From Panulirus ornatus (Eukaryota; Arthropoda; Malacostraca; Decapoda; Palinuridae), in NCBI RefSeq assembly GCF_036320965.1, contig NC_092230.1, forward strand, positions 47,722,594 through 47,786,593: DNA of 64,000 nucleotides, given 5' to 3'. The first letter of the stretch is position 1. The number at the start of each line of letters is the position of its first letter. Under the pieces are notes generated by a model. The model ran no database searches. It was not told the DNA's origin and saw nothing but the letters and a program-made list of their open reading frames with translations. Shown piece after piece: positions 1 through 64,000 of the stretch. Both the position numbers and the translations under genes were made by a program.

Positions 1-2180
1 TGTTACAGTTAATGAAAATGACATGATTGTAGCTTGGAAAAGCTTCAGGAAAACCTTTAAATCAGCTGAGGGAACATGTGTACCGGTGTTTAGTAGACAG
101 ACTGTTTCTAAAACAGAACCAAGGTGATGAAATGAAAAAGTGCTTGTTGTTGAAGAAAGTGGCTCATAAGAAACTCAGAGAATCCAATAACCAACATGAT
201 AAAGAATGTAAGTAAATTTGCAGAGAGAATGTAAGAGAGTTATACCACACAGTTAGCATCAATATGAAACATGAATTGCTGAAAAAGCAAAAAGAAACCT
301 TAAGGAGTTTTATAGTTATGTTAGAAGCAAGGGAGTCATTACCCAGTTAATAGGTCCATTAATTACAGAAAATGGTGACTTGGTTCAAGCAGTGAAGCCA
401 TGAAGGACTTTTTTGCAGCTATATTATGGTTGAAGGTGCAATCCATGTACTGAATCCAGTTTCATTGATGAGGGGGAATGTTTTTCAACAGATTGGCATA
501 GAAGCCATGGATATACTTACAGCAGTAAACAGAATGAAAATTAATAAAACGGTAGGCCCAGATAAGTTTTATCTGAGAACAATGAAGGAGGTGAAAAATG
601 AGATAGTTAAAACCCTTGACTCCCCTTTTCAGTAAGTTACTACAGGAAAAGTTCCAGATGAATGAAATTTTGCGAATATAACACCAGTATTCAAAAAAAG
701 GGCAATAAGTCATTACCTGGAAATGATTAAACTTTTAAGTTGATGTCAGTATTTGGAAAACTTGTGGAATCCATCTTTCGAGATAGAACTGTAAACTGTT
801 TAGAGGACCTCCTCTTGATGAATGAATCTCAGCATTGTTTTTGATGAAATTGCTTATGTTTGACAGAGCTGTTTAATTTCTTTTATGATATGATCATCAT
901 GTATGACAAATGTAAAGCTGTCAATTTTATCTATTTAGACTTTCAGAAAGCTTTTGATAAGGTTCTGCATCAGAGATTACTAGCAAAGATTATGTCACAT
1001 GGCATTGATGGGGTTGTATGTCATTGGATATGAAATTGGTTATATGGCCTTAAACAAAGAGTAGTGATTAATGGTCAAGCCATAGAATGTTTAGATATAA
1101 CAAGTGGAGTGCCACAAAGATCAGTCTTGGAACCTGTTCTCTTCATATAGGAATAGATTAATGACATTGATAATGAGCTGCCTTTCAAGATATCAAAATT
1201 TACTGATGATACAAAGCTGGGAAATGAATCTACAAATGAATTTGAATGTCTAACAGCTTCAGATTGACATAGACATACTGATGAACTGGGCTCATAAGGG
1301 GCAAATGGATTTTAACATCAATAAGTGGAAAGGTTTATATTTTGGTTGTAAAAACGAAAAGACAAGCTACAGTATGAACTGCAAAAGGTAAATGCAAAAG
1401 ACTTGGTTATAATATTTTCTAGCAACCTAATACCCAAGTAAGCAATGTACAGAAGCAGTGAAAAGAGTAGACAAAATTCTTGGTTTCATGGGTGGAGCTT
1501 TTGAATTTAAGTCAAGGAAAATCACCCTTTTTCTTTACAATTCATTGGTCCATCCACATCTTGAATATTGTGTTCAGTGTCGGTCACCTACCTAAAAAAA
1601 GATATAGAGAGAAGGGAGAGATACCTAGATGATTCCGAGGCTGAGAAATAATTCCTACAAGGTGCGATTAAACGACTTGAATCTTTGGTTTAGAAAGCTA
1701 TTATTCAAAATGATCAAAGGCTTTGATAATCTTGATCTTTCAAGTTACCTGAGACTTGATTTATCTGATTTTACTAATAGTAACAGATACAAATGTGGGC
1801 AAACAATTTACCTTGAGTGAGGCAAAGTATTTTTTCAATAGGATTATTAACAAATGAAACGATTTGCCAAGTAGAGTGGTTGAAAGCTGTACTGAAGATA
1901 CATTCAAGAATAGTCCTGATAAATACTTCACTTCAAGTCTACGACTCATTATTTGCACCACCAAAGTGAAAATGATGATTAGCAGGTTATTCTGTTTGAT
2001 TGAGCTGTATGCCTTCTAACTTTTATGACACTATTCTGGGAGTTTCTGATATCTTCCACTATCACAAACAGCCTCAAGGGGCCCCATTGGTCAATTGTAG
2101 TTTGAATTACTTTCTATTAATTTGTATTAATGTTCAAGTGATGGGGTCCCACAATTTTCAAACAACTTCCCCTCTCATTA
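1..2180 (+). mobile_element. CR1/jockey-like non-LTR retrotransposon relic, 3' part
   Basis: Broken reverse-transcriptase reading frame running off the left window edge. Pieces in three frames read in order as a CR1-like polymerase: a pre-RT part near 300-640 (ends in a VGPDKFYLRTMKEV-like stretch), motif A near 935-975 (LDFQKAFDKVLHQRLLAKI), a SGVPQ motif near 1105, and FTDDTKLG near 1198, which is the FADD catalytic box with A changed to T. A C-terminal LYNSLVHPHLEY-like block lies near 1535-1575, and a final NDLPSRVVE-like block near 1858-1885. About 1970-2180 looks like the 3' untranslated part. Many stops and frameshifts make it a dead, old copy. This family differs from the LINE that fills the rest of the window. 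The clade name is by resemblance only. Confidence 0.8.
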
Positions 2181-2955
2181 CAAATAGGTAATTACATGGT
2201 ACATGCAGACAGCATATAGAAATTTGAAAAGTAGTATGATAATGGAGAATGTTCAAGAGATGGGTTCTCATAAAAGTAAATCCCCATCCCTATAAAGTAT
2301 GTATTAGGTAGCTAGAAATAGGTGAATACACATTAACAAAATACCTGAATGAGCTTTGACTGCAGGTGAAAAATAACCTTGTTTGAGGTTGTATTATCAT
2401 CAGTGGACATGGAGTACAGTCTTATCAATGAGCTTCTCACTTCATAGAAGTCCATCATATCCCTCCTACTGATTGTTGTCCAGCCTTGAAACTGTAGGGT
2501 TCCCCAATAAAAAGGGTAATAGTGTTGAAAGATTAATGAAATTTATTTATACACAAAGCAGGGTCTCACATCAAGATAATGGTTTAAGGAAACTGTTTTT
2601 CTTAGCACCATGCACAAAGTATCATTGAGAATTTGGAGCAGAAATACATAAATGTTGCTTCTGGTGGAAAATTTGATTTATTGCAGATCACAAAATGTGT
2701 TAATGTGGTCCCATCTGGGAAATTGCTCTCCTCCAAGTTTGAGTTGGCATGAGCCACAAACATGCTTTTTACATGACAACTTAATACAGTTATTAAGCAG
2801 CTTCATGTATATTTTTTGGCTTGTGATCCACAAGCCTCTAATTACCATGTAAATGTATGGCACATCTGAAGGCACATCACGTGCAAGTGCATCTTGGCTG
2901 TCCCTATCGTATGTTGATGCATGACCTTGCTTTATTTACCTCCAGTGTTACATTG
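2181..2955. other. No recognisable feature
   Basis: AT-rich sequence with only short open frames (longest about 66 codons) and no family resemblance that I can see. It separates two retroelement relics and may be older decayed repeat. Confidence 0.5.
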
Positions 2956-4175
2956 TACCTGCAAGTAGTTACATTGTGAGTAAAAGGTCTGCATCATTGT
3001 CATTGGACAGTAAGACATATATTCATCAAGGACCTTCTTGCTTCAGAGACGTATATTGCTTCCTTTCTCTCTGGGAGAGTGCAGACCCTCAAAGTTGCAG
3101 GAGCCTCACAAAAGGGGTCCTGGGGCTTTACACATGATGATAATGGATTTACCTCCAAAAAATGATCAAGCAGTATAATAGAGTTCCCCAAGGAGCATCG
3201 GTTTTTCCAGCTCTCTTTAATATCTCACTACATGACCTCCTGTCACTTCCTAGAGACCTCAGTATGAAATCCTTTAACTTGCAGATGACTTCACCATCAT
3301 ATCAAAACATCCTGATATCACTCAGTCAACAGCAAACATGCTATACTACATCACATAATTGGAAAACTGGCTTACCCAAAGCATCACCACTGAAATCTTC
3401 CTTCATCTTCTTAACCCTGACAGACAAGCATTCAACCTGGACCTTTCCAAAATCTTGATTGGTTAGTCACTTTCACTTCACAAAACTCAAACCAAAGTGG
3501 TTATTACAGACAACTTGCAGAAGTGGTTCATACCCCTTGCCACTAGCATCATCAGAAAGGCCAAAAACAAACCAAATGCCTACAGAACCCATATGAGTAC
3601 CAGATTTGACCAAGGTAGAGAATCACTTAGTATCCTCTATGAAAAGTTTTTCCACCGCACCTTAAATGATACTCTACCTGGACATCCACCCTGCAAAAGC
3701 AAATATAAGAAAGATAGAAACCATTAACACTGGCTGTATGCAATCACAGACATTCAACATCTGCACAGTGAAGCAAAGAACTTGCATTGCAGTCCCACCT
3801 CATTGTTCATAGCATTCTGTTATTTGCAGCAACACAAGATCCCTCCCATCCAAACCACCCCATAACCAACAGCCAATCCCAAGTAAAAGTAAAGGATTTT
3901 CTCATGCATCATGGTTCAGCAACCTGTAAATATGTACAAATCCTGCATTTCCCCCAACAAATGTGACTAATAATACAAGTACACATGAAAATAACCTCGT
4001 AAGTGCTAAACAACAGACAACAGTCCTCCCAACCCGTCCATAAACACCACCACTCTAGACATTCAACCATCTGGACCTACACTCCCCAGGCTGTGATGAG
4101 GTACCTTTTCTCACCTAAGTTCGGGACTTTACCCAACCCTGCAATGCTATGAATGGAGATTCAACATATCATAGG
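2956..4175 (+). mobile_element. Jockey-like non-LTR retrotransposon relic (RT and C-terminal parts)
   Basis: A frame at 3162-3458 begins with RVPQGASVFPALFNISLHDL, the conserved 'GVPQG-S-V-L-x-P-x-LFN' segment of non-LTR reverse transcriptases. The catalytic FADD box that should follow is degraded. A second frame at 3497-3727 holds a C-terminal part (KAKNKPNAYRTH, then FHRTLNDTLPGHP), and frame-shifted pieces continue to about 4170 (near 3740-3850, HLHSEAKNLH). The order matches the thumb and C-terminal regions of jockey-type elements. It is a different family from the relic at 1-2180 and from the dominant LINE. Multiple stops and frame changes: not functional. Confidence 0.65.
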
Positions 4176-5034
4176 ACCCATACTTGAATACTTTATCCGT
4201 AATTGTTTTGCACTCACAAACAAACACAACATCCCTCTTACTGTGGTTGCAGAAACTCCATAGAAGGGGTTCTTGGCATGAAAATCAGTATTCTTGCATA
4301 TTTTTAAAGCAATAAGTGCATAACACACACCCATAAAACATTTTTCATTTTTCAATACGTGGGTGTCAAACCACCTGCTAAGACAGAAGGCAGGAATATT
4401 TTCTTAAGCACACAGGCTATGAGAAAATGGTCCTTTGATTATTTGAATATTCAGGTAAGCTCCATAAGTCCAGCTACCTATTAATAACTTTTTACAGAAT
4501 CTTTTGGCAAAGCATAGTGGTTATATATAGCCTGTGTGATGTAGTTGATGATCCTACCTCTTGTTTCAGCAGATAATAGTTATATATGTAATTCTTATAT
4601 TTGCTTTTGATTGAATGAATGTTGTGTGTATGTTTTTGTGGATGAGTGCAGGACATACTGAGGAGTGAGTATTCACTGTCTTCACAGGAAAGTATTGCAT
4701 CTTCGGTGTGAGGTATCTTGAAATATGGAATTAGTGTTTGTATAGTTAGAGAGATGGGTGAACTTCAGAAGACAGACAAGAAAGCATAATTTTTACATGT
4801 CAAGGGAGTTTAGCTTTAGGAAAGTGTGTCTGATGAAGTGTAATTTGTGTGTATTGGGAAGGTGGATTTTTAGTACTTGTCAAATCATTATAGCATATAC
4901 ATGTTTTGTTACTGTTGAGTGTTTGGGGAAAGATCTGTGAGTATTGTTAAAGTGTGAAATAAGGGTGAGCTTTTTCTTTCTGGTTGGAGTTGATGGTTGC
5001 TTATTAAGTGAGAGGAGTCTTATATTGTTGTAAG
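4176..5034. other. No recognisable feature
   Basis: AT-rich sequence without convincing coding or repeat structure. It ends at the TA dinucleotide flanking the DNA transposon that follows. Confidence 0.5.
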
Positions 5035-5036
5035 TA

Positions 5037-5065
5037 CAGGTACATCATCGATTTTCCAGCAACTG
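5037..5065 (+). repeat. Left terminal inverted repeat of the pogo/Tigger element
   Basis: Begins CAGGTACATCATCGATTTTC immediately after TA, and pairs with 5994-6022. Confidence 0.75.
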
Positions 5066-5279
5066 ATGATTCGGCACATCCTTTAGTCCAGACAGAATTA
5101 CATGAGGGAACTTGAAATTACTGCAGCCACCAGACTAGTTTACTTGATGGCCACAGATGGCATTGTGTGTAGGGTGCATTTACTTACATTCTTTACAATG
5201 CACTTGTTGGTGGTGATACCGCAGTTCTGAGATTCTTAGCTTATTTTGCTCAAATTTAACCCTAGCTATGGCTTCTAAG

Positions 5280-5820
5280 ACATACGAGTGTCAGTCGTGG
5301 TGTCAAATGTAAACACCAGTCCATATTGATCCAAGATCAAGTAGAACTGTTGAAAAAAATTGGTTGTGGTGTTTCGGTGCGTAAGGTGTTTGACATCTAC
5401 AGTATTGGTTCATCAACTGTTTATGATATAAAGAAGCAAAGGGAGAAAATATTGAAATTCTATGCAGACAGTATTTCCAAGAAGCATGTGACGATTAGAA
5501 AAACTATGAAAGATGGTAAGAGTACTGAGCACGATCGAGTGATGATAGAATGATTTCGACAGCGTTGGAGTGATGGTGTGGAATTGTCAGGTAGCATGAT
5601 AATGGACCAGGCTAAGTTGTTCCATGAAGAACTTAAATTACAACATGAGTGTGACTAAAGTGAAGGAAGGATTCAAAGATTCAAGAAGCACCATGGAATT
5701 TCCATGAGTAAAGTATGCGGAGAAAAGCGGTCTGCAAACCACAAATGAGCTGCCGAGTATGTGGACGAATTTACAAAATTTGTAGCTGACGAGCACTTCA
5801 GTCCTGAGCAGGTGTATAAT
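5280..5820 (+). pseudogene. Tigger/jerky-type transposase fragment (CENP-B-like DNA-binding half)
   Basis: The longest open stretch (5326-5553) reads QDQVELLKKIGCGVSVRKVF and then IGSSTVYDIKKQREKILKF: the first helix-turn-helix of CENP-B/pogo/jerky transposases. After a stop at 5551-5553 the frame continues with FRQRWSDGVELSGSMIMDQA (about 5554-5613) and, after more breaks, RFKKHHGISMSKVCGEKRSA (about 5677-5740), the second CENP-B-type DNA-binding domain. It ends with DEHFSPEQVYN, where the family continues into the DDE catalytic domain, which is missing here. In-frame stops at 5551, about 5656 and about 5746 show it is dead. Confidence 0.8.
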
Positions 5821-5993
5821 GTATTTCTTTTATTTAATTTACGTTTGATATTTGTTTAATTTAAGTTTTTAGCCATCATGGTATACTCTAGACACATGGG
5901 AGATGTATAATTGGTTTAGAGGTGTGTTGATGAATTATTACCTGACCACGGTTGGTCCTGCAAAATGGTTAATTCAGCAAGGCTTTGGAACCA

Positions 5994-6022
5994 AGAGTGC
6001 CGGAAAATCGGGGGTGTACCTG
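5994..6022 (-). repeat. Right terminal inverted repeat of the pogo/Tigger element
   Basis: Reverse complement begins CAGGTACACCCCCGATTTTC, mirrors 5037-5065, and is followed by TA at 6023-6024. Confidence 0.75.
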
Positions 6023-6024
6023 TA

Positions 6025-6384
6025 TTTGGGTGTCAAACCCAATGAAATGAAATTGTATTACAATTCCTTTTATCTCATGGAGGCATTGAATGTTCGTGGT
6101 TGCTCTTAGTTATTGTTGTGAGTGCTCTTTTTTTTGTGATTTATGGTTTCATTGCTGTTGAGTTTCTGTATTTCTATAGTTGCAGATGATGAAATAGAAG
6201 AAGCTGATAAGGCATTGGAAGGTAAAGGAGGGCTTTACATAATTAAACTGCCAAGGGCCTATGGAACATTCGGTATCTTTGTTAATCTAAAAAGCAAAGC
6301 TTTCTGAGATTGACAAAGGATTGAAGTAGTGGCAGTAGAATTTGATTCGTTGACAGAATATGAACTTTTTGACATGTATGCAGT
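6025..6384. other. Unassigned sequence with one exon-like stretch
   Basis: Between the DNA transposon and the repeat pile. A stretch at about 6184-6306 is open (ADDEIEEADKALEGKGGLYI...), follows a TTGCAG acceptor-like site and includes GGTAAAG, which could be a donor. I do not recognise the peptide. It may be a decayed transposase or a chance open frame. Confidence 0.25.
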
Positions 6385-6475
6385 TTCCTGCATTTGCGAG
6401 ATAGCGTCAAGAACAGATGACTAAGCCTTAGAGGGAAAGAACCTCATTTGGCACCCTTTTCTTTTTTTTTCTTTC
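6385..6475 (-). mobile_element. SINE-like element fragment, old
   Basis: Holds a decayed form of the shared tail (TTTGCGAGATAGCGTCAAGA on the plus strand), then an ACAGATGACTAAGCCTTAGAGGG segment in pieces that matches the SINE-like elements at 46166-46400 read in reverse. Degenerate, partial copy. Confidence 0.5.
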
Positions 6476-6489
6476 TTTTGGAAGAGTAA

Positions 6490-7300
6490 AACAGGAGGGT
6501 GAAGGGCTTGCACGGAATAGGGGGAATTGGAATGATGTATTATTCTGGGGTTGATATGCTGTCAATGGATTGAACCAGGGCATGTGAAACATCAGGGGTA
6601 AATCATGGAAAGGTCTGTGGGGCCTGGATGTGGATGGGAGCTGTGGTTTTAGTGCATTACACATGACAGCTAGAGAGCAGAAAAGGTTGTATTAAAATGG
6701 TTTGGACATATTGAGAGAATGAGTGAGGAAAGGTTGACAAAGAGGATATATGTGTCAGAGATGGAAGGAACAAGGAGAAGCAGGAGACCGAACTGTATGT
6801 GGGAGGATGGAGTGAAAAAGATATTGAGTGATTAGGGCCTGAGCATACAGGAGGGTGAGAGGTGTGCAAGGAATGGAGTGAATTGGAATGATGTGGTATA
6901 CTGGAGTCGACGGCATGTGAAACTTCTTGGGTTAAATATGGAAAGGTCTGTGGGGCCTGGATGTGGATAGGGAGCTGTGGTTTTGGTGCATTACTCATGT
7001 CAGTTAGAGACTGGATGTGAATGAATGTGACCTTTTTTCCTGTTTTCCTGGTGCTACCTCACTGAAGCTGGGGGTAGCATTGCTGTTCCCTGTGGGGCGG
7101 GGTAATGACAGGAATGGATGAAGGCTAGTAAGTATGAATATTTACATGTGTATATATGTGTATGTCCGCATATGTGTATGTATATGTTATGTATATATGG
7201 GCATTTATGTATATATATGTGTATAAAAGTGGATGGGTCATTCTTTGTTTGTTTCCGGCACTACCTCGCTGATGCAGGAAACAGCGATTATGTATAAGAA
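6490..7300 (+). mobile_element. Old LINE-A 3' fragments, two in a row
   Basis: 6490-6665 holds the end of the LINE-A frame and the start of its 3' untranslated region. At about 6666 the sequence jumps back into the frame (LKWFGHIERMSEERLTKRIY equivalent at 6690-6750) and runs again through the terminal segment and a long 3' region to about 7300. The C-terminal motifs GHIERM, RPNCMWEDGVKKI and a terminal stop region are visible but interrupted. Divergence from the young copies is clear, so these are old insertions or one rearranged insertion. Confidence 0.7.
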
Positions 7301-7529
7301 AAAAACCATGGAAAGGTCTGTAGGGAGCTGTGGTTTCGATGCATTACACATGACAGCTAGAGATTGAGTGTGAATGAATGTGACCTTTTTGGTCCGTTTT
7401 TCTGGCGCTACCTCACTGAAGCGGGGGTTGGTAATGCTATTTTCCTGTGCAGCGAGGTAGCAACAGGGATGGATGAAGGCAAGCAAGTACAAATATGTAC
7501 ATGTGTATATATGCATATGTTTGTGTATT

Positions 7530-7530
<1 letters not shown>
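7301..7530 (+). mobile_element. LINE-A long-form 3' tail
   Basis: Begins with the ATGGAAAGGTCTGTAGGGAG region and includes the CATTACACATGACAGCTAGA landmark and GCGCTACCTCACTGAAGCGG, all part of the long version of the LINE-A 3' untranslated region. It runs into the (TA)n tract. Confidence 0.7.

Positions 7531-7586
<56 letters not shown>
7531..7586. repeat. (TA)n microsatellite
   Basis: About 28 TA units between a LINE-A tail on the left and the 5' truncation point of another LINE-A on the right. Confidence 0.95.
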
Positions 7587-7589
<3 letters not shown>

Positions 7590-8531
7590 TGTGAGAAACT
7601 GCAGAAGCTGGTGACTGAGTTTGGTAAAGTGTGTGGAAGAAGAAAGTTAAGAGTAAATGTGAATAAGAGCAAGGTTATTAGGTACAGTAGGGTTGAGGGT
7701 CAAGTCAATTGGGAGGTGAGTTTGAATGGAGAAAAACTGGAGGAAGTGAAGTGTTTTAGATATCTGGGAGTGGATCTGTCAGCGGATGGAACCATGGAAG
7801 CGGAAGTGGATCATAGGGTGGGGGAGGGGGCGAAAATTTTGGGAGCCTTGAAAAATGTGTGGAAGTCGAGAACATTATCTCGGAAAGCAAAAATGGGTAT
7901 GTTTGAAGGAATAGTGGTTCCAACAATGCTGTATGGTTGCGAGGCGTGGGCTATGGATAGAGTTGTGCGCAGGAGGATGGATGTGCTGGAAATGAGATGT
8001 TTGAGGACAATGTGTGGTGTGAGGTGGTTTGATCGAGTAAGTAACGTAAGGGTAAGAGAGATGTGTGGAAATAAAAAGAGCGTGGTTGAGAGAGCAGAAG
8101 AGGGTGTTTTGAAATGGTTTGGGCACATGGAGAGAATGAGTGAGGAAAGATTGACCAAGAGGATATACGTGTCGGAGGTGGAGGGAACGAGGAGAAGAGG
8201 GAGACCAAATTGGAGGTGGAAAGATGGAGTGAAAAAGATTTTGTGTGATCGGGGCCTGAACATGCAGGAGGGTGAAAGGAGGGCAAGGAATAGAGTGAAT
8301 TGGAGCGATGTGGTATACAGGGGTTGACGTGCTGTCAGTGGATTGAATCAAGGCATGTGAAGCGTCTGGGGTAAACCATGGAAAGCTGTGTAGGTATGTA
8401 TATTTGCGTGTGTGGACGTGTGTATGTACATGTGTATGGGGGGGGGGTTGGGCCATTTCTTTCGTCTGTTTCCTTGCGCTACCTCGCAAATGCGGGAGAC
8501 AGCGACAAAGTATAAAAAAAAAAAAAAAAAA
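7587..8531 (+). mobile_element. LINE-A, 5'-truncated, short-tail form
   Basis: Reading frame enters at CEKLQKLVTEFGKVCGRRKL, just after the reverse-transcriptase FADD box, and stays open to the natural stop at 8325-8327. It covers the thumb-like part (RYLGVDLSADGTME) and the C-terminal GHMERMSEERLTKR and GRPNWRWKDGVKKI segment. The short 3' tail (8328-8514) includes TTTCGTCTGTTTCCTTGCGC and GCTACCTCGCAAATGCGGGA and ends in about 17 A. With endonuclease and catalytic RT motifs missing it cannot move itself. It looks young: the 247-codon remnant has no stop. Confidence 0.9.
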
Positions 8532-8539
8532 ATATACAT

Positions 8540-9075
8540 ATATGTGAGATGTTTGAGGACAATGTGTGGTGTGAGGTGGTTTGATCGAGTAAGTAACGTA
8601 AGGGTAAGAGAGATGTGTGGAAATAAAAAGAGCGTGGTTGAGAGAGCAGAAGAGGGTGTTTTGAAATGGTTCGGGCACATGGAGAGAATGAGTGAGGAAA
8701 GATTGACCAAGAGGATATATGTGTCGGAGGTGGAGGGGACGAGGAGAAGAGGGAGACCAAATTGGAGGTGGAAAGATGGAGTGAAAAAGATTTTGTGTGA
8801 TCGGGGCCAGAACATGCAGGAGGGTGAAAGGAGGGCAAGGAATAGAGTGAATTGGAGCGATGTGGTATACCGGGGTTGACGTGCTGTCAGTGGATTGTAT
8901 CAAGGCATGTGAAGCGTCTGGGGTAAACCATGGAAAGCTGTGTAGGTATGTATATTTGCGTGTGTGGACGTATGTATATACATGTGTATGGGGGTGGGTT
9001 GGGCCATTTCTTTCGTCTGTTTCCTTGCGCTACCTCGCAAACGCGGGAGACAGCGACAGAAAAAAAAAAAAAAGA
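8540..9075 (+). mobile_element. LINE-A, 5'-truncated, short-tail form
   Basis: Only the last 112 codons remain (from VRCLRTMCGVRWFDRVSNVR at about 8543 to the stop at 8877-8879), then the short 3' tail and an A-rich end (9060-9073). It directly follows the A-tract and a short TA run of the preceding copy, suggesting insertion at that tail. Confidence 0.9.
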
Positions 9076-9104
9076 AAATGTGTGTATTTATGGGCATGTA
9101 TGTA

Positions 9105-9257
9105 TATATGTTTATTTTTATTTTTTATTATACTTTGTTGCTGTCTCCCATGTTAGCGAGGTAGCACAAGGAAACAGACGAAACAATGGCCCAACCCACC
9201 CACATACACATGTATATACATTCATGTCCACAGGCACATATACATACCTATACATCT

Positions 9258-9260
<3 letters not shown>
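9105..9260 (-). mobile_element. LINE-A 3' tail only
   Basis: Reverse-strand tail: A-tract as T-rich DNA at 9105-9130, then TGTTGCTGTCTCCCATGTTA, GCGAGGTAGCACAAGGAAAC and the CA/TA-rich 3' region. No coding part. It faces the plus-strand tail at 9327-9470 across a (TA)n tract. Confidence 0.8.

Positions 9261-9327
<67 letters not shown>
9261..9327. repeat. (TA)n microsatellite
   Basis: About 33 TA units between two LINE-A tails of opposite orientation. Confidence 0.95.
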
Positions 9328-9330
<3 letters not shown>

Positions 9331-9480
9331 TGAGGTGTGTATATTTGCGTGTGTGGACATATGTATATACATGTGTATGGGGGGGGGTTGGGCCATTTCT
9401 TTCGTCTGTTTCCATGCGCTACCTCGCAAACGCGGGAGACAGCGACAAAGTATAATAAAAAAAAAAATATATATATATAT
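9328..9480 (+). mobile_element. LINE-A 3' tail only
   Basis: Short plus-strand tail with TTGCGTGTGTGGACATATGT, GCTACCTCGCAAACGCGGGA, and an A-rich end followed by a short (TA)n. The next element starts directly after. Confidence 0.8.
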
Positions 9481-12355
9481 TGAGGAAAGGAACCTGGATG
9501 TTTTGGCTCTGAGTGAAACGAAGCTCAAGGGTAAAGGGGAAGAGTGGTTTGGGAATGTCTGGGGAGTAAAGTCAGGGGTTAGTGAGAGGACAAGAGCAAG
9601 GGAAGGAGTAGCAATACTCCTGAAACAGGAGTTGTGGGAGTATGTGATAGAATGTAAGAAAGTAAATTCTCGATTAATATGGGTAAAACTGAAAGTTGAT
9701 GGAGAGAGGTGGGTGATTATTGGTGCATATGCACCTGGGCATGAGAAGAAAGATCATGAGAGGCAAGTGTTTTGGGAGCAGCTGAATGAGTGTATTAGTG
9801 GTTTTGATGCACGAGACCGGGTTATAGTGATGGGTGATTTGAATGCAAAGGTGAGTAATGTGGCAGTTGAGGGAATAATTGGTATACATGGGGTGTTCAG
9901 TGTTGTAAATGGAAATGGTGAAGAGCTTGTAGATTTATGTGCTGAAAAAGGACTGATGATTGGGAATACCTGGTTTAAAAAGCGAGATATACATAAGTAT
10001 ACTTATGTAAGTAGGAGAGATGGCCAGAGAGCGTTATTGGATTACGTGTTAATTGACAGGCGTGCAAAAGAGAGACTTTTGGATGTTAATGTGCTGAGAG
10101 GTGCAACTGGAGGGATGTCTGATCATTATCTTGTGGAGGCTAAGGTGAAGATTTGTATGGGTTTTCAGAAAAGAAGAGTGAATGTTGGGGTGAAGAGGGT
10201 GGTGAGAGTAAGTGAGCTTGGGAAGGAGACCTGTGTGAGGAAGTACCAGGAGAGACTGAGTACAGAATGGAAAAAGGTGAGAACAATGGAAGTAAGATGA
10301 GTGGGGGAGGAATGGGATGTATTTAGGGAATCAGTGATGGATTGCGCAAAAGATGCTTGTGGCATGAGAAGAGTGGGAGGTGGGTTGATTAGAAAGGGTA
10401 GTGAGTGGTGGGATGAAGAAGTAAGAGTATTAGTGAAAGAAAAGAGAGAGGCATTTGGACGATTTTTGCAGGGAAAAAATGCAATTGAGTGGGAGATGTA
10501 TAAAAGAAAGAGACAGGAGGTCAAGAGAAAGGTGCAAGAGGTGAAAAAAAGGGCAAATGAGAGTTGGGGTGAGAGAGTATCATTAAATTTTAGGGAGAAT
10601 AAAAAGATGTTCTGGAAGGAGGTAAATAAAGTGCGTAAGACAAGGGAGCAAATGGGAACTTCAGTGAAGGGCGCAAATGGGGAGGTGATAACAAGTAGTG
10701 GTGATGTGAGAAGGAGATGGAGTGAGTATTTTGAAGGTTTGTTGAATGTGTTTGATGATAGAGTGGCAGATATAGGGTGTTTTGGTCGAGGTGGTGTGCA
10801 AAGTGAGAGGGTTAGGGAAAATGATTTGGTAAACAGAGAAGAGGTAGTGAAAGCTTTGCGGAAGATGAAAGCCAGCAAGGCAGCAGGTTTGGATGGTATT
10901 GCAGTGGAATTTATTAAAAAAGGGGGTGACTGTATTGTTGACTGGTTGGTAAGGTTATTTAATGTATGTATGACTCATGGTGAGGTGCCTGAGGATTGGC
11001 GGAATGCGTGCATAGTGCCATTGTACAAAGGCAAAGGGGATAAGAGTGAGTGCTCAAATTACAGAGGTATAAGTTTGTTGAGTATTCCTGGTAAATTATA
11101 TGGGAGGGTATTGATTGAGAGGGTGAAGGCATGTACAGAGCATCAGATTGGGGAAGAGCAGTGTGGTTTCAGAAGTGGTAGAGGATGTGTGGATCAGGTG
11201 TTTGCTTTGAAGAATGTATGTGAGAAATACTTAGAAAAGCAAATGGATTTGTATGTAGCATTTATGGATCTGGAGAAGGCATATGATAGAGTTGATAGAG
11301 ATGCTCTGTGGAAGGTATTAAGAATATATGGTGTGGGAGGCAAGTTGTTAGAAGCAGTGAAAAGTTTTTATCGAGGATGTAAGGCATGTGTACGTGTAGG
11401 AAGAGAGGAAAGTGATTGGTTCTCAGTGAATGTAGGTTTGCGGCAGGGGTGTGTGATGTCTCCATGGTAGTTTAATTTGTTTATGGATGGGGTTGTTAGG
11501 GAGGTAAATGCAAGAGTTTTGGAAAGAGGGGCAAGTATGAAGTCTGTTGGGGATGAGAGAGCTTGGGAAGTGAGTCAGTTGTTGTTCGCTGATGATACAG
11601 CGCTGGTGGCTGATTCATGTGAGAAACTGCAGAAGCTGGTGACTGAGTTTGGTAAAGTGTGTGAAAGAAGAAAGTTAAGAGTAAATGTGAATAAGAGCAA
11701 GGTTATTAGGTACAGTAGGGTTGAGGGTCAAGTCAATTGGGAGGTGAGTTTGAATGGAGAAAAACTGGAGGAAGTGAAGTGTTTTAGATATCTGGGAGTG
11801 GATCTGGCAGTGGATGGAACCATGGAAGCGGAAGTGGATCATAGGGTGGGGGAGGGGGCGAAAATTCTGGGGGCCTTGAAGAATGTGTGGAAGTCGAGAA
11901 CATTATCTCGGAAAGCAAAAATGGGTATGTTTGAAGGAATAGTGGTTCCAACAATGTTGTATGGTTGCGAGGCGTGGGCTATGGATAGAGTTGTGCGCAG
12001 GAGGATGGATGTGCTGGAAATGAGATGTTTGAGGACAATGTGTGGTGTGAGGTGGTTTGATCGAGTGAGTAACGTAAGGGTAAGAGAGATGTGTGGAAAT
12101 AAAAAGAGCGTGGTTGAGAGAGCAGAAGAGGGTGTTTTGAAGTGGTTTGGGCACATGGAGAGAATGAGTGAGGAAAGATTGACCAAGAGGATATATGTGT
12201 CGGAGGTGGAGGGAACGAGGAGAAGAGGGAGACCAAATTGGAGGTGGAAAGATGGAGTGAAAAAGATTTTGAGTGATCGGGGCCTGAACATGCAGGAGGG
12301 TGAAAGGAGGGCAAGGAATAGAGTGAATTGGAGCGATGTGGTATACCGGGGTTGA
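9481..12355 (+). pseudogene. LINE-A endonuclease/reverse transcriptase, two nonsense codons
   Basis: The single frame holds, in order: APE-type endonuclease (SETK near 9508, YAPG near 9729, VMGDLNAKV near 9827, and MSDHYLVEAK near 10117); a lysine/arginine-rich linker (10400-10640); and reverse transcriptase with NYRGISLLSIPGKLYGRVLI (11059-11118), AFMDLEKAYDRVDRDALWKV (about 11258), GLRQGCVMSPW, and FADDTALVADS (about 11587). The C-terminal segment has GHMERMSEERLTKR and RPNWRWKDGVKKIL. Catalytic residues are present, but TGA at 10298-10300 and TAG at 11468-11470 (just after CVMSPW) interrupt it. Otherwise open, so inactivation looks recent. Expected product: a multidomain enzyme for target-primed reverse transcription. 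Confidence 0.9.
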
Positions 12356-12545
12356 CGTGCTGTCAGTGGATTGAATCAAGGCATGTGAAGCGTCTGGGGT
12401 AAACCATGGAAAGCTGTGTAGGTATGTATATTTGCGTGTGTGGACGTATGTATATACATGTGTATGGGGGGGGGTTGGGCCATTTCTTTCGTCTGTTTCC
12501 TTGCGCTACCTCGCAAACGCGGGAGACAGCAACAAAGTATAATAA
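9481..12545 (+). mobile_element. LINE-A, longest plus-strand copy
   Basis: About 3.06 kb. It starts inside the endonuclease domain (LDVLALSETKLKG), covers the complete reverse transcriptase and C-terminal region, and ends with the short 3' tail (12356-12545) and an A-rich then TA-rich end. The true 5' end and the first endonuclease residues are missing. No clear target duplication: both sides are TA-rich. It serves as the reference for the family together with 41125-44173. Confidence 0.9.

Positions 12546-12632
<87 letters not shown>
12546..12632. repeat. (TA)n microsatellite
   Basis: More than 40 TA units at the 3' end of the LINE-A copy. Confidence 0.95.
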
Positions 12633-12635
<3 letters not shown>

Positions 12636-12709
12636 TTTTCTTCACACTATTCGCGATTTCCCACGTTAGCAAGGTAGTGTTAAGAACAGAGGACTGGACT
12701 CTTGAGGGA

Positions 12710-12710
<1 letters not shown>
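12633..12710 (-). mobile_element. SINE-like element fragment
   Basis: The reverse complement reads CAGTCCTCTGTTCTTAACAC then CTACCTTGCTAACGTGGGAA, matching the 3' part of the SINE-like copy at 46166-46400. Bounded by TA tracts on both sides. Confidence 0.6.

Positions 12711-12736
<26 letters not shown>
12711..12736. repeat. (TA)n microsatellite
   Basis: About 13 TA units. Confidence 0.9.
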
Positions 12737-12741
<5 letters not shown>

Positions 12742-12754
12742 TATTTATTATTTA

Positions 12755-13633
12755 TTTATTTTGCTTTATCGCTGTCTCCCGCGTTAGCGAGGTAGCGCAA
12801 GGAAACAGACGAAAGAATGGCCCAACCCGCCCACATACACATGTATATACATACATGTCCACACACGCACAATATACATACCTATACATCTCAATGTACA
12901 CATATATATTACACACACAGACATATACATATATACACATGTACATAATTCATACTGTCTGCCTTTATTTGTTACCATCGCCACCTCGCCACACATGGAA
13001 TAACAACCCCCTCCCCCCTCATGTGTGCGAGGTAGCGCTAGGAAAAACACCAAAGGCCCCATTCGTTCACACTCAGTCTCTAGCTGTCATGTAATAATGC
13101 ACCGAAACCACAGCTCCTTTTCCACATCCAGGCCCCACACACTTTGCATGGTTTACCCCAGACGTTTCACATGCCCTGGTTCAATCAATTGACAGCACGT
13201 CGACCCTGGTAGACCACTTCGTTCCAATTCACTCTATTCCTTGCACGCCTTTCACCCTCCTGCATGTTCAGGCCCCGATCACTCAAAATCTTTTTCACTC
13301 CATCTTTCCACCTCCAATTTGGTCTCCCACTCCTCCTCGTTCCCTCCACCTCTGACACATATATCCTCTTGGTCAATCTTTCCCCACTCATTCTCTCCAT
13401 GTGACCATACCATTTCAAAACACCCTCTTCTGCTCTCTCAACCACACTCTTTTTATTTCCACACATCTCTCTTACCCTTACATTACTTACTCGATCAAAC
13501 CACCTCACACCACATATTGTCCTCAAACATCTCATTTCCAGCACATCCACCCTCCTGCGCACAACTCTATCCATAGCCCACGCCTCGCAACCATACAACA
13601 TTGTTAGAACCACAATTCCTTCAGACATACCCA
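12755..13633 (-). mobile_element. LINE-A, 5'-truncated, long-tail form
   Basis: Minus-strand copy. The frame enters at GMSEGIVVLTMLYGCEAWAM (13634 downward) and is open to about 13185 through the C-terminal GRPNWRWKDGVKKI motif. The long 3' untranslated region then runs to the tail (GCTGTCTCCCGCGTTAGCGA near 12770). Its truncated 5' end abuts exactly the left edge of the palindrome at 13634. Confidence 0.85.
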
Positions 13634-13946
13634 TTGTTGTCTTTTCCTAGTGGTACCTCACACACATGAGGGGGGAGGGGGATGGTATTCCATGTGTGGC
13701 GAGGTGGCGATGGGAATGAATAAAGGCAGACAGCGTGAATTGTGTGCATGGGTATATATGTATGTGTCTGTGTGAGTATATGTGTGTGTACATTGAGATG
13801 TATAGGTATGTATATTTGCGTGTGTGGACGTGTATGTATATACATTGTGTATGGGGGTGGGTTGGGCCATTTCTTTCGTCTGTTTCCTTGCGCTACCTCA
13901 CAAACGTGGGAGACAGCGATAAAGCAAAAAGAAAAAAAAGAAAAAG

Positions 13947-14006
<60 letters not shown>

Positions 14007-14314
14007 TCTTTTTTTTCTTTTTGCTTTATCGCTGTCTCCCACGTTTGTGAGGTAGCGCAAGGAAACAGACGAAAGAAATGGCCCAACCCACCCCCATACA
14101 CAATGTATATACATACACGTCCACACACGCAAATATACATACCTATACATCTCAATGTACACACACATATACTCACACAGACACATACATATATACCCAT
14201 GCACACAATTCACGCTGTCTGCCTTTATTCATTCCCATCGCCACCTCGCCACACATGGAATACCATCCCCCTCCCCCCTCATGTGTGTGAGGTACCACTA
14301 GGAAAAGACAACAA
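13634..14314. repeat. Near-perfect 681-bp palindrome made of two LINE-A tails
   Basis: Position p mirrors 27948 minus p. The arms 13634-13955 and 13997-14314 are reverse complements with no mismatch that I can find over about 290 bases. Small differences begin only in the A-rich centre, which holds a (TA)n core (about 13955-13997). Each arm is the long-form LINE-A 3' region. Both arms share private variants (GTGGTACCTCAC where other copies read GTGCTACCTCGC, and CAAACGTGGGAG where others read CAAACGCGGGAG), so one arm was copied from the other. It could be a true inverted duplication or a fold-back assembly error. Confidence 0.9.
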
Positions 14315-14578
14315 AGACCCCATTCGTTCACACTCAGTCTCTAGCTGTCATGCAATAATGCCCGAAACCACAGCTCCCTTTCCACATCCAGGCCCCACAC
14401 TCTCTCCATGGTTCACCCCAGACACCTCACATGCCCTGATTCAATCCACTGACAGCACGTTCAACCCCGGCATACCACACCGATCCAATTCACTCTATTC
14501 CTTGCCCTCCTTTCACCCTCCTGCATGTTCAGGCCCCGATCACACAAAATCTCCTTCACTCCATCTTTCCACCTCCAA
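14315..14578 (-). mobile_element. LINE-A fragment continuing from the palindrome's right arm
   Basis: Minus-strand 3' region followed by the last coding part (AGGCCCCGATCACACAAAAT; CCATCTTTCCACCTCCAAT), cut off at a TA tract. Together with the right arm it forms one 5'-truncated long-tail LINE-A. Confidence 0.8.
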
Positions 14579-14600
14579 TATATATATATATATATGTATA
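14579..14600. repeat. Short (TA)n tract
   Basis: Joins a minus-strand LINE-A fragment to a plus-strand one. Confidence 0.8.
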
Positions 14601-16055
14601 TGAAAAGTTTTTATCGAGGTTGTAAGGCATGTGTACGTGTAGGAAGAGAGGAAAGTGATTGGTTCTCAGTGAATGTAGGTTTGCGGCAGGGGTGTGTGAT
14701 GTCTCCATGGTTGTTTAATTTGTTTATGGATGGGGTTGTTAGGGAGGTGAATGGAAGAGTTTTGGAAAGAGGGGCAAGTATGAAATCTGTTGTGGATGAG
14801 AGAGCTTGGGAAGTGAGTCAGTTGTTGTTCGCTGATGATACAGCGCTGGTGGCTGATTCATGTGAGAAACTGCAGAAGCTGGTGACTGACTTTGGTAGTG
14901 TGTGAAAGAAGAAAGTTAAGAGTAAATGTGAATAAGAGCAAGGTTATTAGGTACAGTAGGGTTGAGGGTCAAGTCAATAGGGAGGTAAGTTTGAATGGAG
15001 AAAAACTGGAGGAAGTGAAGTCTTTTAGATATCTAGGAGTGGATCTGGCAGCAGATGGAACCATGGAAGCGGAAGTGGATCATAGGGTGGGGGAGGGGGC
15101 AAAAATCCTGGGAGCCTGAAGAATGTATGGAAGTCGAGAACATTATCTCGGAAAGCAAAAATAGGCATGTTTGAAGGAATAGGGGTTCCAACAATGTTGT
15201 ATGGTTGCGAGGCGTGAGCTATGGATAGAGTTGTGCGCAGGAGGGTGGATGTGCTGGAAATGAGATGTTTGAGGACAATGTGTGGTGTGAGGTGGTTTGA
15301 TCGAGTAAGTAATGTAAGGGTAAGAGAGATGTGTGGAAATAAAAAAGAGCGTGGTTGAGAGAGCAGAAGAGGGTGTCTTGAAATGGTTTGGGCACATGGA
15401 GAGAATGAGTGAGGAAAGATTGACCAAGAGGATATATGTGTTGGAGGTGGAGGGAACGAGGAGAAGTGAGAGACCAAATTAGAGGTGGAAAGATGGTGTG
15501 AAAAAAGATTTTGAGTGATCGGGGCCTGAACATGCAGGAGGGTGAAAGGCGGGCAAGGAATAGAGTGAATTGGATCGATGTGGTATACCGCAGTTGATGT
15601 GCTGTCAGTGGATTGAATCAGGGCATGTGAAGCGTCTGGGGTAAACCATGGAAAGTTTTGTGGGCCCTGGATGTGGAAAGGGAGCTGTGGTTTCGGGCAT
15701 TATTGCGTGACAGCTGGAGACTGAGTGTGAACGAATGGGGCCTTTGTTGTCTTTTCCTAGTGCTACCTCGCACACATGAGGGGGGAGGGGGATGGTATTC
15801 CATGTGTGGCGAGGTGGCGATGGGAATGAATAGGGGCAGGCAGTGTGAATTGTGTGCATGGGTATATATGTATGTGTCTGTGTGTGTATATATATGTGTA
15901 CATTGAGATGTATAGGTATGTATATTTGCGTGTGTGGGCATGTGTGTGTGTACATTGTGTATGGGGGTGGGTTGTGCCATTTCTTTCGTCTGTTTCCTTG
16001 CGCTACCTCGCAAACGCGGGAGACAGCGACAAAGCAAAATAAATATAAAATAAAT
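14601..16055 (+). mobile_element. LINE-A, 5'-truncated, long-tail form, frameshifted
   Basis: Starts in the reverse transcriptase at KSFYRGCKACVRVGREESDW and includes GLRQGCVMSPWLFNLFMDGV and FADDTALVADS (about 14830). The frame is lost near 14900 (GSV stop) and again near 15117 (base loss after KILGA), and further indels and stops follow (for example near 15345 and 15500). The long 3' region follows the coding end (about 15600), with GTGAATTGTGTGCATGGGTA and the terminal CTACCTCGCAAACGCGGGAG, ending in an AT-rich tail at about 16055. Dead copy of intermediate age. Confidence 0.85.
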
Positions 16056-16059
16056 ATAT

Positions 16060-16205
16060 ATATATTTCTTATTATTTTGCTTTGTCACTGTCTCCTGCGT
16101 TAGTGAGGTAGTGCAAGGAAACAAACGAAAGAATGGCCCATTCTTAGGTTGTTTCCTGGTGCTACCTCTGACGTTGGAAACAGCAATTAATGATATTTTT
16201 TTATT
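16060..16205 (-). mobile_element. LINE-A tail fragments
   Basis: A minus-strand tail (TTGCTTTGTCACTGTCTCCT, then GTGCAAGGAAACAAACGAAA) fused near 16145 to a decayed plus-strand tail (TTTCCTGGTGCTACCTCTGA). Confidence 0.6.
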
Positions 16206-16209
16206 ATTG

Positions 16210-17990
16210 TTATTGTTTGATGATAGAGTGGCAGATATAGGGTGTTTTGGTCGAGGTGGTGTGCAAAGTGAGAGGGTCAGGGAGAATGATTTGGTAAACA
16301 GAGAAGAGGTAGTTGAAGCCTTCAAGGCTGCTGGTTTGGATGGTATTACAGTGGAATTTATTAAAAAAGTTGACTGGTTGGTGAGGATATTCAATGCATG
16401 TATAGTTCATGGTGAAGTGCCAGAGGATTGGTGGAATGCATGCATAGTGCCATTGTGCATAGGCAAAGGGGAAAAAGGTGAGTTTTCAAATTACAGAGGT
16501 ATAAGTTTGTTGAGTATTCTTGGGAAATTATATGGGAGGGTATTGATTGAGAGGGTCAAGGAATGTACAGAGCATCAGATTGGGGAAGAGTAGTGTGGTT
16601 TCATAAGTGGTAGAGGATGTGTGGATCAGGTGTTTGCTTTGAAGAATGTATGTGAGAAATACTTAGAAAAACAGATGGATTTGTATGTAGCATTTATGGA
16701 TCCGAAGAAGGCATATGATAGAGTTGATAGAGATGCTCTTTGGAAGGTATTAAGAGTATATGGTGTGGGAGGTAAGTTGTTAGAAGCAGTGAAAAGTTTT
16801 TATTGAGGATGTAAGGCATGTGTATGAGTAGGAAGAGAGGAAAGTGATTGGTTCCCAGTGAATGTTGGTTTGTGGCAGGGGTGCACGATGTCTCTGGTTA
16901 ATTTGTTTATGGATGGGGTTGTTAGGGAGGTGAATACAATAGTTTTGGAGGGAGTGGCAAGTATGCAGTCTGTTGGGGAAGAGAGGGCTTTGGAAGGGAG
17001 TCAGTTGTTGTTTGCTGATGATACAGCGCTGGTGGCTGATTCAAGTGAGAAACTGCAGATGTTGGCGACTGAGTTTGGTAAAGTGTGTGCAAGAAGAAAG
17101 CTGAGAGTAAATGTGAATAAGAGCAAGGTTATTAGGTTCAGTAGGGTTGAGGGACAAGTAAATGGGGAGGTTAGTTTGAGTGGAGAAAAACTGGAGGAAG
17201 TGAAGTGTTTTAGATATCTGGGAGTGGATTTGGCAGCGGATAGAACCATGGAAGCGGAAGTTAGTCACAGGGTGGGGGAGGGGGCGATGGTTCTGGGAGC
17301 GTTGGAGAATGTGTGGAAGGCGAGAATGTTATCTCGGAGAGCAGAAATGGGTATGTTTGAAGGAATAGTGATTCCAACAATGTTATATGATTGTGAGGCA
17401 TGGGCTATAGATAGAGTTGAGCGAAGGAGGGTGGATGTGTTGGAAATAAGATGTTTGAGGACAGTATGTGGTGCGAGGTGCTTTGATCGAGTAAGTAATG
17501 AAAGGGTAAGAGCGATGTGTGGTAATAAAAAGAGTGTGGTTGAGAGAGCAGAAGAGGATGAATTGAAATGGGTTGGTCACATGTAGAGAATGAGTGAGGA
17601 AAGATTGACAGAGGATATATGTGTCAGAGGTGAAGAGAATGAGAAGTGGGAGACCAAATTGGAGGCAGAAGGATGGAGTGAAAAAGATTTTGAGTGATCG
17701 GGGCCTGATCATGCAGGAGGGTGAAAGGCGTGCAAGGAATAGAGTGAAATGGAACATTGTGGTATACCAGTGTTGACGTTCTGTTAATGGAATGAACCAG
17801 GGCATGTGAAGTGTCTGGGGTAAACCATTGAAAGTTTTGTGGGGCCTGAATGTGGAAAGGTAGCTGTGGTTTCGATGCATTACACATGACAGCTAGAGAC
17901 TGAGTGTGAACGAATGTGGCCTTTGTTGTCTTTTCTTAGCGCTACCTCGTGCACACGCGGGGGGAGGGGGGTGCCATTTCATGTGTTGAG
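16210..17990 (+). mobile_element. LINE-A, diverged older subfamily
   Basis: Colinear with LINE-A from FDDRVADIGCFGRGGVQSER to the long 3' region, but visibly more diverged than the young copies. A small gap removes part of the EEVVEAF...AAGLDGI region (near 16320), a stop (TAG) follows EHQIGEE near 16590, TGA lies near 16803, and another stop after WVGHM near 17585. The FADDTALVADS box survives (about 17015). Clear codon and base differences (RAEMGMFEGIVIPTMLYDCE) mark a separate lineage or an older insertion. The 3' region extends to about 17990. Confidence 0.85.
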
Positions 17991-18061
17991 GGGTGGCAGT
18001 GGGAATGGATGAAGGCAGCATGTATGAATATGTATATGTGTATATATGGATATGTGTGTAT

Positions 18062-18637
18062 ATGGATAGAGTTGTGCGCAGGAGGATGGATGTGCTGGAA
18101 ATGAGATGTTTGAGGACAATGTGTGGTGTGAGGTGGTTTGATCGAGTAAGTAACGTAAGGGTAAGAGAGATGTTTGGAAATAAAAAGAGCGTGGTTGAGA
18201 GAGCAGAAGAGGGTGTTTTGAAATGGTTTGGGCACATGGAGAGAATGAGTGAGGAAAGATTGACCAAGAGGATATATGTGTCGGAGGTGGAGGGAACGAG
18301 GAGAAGAGGGAGACCAAATTGGAGGTGGAAAGATGGAGTGAAAAGGATTTTGTGTGATCGGGGCCTGAACATGCAGGAGGGTGAAAGGAGGGCAAGGAAT
18401 AGAGTGAATTGGAGCGATGTGGTATACAGGGGTTGACGTGCTGTCAGTGGATTGAATCAAGGCATGTGAAGCGTCCGGGGTAAACCATGGAAAGCTGTGT
18501 AGGTATGTATATTTGCGTGTGTGGACGTGTGTATGTACATGTGTATGGGGGGGGTTGGGCCATTTCTTTCGTCTGTTTCCTTGCGCTACCTCGCAACCGC
18601 GGGAGACAGCGACGAGGTAAAAAAAAAAAAAAAAAAA
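18062..18637 (+). mobile_element. LINE-A, 5'-truncated, short-tail form
   Basis: Starts at MDRVVRRRMDVLEMRCLRTM directly after a TATATGGATATGTGTGTATA stretch and is open to the stop at 18434-18436. The short tail follows and ends in about 20 A (18618-18637). Young copy, 125 codons. Confidence 0.9.
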
Positions 18638-18639
18638 TG

Positions 18640-18795
18640 TATATGTATGTATACGTTGAAATGTGTAGATATGTATATGTGCGTGTGTGGGAGTTTATGT
18701 ATATACATGTATATGTGGGTGGTTTGGGCCATTCTTTTGTCTGTTTCCTTGCGCTACTTCGCTGATTCGGGGACAGCGACAAAGTATAATATATA
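18640..18795 (+). mobile_element. LINE-A 3' tail only
   Basis: Plus-strand tail with TTGCGCTACTTCGCTGATTC and CAGCGACAAAGTATAATATA. It follows the A-tract of the copy before it. Confidence 0.7.
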
Positions 18796-18799
18796 TATT

Positions 18800-19510
18800 T
18801 GTATTTATTTATTATACTCTGTTGCTGTCTCCCGCGTTAGTGAGGTAGCGCAAGGAAACAGACGAAAGAATGGCCCAACCCACCCATATACTCATGTATA
18901 TATACATACACATCCACACACGCACATACACATACCTATACATCTCAACGTATACATATATATACACACAGACGTATACATATATACACATGTACATAAT
19001 TCATACTTGCTGTCTTTATTCATTCCTGTCACCACCCCACCACACATGAAATTACAACCCCCTCCCCCTGCATGCATGCAAGGTAGTGCTAGGAAAAGAC
19101 AACAAAGGCCACATTCGTTCACACTCATCCTCTAGTTATCATGTATAATGCAACAAAACTGCACCTCCCTTTCCACATCCAGGCCCCACAAAACTTTCCA
19201 TGGTTTACCCCAGATGCTTCACATGCCCTGGTTCAATCCATTGACAGCTTGTCAACCCCAGTATACCACATCGTTCCAATTCACTCTATTCCTTGAACGC
19301 CTTTCACCTTCTTGTATGTTCAGGCCCAGATTGCTCAAAATCTTTTTCACTCCATCCTTCCACTTCCAATTTGGTCTCCCCCTTCTCGTTCCCTTCACCT
19401 CTGACACATATATCCTCTTTGTCAATCTTTCCTCACTCATTCTCTCCATGTGACCAAACCATTTCAATACACGATCTGCTCTCTCAACCGCACTCTTTTT
19501 ATTACCACAC
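18800..19510 (-). mobile_element. LINE-A, 5'-truncated, long-tail form
   Basis: Minus strand. The tail starts near 18810 (GTTGCTGTCTCCCGCGTTAG) and the long 3' region runs to about 19240. The C-terminal coding part covers 19252-19467 (KWFGHMERMSEERLTKRIYV; GRPNWKWKDGVKKIL) and is lost at about 19510. It meets the plus-strand tail at 18640-18795 tail to tail. Confidence 0.8.
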
Positions 19511-19523
19511 CTCTCTCTTTTCC

Positions 19524-19580
19524 CCTTTTAGAAAGTTAAATACAAAGAGGGGAGGGTTGCTAGCCCCCCTCTGTTTTTGT
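19524..19580 (-). mobile_element. SINE-like element fragment
   Basis: The reverse complement holds GGGGGCTAGCAACCCTCCCC, matching the GGGGGCTGGAAATCCTCCCC segment of the SINE-like copy at 46166-46400. Confidence 0.45.
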
Positions 19581-19850
19581 CTTTTCCTAGTGCTACATTG
19601 TGTGGGGGGATGCTATTTCATGTGTGGCGGAGTGGCAACGGGAATAGGTGAAGGCAGCAAGTATGAATATGTACATGTGTATATATGTATATGTCTGTGT
19701 ATGTATATGTTGAAATATATACATATGTATTTGTGCGTGTGTGGGCGTTTTTGTATATACTTGTGTATGTGGGTGGGTTGGGCCATTCTTTCATATGTTT
19801 CCTAGCTCTCCCTCGCTAACGCAGGAGACGGCAATTAAGTATGATAATGA
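19581..19850 (+). mobile_element. LINE-A long-form 3' tail, decayed
   Basis: Plus-strand tail from TTTCCTAGTGCTACATTGTG through GTATGAATATGTACATGTGT to a decayed terminal motif (CTCGCTAACGCAGGAGACGG). Confidence 0.65.
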
Positions 19851-19853
19851 AAT

Positions 19854-20036
19854 ATATTTTTTTTTTTTTTTTTTTTATACTTTGTCGCTGTCTCCCGCGT
19901 TTGCGAGGTAGCGCAAGGAAACAGACGAAAGAAATGGCCCAACCCCCCCCATACACATGTATATACATACGTCCACACACGCAAATATACATACCTATAC
20001 ATCTCAACGTATACATATATATACACACACACAGGC

Positions 20037-20075
<39 letters not shown>
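19854..20075 (-). mobile_element. LINE-A 3' tail with (TA)n end
   Basis: T-tract (19857-19876), then CGCTGTCTCCCGCGTTTGCG and the usual CA/TA-rich region, ending in (TA)n at about 20044-20072. Tail to tail with the plus-strand fragment before it. Confidence 0.8.
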
Positions 20076-20076
<1 letters not shown>

Positions 20077-21365
20077 TCTCTGGAGGGAAAGGGGGATACT
20101 GTTCAGCTCTGTTGACTAAAACAAGCTCAATAGTTTTCTGACTATGTGAGAAAGTCTTCCCCTTATTACAAATGCGTGTATTTGTGGAGATCCATGTTTT
20201 CAGTTTCCTTAAATACCTCAGACAACACTAACTTGGCTTGTTAACATTATCTGATGTTTCACTTTTGTATCTCTGTAAGGGAAGTAGGGTGATGGGATGT
20301 GGTGTCGCTGTTGAATTCCCCACACCTGAGTCAAAGTTTAATTTCTGGAAATCCGTGTTTAATTCTGATTGGCTAATGGTGAGCCTCATCTCAGGTCTAG
20401 GCACTTTAGGTTGAAGATCAAGCATTCTTTCATAAGTCTTAAAACATATTTATGCTATCGTTTGGAAATGCAACAAAGTGCTTATAAAGTAGAAAATGTT
20501 GAAGCATTCGAAAACCATCAAATCTGATTGTAGCTGTAACTAATATATTAACATTTTGATTATAGAAATGAGATTACATCATGCTGTTTGCCAGATATAT
20601 ATGGTAATTTAACCATTTTGTGGGCTGTGCTTTTTGCAACAGTGTTTTTCAAAAGAGCTAAAGCTTATGAACAAAGATAATAATTGAAATGATTTGGATA
20701 TTGTTTTTATAATAATCAAATGATCTTACAAATTTTAGTATAGTAACAGCTGTAACTCTAGGCTTCATTGAATTACATTGCTGAATTCATTTGCTAAAAT
20801 TTTGAAAAATCAGTAAAAGATTATAGACTACATGTAAAATGCAAAGCCTTCCCCATAGATATGAATAAATTGTAGAAATTGCTGGATTGTGTCTTTCTAG
20901 ATGATATGAGAAATTACTTTTTGTCTATCTTTTTATTTTACATACTACGACACAGTAATCACCCATGAAACCCACATGTTTCTTTAGGTGTTAGTGCTTT
21001 TAGAAGTATCATACACGTCTAAATTTTGTACATACACATTCGATCCTCCAAAAATTTCACTTGTCCAAGGCTTTTGGTATCCAACGATGCAAGTTTCCAT
21101 TGATTATTTTTACTTATGTGAATTGTTTTACACCGTACAATATTATGAAAAAGGGTTATATGTAGATATAAGCCAAAGAAATGAAGTTGTAGGAAGTGAT
21201 TTTATTTACAGCAGCTGCATGTGGAAGTAATTTTATGGCCACAGTGTATGGGACTCACCGTTCTTGAAAACAAAGGGAATGTAAGGAATCAGTAATACTT
21301 TATATATACGGCAGTGATGCACTGAAAATCCTTATAATTGTAATCTTGAAAATCCATCACCTTTT
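20076..21365. other. Low-repeat sequence, nothing recognised
   Basis: The AT-rich stretch has no recognisable repeat, RNA or coding signal. Its longest open frame (20988-21230 +, 80 codons) has no features I can place. Probably intron or intergenic. Confidence 0.5.
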
Positions 21366-21379
21366 CAGGTGATGGATTT

Positions 21380-21500
21380 CAACTGGACTCAACATGGACT
21401 CGGCTCGAGTCATCAGGTCCAAGTCAAAGTCTAAGTCTTTCATGTTCAAGTCCAAGTCAAAGACTGAAAATTGGACACGAGTCCGGACTTGAGTACTGCA
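21380..21500. repeat. Degenerate short tandem repeat with AAGTC/ACTCG units
   Basis: Repeated CAAGTC, AAAGTC and ACTCG-like words (for example AGGTCCAAGTCAAAGTCTAA), ending in GGACTTGAGTACTGCAACAC. It could be the end of a DNA transposon, but I see no partner end. Confidence 0.45.
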
Positions 21501-21825
21501 ACACTGGTGGTTGGTACAGCACAATAAATGATGGAGGCAGTTTGGCGGGGGTGAGTGCCTAGTACTGTATGAATCCACGTTACCTCCATTCCCTCAGGAA
21601 TTTCATCACTGAGGCTGGACAAATGTATCTCCTTATGACAGAACAGCACTATACCCCCACCACACCCTTTGGTGTGTAGATGATGAAAAATTTCCTAATT
21701 TTCAGTATAGCATGTCTCAGGAACAATAAATTTTGATTACCTGTTTGTGCAACAAGGGGAGGGAGTTTGACATTCTTGAGGTCCCATGTATAGAGAACTC
21801 TCTTTTGTATCATACAGTATCTTAA

Positions 21826-21908
21826 AGTTATCTATACTACCTGTATGTATAGTTTTCTCTCATGCTAAAACTTATCCATACTGTCTGTATGTATAGTTTC
21901 CTCTCATG
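21826..21908. repeat. Short tandem duplication
   Basis: Two copies, the second lightly diverged, of a unit of about 49 bases containing CTGTATGTATAGTTTTCTCT and CATGCTAAAACTTATCCATA. Confidence 0.6.
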
Positions 21909-22159
21909 TCTCCTGTATTCACAACTCTGTTGCTATCGGAGTATTTTCACATATCTTTTGTAACTTGCTTCTCACTTAGTTTCATGGTATATCTTTTTAT
22001 CATCCTGTCATGTTTGATTTTGAGCACTGTATTTACCTTGTCATATTCATTCAGTAACTTGCTCATTGTCAGGATGTTTCCCCATATTCCTCTCTCCTCT
22101 TGGATGATTCCAGAGCTGCTTCCTTATCCTTACAGTTTAGTTTCCTTATTTCTGATAGT

Positions 22160-22342
22160 GTTTTTGTTGCCTGTTGCTTTACCTTCTCCAGCAGAGTTTG
22201 CCTGTTACTTTACCTTCTCCAGCAGAGTTGTAAGTCCCTTGTTATGGGGTTACCAAACTAATGCAGCATACTTTTATCTTGGTGTATTATGTGCCGTAAA
22301 TACTGGTTTGAACATTCTATATCCATTGACTATGTACTTGGA

Positions 22343-22437
<95 letters not shown>

Positions 22438-22775
22438 TTACCTCCCTTTTTACCTCCTGATGGATGGTTTGGGGATTGGCTTAGGTCAGTGTCCACTACC
22501 ACATCCTATTCATAATTTGACGAGCAGTTTGTTTATAAGATGAAAGTCATAATTAGGCCTCATTTCACTGTGTCCTATCTTCATAACCAGGCATTTACGT
22601 GGGTTGAACCTCCTCAGCCATGTACTTAACCACAGCAAGAGGTTGTCAAGTCTTTTGTTAGCTTTTCGTTGTTCTTTAGTCTCCTTGTTTCTTGTAGTTC
22701 CATCAGCATCTGCAGACATATTTAGGTATGATTTTAGTCCTAGAAAGTTGTTTGTATTGACCAGGAATAGCATTG
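22160..22775 (-). mobile_element. CR1-like non-LTR relic
   Basis: Minus strand. A frame at 22773-22510 reads SADADGTTRNKETKEQRKAN, then RFNPRKCLVMKIGHSEMRP, which matches the post-FADD region of CR1-like reverse transcriptases (usual pattern: FADDTK, then MKFNPxKCKVMxIG). The first D of the catalytic pair is kept in a degraded box (SADADG). A direct duplication near 22166-22228 and the poly-T/(GA)n tracts interrupt the downstream part. Dead and old. Confidence 0.55.
22346..22434. repeat. Poly-T followed by (GA)n
   Basis: About 39 T, then 25 GA units (22385-22434). The T run may be a retroposon A-tail in reverse. Confidence 0.95.
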
Positions 22776-23017
22776 CCTTTAAGATTGAGACTCAAAACCT
22801 CATTGGTTACTCTTATCCTGTTTAAAATGGCACATCAGACAAGTGGCTTTGGTTTCCTCCTCTTTGGTTTGCTTCAAAAGGACTTGTCCAATATCTGATC
22901 ATCTTTTTGATTTTATTATTTTTTTCTGTGTGTGTGTCAAATGGATACTTGTAATTTAGTAACACACAGGATAGTCACCCATCATTATATTGGTGTTTTG
23001 TGTATATATGCATTTGT
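22776..23017. other. No recognisable feature
   Basis: Short spacer before the trinucleotide repeat. Confidence 0.4.
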
Positions 23018-23152
23018 TTAATAATAATGATAATAATAATAATAATAATGATAATAATAATAATAATGATAATGTTAATAATGATAAAGATAATGAGAAT
23101 ATAATAATAATCATAGTAACTGTAGTAATATTGATGATGATAATGATAATAT
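23018..23152. repeat. (AAT/GAT)n interrupted microsatellite
   Basis: Runs of AATAATAATGATAATAAT-type units. It lies at the 3' end (minus strand) of the old LINE-A that follows, and matches the (ATA)n-like tails of other copies, so it is probably that copy's expanded tail. Confidence 0.85.
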
Positions 23153-24880
23153 TTTTTTCATACTCGTTTGCTGTTTCCAACGTTAGCAAGGTAGCACCAA
23201 GAACATACAAAGAAATGGCCTCTTTCACTTTCATCCACTGGCATGTGTAATACTGAACTCAGAGTCCCTTATCCACAACCATGCATCACAGCCCTTTCCA
23301 TGGTTTCCCCTAACTGCTTATTAAGTCCTTTTTCAGCCCATTAATGGCATAACTTTACCCCATGTACTAAATTCCTCTCATTCATTTTATCCCTCGTATA
23401 CCTCACACCATTATGCATTTTCAGGCCATAAACACTCAAAGTGCCATTCACTTTATCCATCCAACTCTTAATATGATGTCCTTTATCCCTCCATTTCCAA
23501 CCTTAGTGTTCTTTCATCACTTATCCTCTCCATATGTTTAAACCATTTCAGTATACCCTCTTCAGCTCTCTCATACATACTCCTCTTACTATTGCACTTC
23601 TAATTTAGTCAACCCTCCTCACACCATATATTGTCCTCAAACATCTCTTTTCCAAAGCATCCATTTGCTTCTGCACTTTACCACCCATCTATATCTCTGA
23701 TGTCTGTTCCAACTGGAACTCCCTCATAGGGTTGGCCATGGCAACAGTCATCATAACTAATGAATTTCAGTACCGCTTCATAGCTTTTAGTGCCTCACCC
23801 TTAACAGGCCACTGGCGGAGGGTAAGTCTAGGGCAGTGTTTGCAGAGGCTCCTACCCAATGTTTTACCTTTTAGGGCCAGCTTCTTGCATTCATACAACA
23901 CTGCTAGGACTACTATATCAGCAAATATACCCTCACGAAAAGTGACTTCTTTTTCCACTCATTCCTCAATTTGCCCAGAACCTTTATCCCCTCACCCATC
24001 CAATCTCATCTTACCTCCTGTAGTTTCCTTCGCTTCAATGTCCACTCACAGGCATCAGAAACACTTCACTTTCCAAACTCTCTCCATTCAAAGTCACACT
24101 CCAACTGATTTGTCTTGTTCCACTGTTAAACCTTTTAAACTTGCTCTTCTTCACATTGACTCTCAACTTAATCCCTTTAAAGGCTATCCCTAATTCAAGC
24201 ATCACCTTCTGCAATGTTTTTTTTTTTCCACTTAAATCTACCTTCATTGTTGTGTCATCAGCCACTGCAACCACAGACCCATCCATCTTCACTTGAAATG
24301 CCTCACCCTCCTCTCTTCCTATCCACACACATACTTACTCCCTTGATGATACTCCTCACTGCTTCTGATAGCTTTCTTCCCAAACGTTTTGTTCCTAACA
24401 CATTCTTCAAAGCATCCTAATTAACCCTAACATGTGCTTTCTTTAGATCTGTAAATTCCACATACAAATCCTTCTGTTCCTCTAAGTATTGTTTATATAA
24501 ATTCTTCGAAGCAAAGACCTAATCCACTCATCCTTTACCACTTCTGAAACCACATTGTTTCTTCTGTCTGATGCTCTGTGCATACTACTACTCTCTCAAC
24601 CACAACTTTCCAACACATCTTACAAGGTACACTCAGCAAACTCATACCTCTTTTGTTCCCTCATGATCTCTACACACACTTGAAATATTAGCTAACTAAT
24701 CATTATCACAAGTCACCCTCTTTCTTTATAAGTTAAACTGCAGTCCCATCCATTCCAGCTGCTTTGCCACACTTTTTCTCTCTCAAGACTTTATCCACCT
24801 CTTCTCTTTTCACAAAACCGCCTTCCATGACTGTGTCGCCTCGCTTGCCTTCACGACCAAAACATCACTGTTATTGAACA
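23153..24880 (-). mobile_element. LINE-A-related relic, old
   Basis: Minus strand and highly diverged. The tail is near 23170 (TTGCTGTTTCCAACGTTAGC) and the C-terminal region lies at 23400-23960. A frame at 24328-24035 contains VAVADDTTMKVDLSGKKKTL, with the catalytic box decayed to VADD, then KGIKLRVNVKKSKFKRFNSG. Upstream RT motifs run to about 24880 (AAGLDG-equivalent near 24750). Many indels. A separate repeat interrupts it at about 23740-23880. Confidence 0.75.
23785..23880. repeat. Dispersed repeat unit, copy 1
   Basis: Begins TAGTGCCTCACCCTTAACAG. The same sequence recurs at 35641-35730 with few changes. It breaks the old LINE-A here, so it inserted later. No coding capacity. Family unknown. 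Confidence 0.7.
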
Positions 24881-24884
24881 TATT

Positions 24885-25250
24885 CAGCAGTAATAATGAT
24901 AATGATTTTGTTTTGTACACTAATGCTTTTTCCACTTCTGCAAGGTTGTGTCAGTAACAGACAAATAGTGGCCTCATTTAGACACATCCACTTACTTGCT
25001 GTCATGTATGATGCAACAAAATCAGAGCCCACCGACCACAGACAAGCCCCACATACTATTCATGGTTCACCTTGACTGCTTCATATGCTGTGGTTCAATT
25101 TCAATGACAGCAGATTGCCTCCTTTATACCACATCAATCCAGTTCATTCTATCCCATGCATACCTCATATTCTCCTGAATGTTGGATCCATAGTAACCCA
25201 GAGTTTCTTTCACTGTATCCTTCGACTTCTTCTCTTCACTTTGTATATGA
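24885..25250 (-). mobile_element. LINE-A-related 3' fragment, old
   Basis: Minus-strand 3' region and last coding part, strongly diverged: GCAAGGTTGTGTCAGTAACA, then TGCTGTCATGTATGATGCAA, then CATCAATCCAGTTCATTCTA. Confidence 0.6.
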
Positions 25251-25374
25251 AGAATGGAATTATATGTATGAAGTATTATAACAGGTTAAAAGACCTTAAT
25301 CTGTTTTGTCTTGACAGAAGAGAAATATGTATGGTAATTTATGCATTGCAGCTGATAGATGGTACCAAGAGTTT

Positions 25375-25490
25375 TTTCATACTTGTTCACTGTTTCCCGT
25401 GTTAGTGTGGTAGCATCAGGAACAGATGAAGAAGTGGCCTGATGTGCTCACTTTCATTTTGTAGCTTTCATGTGTAATGCATTGAGATCC
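25375..25490 (-). mobile_element. LINE-A-related tail, old
   Basis: TTGTTCACTGTTTCCCGTGT and AGTGTGGTAGCATCAGGAAC are decayed forms of the minus-strand tail. Confidence 0.55.
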
Positions 25491-25555
25491 CTGGGGACAG
25501 AGGTGAAAGAATACTTTCCCCATATTCCCTGCATGTCATATAGTAGAGCAAATTA
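25491..25555 (+). mobile_element. SINE-like element fragment
   Basis: Reads AAGAATACTTTCCCCATATT then CCCTGCATGTCATATAGTAG, which aligns with the AATACTTCCCACGTATTCCC...TGTCGTAGAAGG core of the copy at 46166-46400. Confidence 0.5.
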
Positions 25556-26095
25556 GTGAGGAAAGGTTGACAAAGAGGATATATATGTCAGAAGTGGAGA
25601 AAACATGGAGAACCAGTAGACTGATTTGGAGATGGAAGGTTGGAGCAAAAAGAGTTTGAGTGATTGGGGCCTCAACATACAGGAGGGTGAAAGGCTGTGC
25701 ATGGAATGGAGTGAATTGGAATGATATGGTATATGGGCCATCAGTGGACAGAACCATTGCATGTGAAATGTCTGGGGTAAACCATGGAGAGGTCTGTGGG
25801 GCCAGGATGTGGAAAGGGATCTTTGGTTTTTGTGCATTACACATGACAGCTAGAGAATGAGTGTGAGTGGATGTGGCCTTTCTTCGTCTGTGTCCTGGTG
25901 ATACCTCACTGACTCAGGGGGATCACAATTGGGTGTGGAGGAAAAGGAAAGAATGTCATCTTTTTCTTTATGCATTTGTGCTGTTTCTTGTGGGGTGGGA
26001 TGGCATCGGAAACGGATGAAGGTGAGCCAGTATGATTATGTATGTATATACAGGTATATGTACTTGTATGTACTTATTTGTATATACTGCAAGAG
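25556..26095 (+). mobile_element. LINE-A-related 3' fragment, old
   Basis: From ERLTKRIYMSEVEKTWRTS through the 3' region (CATTACACATGACAGCTAGA at about 25837) to TACTTGTATGTACTTATTTG. Frameshifted. Confidence 0.65.
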
Positions 26096-26134
26096 GTCAC
26101 ATGGTGCAGGTGATCTAGTATTTGCTGATAACCT

Positions 26135-26395
26135 TGTGGAAAATGAAACACGATAAGTTCCCAGTTGCACTTTCATGTAATGATCACATCATCAGGGGAA
26201 ATACAGGAATGAGATAGAAGACAGAGCAATCACTTGATATACATGGAAGAGATGTAGCTCAGACGCCATTGATAAATGTTTACCAATGGTATCTTAGCTA
26301 TGTTTCTTCCTTGTATATCACCTGACAGTTTGGTGTCTTCTATCTCATTCCTATATCTCCCCTGATGATGTGATCATTACACGAAAGTGCACTTC
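26135..26395. mobile_element. Inverted-repeat (foldback or MITE-like) element
   Basis: Left arm 26166-26223 and right arm 26334-26391 are reverse complements with few mismatches (left GATCACATCATCAGGGGAAA, right CTCCCCTGATGATGTGATCA), separated by about 110 unrelated bases. The left arm continues outward to about 26135 (AATGAAACACGATAAGTTCC); on the right the equivalent has been cut off by another repeat. No coding capacity. Target duplication not identified. Confidence 0.7.
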
Positions 26396-26399
26396 ACCC

Positions 26400-26560
26400 A
26401 TTCCCGGCACCCCACACGACCAAAGGAAACAGCATCACTACCCCCAGCTCCAGCAAGGTAGCGCCAAGAAAACACAAAAAAGGCTGTAATCATTCACATT
26501 CAGTCTCTAGCTGTCATGTGTAATGCACCAAAACCACAGATCCCTATCCATTTCTTGCAT
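26400..26560 (-). mobile_element. LINE-A-related 3' tail, old
   Basis: CAGCAAGGTAGCGCCAAGAA and TCTCTAGCTGTCATGTGTAA mark a minus-strand long-form tail. Confidence 0.6.
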
Positions 26561-26692
26561 TAGCAACATAGCGTTTAAGAACAGATGACAGAGCCTTAGA
26601 AGGAAGACTCCTTCTCTCTTCCTTTTAGTTACCTTTTATGACTCGCAGGAATACATGGGAAGTACTCTTTCTCCTGTCCCAGGGATATATAT
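26561..26692 (-). mobile_element. SINE-like element, decayed
   Basis: The reverse complement reads TATCCCTGGGACAGGAGAAA, GAGTACTTCCCATGTATTCC, then a decayed GAGTCATAAAAGGTAACTAA core, and ends with a form of the LINE-like tail (TGCTAATGCAAG). Nearly the full length of the copy at 46166-46400, with an internal deletion. Confidence 0.65.
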
Positions 26693-27835
26693 ATGGTAAA
26701 GTGTGTGAAAGAAGAAAGTTAAGAGTAAATGTGAATAAGAGCAAGGTTATTAGGTACAGTAGGGTTGAGGGTCAAGTCAGTTGGGAGGTAAGTTTGAATG
26801 GAGAAAAACTGGAGGAAGTAAAGTGTTTTAGATATCTGGGAGTGGATCTGGCAGCGGATGGAACCATGGAAGTGGAAGTGAATCATAGGTTGGGGGAGGG
26901 GGCGAAAATCCTGGGAGCCTTGAAGAATGTGTGGAAGTCGAGAACATTATCTCGGAAAGCAAAAATAGGTATGTTTGAAGGAATAGTGGTTCCAACAATG
27001 TTGTATGGTTGCGAGGCGTGGGCTGTGGATAGAGTTGTGCGGAGGAGGGTGGATGTGCTGGAAATGAAATGTTTGAGGACAATATGTGGTGTGAGGTGGT
27101 TTGATCGAGTAAGTAATGTAAGGGTAAGAGAGATGTGTGGAAATAAAAAGAGTGTGGTTGAGAGAGCAGAAGAGGGTGTTTGGAAATGGTTTGGGCACAT
27201 GTAGAGAATGAGTGAGGAAAGATTGACCAAGAGGATATATGTGTCAGAGATGGAGGGAACGAGGAGAAGTGGGAGACCAAATTGGAGGTGGAAAGATGGA
27301 GTGAAAAGATTTTGAGTGATCGAGGCCTGAACATGCAGGAGGGTGAAAGGCGTGCAAGGAATAGAGTGAATTGGATCAATGTGGTATACCGGGGTCGACG
27401 TGCTGTCAATGGATTGAATCAGGGCATGTGAAGCGTCTTGGGTAAACCATGGAAAGTTCTGTGGGGCCTGGATGTGGAAAGGGAACTGTGGTTTCGGACA
27501 TTATTGCATGACAGCTAGAGACTGAGTGTGAACGAATGGGGCCTTTGTTGTCTTTTCCTGGCGCTGCCTCACACACATGGGGGGGAGGGGGATGTTATTC
27601 CGTGTGTGGTGGGGTGGCGATGGGGTTTAGTAGGGGCAGACAGTGTGAATTGTGTGCATGTGTGTATATGTTTGTGTCTGTGTGTATATATATGTGTGTA
27701 CGTTGGGATGTGTGGGTGTGTATGTTTGTATGTGTGTGCATGTGTGTGGGGGTGGGTTGGGCCATTTCTTTCGTCTGTTTCCTTGCGCTACCTCGCAGGC
27801 GCGGGAGACAGCGAGAAAGCAAAATAAATATATAT
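26693..27835 (+). mobile_element. LINE-A, 5'-truncated, long-tail form
   Basis: Enters at GKVCERRKLRVNVNKSKVIR after a short TA run and is open to TAG at 27202-27204, where GHMERM has become GHM-stop. A one-base loss follows near 27306. The long 3' region begins near 27400 and ends with GCTACCTCGCAGGCGCGGGA and an AT-rich tail. Young but dead. Confidence 0.85.
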
Positions 27836-27837
27836 GG

Positions 27838-28918
27838 ATATATATATTTGTTAGGGAGGTAAATGCAAGAGTTTTGGAAAGAGGGGCAAGTATGAAGTCT
27901 GTTGGGGATGAGAGAGCTTGGGAAGTGAGTCAGTTGTTGTTCGCTGATGATACAGTGCTGGTGGCTGATTCATGTGAGAAACTGCAGAAGCTGGTGACTA
28001 AGTTTGGTAAAGTGTGTGAAAGAAGAAAGTTAAGAGTAAATGTGAATAAGAGCAAGGTTATTAGGTACAGTAGGGTTGAGGGTCAAGTCAATTGGGAGGT
28101 AAGTTTGAATGGAGCAAAACTGGAGGAAGTAAAGTGTTTTAGATATCTGGGAGTGGATCTGGCAGCGGATGGAACCATGGAAGCGGAAGTGGATCATAGG
28201 GTGGGGGAGGGGGCGAAAATCCTGGGAGCCTTGAAGAATGTGTGGAAGTCGAGAACATTATCTCGGAAAGCAAAAATGGGTATGTTTGAAGGAATAGTGG
28301 TTCCATCAATGTTGTATGGTTGCGAGGCGTGGGCTATGGGTAGAGTTGTGCGCAAGAAGATGGATGTGCTGGAAATGAGATGTTTGAGGACAATGTGTGG
28401 TGTGAGGTGGTTTGATTGAGTAAGTAACGTAAGGGTAAGAGAGATGTGTGGAAATAAAAAGAGCGTGGTTGAGAGAGCAGAAGAGGGTGTTTTGAAATGG
28501 TTTGGGCACATGGAGAGAATGAGTGAGGAAAGATTGACCAAGAGGATATATGTGTCGGAGGTGGAGGGAACGAGGAGAAGTGGGAGACCAAATTGGAGGT
28601 GGAAAGATGGAGTGAAAAAGATTTTGTGTGATCGGGGCCTGAACATGCAGGAGGGTGAAAGGAGGGCAAGGAATAGAGTGAATTGGATCGATGTGGTATA
28701 CCGGGGTTGACGTGCTGTCAGTGGATTGAATCAGGGCATGTGAAGCGTCTGGGGTAAACCATGGAAAGCTGTGTAGGTATGTATATTTGCGTGTGTGGAC
28801 GTATGTATATACATGTGTATGGGGGTGGGTTGGGCCATTTCTTTCGTCTGTTTCCTTGCGCTACCTCGCAAACGCGGGAGACAGCGACAAAGCAAAAAAA
28901 AAAAATATATATATATCA
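27838..28918 (+). mobile_element. LINE-A, 5'-truncated, short-tail form
   Basis: Enters at VREVNARVLERGASMKSVGD right after the TA-rich tail of the copy before it, holds FADDTVLVADS (about 27940), and is open except for one stop, TGA at 28417-28419 (RWFD-stop-VSN). Natural stop near 28710. Short tail ending in about 11 A, then a short TA run. Confidence 0.9.
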
Positions 28919-28974
28919 TTAATGAGATGGCTTTGATTAGGGCCTCAGTTGTCCACTGTCATCTCAGTTTAAAC

Positions 28975-29635
28975 AAAAAAAAAAAAAAGTTTAAAGAGAA
29001 GAGGTCTCTTGGAGGACAAAGATGGGCATGTTTGAAGTTACAGTTGTCCCAATGATGTTATAATGATTTGAGTCTCAGGCTCTTGATTGTTATGTACGGA
29101 AGAGAGTGTACATGTAGGATATGAAATGTTTTAGGACAGTATTGGGTGTTGTGAGAAGTGTTTGAGTAAGGAATGATAGGGTAAAGGAAAAGTATGGTTT
29201 AAAGAGCTGGTCAGTGTGCTGAGATAGTTTGGATGCATGGAAAAAATGAGTGATGAGAGGTTGACAAAGAGCTTATATGTGTCAGAAATAGAGGCTCCAA
29301 GGAGAAAGTGGAGACCATGTTGTAGATTGGAGGATGGCGTGAAAAAGGTTTTGAGTGCTTGGAGCCTGAATATGCAAGTGCATGTAAGGTATGCAGAGAA
29401 CATAGTCAATTGCATTGATGTGATATACTGGGGGCAACATGCTGTCAGTGTATTAAACCAAGGTACATGCAGCAGCTAGGGGAACCCATGGAAAAGTTTT
29501 TGTGGCCAAGTTGTGGATAGGAGCCTCTGGTTGTGTATTGCATGTGATAGCTTAAGGATGGATTTGAGTGAAATGGAACATTTCTTCATCTCTTCCTGGT
29601 GCTCCCCTTCAAATATGGGAAATTGTGAACAAAAA
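28975..29635 (+). mobile_element. LINE-A-related relic, old
   Basis: After an A-tract: AAAGATGGGCATGTTTGAAG, CATGGAAAAAATGAGTGATG and a C-terminal segment (29237-29479, ERLTKSLYVSEIEAPRRKWR). 3' region to about 29635. Strong divergence. Confidence 0.65.
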
Positions 29636-29801
29636 TGAAAAAAGTATGATTATGATTGTGATAATGATACTAGTTAATTTTTACTGAAGTACCAAGAGCC
29701 AAAGACTAGAATATATGCAGAACATAGAGAGTAAGGCTAAGAAAATGTGGGCTTAAACAGGGAGGGAGTTTTATTTTCATGGGGCCCCCAAATTGAACTT
29801 T

Positions 29802-29940
29802 CTCTGTCATACTACATGTATCCTGTACTTTCTCTTGTCATACTACATGTATCCTATACTTTCTGTCATACTTCATGTATCCTGTACTTTTTGTCATAGT
29901 ACATGTATCCTGTACTTTCTGTCATACTACATGTATCCTG
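29802..29940. repeat. Five-copy tandem repeat, about 28-base unit
   Basis: The word CATGTATCC recurs at 29815, 29846, 29874, 29902 and 29930 (spacing 31, 28, 28, 28) within units of the type TACTTTCTGTCATACTACATG. It sits in the 3' region of the minus-strand CR1-like relic. Confidence 0.85.
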
Positions 29941-29944
29941 TCAC

Positions 29945-31370
29945 AGTTTCATCACTTAGTTTATTACATTGAGCTACAACTTTTGATACTGAAAAAGAAT
30001 ACTTCATGTCTTTTCAAAAAAGTTTCTTAGCTTCTTCTTGTGACCATTGGTTGTTTTTTCATAACTTATTACGAAAAATTGTTTATTGATGATATTGTCA
30101 AGAGTAATTAAAAAACTTGAGGGTTGTGATCATGTCACCATTTCCATGGTAGGCATTTGTAATTTAAGTTTTGACAGCTCTCTTAATTCTGGTACCATCT
30201 TTGTTTTCTCCTCTGAATCTTATGTGTTTATCTGTCTGTCTGTCTGTCAATCTTTTTTTATATGATTACTCGTGTGTGTTGCAAGAAGAGAGTTTTAAAC
30301 AAATGTTTTCTACACTCTTATTCCTGTACTGTATATATACACCATGTCTTTACTTCTATGTGTGATGTAACTAAAGTGAAGAAGCATATCCGTGTACTTG
30401 ATTGCAGTGCTAGTATTTGTCAGCACAGTTTCTATAACAGATCTCCAGAGTTGGAAGTTAAGCAAGTTTAGGTGCTGCATCAATCCCTGATTCCCTCCTG
30501 CATACTGAGTCTTATAGCATATTTCTTGCAAGATCATTTTCATGTCAAAGCCTTTCATTTGTCCCATTCTGATTATTTTGCATTCACTTGGTTTGAATTT
30601 CATAAGTCATATATCAGAGGAACTTTGGAGTTTTATTTTGCATTCACTTGGTTTGAATTTCATAAGTCATATATCAGAGGAACTTTGGAGTTTTATTTTG
30701 TATTCACTTGGTTTGAATTTCATAAGTCATATATCAGAGGAACTTTGGAGTTTGTTTTGGTCCCTATATAAATTAATTGAGTCCTCATCATTCTTTACGT
30801 CTCTCATGACCATGGAATTATCTGCAGATATCATAAGTCCAGTCCTTCTGTTAAGTCAGTTACATAGATCAAGAAGAGCAGTGGCCTAATAGTGATCCCT
30901 GTGGTACATTAATGGTAACCCAATCCATTTTAAGAAGGTTCCTCTGAGATGCATCCTTTGTTTCCTCCCACTTAAGGTAATTTCCCAGCAGTTGAAGAAG
31001 TTCTGTATTTCTGACTAAAGATCCAACTTTTTGCGATTTGTTTGGAACGCAGATTTCTCTCGTATATAGATCTAAGATATATAGTGCACATGACCTTTCC
31101 CCTGAATCCATTTTTGTGTCATACTTAAGTGGTTTTACCCTTTGCAAGTTGGCATATATTTGCTTCCCAGTTATCTTTTTAGTATTCTGCTGACTGCACT
31201 CATCAGACAGACTGGTTTGTAGTTCAATACATTTTCCTGATCTTTCTTTACTCTTAAACATCTTACTAATGTTTCCTTTCCAACCTGGAAATTCACTTTT
31301 TTCAAGTTGTTGATAGGTATTAACCTTAGTTTCAAAGATATTTTTATAACATTAATAAAAATCACTTCAG
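29945..31370 (-). mobile_element. CR1-like non-LTR relic with an internal tandem repeat
   Basis: Minus strand. 31365-31171 holds QVGKETLVRCLRVKKDQENV...NYKPVCLMSAVSRIL, the pre-RT 'NYRPVSL' block. 31261-30869 ends with DWVTINVPQGSLLG, the 'GVPQGSVLGP' block, though the intervening segment is decayed. After the 60-base repeats, 30603-30310 gives MKFKPSECKIIRMGQ, the post-FADD block. The FADD box is lost where the tandem repeat lies. Order and orientation agree with one old CR1-like copy. Confidence 0.65.
30574..30753. repeat. Three tandem copies of a 60-base unit
   Basis: The unit starts at TTTTGCATTCACTTGGTTTG and repeats with exactly 60-base spacing and a single visible change (GCATTC to GTATTC in the third). 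Being a multiple of three it keeps frame on both strands, but there is no live frame to keep. Confidence 0.95.
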
Positions 31371-31489
31371 AAGTATATTTCGTCCACTGCTTCCATTCTT
31401 GATAACATGCAGAAGTTTTGTAAATGTTCTAGTATATCATGCTGAAAACTGTAGGAGTGAGGCCTTTGTCAATTTAGTTGCTTTTATGC

Positions 31490-32412
31490 TTGTTTTCCAG
31501 TTTATTTTAGCCACAGGGTGGGGAGGGGGTGAAGGTTCTAGGAGTGATGAAGTATATGTGGGAGGAGAGAACTTTATCTCGGAGAGCAAAAATGGGTATG
31601 TTTGAAGGAATAGTAGTTCCATGTTATATGGTTGCGAGGCATGGGCTATAGATAGGGTTGTACGCAGGAGGGTGGATGTGTTGGAAGTGAAATGTTTGAG
31701 GACAATATGTGGTGTGAGGTTGTTTGATCGTGCAAGTAATGAAAGGGTAAGAGAGATGTGAGGAAATAAAAACGAGTGTGGTTGAGAGAGCAGAAGAGGT
31801 TGTGTTGAAATGATTTGGACATATGGAAAGAGTGATTGAGGAAAGATTGAGAAAGAGGATATATGTGTCAGAGGTGGAGGGAACAAGAAGTGGGAGACCT
31901 AATTGGAGGTGGAAAGATGGAGTAAAAAAGATTTTGTTTAAGCAGCCTGAACATCCAGGAAGGGAGAGGCATGCATGGACTAGAGTAAATTGGAATGGTG
32001 TTATATACTGGGTTCAATGTGCTGTCAGTGGACTGAACCAAGGCATATGAAATATCTTGGGTAAACCATGGAAAGGTCTTTGGGGCCTGTATGTGGATAG
32101 GGAGCTGTGGTTTCAGTGCATTACACATGACAGATAGAGGCTGAGTGTGAATGAATGTGGCCTTTTTGTCTGTTTTCATGGTGCTACCTTGCTGAAGCGG
32201 GGGGGTAGCAACAGGAATGGATGAAGGCAAGCATGAATATGTGCATGTGTGTATATGTATATGTCTATGTGTGTATGTATATGTTGAAATGTGTATGTGT
32301 GTGTATATGGGCATTTATGTATATATGTGTGTATATGAGTGGATGGGCCATTCTTCGTGTGTTTCCAGGCACTATCTCTCTGATGCGGTAAACAGTGATT
32401 ATTTATGATGAT
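31490..32412 (+). mobile_element. LINE-A-related relic, moderately old
   Basis: From the HRVGEGVKVLGVMKYMWEER equivalent through RLSRRAKMGMFEGIVV, a decayed VRLFDRASNERVREM block, ERLRKRIYVSEVEGTRSGRP and the end of the frame, then the long 3' region to about 32412 and an ATGATAATAATG-type tail. Several indels and TGA codons. Confidence 0.75.
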
Positions 32413-34040
32413 AATAATGATGATTATTATGTTTTATATTATAAATGTTGTCTTCGTATAAAGAATTTGATTCAGTGATACTTTTTTGTATAAAAACGAA
32501 ACTATAAGTTTTTGTGAAATTACCACTCAGATGCAGTGTTTTCAAGGTCAGGTAGGTGTTGGCAATACTGCCAACAGTTTTGCAAGAAAACCTCTGCCTT
32601 CATCTTGTTCACTTTTCAGTGTCCATTCATAAGATCACTTTCCATACAGTCCTGAGACAGATTATCTTTAACTCATTCAAGATCATCTTCCTAGTCCCAA
32701 AATTTAGCTAAATGCTGCTGACTTTCCTTCCAAGAAAATTCATGAACATGTTCTCATTGGTCTGGCTGAAGGATGACTGACTGTAGGAAGAAATTATCAT
32801 GCACTGCCACTTTAGCCACCATCCAGGCTCAGCATGTGGCCTTGAAATAGAGGCATGAAACTCAATTTGTAAAAATCTGTCTGCAGGCATTGCTTTGCTT
32901 GTGTAAATATCCATCTGGAGATGTTAAGGGGTTAAAGATAGACATGACAGCCCTCCTCCACACCCCTAGCACCATTCTGTCATCAAGCAATAAACCGAGG
33001 AATAGTTCAGTCGCCTAATTAAGTGTATATGCACATTCTTTCAGCACACATGTTGAAGCTTCATTAGGACCATGTGCCAAATATAGGCCAAGGTCTCTCG
33101 ATAATCTACTTATTCCTCTTTCAGTAATTTAATTGTTATCATAGACCTCATCCCCATCTGATCTCAGTGTTTTGGAGCTATACTGTAGAGATTTCCACTT
33201 TGAAAACACTTTTCAACTAGTCATTTAGCCCTTTGCATATTGTCTTATTGTCCTTTACAGCCTGATTACTTATTCTTTAACTAAAAGCTTACTTCTAATA
33301 TATTTATAGAAGATATATATATCTTGTTCTAGTCAGATCTCTTCTATGATTCTGTTTTTTTTTTGTCAGCATTAACCACACAATCAGCTCAAGCACCGCG
33401 TGATCATATTTTCCTTTTGGGGTATCATATTTGATATTTGTAATTCCCATGTTAATTTGTGTCTTGAAGACAGGAGCTTGTAGAAATGATGTATTAGTCT
33501 CTCCAACTTTAGTTTGCTCAGTGATATTCTGGTACAGAACATTTTTGTATATACATTCTGGGAATTTCTGCCCTTATGACTCATTTCTCCTCTATGAATG
33601 ATCCTAGTTTGTGTCTTTGTAATTTGAAGTCCCCTTTTTATTGCTTTACTGTATATGAGGATTTTTTGTCATTTCTGCTTCTTACACCATCCATATTGTT
33701 CTTGATATTGTTTTTGATGAAAAAATTTTTCTGGATAATTACAACTCTTTGGAGTATTGTAATTTATCAGCACCTCTTGGCAAGTATTTCCCATAGTTTG
33801 TCTTCCAGTTATGTACAGATTAACATGAGTCTAGAAATGCCTTCACTTTATAAAGAAAAAATATGAGTGGATAGATGAGCATGCAAAAGAAAAAGAAATT
33901 ATGCAGAAAGTAATATCAGAAGGTGATATAATTGCATTTGTGTTGACCTAGTGGAGTATTGAATAAGTGGGAGGGGATGTGATAAAATGGCTAACAGTGT
34001 CTTATAAGAAGGGATAACATAGAGGTCTTGTTTCTTTCTT
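32413..34040. other. No clear feature
   Basis: AT-rich. A minus-strand stretch near 33100-33300 faintly recalls the pre-RT region of the CR1-like relics, but not enough to call. Otherwise nothing recognised. Confidence 0.4.
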
Positions 34041-34042
34041 TT

Positions 34043-34312
34043 TCTTCAACTTGATTTTCCACTCTACTCTTATTTCTTACACAAGACTAGCATTACCTGT
34101 GAATAACATGGAAACATTGGAAATATATTTAAAACCTTGAAAATGAGTGGGAGGAGGGATGTTACCACCTTGTGTGAGATGATCATTTCTCATCTTGAGA
34201 AATAAGAGGGAAGGACATGGAAGATCATTTTGTGTATTTCTCCTCAACTTGATATCACACTGGACTCTCATTTCTTACTCAGGCACATCTTTAGTGGTGA
34301 ATGATATGAAAA
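34043..34312. repeat. Diverged direct duplication, about 198-base spacing
   Basis: 34043-34115 (TCTTCAACTTGATTTTCCAC) and 34241-34312 (TCCTCAACTTGATATCACAC) align along about 70 bases, and both are followed by GAATAACATGGAAA / GAATGATATGAAAA. Old segmental duplication or parts of a repeat family. Confidence 0.55.
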
Positions 34313-34689
34313 TATGTATAGATATTACAGTACACACTGATTGATGCACCATGCACTACTGTAGATGCTACTTTACTGTCAGAATATGCTTGCAGCTATA
34401 ACTTTGCTATCACCTGTTATCAAAAATACTCTGAGATCATCCATGAAAATTAGCAGTTATATAATCAGTTCCATATAACCACACAAAGGTTAAGTGTGGG
34501 GATGTGAGTGGTAGGATATTTTGCTTGCCTCCCTTTTCCTTACTATCACTTAAATCACTCACTAATTTTTCCCCATTACTCCTGTTGATATTCACAAACC
34601 CATCAGCTGACATACATGAACATAAGTGCTCCTGCCAGTCACTTAGGTTATCCAGCAATCTGATTTTCCTCAGGGTATCAGGTTGCAAG

Positions 34690-35175
34690 ACCTGAGAGGT
34701 CACTGGACAAAGGATGTATGTTAGAGAAGCCTTTTCCAAATGGGTTTAGGTGACTGATGGAGTGCCACATGGTTTGATTGTGGGACCATTACTCTTCTTG
34801 ATTTATGGAAATAACTTTCCTTGAAGGTGTGGACTCCTATCTGAATAGTTTGCAGATTATGCAAAGGCCATAAGGGAAGGGAAGAGCAAAGAGGATTGCA
34901 TAAGCATACAAGGGGACCTAAACAAACTCCAGTTAGTCTGAAATGTGGCTGATAAAATTCAACCCAAGCAGATGTAAAGTAATGAGGATTGGACGAAGTA
35001 AAAGATGACCTCAGTATAAGTATTATATAGTTGGAAATAAGGCTCAGGATTGTGTATGTGAGGAGGACTTATGAATTGAGATTGTCCCCAACCTGTTGTC
35101 AGAGTCCCATGATAGGATAATAGTTTAGGAAACAAACTATCTGCTGGCAGATATCAGAAAAGCCTTAAGAAATTC
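34690..35175 (+). mobile_element. CR1-like non-LTR relic
   Basis: Reads TDGVPHGLIVGPLLFLIYGN near 34750 (the GVPQGSVLGPLLFLIY block), a decayed FADD region near 34850 (QIMQRP frame), then LIKFNPSRCK- and MRIGRSK-like words near 34950-35005. Stops in all frames. Related to the relics at 1-2180 and 29945-31370. Confidence 0.65.
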
Positions 35176-35184
35176 ATATAGTTA

Positions 35185-35640
35185 GGGAGAATAGGAAAAT
35201 ATTTTAGATTAAAAATATGAAAAAATTAACAAAGCAAATGGGAATATTGATTAAGGGGGCAGATGAGGAAGTGTTAATATGCAAGAATGAGGTTAAGAGG
35301 AAATGGAATATTTTGAAGAGTTGTTAAATGTGTTCTGTAATAGGGTTGGAGATGTTGGATCTTTCAGGTGTGGAGATATGCAAAGTGAGAGTCAAGAAAA
35401 GTGATATGGTGAAAAGAAAAAGAGGTGGTGAAAGCCTTGTATAATATGAAGTGCAGAGCTGCTGAAATGTATGGGATTGCAGTTTGATTTCTTAAGAAAG
35501 TGTGGTGATTGTGTTGTTGATTGGCTCGTAAGGATTTTCATTGTATGCATGGCTCATAGTGAAATGCCTGAGGATTGGCAGAATTTCTGTATTGTACTAT
35601 TTTGTACAGAATGAATGTTCAAATACAGAGGTATACCCTT
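35185..35640 (+). mobile_element. LINE-A-related relic, old
   Basis: Colinear with the linker and first RT part of LINE-A: KVRKTREQMG-equivalent near 35225, a FEELLNVFCNRVGDVGSF-like stretch near 35310, then AAEMYGIAV- and VVDWLVRIF-like words and MPEDWQNFCIV near 35565. Broken by many indels. Confidence 0.65.
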
Positions 35641-35890
35641 TAGTGCCTCACCCTTAACAGGCCACTGGCAGAGGGCAAGTCTAGCACAGTGTTTGCAGAG
35701 GCTCCTGCCTTCTACTTCTACCTAATGTTTTTATCTTAATGCTTCTAACCAAATGTTTCTTCCTACTATTATCTACTGCTCCTACCATTTAATCAAAAGG
35801 CAGGGCTAACGCATATTGCTCACCATAGGAAAATCTTGGCAGGTAATACTGTTAATATACCTCCCTGGTCATTTGCTGCTACCAGCTACT
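35641..35890. repeat. Dispersed repeat unit, copy 2
   Basis: Starts TAGTGCCTCACCCTTAACAG, as at 23785. Its second half (GGTAATACTGTTAATATACC; CTCCCTGGTCATTTGCTGCT) resembles 47196-47275, so these pieces belong to one larger non-coding repeat family. Confidence 0.7.
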
Positions 35891-35934
35891 ACCAACTTTC
35901 TTCATTTGTAAAAGTTAACTAGTGTTGTGGCATA

Positions 35935-36235
35935 GGGCAAGGGGGTTAAGTTTTGAAGGTAGCACGTGAGAGTTGATAAGCCTGATCACTTTTAACCCAT
36001 CAGTTTCAAGTAAAGTTGCAGTTAGAACATCCCAGAATGTGGGAGCAGTACTCCATGCAAGGAAAGATCAACCCATTGCCTTATAAACAGGGCAGCTGTT
36101 TGCAAGAAAAGAATTTTGGACAACTAAACAGGACTCGCAGTTTCATAGAGGCATACTGAGCTATTTCTGTGATCTGGGGTTTCCAAGATAACTATTCCAT
36201 AACAGTAACTTAACTTTCTTCAGTTGTATCTAGTG
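35935..36235 (-). mobile_element. Jockey-like non-LTR relic, C-terminal part
   Basis: The minus strand reads ETWKPQITEIAQYASMKLRV, then FSCKQLPCLYGNGLIFPCME and YCSHILGCSNCNFT: the C-terminal block of jockey-type elements (family pattern: LYxxLIRPxMEYCSHIW). Short and dead. Confidence 0.65.
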
Positions 36236-36344
36236 TATTCCTTAAAAGTAGTGAATATAATTGAAGTAGAGCAGCTGTGAAGTGATTTACCATGAAGACA
36301 ATACTGTTTACTCTGTGGTTGCTGAAATGTAATAAAGTGACTTG

Positions 36345-36372
36345 TTCCTTAATGTTATATGACTTATAATCC
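36345..36372. repeat. Target-site duplication (28 bases), left copy
   Basis: Starts TTCCTTAATGTTATATGACT and is identical to 37015-37042. It brackets the LINE-A insertion. Confidence 0.85.
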
Positions 36373-37014
36373 GTTCCTTAATGTTTTTATTATTATTATT
36401 ATTATACTTTGTCGCTGTCTCCCGCGTTTGCGAGGTAGCGCAAGGAAACAGACGAAAGAAATGGCCCAACCCCCCACCATACACATGTATATACATAGGT
36501 CCACGCACGCAAATATACATACCTACACAGCTTTCCATGGTTTACCCCAAACGCTTCACATGCCTTGATTCAATCCACTGACAGCACGTCAACCCCGGTA
36601 TACCACATCGCTCCAATTCACTATTCCTTGCCCTCCTTTCACCCTCCCGCATGTTCAGGCCCCGATCACACAAAATCTTTTTCACTCCATCTTTCCACCT
36701 CCAATTTGGTCTCCCTCTTCTCCTCGTTCCCTCCACCTCCGACACATATATCCTCTTGGTCAATCTTTCCTCACTCATTCTCTCCATGTGCCCAAACCAC
36801 TTCAAAACACCCTCTTCTGCTCTCTCAACCACGCTCTTTTTATTTCCACACATCTCTCTTACCCTTACGTTACTCACTCGATCAAACCACCTCACACCAC
36901 ACATTGTCCTCAAACATCTCATTTCCAGCACATCCATCCTCCTGCGCACAACTCTATCCATAGCCCACGCCTCGCAACCATACAACATTGTTGGAACCAC
37001 TATTCCTTCAAACA
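36373..37014 (-). mobile_element. LINE-A, 5'-truncated, short-tail form, with target duplication
   Basis: Minus strand. (TTA)n tail at about 36384-36408, then the short tail and the last about 140 codons from MFEGIVVPTMLYGCEAWAMD (37015 downward), with one small deletion near the end (36620, ARNSELER instead of ARNRVNWS). A 28-base duplicate of the target flanks it. An extra GTTCCTTAATG (36373-36383) between the left duplicate and the tail looks like filler copied from the target. Young insertion. Confidence 0.9.
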
Positions 37015-37042
37015 TTCCTTAATGTTATATGACTTATAATCC
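37015..37042. repeat. Target-site duplication (28 bases), right copy
   Basis: Identical to 36345-36372. Confidence 0.85.
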
Positions 37043-37179
37043 CCATTGTGTTCTTGCATCCATTATAATTGGATGATAATAGTCAGTGTTCAGTTGTGTG
37101 TAAAAGCTCTAGATAAAACTCATCATGTCTTGAAATTATAGTTTTGTAGGAAGTCCTGAAAAGATTTTTTTCAATACCT

Positions 37180-37530
37180 ATTTGCTTCTTCCACCATAGT
37201 GAAGTAATGTCTCAAACTTTTGATTTACAGCCTAGTGTGCATACGTTCACACAATAGCTGCCGATTACAGTGTTTTGATACCAGAGCCTACCATCCATAA
37301 CCAAACCCAACAGACAACTTCATGGCATGCCATGATTGTTTCACATACCTTGGTTCAGCACATTGACAGTACTTCCCCAACATATACTACATCTGTCCAT
37401 ATCAGTCTGTCCCATGCTTGCCTCTTCCCTTCCTGAATGTTCAAACCTAAGGACCCCACAGACTTCTCTCACTTCATCTTTCATTCTCACCTCCTTGCTT
37501 TTTGGCATAATCTTGTCATAGGTATGGCTG
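37180..37530 (-). mobile_element. LINE-A-related 3' fragment, old
   Basis: ACCTTGGTTCAGCACATTGA, CCTCTTCCCTTCCTGAATGT and a decayed C-terminal frame on the minus strand. Tail near 37190 (CCACCATAGTGAAGTAATGT). Confidence 0.55.
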
Positions 37531-37639
37531 AAATCAGTGAGGCTGTTGGATTGCAGACAGGGGAGGTATGTCATCATCTATACCTGAAAAATCCTAAAAC
37601 TTATGTTTCTAACTTACACAGGGAAATAACTTTCCACTG

Positions 37640-37833
37640 ACATGACAGACATGGAAGGTTTTTTGAAATACTACCTAGGAAATCCAAAGGTGCAATATGC
37701 AGAAAAGAGAGAACACTGGGGCGTGAGACTTTTCTGTACCTTGCCAGTAACCATTAGAAATACCATGGGATGCACAATGTAGAAGTTTAAGAGGGCCCTG
37801 GGCAAATATGTACCTACAAAGAGTACCATAAAC
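37640..37833 (+). mobile_element. Unidentified old element, left part, split by LINE-A
   Basis: Decayed reading frame (LGRETFLYLASN-like, then KFKRALGKYVPTKSTI) that continues after the insertion at 38924-39050 (ILARLCGAMCACKLQLRRAW). The sense of the peptide resembles the C-terminal end of a non-LTR element, family not recognised. Confidence 0.45.
37819..37831. repeat. Target-site duplication (13 bases), left copy
   Basis: AAAGAGTACCATA, repeated at about 38910-38922. Brackets the LINE-A insertion. Confidence 0.8.
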
Positions 37834-38909
37834 AATTTGTTTATGGATGGGGTTGTTAGGGAGGTAAATGCAAGAGTTTTGGAAAGAGGGGCAAGTATGA
37901 AGTCTGTTGGGGATGAGAGAGCTTGGGAAGTGAGTCAGTTGTTGTTCGCTGATGATACAGCGCTGGTGGCTGATTCATGTGAGAAACTGCAGAAGCTGGT
38001 GACTGAGTTTGGAAAAGTGTGTGGAAGAAGAAAGTTAAGAGTAAATGTGAATAAGAGCAAGGTTATTAGGTACAGTAGGGTTGAGGGTCAAGTCAATTGG
38101 GAGGTGAGTTTGAATGGAGAAAAACTGGAGGAAGTGAAGTGTTTTAGATATCTGGGAGTGGATCTGGCAGCGGATGGAACCATGGAAGCGGAAGTGGATC
38201 ATAGGGTGGGGGAGGGGGCGAAAATCCTGGGGGCCTTGAAGAATGTGTGGAAGTCGAGAACATTATCTCGGAAAGCAAAAATGGGTATGTTTGAAGGAAT
38301 AGTGGTTCCAACAATGTTGTATGGTTGCGAGGTGTGGGCTATGGATAGAGTTGTGCGCAGGAGGATGGATGTGCTGGAAATGAGATGTTTGAGGACAATG
38401 TGTGGTGGAGGTGGTTTGATCGAGTGAGTAACATAAGGGTAAGAGAGATGTGTGGAAATAAAAAGAGCGTGGTTGAGAGAGCAGAAGAGGGTGTTTTGAA
38501 GTGGTTTGGGCACATGGAGAGGATGAGTGAGGAAAGATTGACCAAGAAGATATATGTGTCGGAGGTGGAGGGAACAAGGAGAAGAGGGAGACCAAATTGG
38601 AGGTGGAAAGATGGAGTGAAAAAGATTTTGTGTGATCGGGGCCTGAACATGCAGGAGGGTGAAAGGAGGGCAATGAATAGAGTGAATTGGAGCGATGTGG
38701 TATACCGGGGTTGACGTGCTGTCAGTGGATTGAATCAAGGCATGTGAATCGTCTGGGGTAAACCATGGAAAGCTGTGTAGGTATGTATATTTGCGTGTGT
38801 GGACGTATGTATATACATGTGTATGGGGGGGGACCATTTCTTTCGTCTGTTTCCTTGCGCTACCTCGCAAACGCGGGAGACAGCGACAAAGTATAATAAT
38901 GATAATAAT
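37832..38909 (+). mobile_element. LINE-A, 5'-truncated, short-tail form, with target duplication
   Basis: Enters at NLFMDGVVREVNARVLERGA, holds FADDTALVADS (about 37948), and is open to about 38427, where one base is lost (TGTGGTGGAGGTGG against TGTGGTGTGAGGTGG), after which the second frame (38385-38714) carries it to the natural stop at 38712-38714. The short tail ends GACAAAGTATAATAATGATA then AATAAA. The 13-base target duplication gives exact edges. Young, dead by one frameshift and truncation. Confidence 0.9.
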
Positions 38910-38922
38910 AAAGAGTACCATA
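38910..38922. repeat. Target-site duplication (13 bases), right copy
   Basis: AAAGAGTACCATA, the same as at 37819-37831. Confidence 0.8.
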
Positions 38923-39052
38923 CTAGCCAGACTGTGTGGGGCTATGTGTGCCTGCAAGCTGCAGCTTCGAAGAGCTTGGTACACCAACAACCTGACCAAG
39001 CAACCTTGGCCCAGTCTGGGCTCCGGGGAAAGAAATACATCTAACATGTATA
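38923..39052 (+). mobile_element. Unidentified old element, right part
   Basis: Continues the frame interrupted at 37833: ILARLCGAMCACKLQLRRAW, then YTNNLTKQPWPSLGSGERN. Confidence 0.45.
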
Positions 39053-39054
39053 TT

Positions 39055-40245
39055 CTCTTTGTTAGGTAGTCATCACTTATCCTTTCCATATAGCCAAACC
39101 ATTTTTGCACATCCTAGTCAGCTCTTTCAGTCAGACTGGGCTTCCTACCATTCTCATTTCTTATGGTGCCACTCTTTACATGATCAACCTGTCTTCCATC
39201 ACATATTTTTCTCGTATATTTTATACTCATCATGTCTTTGCATCCTAGACCTAAGTTTCAGAATTATTCAACACTTTTGAAACTACTGTACCTTCATGTG
39301 TGCTCATCTTCACCCAGAAAGACACTTACCTACCCTTCTCATGCTCGTGAATGCACTTAGGACCTGACTCCCCACTCTCTCGTGTCAGTGTCTCACTTCA
39401 GTCTATATGGTTCCATTCACTTCCATAAACACTGCTAAATACTTAAAGTACTCCACTTCCTTCAGGTCCTCCACATTCAAAATGAGACTCAAACCAACCT
39501 GTCCTACTGCATCAAAATACCCCCCTTTTTTCTTTTTTTTTTTTTCTTCACATTTACTCTCAGACTTCTTTCTTACACTCTCCCAAACTCTGTCATGAGC
39601 TTCAGAAGTCTGGAGTCTGGCACCAGAGCCTAGTTATCTATAAACAGCAACTGATAGAGCTTTCATGCACCACACCTAGAATGCTGTGGACCTGCCCCTG
39701 CACTCTTACATTCAGCTCCCTCACCATCCATTCCATAAACACATTGAACAGCCATAATGAACTCACCCATCCTTTATGCAGACCCAGTTTCACTGGAAAG
39801 TTCTCATTCCAGGTAAAGACCCCTCACTGTATTCAGTAACTTTGAATTTATCTTACATGCTCATAGCATTTAACATAAGACCTTTCTGGCATTCGTACCA
39901 TTATCTATCTCCAGATCAGGAATTGCCACATACATTTAACTTTTTTCCAAGTATTTCTCACAGATTCTTCAAGGCAAATGCCTGATCCACACATCCTCCA
40001 CCTATCCTTAAACCATTTTCTCCAGGTATTTCTCTCACAGATTCTTCAAGGCAAAGACCTGATCCACACATATTCTACCTGTCCTTAAACCAAACTTCTC
40101 CCCAGTCAGATGTTCTGTGAATGCCACCACCCTCTCAATCACCGCTCTTCTATACAAGTTGGTTTTCCATGTGCTTTTATATAAAGGCCTTGTACATGCA
40201 TTTCACCAGTTCTCGGGCAACCCACCTTAGGCCATGCAAAAGCTG
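39055..40245 (-). mobile_element. LINE-A-related relic, old
   Basis: Minus strand, strongly diverged. CATCACTTATCCTTTCCATA and AGCCAAACCATTTTTGCACA (the FGHMERM region), then thumb and RT parts: CATTTACTCTCAGACTTCTT (the KLRVNV region) and a decayed FADD region near 39640 (TATCTATAAACAGCAACTGA). Upstream RT landmarks extend to about 40245. Tandem pieces near 39940-40100 repeat the TTCTTCAAGGCAAA...CTGATCCACACAT block. Confidence 0.7.
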
Positions 40246-40249
40246 AATA

Positions 40250-41055
40250 GCCTGGCCAAACATTCAACAAACATTCACTAAAGACAAAAGACTGATTAGC
40301 AAGTCTTCATCAGGGAATAGATGTTCCTGCTTGATGTCAGCTTACTGGGCTGGGAACCCCAGTTCTGGAAAGTTTGTTCTCACAAAATGTGCATGCTTGT
40401 ATACCCTTGATCCACCTTTTGTAAATGAAGTTAACGATAGATTGAAAAGTTAAGAAAATCTTGTAAAGAGTTTGAGTAAAAAAGCTGTTGACTTGTGAGG
40501 AGAAATGGGGAAAATTCACTTTTCTCATAATAGAGTAGATGCAGTCTTGCAGAGTTATCTGGTAAGTAAATTTCTTTTTATGTACCCTGTTTTCCCATAT
40601 GCTGTCAACATATAGCTGGATATACATTCATAGAGAAAAATTATTTGCCCCAAGATGTAATAGAATTGTCTTCTGTCAAGTAATAATTTGTCCTTAAACA
40701 AACTTAAGGACACAGAAAATCTTTTTTAAGCACATATATACATTCTTAAGTTTAGTATGATTTTAATGAAATATTACTAATAATACCAAATAATAATTTC
40801 GAGATACTCTCAGTGCTGAAGGTAGATTTGCAAGATGAGAGAGTTACTTGAGTTTAGTGTACTGAATGTGACACATGATTTTAAGGTCAGGGTAGGTTAG
40901 AAATTAGAGCAGTAGAGATGCAAGACTTTCTTTTTATTTTTGGAAATGAGAAGATGATAGAATGAGGGTGTGAGTGGGTAATGTGGAGTGAAGAAGTCAC
41001 TGAAAAGGTTCATGGATGTTATGGTACCATGAGATGTATGGAAGATGACAGGTTG
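40250..41055. other. No recognisable feature
   Basis: AT-rich single-copy-looking sequence; longest frame 96 codons (40627-40337 -) without features I can place. Confidence 0.45.
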
Positions 41056-41059
41056 AACT

Positions 41060-41108
<49 letters not shown>
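41060..41108. repeat. (TA)n microsatellite
   Basis: About 24 TA units at the 3' end of the minus-strand LINE-A that follows. Confidence 0.95.
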
Positions 41109-41123
<15 letters not shown>

Positions 41124-44100
41124 CTTTTTTTTTTTGCTGTCTCCCGCGTTTGCGAGGTAGCGCAAGGAAACAGACGAAAGAAATGGCCCAACCCACCCCC
41201 ATACACAATGTATACACACACACATCCACACACGCAAATATACATACCTACACAGCTTTCCATGGTTCACCCCAGATGCTTCACATGCCCTGATTCAATC
41301 CACTGACAGCACGTCAACCCCGGTATACCACATCGATCCAATTCACTCTATTCCTTGCCCTCCTTTCACCCTCCTGCATGTTCAGGCCCCGATCACACAA
41401 AATCTTTTTCACTCCATCTTTCCACCTCCAATTTGGTCTCCCACTTCTCCTCGTTCCCTCCACCTCCGACACATATATCCTCTTGGTCAATCTTTCCTCA
41501 CTCATTCTCTCCATGTGCCCAAACCATTTCAAAACACCCTCTTCTGCTCTCTCAACCACGCTCTTTTTATTTCCACACATCTCTCTTACCCTTACGTTAC
41601 TTACTCGATCAAACCACCTCACACCACACATTGTCCTCAAACATCTCATTTCCAGCACATCTATCCTCCTGCGCACAACTCTATCCATAGCAAACGCCTT
41701 GCAACCATACAACATTGTTGGAACCACTATTCCTTCAAACATACCCATTTTTGCTTTCCGAGATAATGTTCTCGACTTCCACACATTCTTCAAGGCTCCC
41801 AGGATTTTCGCCCCCTCCCCCACCCTATGATCCACTTCCGCTTCCATGGTTCCATCCGCTGCCAGATCCACTCCCAGATATCTAAAACACTTTACTTCCT
41901 CCAGTTTTTCTCCATTCAAACTTACCTCCCAATTGACTTGACCCTCAACCCTACTGTACCTAATAACCTTGCTCTTATTCACATTTACTCTTAACTTTCT
42001 TCTTTCACACACTTTACCAAACTCAGTCACCAGTTTCTGCAGTTTCTCACATGAATCAGCCACCAGCGCTGTATCATCAGCGAACAACAACTGACTCACT
42101 TCCCAAGCTCTCTCATCCCCAACAGACTTCATACTTGCCCCTCTTTCCAAAACTCTTGCATTTACCTCCCTAACAACCCCATCCATAAACAAATTAAACA
42201 ACCATGGAGACATCACACACCCCTGCCGCAAACCTACATTCACTGAGAACCAATCACTTTCCTCTCTTCCTACACGTACACATGCCTTACATCCTCGATA
42301 AAAACTTTTCACTGCTTCTAACAACTTGCCTCCCACACCATATATTCTTAATACCTTCCACAGAGCATCTCTATCAACTCTATCATATGCCTTCTCCAGA
42401 TCCATAAATGCTACATACAAATCCATTTGCTTTTCTAAGTATTTCTCACATACATTCTTCAAAGCAAACACCTGATCCACACATCCTCTACCACTTCTGA
42501 AACCACACTGCTCTTCCCCAATCTGTTGCTCTGTACATGACTTCACCCTCTCAATCAATACCCTCCCATATAATTTACCAGGAATACTCAACAAACTTAT
42601 ACCTCTGTAATTTGAGCACTCACTCTTATCCCCTTTGCCTTTGTACAATGGCACTATGCACGCATTCCGCCAATCCTCAGGCACCTCACCATGAGTCATC
42701 CATACATTAAATAACCTTACCAACCAGTCAATAATACAGTCACCCCCTTTTTTAATAAATTCCACTGCAATACCATCCAAACCTGCTGCCTTGCCGGCTT
42801 TCATCTTCTGCAAAGCTTTTACTACCTCTTCTCTGTTTACCAAATCATTTTCCCTAACCCTCTCCCTTTGCACACCACCTCGACCAAAACACCCTATATC
42901 TGCCACTCTATCATCAAACACATTCAACAAACCTTCAAAATACTCACTCCATCTCCTTCTCACATCACCACTACTTGTTATCACCTCCCCATTTGCGCCC
43001 TTCACTGAAGTTCCCATTTGCCCCCTTGTCTTACGCACTTTATTTACCTCCTTCCAGAACATCTTTTTATTCTCCCTAAAATTTAATGATACTCTCTCAC
43101 CCCAACTCTCATTTGCCCTCTTTTTCACCTCTTGCACCTTTCTCTTGACCTCCTGTCTCTTTCTTTTATACATCTCCCACTCAATTGCATTTTTTCCCTG
43201 CAAAAATCGTCCAAATGCCTCTCTCTTCTCTTTCACTAATACTCTTACTTCTTCATCCCACCACTCACTACCCTTTCTAATCAACCCACCTCCCACTCTT
43301 CTCATGCCACAAGCATCTTTTGCGCAATCCATCACTGATTCCCTAAATACATCCCATTCCTCCCCCACTCCCCTTACTTCCATTGTTCTCACCTTTTTCC
43401 ATTCTGTACTCAGTCTCTCCTGTACTTCCTCACACACGTCTCCTTCCCAAGCTCACTTACTCTCACCACCCTCTTCACCCCAACATTCACTCTTCTTTTC
43501 TGAAAACCCATACAAATCTTCACCTTAGCCTCCACAAGATAATGATCAGACATCCCTCCAGTTGCACCTCTCAGCACATTAACATCCAAAAGTCTCTCTT
43601 TCGCTCGCCTGTCAATTAACACGTAATCCAATAACGCTCTCTGTCCATCTCTCCTTCTTACATACGTATACTTATGTATATCTCGCTTTTTAAACCAGGT
43701 ATTCCCAATCACCAGTCCTTTTTCAGCACATAAATCTACAAGCTCTTCACCATTTCCATTTACAACACTGAACACCCCATGTATACCAATTATTCCCTCA
43801 ACTGCCACATTACTCACCTTTGCATTCAAATCACCCATCACTATAACCCGGTCTCGTGCATCAAAACCACTAACACACTCATTCAGCTGCTCCCAAAACA
43901 CTTGCCTCTCATGATCTTTCTTCTTATGCCCAGGTGCATATGCACCAATAATCACCCATCTCTCTCCATCAACTTTCAGTTTTACCCATATTAATCGAAA
44001 TTTACTTTCTTACATTCTATCACATACTCCCACAACTCCTGTTTCAGGAGCACTGCTACTCCTTCCCTTTCTCTTGTCCTCTCACTAACCCCTGACTTTA

Positions 44101-44173
44101 CTCCCAAGACATTCCCAAACCACTCTTCCCCTTTACCCTTGAGCTTCGTTTCACTCAGAGCCAAAACATCCAT
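41109..44173 (-). mobile_element. LINE-A, nearly full-length minus-strand copy
   Basis: About 3.06 kb from the A-tail (T-rich 41109-41135) through the short tail, whole C-terminal region and reverse transcriptase, to a start inside the endonuclease (MDVLALSETKLKGKGEEWFG at 44173). It is the best-preserved copy in the window. Its 5' end abuts a short TA tract and another LINE-A tail, so no target duplication is visible. Its interior near 41693 is one partner of the crossover that made the 7.2-kb tandem duplication. Confidence 0.92.
41314..44173 (-). pseudogene. LINE-A endonuclease/reverse transcriptase, two one-base deletions
   Basis: Three overlapping frames make one gene. 44173-43991: endonuclease start (SETK). 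43955-43410: endonuclease core (YAPGHKKKDHE, VMGDLNAKV, GQRALLDYVLID, MSDHYLVEAK). 43437-41314: 707 codons with linker, RT and C-terminus. Compared with 9481-12355, single bases are missing near 43998 (AATTTCGATT against AATTCTCGATT) and near 43425 (GTACAGGAG against GTACCAGGAG). In the 707-codon part, MDLEKAYD lies near residues 345-352, GLRQGCVMSPW near 403-412, FADD at 452-455, and GHMERM near 630. The RT catalytic aspartates (about 346, 454 and 455) are intact. Very recent decay. Confidence 0.92.
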
Positions 44174-44195
44174 ATATATATATATATATAATAAT
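44172..44195. repeat. Short (TA)n tract
   Basis: Separates the 5' end of one LINE-A from the tail of the next. Duplicated at 51392-51415. Confidence 0.8.
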
Positions 44196-44437
44196 TTTTA
44201 TATTTATTTATTTTGCTTTGTCACTGTCTCCCGCGTTTGCGAGGTAGCACAAGGAAACAGACAAAAGAACTGGCCCAACCCACCCCCATGCACAATCTAT
44301 ACACACACATGTCCACACACGCAAATATACATACCTATACATCTCAATGTATACATATATATACATACACAGACACATACATATATACCCGTGCACACAA
44401 TTCACATTGTCTGCCCCCATTCACTCCCATCACCACC
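44196..44437 (-). mobile_element. LINE-A 3' tail only
   Basis: Minus-strand tail (TTGCTTTGTCACTGTCTCCC, then GTGTCTGT-type region in reverse) ending at CCCATCACCACC. It is directly fused to a plus-strand LINE-A body, which has its own tail at 45715-46150, so the body lies between inverted tails. Duplicated at 51416-51657. Confidence 0.85.
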
Positions 44438-46160
44438 TGAGAGTTGGGGTGAGAGAGTATCATTGATTGAGAGGGTGAGGGCATGTACAGAGCATCAGAT
44501 TGGGGAAGAGCAGTGTGGTTTCAGAAGTGGTAGAGGATGTGTGGATCAGGTGTTTGCTTTGAAGAATGTATGTGAGAAATACTTAGAAAAGCAAATGGAT
44601 TTGTATGTAGCATTTATGGATCTGGAGAAGGCATATGATAGAGTTGATAGAGATGCTCTGTGGAAGGTATTAAGAATATATGGTGTGGGAGGCAAGTTGT
44701 TAGAAGCTGTGAAAAGTTTTTATCGAGGATGTAAGGCATGTGTACGTGTAGGAAGAGAGGAAAGTGATTGGTTCTCAGTGAATGTAGGTTTGCAGCAGGG
44801 GTGTGTGATGTCTCCATGGTTGTTTAATTTGTTTATGGATGGGGTTGTTAGGGAGGTGAATGCAAGAGTTTTGGAAAGAGGGGCAAGTATGCAGTCTGTT
44901 GTGGATGAGAGAGCTTGGGAAGTGAGTCAGTTGTTGTTCGCTGATGATACAGCGCTGGTGGCTGATTCATGTGAGAAACTGCAGAATCTGGTGACTGAGT
45001 TTGGTAAAGTGTGTGAAAGAAGAAAGTTAAGAGTAAATGTGAATAAGAGCAAGGTTATTAGGTACAGTAGGGTCGAGGGTCAAGTCAATTGGGAGGTAAG
45101 TTTGAATGGAGAAAAACTGGAGGAAGTAAAGTGTTTTAGATATCTAGGAGTGGATCTGGCAGCGGATGGAACCATGGAAGCGGAAGTGAATCATAGGGTG
45201 GGGGAGGGGGCGAAAATCCTGGGAGCCTTGAAGAATGTGTGGAAGACGAGAACATTATCTCAGAAAGCAAAAATGGGTATGTTTGAAGGAATAGTGGTTC
45301 CAACAATGTTGTATGGTTGCGAGGCGTTTGCTATGGATAGAGTTGTGCGCAGGAGGGTGGATGTGCTGGAAATGAGATGTTTGAGGACAATGTGTGGTGT
45401 GAGGTGGTTTGATCGAGTGAGTAACGTAAGGGTAAGAGAGATGTGTGGAAATAAAAAGAGCATGGTTGAGAGAGCGGAAGAGGGTGTTTTGAAATGGTTT
45501 GGGCACATGGAGAGAATGAGTGAGGAAAGATTGACCAAGAGGATATATGTGTCGGAGGTGGAGGGAACGAGGAGAAGAGGGAGACCAAATTGGAGGTGGA
45601 AAGATGGAGTGAAAAAGATTTTGTGTGATCGGGGCCTGAACATGCAGGAGGGTGAAAGGAGGGCAAGGAATAGAGTGAATTGGATCGATGTGGTATACCG
45701 GGGTTGATGTGCTGTCAGTGGATTGAATCAGGGCATGTGAAGCGTCTGGGGTAAACCATGGAAAGTTGTGTGGGGCCTGGATGTGGAAAGGGAGCTGTGG
45801 TTTCGGGCATTATTGCGTGGCAGTTAGAGACTGAGTGTGAACGAATGTGGCCTTTGTTGTCTTTTCCTAGTGCTACCTCGCACACATGAGGGGGGAGGGG
45901 GGATGGTATTCCATGTGTGGCAATGGGAGTGAATGGGGGCAGACAGTGTGAATTGTGTGCATGGGTATATATGTATGTGTCTGTGTATGTATATATATGT
46001 GTACATTGAGATGTATAGGTATGTATATTTGCGTGTGTGGACGTGTGTGTGTATACATTGTGTATGGGGGTGGGTTGGGTCAGTTCTTTCGTCTGTTTCC
46101 TTGCGCTACCTCGCAAACGCGGGAGACAGCGACAAAGCAAAATAAATATATAGATATATA
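44438..46160 (+). mobile_element. LINE-A with internal deletion, long-tail form
   Basis: Starts with ESWGERVSL, which in the full copy is in the linker (10559-10586), then jumps to IERVRACTEHQIGEEQCGFR (11113 in the full copy), a deletion of about 527 bases at the shared word ATT. After that the frame is open through RT motifs (MDLEKAYD, GLQQGCVMSPW, FADDTALVADS near 44937) and the C-terminus to the stop at 45705-45707. GLQQG replaces GLRQG, a subfamily marker. The long 3' region ends with GCTACCTCGCAAACGCGGGA (46105-46124) and an AT-rich tail. Confidence 0.9.
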
Positions 46161-46165
46161 TACTA

Positions 46166-46400
46166 TTTATCCCTGGGGATAGGGGATTAAGAATACTTCC
46201 CACGTATTCCCTGCGTGTCGTAGAAGGCGACTAAAAGGGGAGGGAGCGGGGGCTGGAAATCCTCCCCTCTCGTTTTTTTTTTTAATTTTCCAAAAGAAGG
46301 AACAGAGAATTGGGCCAGGTGAGGGTATTCCCTCAAAGGCCCAGTCCTCTGTTCTTAATGCTACCTCGCTAACGCGGGAAATGGCAAATAGTTTAAAAGA
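46166..46400 (+). mobile_element. SINE-like element sharing the LINE-A 3' tail
   Basis: Non-coding, about 235 bases: CCCTGGGGATAGGGGATTAA, a core CCTGCGTGTCGTAGAAGGCG followed by ACTAAAAGGGG (the words GTCG and CGAC can pair as a small stem), GGGGGCTGGAAATCCTCCCC, a T run, then GGCCCAGTCCTCTGTTCTTA. It ends with GCTACCTCGCTAACGCGGGA (46360-46379), 19 of 20 bases identical to the LINE-A tail (46105-46124), and an A-rich end. The core resembles a motif widespread in metazoan SINEs, possibly the Nin-DC domain; that is from memory. No clear pol III A and B boxes, so the 5' head may be missing. Confidence 0.7.
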
Positions 46401-46417
46401 AAAAGAAAGAATATATA

Positions 46418-46419
46418 CT

Positions 46420-46469
<50 letters not shown>

Positions 46470-46470
46470 A
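46418..46470. repeat. (ATT)n microsatellite
   Basis: About 17 ATT units with one T insertion. Probably the tail of the minus-strand element that follows. Duplicated at 53639-53691. Confidence 0.9.
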
Positions 46471-47062
46471 CTTGATTGCCATTTTCCATGTCAGTGAGGT
46501 AGCACCAGGAAACAGACGAAGAATAGCCCATCCACTCATACACACATATATGTACATAAACACCCATACATATACATATCAACATATACACATATACAAA
46601 CACATACACAGACATATACATATACACACTTGTGCATATTCATACTTGTTTACCCTCATCCATTCCTGGTGCCACACCACCCCATTTCACAGGAAACAGC
46701 ATCACTACCCCCCGCTTCAGCAAGTTAGTGCCAGGAAAACAGACAAAAAAGACCACAGTTTCTCACATTCAGTCTCTAGCTGTCATGTGTAATGCACTGA
46801 AACCGCAGATCCCTATCTATATCCAGGCTCCACAGACTTTTCCATAGTTTACCCCAGACATTTCACATGCCCTGGTTCAGTCCATTGACAGCACCTTGAC
46901 CCTGGCATACCACATCGTTCCACTTCACTCTATCACTTGCATGCTTCTCACCCTCTAGTATGTTCAGGCCCTGATCACTCAAAATATTTTTTACTCCATC
47001 CTTCCACCTCCAGTTTGGTCTCCTGCTTCTCCTTGTTCCCTCCATCTCAGACATGTATATCC
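46471..47062 (-). mobile_element. LINE-A-related 3' fragment, moderately old
   Basis: Minus strand: tail TTGCCATTTTCCATGTCAGT, long-form 3' region, and the last 60 codons (47054-46863: GTRRSRRPNWRWKDGVKNIL). Truncated at 47062. Confidence 0.75.
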
Positions 47063-47345
47063 TTTAGGTGTTATATATGACAAGGAGAGATTGTATGTTT
47101 GTGAACAGAATGCTAGCAGTACCAGGGTCGGAGGAGTGCAACTTGACAAACACTGGAGTGCTGGCTCATTATGTAGCCATCACCAACCCTCCCGTTACCC
47201 AGGCGGGTAATACTGGTAACATACCTCCCTGGTTGGTGGCTGCCTGCCAACTACTACCTATCCCTCTGCCCATTCTGCCACTGAGTTAACTTTCTTGTAT
47301 GTTGAAGCAACTGCTTTCCACTGCTATTGTTCTATTCATAGCTAC
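47063..47345. repeat. Dispersed repeat, related to 35820-35890
   Basis: Contains GGTAATACTGGTAACATACC and TCCCTGGTTGGTGGCTGCCT, matching the second half of the repeat at 35641-35890. A 73-codon frame here has no features I recognise. Confidence 0.55.
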
Positions 47346-47638
47346 ATGGCAACTGTGGTATGTTTATTGTAAAATATATAGAAAATAGAAAGAGGTTAGA
47401 ATTAAGTGATATGGTAGGAAGGGATTTGTGTGATGGAAGGATGGCTCTTCATTTACTGTTTTACTAGCAGATCAAGTCAGTACCCAAGATTTGTCTAGAA
47501 ATATGTTTAAGGGAAGATAGAATATGTGCATTTTTCTCTTTTTTATGACAACAGTACATTTGTTGATCATTCTGTGGTGTTTTCATTGCTAAAGTTTACA
47601 AACATTTTGTTTCATATCTACAGGTAGTTATAAGATGA
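47346..47638. other. No recognisable feature
   Basis: AT-rich spacer before the transposase fragment. Confidence 0.4.
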
Positions 47639-47996
47639 CTGGCAAAAAAGCTGTGAAAGCTTAGATGTAAGAAAAAGCCATAAATCATTTTCTGTAGATG
47701 TGAAATTGGAATTGGTAAGGCAGTTTCAAAAGGGTGAGAAACTTTCCCAGATTTCAATTGTTAGAACTCTTTACCCTCAGTGGAACAATGCGCAATGTGA
47801 AAGACGAAGTAAAAGCCAGTACTCAGGCTTCTACACCATTAAGTGCTACAGAAGTAGCTTGCAATCAAGATGTAATTGAAGACATGCAAAAGCAGTCATG
47901 TATGTGGGTCAAATCAAATTCAACTTAAAGTGCCAATAAACACCATGAGCTTTCTTGTGTCAAAAGTATTAATATCATTTCTGTTTTATGCCTTTT
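47639..47996 (+). pseudogene. Tigger/jerky-type transposase fragment
   Basis: Frame pieces read MTGKKAVKA, then KSFSVDVKLELVRQFQKGEK, LSQIS, a frameshift, then SGTMRNVKDEVKASTQASTP, IEDMQKQSCMWVKS and QLKVPINTMSF. This is the N-terminal CENP-B-type helix-turn-helix and the start of the second DNA-binding domain of a Tigger-type transposase (family words: GTMRNI, IEEMEKLLSVWIED). It differs from the one at 5280-5820. Stops after KAVKA and at two other points; ends where a LINE-A tail has inserted (47997). Duplicated at 54860-55217. Confidence 0.7.
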
Positions 47997-48084
47997 TTTT
48001 TTTTATTATACTGTATCGCTGTTTCCCGCATGAGCGAGGTGGCCAGGAAATAGATGAAGAATGGCCCATCCACTCACACATATT
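47997..48084 (-). mobile_element. LINE-A-related tail, interrupted
   Basis: T-tract, then CGCTGTTTCCCGCATGAGCG and GAATGGCCCATCCACTCACA. The next LINE-A inserted into it at about 48081. Confidence 0.65.
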
Positions 48085-51000
48085 TATTTATTTATTTTGC
48101 TTTGTCGCTCTCTCCCGCGTTTGCGAGGTAGCGTAAGGAAACAGACGAAAGAAAGGCCCAACCCACCCACATACACATGTATATACATACATGTCCACAT
48201 ATGGCACATATACATAACTATACATCTCAATGTATACTTATATGTACACACAGACGTATACATATATACCCATGTACATAATTCATACTGTCTGCCTTTA
48301 TTCATTCCCATCGCCACCCCGCCACACATGGAATAACAACACCCTCCCCCTCATGTGTGCGAGGTAGCGCAAGGAAAAGACAACAAAGGCCCCATTCGTT
48401 CACACTCATTCTCTAGCTGTCATGTAATAATGCACCGAAACCACAGCTCCCTTTCCACATCCAGGCCCCACAGAGCTTTCCATGGTTTACCCCAGACGCT
48501 TCACATGCCCTGGTTCAATCCATTGACAGCATGTCGACCCCAGTACACCATATCATTCCAATTCACTCTATTCCTTGCACGCCTTCCACCCTCCTGCATG
48601 TTCAGGTCCCGATCACTCAAAATCTTTTTCACTCCATCTTTCCACCTCCAATTTGGTCTCCCACTTCTCCTCGTTCCCTCCACCTCTGACACATATATCG
48701 TCTTGGTCAATATTTCCTCACTCATTCTCTCCATGTGACCAAACCATTTCAAAACACCCTCGTCTGCTCTCTCAACCACACTCTTTCTATTACCACACAC
48801 CTCTCGTACCCTACTATTACTTACTCGATCAAACCACCTCACACCACACATTGTCCTCAAACATCTCATTTCCAGCACATCCACCTCCTGTGCACAACTC
48901 TATCCATAGCCAACGCCTTGCAACCATACAACATTGTTGGAACCACTATTCCTTCAAACATACCCATTTTTGCTTTCCGAGATAATGTTCTCGACTTCCA
49001 CACATTCTTCAAGGCTCCCAGGATTTTCGCCCCCTCCCCCACCCTATGATCCACTTCCGCTTCCATGGTTCCATCCGCTGCCAGATCCACTCCCAGATAT
49101 CTAAAACACTTTACTTCCTCCAGTTTTTCTCCATTCAAACTTACCTCCCAATTGACTTGACCCTCAACCCTACTGTACCTAATAACCTTGCTCTTATTCA
49201 CATTTACTCTTAACTTTCTTCTTTCACACACTTTACCAAACTCAGTCACCAGCTTTCTGCAGTTTCTCACATGAATCAGCCACCAGCGCTGTATCATCAG
49301 CGAACAACAACTGACTCACTTCCCAAGCTCTCTCATCCCCAACAGACTTCATACTTGCCCCTCTTTCCAAAACTCTTGCATTTACCTCCCTAACAACCCC
49401 ATCCATAAACAAATTAAACAACCATGGAGACATCACACACCCCTGCCGCAAACCTACATTCACTGAGAACCAATCACTTTCCTCTCTTCCTACACGTACA
49501 CATGCCTTACATCCTCGATAAAAACTTTTCACTGCTTCTAACAACTTGCCTCCCACACCATATATTCTTAATACCTTCCACAGAGCATCTCTATCAACTC
49601 TATCATATGCCTTCTCCAGATCCATAAATGCTACATACAAATCCATTTGCTTTTCTAAGTATTTCTCACATACATTCTTCAAAGCAAACACCTGATCCAC
49701 ACATCCTCTACCACTTCTGAAACCACACTGCTCTTCCCCAATCTGTTGCTCTGTACATGACTTCACCCTCTCAATCAATACCCTCCCATATAATTTACCA
49801 GGAATACTCAACAAACTTATACCTCTGTAATTTGAGCACTCACTCTTATCCCCTTTGCCTTTGTACAATGGCACTATGCACGCATTCCGCCAATCCTCAG
49901 GCACCTCACCATGAGTCATCCATACATTAAATAACCTTACCAACCAGTCAATAATACAGTCACCCCCTTTTTTAATAAATTCCACTGCAATACCATCCAA
50001 ACCTGCTGCCTTGCCGGCTTTCATCTTCTGCAAAGCTTTTACTACCTCTTCTCTGTTTACCAAATCATTTTCCCTAACCCTCTCCCTTTGCACACCACCT
50101 CGACCAAAACACCCTATATCTGCCACTCTATCATCAAACACATTCAACAAACCTTCAAAATACTCACTCCATCTCCTTCTCACATCACCACTACTTGTTA
50201 TCACCTCCCCATTTGCGCCCTTCACTGAAGTTCCCATTTGCCCCCTTGTCTTACGCACTTTATTTACCTCCTTCCAGAACATCTTTTTATTCTCCCTAAA
50301 ATTTAATGATACTCTCTCACCCCAACTCTCATTTGCCCTCTTTTTCACCTCTTGCACCTTTCTCTTGACCTCCTGTCTCTTTCTTTTATACATCTCCCAC
50401 TCAATTGCATTTTTTCCCTGCAAAAATCGTCCAAATGCCTCTCTCTTCTCTTTCACTAATACTCTTACTTCTTCATCCCACCACTCACTACCCTTTCTAA
50501 TCAACCCACCTCCCACTCTTCTCATGCCACAAGCATCTTTTGCGCAATCCATCACTGATTCCCTAAATACATCCCATTCCTCCCCCACTCCCCTTACTTC
50601 CATTGTTCTCACCTTTTTCCATTCTGTACTCAGTCTCTCCTGTACTTCCTCACACACGTCTCCTTCCCAAGCTCACTTACTCTCACCACCCTCTTCACCC
50701 CAACATTCACTCTTCTTTTCTGAAAACCCATACAAATCTTCACCTTAGCCTCCACAAGATAATGATCAGACATCCCTCCAGTTGCACCTCTCAGCACATT
50801 AACATCCAAAAGTCTCTCTTTCGCTCGCCTGTCAATTAACACGTAATCCAATAACGCTCTCTGTCCATCTCTCCTTCTTACATACGTATACTTATGTATA
50901 TCTCGCTTTTTAAACCAGGTATTCCCAATCACCAGTCCTTTTTCAGCACATAAATCTACAAGCTCTTCACCATTTCCATTTACAACACTGAACACCCCAT

Positions 51001-51393
51001 GTATACCAATTATTCCCTCAACTGCCACATTACTCACCTTTGCATTCAAATCACCCATCACTATAACCCGGTCTCGTGCATCAAAACCACTAACACACTC
51101 ATTCAGCTGCTCCCAAAACACTTGCCTCTCATGATCTTTCTTCTTATGCCCAGGTGCATATGCACCAATAATCACCCATCTCTCTCCATCAACTTTCAGT
51201 TTTACCCATATTAATCGAAATTTACTTTCTTACATTCTATCACATACTCCCACAACTCCTGTTTCAGGAGCACTGCTACTCCTTCCCTTTCTCTTGTCCT
51301 CTCACTAACCCCTGACTTTACTCCCAAGACATTCCCAAACCACTCTTCCCCTTTACCCTTGAGCTTCGTTTCACTCAGAGCCAAAACATCCAT
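48085..51393 (-). mobile_element. Hybrid LINE-A at the duplication junction
   Basis: The 3' part (48085-48911) is identical in its private variants to the LINE-A at 55306-56133 (for example TCGTCTTGGTCAATATTTCC and ACACACCTCTCGTACCCTAC). The 5' part (48912-51393) matches the LINE-A at 41693-44173. At the switch the three copies read AGCAAACG (41690), AGCCCACG (56130) and AGCCAACG (48909), placing the exchange between 48911 and 48912. Long 3' tail on the left, endonuclease start (MDVLALSETK) on the right. Confidence 0.92.
48501..51393 (-). pseudogene. Hybrid LINE-A endonuclease/reverse transcriptase
   Basis: Same domain order as 41314-44173 and the same two one-base deletions in the endonuclease part. 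Frames: 51393-51211, 51175-50630 and 50657-49242 (linker and RT with intact MDLEKAYD and FADD). An extra base near 49252 (AGCTTTCTGCAG against AGCTTCTGCAG) ends that frame just after FADDTALVADSCEKLQK. The frame at 49297-48866 continues to a base loss near 48890, and 48884-48501 gives the C-terminus. Confidence 0.9.
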
Positions 51394-51415
51394 ATATATA
51401 TATATATATAATAAT

Positions 51416-51657
51416 TTTTATATTTATTTATTTTGCTTTGTCACTGTCTCCCGCGTTTGCGAGGTAGCACAAGGAAACAGACAAAAGAACTGGCCCAACC
51501 CACCCCCATGCACAATCTATACACACACATGTCCACACACGCAAATATACATACCTATACATCTCAATGTATACATATATATACATACACAGACACATAC
51601 ATATATACCCGTGCACACAATTCACATTGTCTGCCCCCATTCACTCCCATCACCACC
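51416..51657 (-). mobile_element. LINE-A 3' tail only (duplicate)
   Basis: Second copy of 44196-44437. Confidence 0.85.
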
Positions 51658-53380
51658 TGAGAGTTGGGGTGAGAGAGTATCATTGATTGAGAGGGTGAGG
51701 GCATGTACAGAGCATCAGATTGGGGAAGAGCAGTGTGGTTTCAGAAGTGGTAGAGGATGTGTGGATCAGGTGTTTGCTTTGAAGAATGTATGTGAGAAAT
51801 ACTTAGAAAAGCAAATGGATTTGTATGTAGCATTTATGGATCTGGAGAAGGCATATGATAGAGTTGATAGAGATGCTCTGTGGAAGGTATTAAGAATATA
51901 TGGTGTGGGAGGCAAGTTGTTAGAAGCTGTGAAAAGTTTTTATCGAGGATGTAAGGCATGTGTACGTGTAGGAAGAGAGGAAAGTGATTGGTTCTCAGTG
52001 AATGTAGGTTTGCAGCAGGGGTGTGTGATGTCTCCATGGTTGTTTAATTTGTTTATGGATGGGGTTGTTAGGGAGGTGAATGCAAGAGTTTTGGAAAGAG
52101 GGGCAAGTATGCAGTCTGTTGTGGATGAGAGAGCTTGGGAAGTGAGTCAGTTGTTGTTCGCTGATGATACAGCGCTGGTGGCTGATTCATGTGAGAAACT
52201 GCAGAATCTGGTGACTGAGTTTGGTAAAGTGTGTGAAAGAAGAAAGTTAAGAGTAAATGTGAATAAGAGCAAGGTTATTAGGTACAGTAGGGTCGAGGGT
52301 CAAGTCAATTGGGAGGTAAGTTTGAATGGAGAAAAACTGGAGGAAGTAAAGTGTTTTAGATATCTAGGAGTGGATCTGGCAGCGGATGGAACCATGGAGG
52401 CGGAAGTGAATCATAGGGTGGGGGAGGGGGCGAAAATCCTGGGAGCCTTGAAGAATGTGTGGAAGACGAGAACATTATCTCAGAAAGCAAAAATGGGTAT
52501 GTTTGAAGGAATAGTGGTTCCAACAATGTTGTATGGTTGCGAGGCGTGGGCTATGGATAGAGTTGTGCGCAGGAGGGTGGATGTGTTGGAAATGAGATGT
52601 TTGAGGACAATGTGTGGTGTGAGGTGGTTTGATCGAGTGAGTAACGTAAGGGTAAGAGAGATGTGTGGAAATAAAAAGAGCATGGTTGAGAGAGCGGAAG
52701 AGGGTGTTTTGAAATGGTTTGGGCACATGGAGAGAATGAGTGAGGAAAGATTGACCAAGAGGATATATGTGTCGGAGGTGGAGGGAACGAGGAGAAGAGG
52801 GAGACCAAATTGGAGGTGGAAAGATGGAGTGAAAAAGATTTTGTGTGATCGGGGCCTGAACATGCAGGAGGGTGAAAGGAGGGCAAGGAATAGAGTGAAT
52901 TGGATCGATGTGGTATACCGGGGGTTGATGTGCTGTCAGTGGATTGAATCAGGGCATGTGAAGCGTCTGGGGTAAACCATGGAAAGTTGTGTGGGGCCTG
53001 GATGTGGAAAGGGAGCTGTGGTTTCGGGCATTATTGCGTGGCAGTTAGAGACTGAGTGTGAACGAATGTGGCCTTTGTTGTCTTTTCCTAGTGCTACCTC
53101 GCACACATGAGGGGGGAGGGGGGATGGTATTCCATGTGTGGCAATGGGAGTGAATGGGGGCAGACAGTGTGAATTGTGTGCATGGGTATATATGTATGTG
53201 TCTGTGTATGTATATATATGTGTACATTGAGATGTATAGGTATGTATATTTGCGTGTGTGGACGTGTGTGTGTATACATTGTGTATGGGGGTGGGTTGGG
53301 TCAGTTCTTTCGTCTGTTTCCTTGCGCTACCTCGCAAACGCGGGAGACAGCGACAAAGCAAAATAAATATATAGATATAT
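51658..53380 (+). mobile_element. LINE-A with internal deletion (duplicate)
   Basis: Second copy of 44438-46160. Differences: EAWAMD where unit 1 has EAFAMD, and an added G near 52921 that changes the natural end and adds LMCCQWIESGHVKRLG before a stop at 52973-52975. RT frame open from the start through FADDTALVADS (about 52157) to the end. The tail is identical. Confidence 0.9.
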
Positions 53381-53386
53381 ATACTA

Positions 53387-53621
53387 TTTATCCCTGGGGA
53401 TAGGGGATTAAGAATACTTCCCACGTATTCCCTGCGTGTCGTAGAAGGCGACTAAAAGGGGAGGGAGCGGGGGCTGGAAATCCTCCCCTCTCGTTTTTTT
53501 TTTTAATTTTCCAAAAGAAGGAACAGAGAATTGGGCCAGGTGAGGGTATTCCCTCAAAGGCCCAGTCCTCTGTTCTTAATGCTACCTCGCTAACGCGGGA
53601 AATGGCAAATAGTTTAAAAGA
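53387..53621 (+). mobile_element. SINE-like element (duplicate)
   Basis: Second copy of 46166-46400. The shared tail GCTACCTCGCTAACGCGGGA is at 53581-53600. Confidence 0.7.
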
Positions 53622-53638
53622 AAAAGAAAGAATATATA

Positions 53639-53640
53639 CT

Positions 53641-53690
<50 letters not shown>

Positions 53691-54283
53691 ACTTGATTGC
53701 CATTTTCCATGTCAGTGAGGTAGCACCAGGAAACAGACGAAGAATAGCCCATCCACTCATACACACATATATGTACATAAACACCCATACATATACATAT
53801 CAACATATACACATATACAAACACATACACAGACATATACATATACACACTTGTGCATATTCATACTTGTTTACCCTCATCCATTCCTGGTGCCACACCA
53901 CCCCATTTCACAGGAAACAGCATCACTACCCCCCGCTTCAGCAAGTTAGTGCCAGGAAAACAGACAAAAAAGACCACAGTTTCTCACATTCAGTCTCTAG
54001 CTGTCATGTGTAATGCACTGAAACCGCAGATCCCTATCTATATCCAGGCTCCACAGACTTTTCCATAGTTTACCCCAGACATTTCACATGCCCTGGTTCA
54101 GTCCATTGACAGCACCTTGACCCTGGCATACCACATCGTTCCACTTCACTCTATCACTTGCATGCTTCTCACCCTCTAGTATGTTCAGGCCCTGATCACT
54201 CAAAATATTTTTTACTCCATCCTTCCACCTCCAGTTTGGTCTCCTGCTTCTCCTTGTTCCCTCCATCTCAGACATGTATATCC
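53639..54283 (-). mobile_element. LINE-A-related 3' fragment with (ATT)n (duplicate)
   Basis: Second copy of 46418-47062. Confidence 0.75.
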
Positions 54284-54566
54284 TTTAGGTGTTATATATG
54301 ACAAGGAGAGATTGTATGTTTGTGAACAGAATGCTAGCAGTACCAGGGTCGGAGGAGTGCAACTTGACAAACACTGGAGTGCTGGCTCATTATGTAGCCA
54401 TCACCAACCCTCCCGTTACCCAGGCGGGTAATACTGGTAACATACCTCCCTGGTTGGTGGCTGCCTGCCAACTACTACCTATCCCTCTGCCCATTCTGCC
54501 ACTGAGTTAACTTTCTTGTATGTTGAAGCAACTGCTTTCCACTGCTATTGTTCTATTCATAGCTAC
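54284..54566. repeat. Dispersed repeat (duplicate)
   Basis: Second copy of 47063-47345. Confidence 0.55.
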
Positions 54567-54859
54567 ATGGCAACTGTGGTATGTTTATTGTAAAATATAT
54601 AGAAAATAGAAAGAGGTTAGAATTAAGTGATATGGTAGGAAGGGATTTGTGTGATGGAAGGATGGCTCTTCATTTACTGTTTTACTAGCAGATCAAGTCA
54701 GTACCCAAGATTTGTCTAGAAATATGTTTAAGGGAAGATAGAATATGTGCATTTTTCTCTTTTTTATGACAACAGTACATTTGTTGATCATTCTGTGGTG
54801 TTTTCATTGCTAAAGTTTACAAACATTTTGTTTCATATCTACAGGTAGTTATAAGATGA

Positions 54860-55217
54860 CTGGCAAAAAAGCTGTGAAAGCTTAGATGTAAGAAAAAGCC
54901 ATAAATCATTTTCTGTAGATGTGAAATTGGAATTGGTAAGGCAGTTTCAAAAGGGTGAGAAACTTTCCCAGATTTCAATTGTTAGAACTCTTTACCCTCA
55001 GTGGAACAATGCGCAGTGTGAAAGACGAAGTAAAAGCCAGTACTCAGGCTTCTACACCATTAAGTGCTACAGAAGTAGCTTGCAATCAAGATGTAATTGA
55101 AGACATGCAAAAGCAGTCATGTATGTGGGTCAAATCAAATTCAACTTAAAGTGCCAATAAACACCATGAGCTTTCTTGTGTCAAAAGTATTAATATCATT
55201 TCTGTTTTATGCCTTTT
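54860..55217 (+). pseudogene. Tigger/jerky-type transposase fragment (duplicate)
   Basis: Second copy of 47639-47996. One visible change: GCGCAGTGTG against GCGCAATGTG (MRSVKDE against MRNVKDE). Confidence 0.7.
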
Positions 55218-55305
55218 TTTTTTTTATTATACTGGATCGCTGTTTCCCGCATGAGCGAGGTGGCCAGGAAATAGATGAAGAATGGCTCATCCACTCACAC
55301 ATATT
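55218..55305 (-). mobile_element. LINE-A-related tail, interrupted (duplicate)
   Basis: Second copy of 47997-48084, with CTGGATCGC in place of CTGTATCGC. Confidence 0.65.
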
Positions 55306-56177
55306 TATTTATTTATTTTGCTTTGTCGCTCTCTCCCGCGTTTGCGAGGTAGCGTAAGGAAACAGACGAAAGAAAGGCCCAACCCACCCACATACACATG
55401 TATATACATACATGTCCACATATGGCACATATACATAACTATACATCTCAGTGTATACATATATGTACACACAGACGTATACATATATACCCATGTACAT
55501 AATTCATACTGTCTGCCTTTATTCATTCCCATCGCCACCCCGCCACACATGGAATAACAACACCCTCCCCCTCATGTGTGCGAGGTAGCGCAAGGAAAAG
55601 ACAACAAAGGCCCCATTCGTTCACACTCATTCTCTAGCTGTCATGTAATAATGCACCGAAACCACAGCTCCCTTTCCACATCCAGGCCCCACAGAGCTTT
55701 CCATGGTTTACCCCAGACGCTTCACATGCCCTGGTTCAATCCATTGACAGCATGTCGACCCCAGTACACCATATCATTCCAATTCACTCTATTCCTTGCA
55801 CGCCTTCCACCCTCCTGCATGTTCAGGTCCCGATCACTCAAAATCTTTTTCACTCCATCTTTCCACCTCCAATTTGGTCTCCCACTTCTCCTCGTTCCCT
55901 CCACCTCTGACACATATATCGTCTTGGTCAATATTTCCTCACTCATTCTCTCCATGTGACCAAACCATTTCAAAACACCCTCGTCTGCTCTCTCAACCAC
56001 ACTCTTTCTATTACCACACACCTCTCGTACCCTACTATTACTTACTCGATCAAACCACCTCACACCACATATTGTCCTCAAACATCTCATTTCCAGCACA
56101 TCCACACTCCTGTGCACAACTCTATCCATAGCCCACGCCTCGCAACCATACAACATTGTTGGAACCCCTATTCCTTC
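55306..56177 (-). mobile_element. LINE-A, 5'-truncated, long-tail form
   Basis: Minus strand. Long 3' region and a C-terminal frame open from about 56180 to 55722 (GVPTMLYGCEAWAMDRVVHR, VLKWFGHMERMSEEILTKTI, GRPNWRWKDGVKKIL). It ends at TATTCCTTCA, where the tail of the next element begins. It is the second partner of the crossover: its sequence before 56133 recurs in the hybrid at 48085-48911. Confidence 0.88.
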
Positions 56178-57205
56178 ACACACATATATATACATAAATG
56201 CCCATACATGCACATATGCGTACATATACATACCAACATGTACTTACACATACGTACACAGACTTACATACTCATACTTGCTTGCCTTCAGCTATTCCCG
56301 TTGCTACCCCACCACACAGGAAATAGCATCCCCCCCCCCTCCTTTTTTTTTTTTTTTTTTTTTTTAGCAAGGTAGTGCCTGTAACAGACAAAAAGGCCAC
56401 ATTCATTCCCACAAGTCTATATCTGTTGTGTGCAATGTACCGAAACCACAGCTCCCTGTTCACATCCAGGCCCCACAGACCTTTCCATGGTTTACCCCGG
56501 ACGCTTCACATTCCCTGGTTCAGTCCATTGACAGCACCTTGACCCCGGTATACTACATCATTCCAGTTCACTCTATTCCTTGCATGCGTTTCACCATGTT
56601 CAGGCCCTGATCACTCAAAATCTTTTTCACTCCATCCTTCCGCCTCCAATTTGGTCTCCCACTTCTTGTTCCCTCCTTATCTGATACATATATCCTCTTT
56701 GTCAATCTTTCCTCACTCATTCTCTCCATAGCTCTATCAACCACACTCTTTTTATTGTCACACATCACTCATCCTTTCATTACTTACTTTATCAAACCAC
56801 CTCACACCACATATTGTCCTCAAACATTTCACTTCCAACACATCCACCCTCCTTGCAACCATATAACATTTTTGGAACCACTGCTCCTTCAAACATACCC
56901 ATTTTTTACTCCAAGGTAACGTTTTCTCCTTCCACACATACTTCATTGTTCCTAAAACCTTCGCTCCCTTCCCCACCTTGTGACTCACTTCCGCTTCCAT
57001 GGTTCCATCTGCTGCTAAGTCCACCTTCAGATATCTAAAACACTTCACTTTCTCCAATTTTTCTCCATTCCAACTTAAATCCCAATCAACCTGTCCCTCA
57101 AACCTACTGAACCTAATAACCTTGCTCTTATTCACATTTACTCTCACATTTCTCCTTTCACGCACTTTCCCAAACTCCATTACCAACCTCTTTCTGGTGT
57201 ACTAA
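56178..57205 (-). mobile_element. LINE-A-related copy, moderately old, long-tail form
   Basis: Minus strand. CA/TA-rich 3' region (56178-56340), a T-tract (56344-56366), then the long 3' region and coding part. Frames 56768-56568 (ERMSEERLTKRIYVSDKEGT) and 57186-56758 (RVNVNKSKVIRFSRFEGQVD; VKCFRYLKVDLAADGTMEAE). It lacks RT motifs; the 5' end is near VMEFGKVRERRN at about 57190. Confidence 0.8.
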
Positions 57206-57515
57206 CCTCCCCCATTTTTTTTCCGTGTGTTAGTGAGGTAGCATTAGGAAAGAGACGGAGAAAGGCCACATCCATGGTGTGCATAGAATAGAATTAATTG
57301 GATGAGTGTGGTATATGGGAGTGACATGCTTCTTGGGCTGAACCAAGGCATAAGAAGGTAGTAGGGGACACCACCTATTATGTAGGACTTGGGTTTAGTT
57401 GGTAGGTTTGGTTTTCATTCATTATGTTGGACAACTAGAGAGTGGATTTGAGCAAATGAGCCTCTCATGCCACCCTGTTAAGACAGGAAATGGCAAACAA
57501 TTATTATAGAAATAA
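57206..57515. mobile_element. Old LINE-A-related tail pieces
   Basis: A minus-strand tail piece (TTCCGTGTGTTAGTGAGGTA) fused to a plus-strand C-terminal and 3' piece (AATTGGATGAGTGTGGTATA through CTAGAGAGTGGATTTGAGCA). Confidence 0.5.
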
Positions 57516-57682
57516 TTTTCATCAAAAAATGAAACTGATATAAATGAGTGTTTAAAGATGGCTTTCTGCATTGTATATTTTTAGTGTATCTTGGGGCAAA
57601 ACAAATTTGTATACGGCAATATGTTCAGTGAAAATTCACATCAATGCAGGAATGACTGAATATAATTATTACTATAAGTAGT

Positions 57683-57922
57683 GTGAAGGCATGTACAGAG
57701 CATCAGATTGGGGAAGCAGTGTGGGTTCAGAAATTGTAGAGGATGTGTGGATCAGGTGTTTGCTTTGAAGAATGTATGTGAGAAATACTTAGAAAAGCAA
57801 ATGGATTTGTATGTAGCATTTATGGATCTGGAGAAGGCATATGATAGAGTTGATAGAGATGATCTGTGGAAGGTACTAAGAATATATGGTGTGGGAGGCA
57901 AGTTGTTAGAAGCAGTGAAAAG
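57683..57922 (+). mobile_element. LINE-A internal fragment
   Basis: 80 codons of reverse transcriptase only: KACTEHQIG, then a small deletion, RGCVDQVFALKNVCEKYLEK, AFMDLEKAYDRVDRDDLWKV, and GVGGKLLEAVKS, with no 3' tail. Both ends cut, so it is a rearranged piece, not a simple insertion. It is nearly identical to the young copies. Confidence 0.85.
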
Positions 57923-58370
57923 TGAAAAAGGTGGTGGTGGTGGTGGCATATAGAGATATTAAGGAGAGGTAGGCAGTGAGGGAGTAACCACCACTGTTAT
58001 TACCTACCCCTTTCTCTCCCTCTATCTAGCATTCCCTGCCACTATAGGGTTCTTTGATTGGTTGTTATTGTGTAAAATTCTTCCCTTTTTTATTTTACAT
58101 CCTGGATTAGTATTCCTCACCATAGACATGATAGAATCGGGTTTTGTTAGAGATGAAGGAGGATTTTCACCTGACAACACACTTCACACACATGCAATTT
58201 AGTGTTGTTAAATAAAGGGAACTCAACAAATGTAGCTTTTTTTTTTTTTTTTTTTTAGTCACAAGGAATCAAGAGACTTCTAGGACTGTATTACATCCTA
58301 CCCTCTCCACACTCCAATCAGAACTCGCCCTCACTTTTATTAGTGCCTGCATATCTATTTGTAGTTAAGA
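57923..58370. other. Spacer with repeat traces and a T-tract
   Basis: GGTGGT run, a CCTACCCCTTTCTCTCCCTC stretch loosely like the repeat at 35700-35890, and poly-T at 58238-58257. Confidence 0.4.
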
Positions 58371-58580
58371 TGATGATTTGTTTTATTCTGATTTAATGTT
58401 TCCTGCATTAATGAGGTAGCTCAAGAAGCAGATGGAGAAATGGCCTTATTTCCTTGCATTTGCTCTCTAGCTGTCATATATAAGGCACCAAAACCAGATA
58501 CCCCAATCCATAACCAGTTGTCTCAGTGTATTGAAACAAGTCATTTGCCTTCTGGTTTCAATTCACCCGGCTCCAAAAGG
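58371..58580 (-). mobile_element. LINE-A-related 3' tail, old
   Basis: TGTTTCCTGCATTAATGAGG, then CTCTCTAGCTGTCATATATA: decayed minus-strand long-form tail. Confidence 0.55.
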
Positions 58581-60115
58581 AAGGATATGTACAAATCATT
58601 GTTTGTTGTGAAGATGAAGAAACAGCAAAAACATTGTCTTCCTCTACAGGGAAAGAGACATAATTTCCTGCTTGGTTCTGTGCTGTTAGATGTATTGTAC
58701 CATTTTCGTAGCTGGGTAGCCACACTGAAATCATTTTTGTTGGTTGTCTTACATTATCAGTGATGTCTATAAGATGCCCAACTGTGCTATAACCTCTTAG
58801 AGTTGGGCATGTGGTACAAGTCTTTACTCGTGTTGTATATTTTGATTGATCATGAAAACAGTCTCAGTCATCTTTATAAACATCAAGAATACCTATATCT
58901 CTCCTTGCTTTGGGGTGGTCATAGCTTTCTAGGTTAATGTACTGCGGTTGAAAAATTAACTATTTTTCATCATGCTCAGTGATATGTGTCATGGCTGTCA
59001 TACCTAGATACCCATGATGTTCAACTAGCAGTCTCATTTGTGATAGACATCAGATGTGTACTGCCAAATACCTGTATATTTTGCATTTAAACATGCATAA
59101 CCATTAACATTTAAATGTGTGGTATCTGAAGGCAAATATGTCTCGGTAATTACCTGTCACAGCACTTTTGCACTTACCTGCTATTCAGGTAAATTATTAA
59201 TGTACAAGGCTTGTCACAAAATAGGTCTTTGTAGCAGCTCTTACATCTCAGACAGTTCAGGGATTTTGTCTTAAATCCAATATATGTCTGACACATAAAG
59301 TACAATGACTGACAATTATTCAAATGCTGTCACTTCATGTCAGAAATTTAGGAAGTGATAGGTTAACATTGGAACCCCCCGCCTCCATAGTTAAATGAGG
59401 AGTTTTTACATTTTGTTTGGTCTTGCCTACATTTTATTAGTATTTGATCAAGATTTTTTTATCTGTTGTTTTTATCCGGAATTCTTTCGTGCTTTTATAT
59501 GTAGCTTAATAAAAATCCTCAAAGGACATTAACTCCAAGCTGAAGTTCATATGTGCCCAAAGGAAGTTATTTTCAACTTAAAGGTCACTAACCTATTTCA
59601 CCTTTCCTTCTGTTGGATGGGATCACTGGAAGGTGTTACTTCAATGGTAGAGTGACCTTCTGTATACACAGAAAATGGTGAATAATACTTTTGCGATCCT
59701 ACCTCATTGAAAATTCATATCCATGTGTAATGGGTTACAAAGCAAACCATTACGTGTGTATTGTATGTTGAGTAATGAAAGCAGCAAGTTCATTCAGACT
59801 TGTGTTTGTCATATCCATTTTATGATATATTGTAAATTATTTGCAAAAATTTTCAACTATCTATTACATTGCAACACCTCTCATGAGCAAGAAAAAGTAA
59901 TTATAAGAATAATAATGGTAGGTTTGCATCAGATATATAGTGTTGTGCTGAAGCTCTGGTTACATTTTGGCTTCCAGAACTTGCTTCCCTTCCCCCCTTT
60001 TTTTTTAAGCTAAATGTTGCATGTTACTGGCATATAGCTTTTACTATGATGTAAGGATTTTCTTTGAATTTATATAAAAATGATAAACTTGTTCTAATTC
60101 CTTGGTTCACAATAG
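58581..60115. other. Probable intron upstream of the PHD-type exon
   Basis: AT-rich, without repeats or coding signal that I recognise. Ends in a weak pyrimidine tract and AG at 60114-60115, the acceptor of the exon that follows. Confidence 0.4.
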
Positions 60116-60379
60116 GGTCGTCCTGCAGCTAAGGAGGGTGGACCTCAGCAAACACCTGATCATCCAAATTCAGTCAGTCCGGGTATTATAAAGGATAGTA
60201 GTGTAAAGGAAGTTGTAAGTGAAGAAAACCCAGCCACCTCAACGACTCCGGCCGTGGCGAGACCCCCAGGGACAGAATGCTGGGTACATGAAATCTGTTT
60301 GTTGTGGGCACCTGGAGTTCATGTCAGTAACAGCAGACTGTGTGGATTGGAAGAGGCTGTTATCCTTGCTCAGGACAGT
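60116..60379 (+). CDS. Internal exon of an extended-PHD-finger protein (TCF20/RAI1-like)
   Basis: 264 bases, open in one frame only (the other two have stops), between AG at 60114-60115 and GTGAGT at 60380-60385; it begins and ends in phase 0 and encodes 88 residues. The first part is low-complexity (KEGGPQQTPDHPNSVSPGI; ENPATSTTPAVARPP). The end reads ECWVHEICLLWAPGV, then RLCGLEEAVILAQDS. That matches the first half of an extended PHD finger, as in TCF20 and RAI1: W-V-H-x-x-C supplies zinc ligands (His and Cys), then W-x-P-G-V and L-x-G-L-x-x-A-V-x-x-A. The remaining ligands (C-x-x-C, G-A) should be in the next exon, not found in this window. Such proteins are nuclear and bind chromatin. 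Base use is less AT-rich than its surroundings. The only host-gene coding signal I find. Confidence 0.7.
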
Positions 60380-61125
60380 GTGAGTTAAATTCATCACTCC
60401 TATAGTTTCATATTTCTTTTTAAAGTAGTATTTAAGACTAAGCTGCATAGATACCTCTTAACATAAATGAAGCTATTGGTACTTGTATGGACTTTTGTGT
60501 TTCTTTATGCCTATACACATATAGTGTACCAAACAATTAGGGTTGCCCATGCAGAACTTGCTCTGCATATACATTGTTGCATACTAATACCTCTCATACA
60601 AATAATCTATCATTTTATTTGTATTGTGCCTATATGTTTTTCCTGTGTTATATAGTGATGCATGGTGTGGCCTCCATGACCTTTTGAGAGCTGAACCATT
60701 GACTTTGGGACCAGACCTACCCAAATTAAGTTATTGTTAGTCTTAGTAACCAGCTTTCAGAGGTAACACCATGAATATATTTATAGATCAAACCTGGCCC
60801 TTGTAAGTTTGCCAAACAAAACATTTAGTCATGAGTCAGTATTGCACTGCAAACCAGCAGTTATCCCCACCTCTAAATTTAGCCCTAGTTGATATTGTAC
60901 CAAAATAGTTTAGGTTGGATCCCACATTGTCTGTCCACAGGCAAAGATTATGGTCTTGATCTTTGGTTTTTAATTAAATCAAGAAAATGTTCAGAGGTTA
61001 ACATAATTTTAACCTATTTACATGAAGTGTTTCTTTTGTCATTATCACAGAATTCAGAGGGTTGATTTGAAATAAACTTAAGAAAAAAATATAAGAATTT
61101 CCTGGTATTTAGGGACCTTAAATAC
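60380..61125. other. Probable intron downstream of the PHD-type exon
   Basis: Begins with the strong donor GTGAGT (60380-60385). AT-rich, with nothing else recognised. Confidence 0.45.
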
Positions 61126-61129
61126 TGAG

Positions 61130-61468
61130 GATCCTTTTCATATTTGTTCACCATTTCCCACAAAGCAAGGTAACCTTAGTAACATATGAAGAATGATCTC
61201 CCTTGTTCACATCTACTTTCTAGCTATCATATATAATGCACCCACACCAAATCCCTCTATCTGCTTCTTACTCTAAAAGACCTTTATTTGGTTTCCTTGG
61301 CCTCTTTATGTGCTTAGGTGCAGTCCATTAACAGCTTGCTGCATGAATGCCACATCACTTTAATTTACTCTGTCCTATGCAGGCCTCAAACCTTCCTACA
61401 TGTGCAGACCTCAGCTCTTCTAGAGATCTTTCACTTCATCATTCTGTCTCACCCTTCTCGTTTTCCCT
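61130..61468 (-). mobile_element. Old LINE-A-related copy, 3' part (outer element)
   Basis: Minus strand: CACCATTTCCCACAAAGCAA tail, long-form 3' region (TCTAGCTATCATATATAATG) and the last coding part (CTCACCCTTCTCGTTTTCCC). It continues at 62739 after a nested insertion. Confidence 0.7.
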
Positions 61469-61480
61469 CTTTTGATACAT
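61469..61480. repeat. Target-site duplication (12 bases), left copy
   Basis: CTTTTGATACAT, repeated at 62727-62738 around the nested LINE-A. Confidence 0.85.
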
Positions 61481-62726
61481 TTTTATTTATTATTTTATTA
61501 TACTTTGTCGCTGTCTCCCGCGTTTGCGAGGTAGCGCAAGGAAACAGACGAAAGAAATGGCCCAACCCCCCCCCCATACACATGTATATACACACGTCCA
61601 CACACGCAAATATACATACCTACACAGCTTTCCATGGTTTACCCCAGACGCTTCACATGCCTTGATTCAATCCACTGACAGCACGTCAACCCCGGTATAC
61701 CACATCGCTCCAATTCACTCTATTCCTTGCCCTCCATTCACCCTCCTGCATGTTCAGGCCCCGATCACACAAAATCTTTTTCACTCCATCTTTCCACCTC
61801 CAATTTGGTCTCCCTCTTCTCCTCGTTCCCTCCACCTCCAACACATATATCCTCTTGGTCAATCTTTCCTCACTCATTCTCTCCATGTGCCCAAACCACT
61901 TCAAAACACCCTCTTCTGCTCTCTCGACCACGCTCTTTTTATTTCCACACATCTCTCTTACCCTTACGTTACTCACTCGATCAAACCACCTCACACCACA
62001 CATTGTCCTCAAACATCTCTTTTCCAGCACATCCATCCTCCTGCGCACAACTCTATCCATAGCCCACGCCTCGCAACCATACAACATTGTTGGAACCACT
62101 ATTCCTTCAAACATACCCATTTTTGCTTTCCGAGATAATGTTCTCGACTTCCACACATTCTTCAAGGCCCCCAGAATTTTCGCCCCCTCCCCCACCCTAT
62201 GATCCACTTCCGCTTCCATGGTTCCATCCGCTGCCAGATCCACTCCCAGATATCTAAAACACTTCACTTCCTCCAGTTTTTCTCCATTCAAACTCACCTC
62301 CCAATTGACTTGACCCTCAACCCTACTGTACCTAATAACCTTGCTCTTATTCACATTTACTCTTAACTTTCTTCTTCCACACACTTTACCAAACTCAGTC
62401 ACCAGCTTCTGCAGTTTCTCACATGAATCAGCCACCAGCGCTGTATCATCAGCGAACAACAACTGACTCACTTCCCAAGCTCTCTCATCCCCAACAGACT
62501 TCATACTTGCCCCTCTTTCCAGAACTCTTGCATTTACCTCCCTAACAACCCCATCCATAAACAAATTAAACAACCATGGAGACATCACACACCCCTGCCG
62601 CAAACCTACATTCACTGAGAACCAATCACTTTCCTCTCTTCCTACACGTACACATGCCTTACATCCTCGATAAAAACTTTTCAGTGCTTCTAACAACTTT
62701 CCTCCCACACCATATATTCTTAATAC
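61481..62726 (-). mobile_element. LINE-A, 5'-truncated, short-tail form, nested with target duplication
   Basis: Minus strand. AT-rich tail (TTTTATTTATTATTTTATTA), short tail, and an uninterrupted frame of about 345 codons from KVLRIYGVGGKLLEALKSFY (about 62726) to the stop at about 61686. It includes GLRQGCVMSPW, FADDTALVADS and the C-terminal motifs. 12-base duplicates give exact edges. The frame has no stop or frameshift, the cleanest coding remnant here, but lacks the endonuclease and RT motif A. Confidence 0.92.
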
Positions 62727-62738
62727 CTTTTGATACAT
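62727..62738. repeat. Target-site duplication (12 bases), right copy
   Basis: CTTTTGATACAT, the same as 61469-61480. Confidence 0.85.
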
Positions 62739-64000
62739 ATACCCTCTTTATCAAGCCTCTCCTTACTCATCCTCCCTATATGTCCAAATTTCTTTAGCAC
62801 ACTCTCTTCAGCTTTCTCATCCATATTCTTCTAACAAACATGCCTCTCTCTTACTCTGTCATTTCTACTAAATCAACCCTTCTCACATTAAATATTATCC
62901 TCAAACATTTCATTTCCAGCACATCCATCCTCTTCGAAACTTTTTGATCGAGGGCCCACACCTCACATTTATATAGCACATTGAGACCACAGTACCTTCA
63001 AACATTCCACTCTTTTCCCTCATAGGCATTGACTTTCTCTCCAAACACTTCTCAGTGCACCTTAGGCCCCTCACACACCCAGTGGCTAACACAAGCTTCC
63101 ATGATTGCATCTGCTTCCTTGTCCTCTCTGAGGTATCTAAAACACTCAAATTCCTCCAGGTTTTCTCCATTCAAACTTACACTAATCAACCAGTCCCATT
63201 CCTCTGCGAAACTTTATGACCATAATTTTATATGCTGTAACTTTCAGCTTTTTTCTTTCAAACACACTCCCAAACTCAAACTCTAGCTTCTGCAGTTTCT
63301 TATTCGAGTTTGCCACTACAGTTGTGTCATCAGCAAACCAAAACTGACTCACCTCTTAGGCCCTTCCCACCCCAATCCTCATATATACTTTCCTCTCCAC
63401 CCCATACATAAACATTAAACAGTTATGGTGACATCACAGACCCACCTGCTGGAACCATTCACCCTTCTTTATTCCTACTCACACAAAAATTACTCTCAAG
63501 ATAAGAAAACTCTTCACTGTTTCTTGTAGGTTTCTTTAGCACATCATATATTTGTAACATTTTTCACAGAGCATTTCTATCAGTCCTTTCATATTTTTTC
63601 TCCAGATCCATGAATGCTGCTTACAAATCCTTCTCTTTCTCTAAGTATTTCTTGCACAGATTTTCATTATTCATTCATCCTGTACCACTTCCAAAGCCAC
63701 ACTGTTCCTCCTGAATCTGCAACTGTGTGTCATCACCCTCTCAGTCACTACACTCCCATACAACCACTTTTGTCCTTGCTGCCTATATATAAAGATTCTA
63801 TAAAGGCATTCTGCCACTCCTCAGGCACCTCACCTTAAGCAATACATACATTCAATATCCAAACTAATAATTCAACAATATAGTCAACCCCTTTCTTATG
63901 AAATTCTTCTACAATCCCAATCACTTTAGCTGCTTTGCCACACTTTATCGTAGTCAAAGAATTTACCCTCTTTTTTCACCAAATCACTTGCCAGGATTCT
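62739..64000 (-). mobile_element. Old LINE-A-related copy, RT part (outer element), runs off the window
   Basis: Continues the element at 61130-61468: CTTTATCAAGCCTCTCCTTA and ATATGTCCAAATTTCTTTAG (GHMERM region), the thumb region near 63130, TGTGTCATCAGCAAACCAAA (FADD region near 63325), then RT landmarks in reverse to TGCCACACTTTATCGTAGTC at the window end. Many small indels; same order as LINE-A. Confidence 0.8.

Follow-up and report, generated by a model that had tools for sequence, protein, structure and literature searches.

The locus at position 46168 of a 64,000-nucleotide stretch of the Panulirus ornatus genome (hereafter the window) raises the question of what a short non-coding repeat is when it ends in the tail of a LINE. 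The preliminary description of the window took the repeat for a conventional SINE, with a head of its own, that had acquired its tail from the family called LINE-A. Our results suggest instead, with a probability that we put at about 0.8, that the element descends from the LINE-A lineage through an internal deletion and is a non-autonomous element, which would be transcribed from its LINE-derived 5′ end and copied by the LINE reverse transcriptase acting in trans.

The element and related sequences in the window

The full-length copy of the window (Table 1) is 96% identical to a consensus of 26 copies. The element is 234-243 nt long and every sense frame contains a stop; one sense frame is open for about 77 codons past its stop, and one antisense frame is open throughout, for which a search found no protein relatives. 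The fold of the whole element has a z-score of -5.38 against 200 shuffles. The copy was inserted into an AT-rich tract behind the LINE-A tail at 46105, and its own tail carries the 20-mer with a T loop, GCTACCTCGCTAACGCGGGA, as an exact match at 46360. The LINE-A copy to which that tail belongs shows 98% and 97% identity to the reference copies of two blocks of 300 bp (families D2 and D5). Because the window copy landed behind that LINE-A tail, the element was evidently mobile after a fairly young LINE-A insertion.

The preliminary description listed six further pieces of the same element, and its assignments at 6385, 12633 and 26561 stand. The piece at 19524 is LINE 5′ UTR, and the one at 25491 cannot be assigned to either source, on the scores given in Table 1. 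The piece at 53387 is not an independent insertion, because the copy there is 100% identical to the one at 46168 and lies within a direct duplication at 99.4% identity; we therefore rejected 53389 as a second copy. The duplication pairs 41247-48000 with 48467-55221 at an offset of about 7,220 bp and is at least 6.76 kb long, a lower bound, as the query stopped at 48000. It is either a recent segmental duplication or an effect of the assembly.

Our map of the LINE was pieced together from overlapping copies, and no examined locus runs unbroken from 5′ UTR to tail. Endonuclease, reverse transcriptase and tail lie in line at locus L040 (6127-9038), as in the window copy at 9480. Locus L047 was rejected as a complete LINE because endonuclease residues 128-275 occur twice in it, which marks it as two joined copies, and L052 extends beyond the end of the stretch examined. 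An RTE-type LINE carries an APE-type endonuclease and a reverse transcriptase and lacks RNase H. Pfam scans of three LINE-A frames detected Exo_endo_phos and RVT_1 and no RNase H, although one listed fish relative is named ribonuclease H. Of 7,997 candidates scored in the search with the LINE protein, 828 were relatives, and five of the 120 listed have a source name.

Table 1. Positions of the element, its parts and related sequences in the window
Feature	Position	Strand	Basis or remark
Full-length SINE-like element, 243 bp	46168..46410	+	Edges set by the 12-bp duplication
Left target-site duplication ATATATACTATT	46156..46167	.	Exact 12-bp repeat at the element flanks
Right target-site duplication ATATATACTATT	46411..46422	.	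Exact 12-bp repeat
Element head, homologous to LINE 5′ UTR and LINE ORF start	46168..46344 (boundary approximate)	+	Alignments to L052, L047, L018 and L005
Sense-strand run of 11 T, mid-element Pol III terminator	46273..46283	+	Sequence
Long body hairpin	46298..46357	+	Fold of -39 kcal/mol; very stable
3′ tail common to LINE tails, then A-rich end	46345..46410	+	Scores 30-34 against shuffle maxima of 14-20
Tail hairpin: inner stem CUCGC/GCGGG, UAAC loop, outer stem UGCUA/UGGCA	46359..46386	+	Fold
A-loop LINE-A tail GCTACCTCGCAAACGCGGGA, just 5′ of the element	46105..46124	+	Exact 20-mer
LINE-A copy with endonuclease, RT and A-loop tail in line, 5′ end cut off	9480..12524	+	Pfam Exo_endo_phos and RVT_1; start by blast; tail at 12505
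Open LINE-A reverse transcriptase frame of 712 aa, used as search query	41314..43452	-	RVT_1, E 9.3e-39
Same insertion, repeated inside a recent duplication	53389..53631	+	100% identity over 245 bp
5′-truncated element copy, tail present, flanked on either side by (TA)n	12636..12713	-	
Old 5′-truncated element copy with tail, A loop reading AAAT	6384..6491	-	
Old element copy, head and tail, internal deletion	26548..26687	-	
Head fragment, element or LINE 5′ UTR indistinguishable	25487..25540	+	Scores 38 against 36
LINE 5′ UTR fragment, not the short element	19514..19572	-	Score 44 to LINE against 34 to element

Abundance of the family

Two sets of loci are used below together with the window. 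The sample comprises twenty 10-kb stretches from 12 contigs, placed at round coordinates blind to their content and including 5,651 N. The 30 exact-core loci are the first 30 exact matches on contig C1, within its first 2.3 Mb, and represent young copies from one region.

Pattern counts over the P. ornatus genome (2,650,149,939 bases in 1,348 contigs) confirm that the element is a real family. The 40-mer spanning the junction of body and tail occurs, at up to three mismatches, at 61,840 + 62,107 = 123,947 places, and its reversed control at 0. The core 35-mer was counted at 54,365 + 54,753 = 109,118 places, again with 0 for the reversed control, a count that may include some LINE heads, which by eye differ at three to four positions only. 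Such counts overlook diverged copies of the element. Taken at 234 nt each, the 123,947 junctions would add up to about 29 Mb (1.1% of the genome), a figure that truncated copies reduce, and the family fills about 1% of the 2.65-Gb genome. The P. ornatus genome paper gives 353,960 bp of SINEs, or 0.01%, and 40.30% of LINEs (PMC11193758), and for P. homarus a SINE content of 0.02% has been reported. Because the family is LINE-derived, the published annotation may have classed it as LINE. The junction of LINE 5′ UTR and ORF, counted with a 47-nt pattern, was found at 28,150 places genome-wide. Some copies of the element on contig C1 stand in a tandem-like order at distances of about 307-330 bp (4260285, 4260607 and 4260937; 610984 and 611291).

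No earlier description of the element was found in the papers searched, with literal sequence strings included in the search; SINEBase, Repbase and Dfam lay outside this comparison. A viral contig collection scanned with the element core, the LINE protein and the tail contained no relative, and three matches (L001-L003) were discarded, as by eye they share nothing further with the element.

The 3′ tail and its loop

The similarity of the tails, described at first from matching 20-mers, reaches well past these and covers about 60 nt. The last 60 or so nucleotides of the element align with all four LINE tail classes beyond what shuffles give, with scores of 30 for the young A-loop class, 34 for the older T-loop class, 33 for C and 30 for D, against maxima of 14, 15, 20 and 15, in the same order, in 2,000 shuffles per class. 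The classes were assigned by hand in the window (18 young A-loop members, 6 older T-loop, 4 C and 3 D, with 4 of the element). Because these scores do not discriminate between the classes, LINE-D was rejected as the sole true partner. The preliminary description had itself raised the possibility that the tail was present only where a LINE-A tail happened to lie beside another repeat. Chance and mere adjacency of this kind are rejected by the tail scores, by the 12-bp target-site duplication that the window copy has of its own and by the occurrence of the body-tail junction at 123,947 places.

The loop of the tail hairpin mostly differs between the element and the abundant LINE-A: its first base is T in all 54 element loops and A in 40 of 57 LINE-A loops, in a count that allowed up to 4 substitutions per side and included the 30 chosen loci, mostly young copies. 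A looser count in the sample and window only gave nine element tails, eight of which begin with T (TAAC 4, TATC 3, TAAA 1), the other being ACAT. The element has its tail in common with LINE-A, as proposed; by the loop, the A-loop LINE-A is not the closest partner. Exact T-loop LINE tails occur at 12,163 places genome-wide. Contrary to a T-loop pairing, the old copy at 6384-6491 has an A loop (AAAT), in a tail so diverged that the stricter count misses it, and 964 places genome-wide have an exact A-loop tail of the element. We regard a T-loop lineage of LINE-A as the likelier partner, compared with the abundant A-loop LINE-A, because both ends of the element resemble the more diverged LINE variants, the 3′ end through its T-loop tail and the 5′ end through the GGCTGGA and AGAAAG motifs of L047.

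Pairing in the tail hairpin was followed across 39 distinct tails, in which 81.5% of cells pair, against 24-45% when the partners are slid; shuffles matched the observed value in 117 and 132 of 500, and the hairpin thus shows no covariation above the shuffled level. These 39 are the aligned ones among 45 distinct tails out of 69 found, six having been dropped because by eye they were shifted or degenerate (L042 9969, L045 123, L045 3243, L051 5848, and 18750 and 55561 in the window).

Three further observations concern the tails. The loop variant UAUC recurs in separate copies of the element (L043 9298, L045 2726 and 4250, L019 and L031) and may mark a subfamily. The 3′ UTRs of LINE-A carry a second, degenerate tail motif, seen in the window near 45872 and at 48340-48371, with similar ones at 7407, 7053 and 32183; it lies about 230 bp 5′ of the terminal tail in both cases measured. 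At locus L033, near 1500-1650, an element head continues into an older LINE-A T-loop tail, and a recombinant or a template switch is possible there.

The head matches the 5′ end of the LINE

Matches to the element head that lack the element tail were found at two loci of the sample, L047 and L052, and both continue into the LINE endonuclease frame. Loci L005 and L018 contain the same LINE 5′ UTR in more diverged form, and in all four (L005, L018, L047 and L052) the endonuclease follows the 5′ UTR that resembles the head. The first base of the LINE in L052 is the first base of the element (TATCCCTGGGGATAGGGG). Over about 145 nt the element consensus shares 82% of its positions with L052 and 80% with L047. 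The head alignment to L052 scores 90, where none of 1,000 shuffles exceeds 19. The 5′ UTR of L047 retains AGAAAG and GGCTGGA, as the element does.

A modest homology extends into the next 45 or so nucleotides, the start of the LINE ORF. There the scores are 15-16, reached by 2, 3 and 2 of 2,000 shuffles for L052, L047 and L018 respectively, the score of 16 for L052 comparing with a shuffle mean of 8.8 (sd 1.6). In L052 an open frame that starts MGNRRRSHAGSAHPPRRLRVGCLNVCGC has its first codons in these nucleotides; the start codon of the LINE is uncertain because L047 lacks that ATG. The separate head expected of a SINE is thus not what we find: consensus positions 1 to about 175 are LINE 5′ UTR and ORF start, the LINE's own 5′ end, and both ends of the element are therefore probably LINE-derived.

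The 5′ end of the element is constant, with TATCCC in 27 of the 30 exact-core copies. Copies in L025 and L026 end at the same point (GGGCAGA) and are followed there by (TA)n, which may reflect a common break or mark a small subfamily.

Transcription signals

The 234-nt consensus contains no exact Pol III A or B box, the A box being present at one mismatch and the B box at two, and 29 of the 30 exact-core copies have a run of at least 7 T on the sense strand in mid-element, the exception being the recombinant L033. A full-length Pol III transcript is unlikely because of the lack of an exact box together with this T-run, and the boxes that the preliminary description would have expected in a SINE head are not there in proper form. 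A head derived from tRNA, 5S, 7SL or a known ribozyme was ruled out by the ARAGORN and Rfam scans. ARAGORN reported 0 tRNA genes in the window, and nothing there attained the gathering score of any Rfam family. Permissive Rfam searches gave 18 matches for the element (E up to 10), the best at E 0.02 to a bacterial sRNA family, and 8 for the 5′ end of the LINE in L052, the best at E 0.029, all of them below gathering score; none of either set was to tRNA, 5S, 7SL or a ribozyme. As far as its sequence can be read, the element has neither the small-RNA head nor the Pol III A and B boxes of a SINE in the strict sense; it resembles SINEs in being short, non-coding, dispersed and flanked by target-site duplications.

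Insertion sites

Exact-core copies of the element adjoin (TA)n tracts far more often than random windows contain them. A (TA)5 or longer is present in the 5′ flank of 28 of the 30 exact-core loci and after the 3′ end in all 26 that could be scored, four loci without a recognisable 3′ end being left out, against 1.8-2.7% of random windows. For LINE tails, (TA)n lies downstream in 20 of 38 (sample and window, with duplicated pairs included). Counted in one phase and at up to two mismatches, the 5′ junction of (TA)n and element occurs at 30,186 places genome-wide.

A target-site duplication outside pure (TA)n was recognised in two of ten copies: that of the window copy is 12 bp long, and that of the copy at 4322 in L045 is 10 bp. 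Four of the remaining copies lie in pure (TA)n, where a duplication is indistinguishable from the tract, and four are unclear (0, 6, 6 and 7 bp). A control with mismatched flanks gave a mean of 7.3 against 14.1 and does not discriminate, because (TA)n matches (TA)n.

Origin of the element

The marks of retrotransposition in this family are the 12-bp and 10-bp duplications, the A-rich end and the 5′-truncated copies that keep their 3′ ends. Together with homology of both ends to the LINE, the first base in common with one LINE copy, the copy number and the (TA)n flanks, they are the observations on which derivation by internal deletion is built. The middle of the LINE would have been removed, so that about 175 nt of the 5′ end (5′ UTR and ORF start) became joined to about 60 nt of the 3′ end. 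The retained 5′ end probably supplies the predicted promoter of the LINE, which would make each full-length copy transcribable, and transcription from it is the simplest reading. The retained tail would let the LINE reverse transcriptase take the RNA of the element in trans, and insertion would proceed by target-primed reverse transcription, with (TA)n tracts as the preferred sites. We infer the promoter activity, the recognition by the LINE enzyme and the direction of derivation.

The opposite direction would have the head begin as an independent SINE or small-RNA gene, which a LINE later captured as its 5′ UTR, while the tail passed from LINE to SINE. In favour of this account, there are about four short elements for every LINE 5′ end (123,947 and 28,150 places, with patterns of 40 and 47 nt), and a similar core, GTCGTA..GGCGACTAA, may occur in molluscan and other SINEs (MetaSINEs). 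Capture would not, however, give homology that reaches into the coding start of the LINE, as the alignments at three loci do, and for that reason it is disfavoured; the head also has no match to tRNA, 5S or 7SL, the Pol III boxes are not proper ones and a T-run lies within the element. We consider it improbable.

A spread chiefly at the DNA level, through recombination or amplification between the (TA)n tracts at the flanks and not through retrotransposition, would fit the (TA)n that borders most exact-core copies on both sides, the spacing of some listed copies on C1 at about 235-330 bp and the common end point of L025 and L026 beside (TA)n. Duplications outside pure (TA)n, at 46156/46411 and in L045, speak against it, as do the A-rich 3′ ends, the 5′-truncated copies that retain the 3′ end and the dispersal of the listed copies along C1, and we judge it very unlikely. 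A conventional Pol III SINE with a borrowed LINE tail, as first proposed, would account for the tail in common with the LINE and for the constant TATCCC end, but is hardly tenable with a head that is the LINE 5′ end, with imperfect A and B boxes and with the T-run.

Comparison with known systems

By its build, the element, as a probable internal deletion of a LINE, belongs with the short elements that retain both LINE ends, and it would function as a stringent LINE's partner. As in RIME and NARTc, its 5′ end and its 3′ end are each homologous to a LINE end. The closest analogue is found in the trypanosomatid ingi/RIME and L1Tc/NARTc pairs and the SIDERs, with the Pr77 hallmark at the 5′ end, in which LINE and SINE-like members are described as being transcribed via the common Pr77 end (PMC8190864). 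Hosts and sequence are unrelated to those of the lobster element, and Pr77 is reported as a tested RNA polymerase II promoter and ribozyme (PMC8190864), whereas the lobster promoter is predicted and no Rfam ribozyme was matched.

In stringent pairs such as eel UnaL2/UnaSINE1 the shared 3′ tail ends in a stem-loop, as is predicted for the lobster tail, and the cognate LINE protein recognises it strictly. Recognition of the 3′ stem-loop by a LINE protein is established for zebrafish L2 LINEs (PMC4176376). An arthropod SINE and LINE with a common 3′ tail are known from Plutella, PxSE5 and PxLINE1, but the PxSE5 head is described as derived from 5S RNA (PMC8010984) and the lobster element is without such a head. 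RTE-type LINEs linked to simple repeats (SSR) are already in print for penaeid shrimp, and the portion of that account cited here describes no short LINE-derived element (PMC7878876). The head of UnaSINE1 is reportedly of separate origin, while that of the lobster element is LINE-derived. In the vertebrate Bov-A units, both ends of the short element come from an RTE-type LINE, Bov-B. MetaSINEs, a class also named in bivalve genomes, have a 66-bp central Meta domain, and their heads and tails appear to differ from those of the lobster element. The core GTCGTAGAAGGCGACTAA may be common to our element and the MetaSINEs (Nishihara and others 2016).

We also considered whether the conserved head is the metazoan-wide Meta domain itself, in which case a domain thought specific to SINEs would really be the 5′ promoter region of a LINE; this is a speculative idea and rather doubtful. 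If true, the domain would have been kept in short elements since it allows transcription without Pol III, and insertion into (TA)n may place a TATA-like sequence directly 5′ of each new copy.

The family described here makes up about 1% of a genome whose annotation puts all SINEs at 0.01%, and among animals it is apparently an example of a short element with both LINE ends retained. With a sequence of about 240 nt, its transcription and its recognition by the enzyme can be tested separately. In zebrafish L2 LINEs the LINE protein recognises the stem and, specifically, the loop of the 3′ tail (PMC4176376), and because of this the difference between T and A loops in the lobster is a testable prediction. 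The mostly T loop of the element, set against the mostly A loop of the abundant LINE-A, offers a test of whether a LINE alters its tail to escape a parasite. The strong link of the element to (TA)n also bears on the richness of some decapod genomes in simple repeats.
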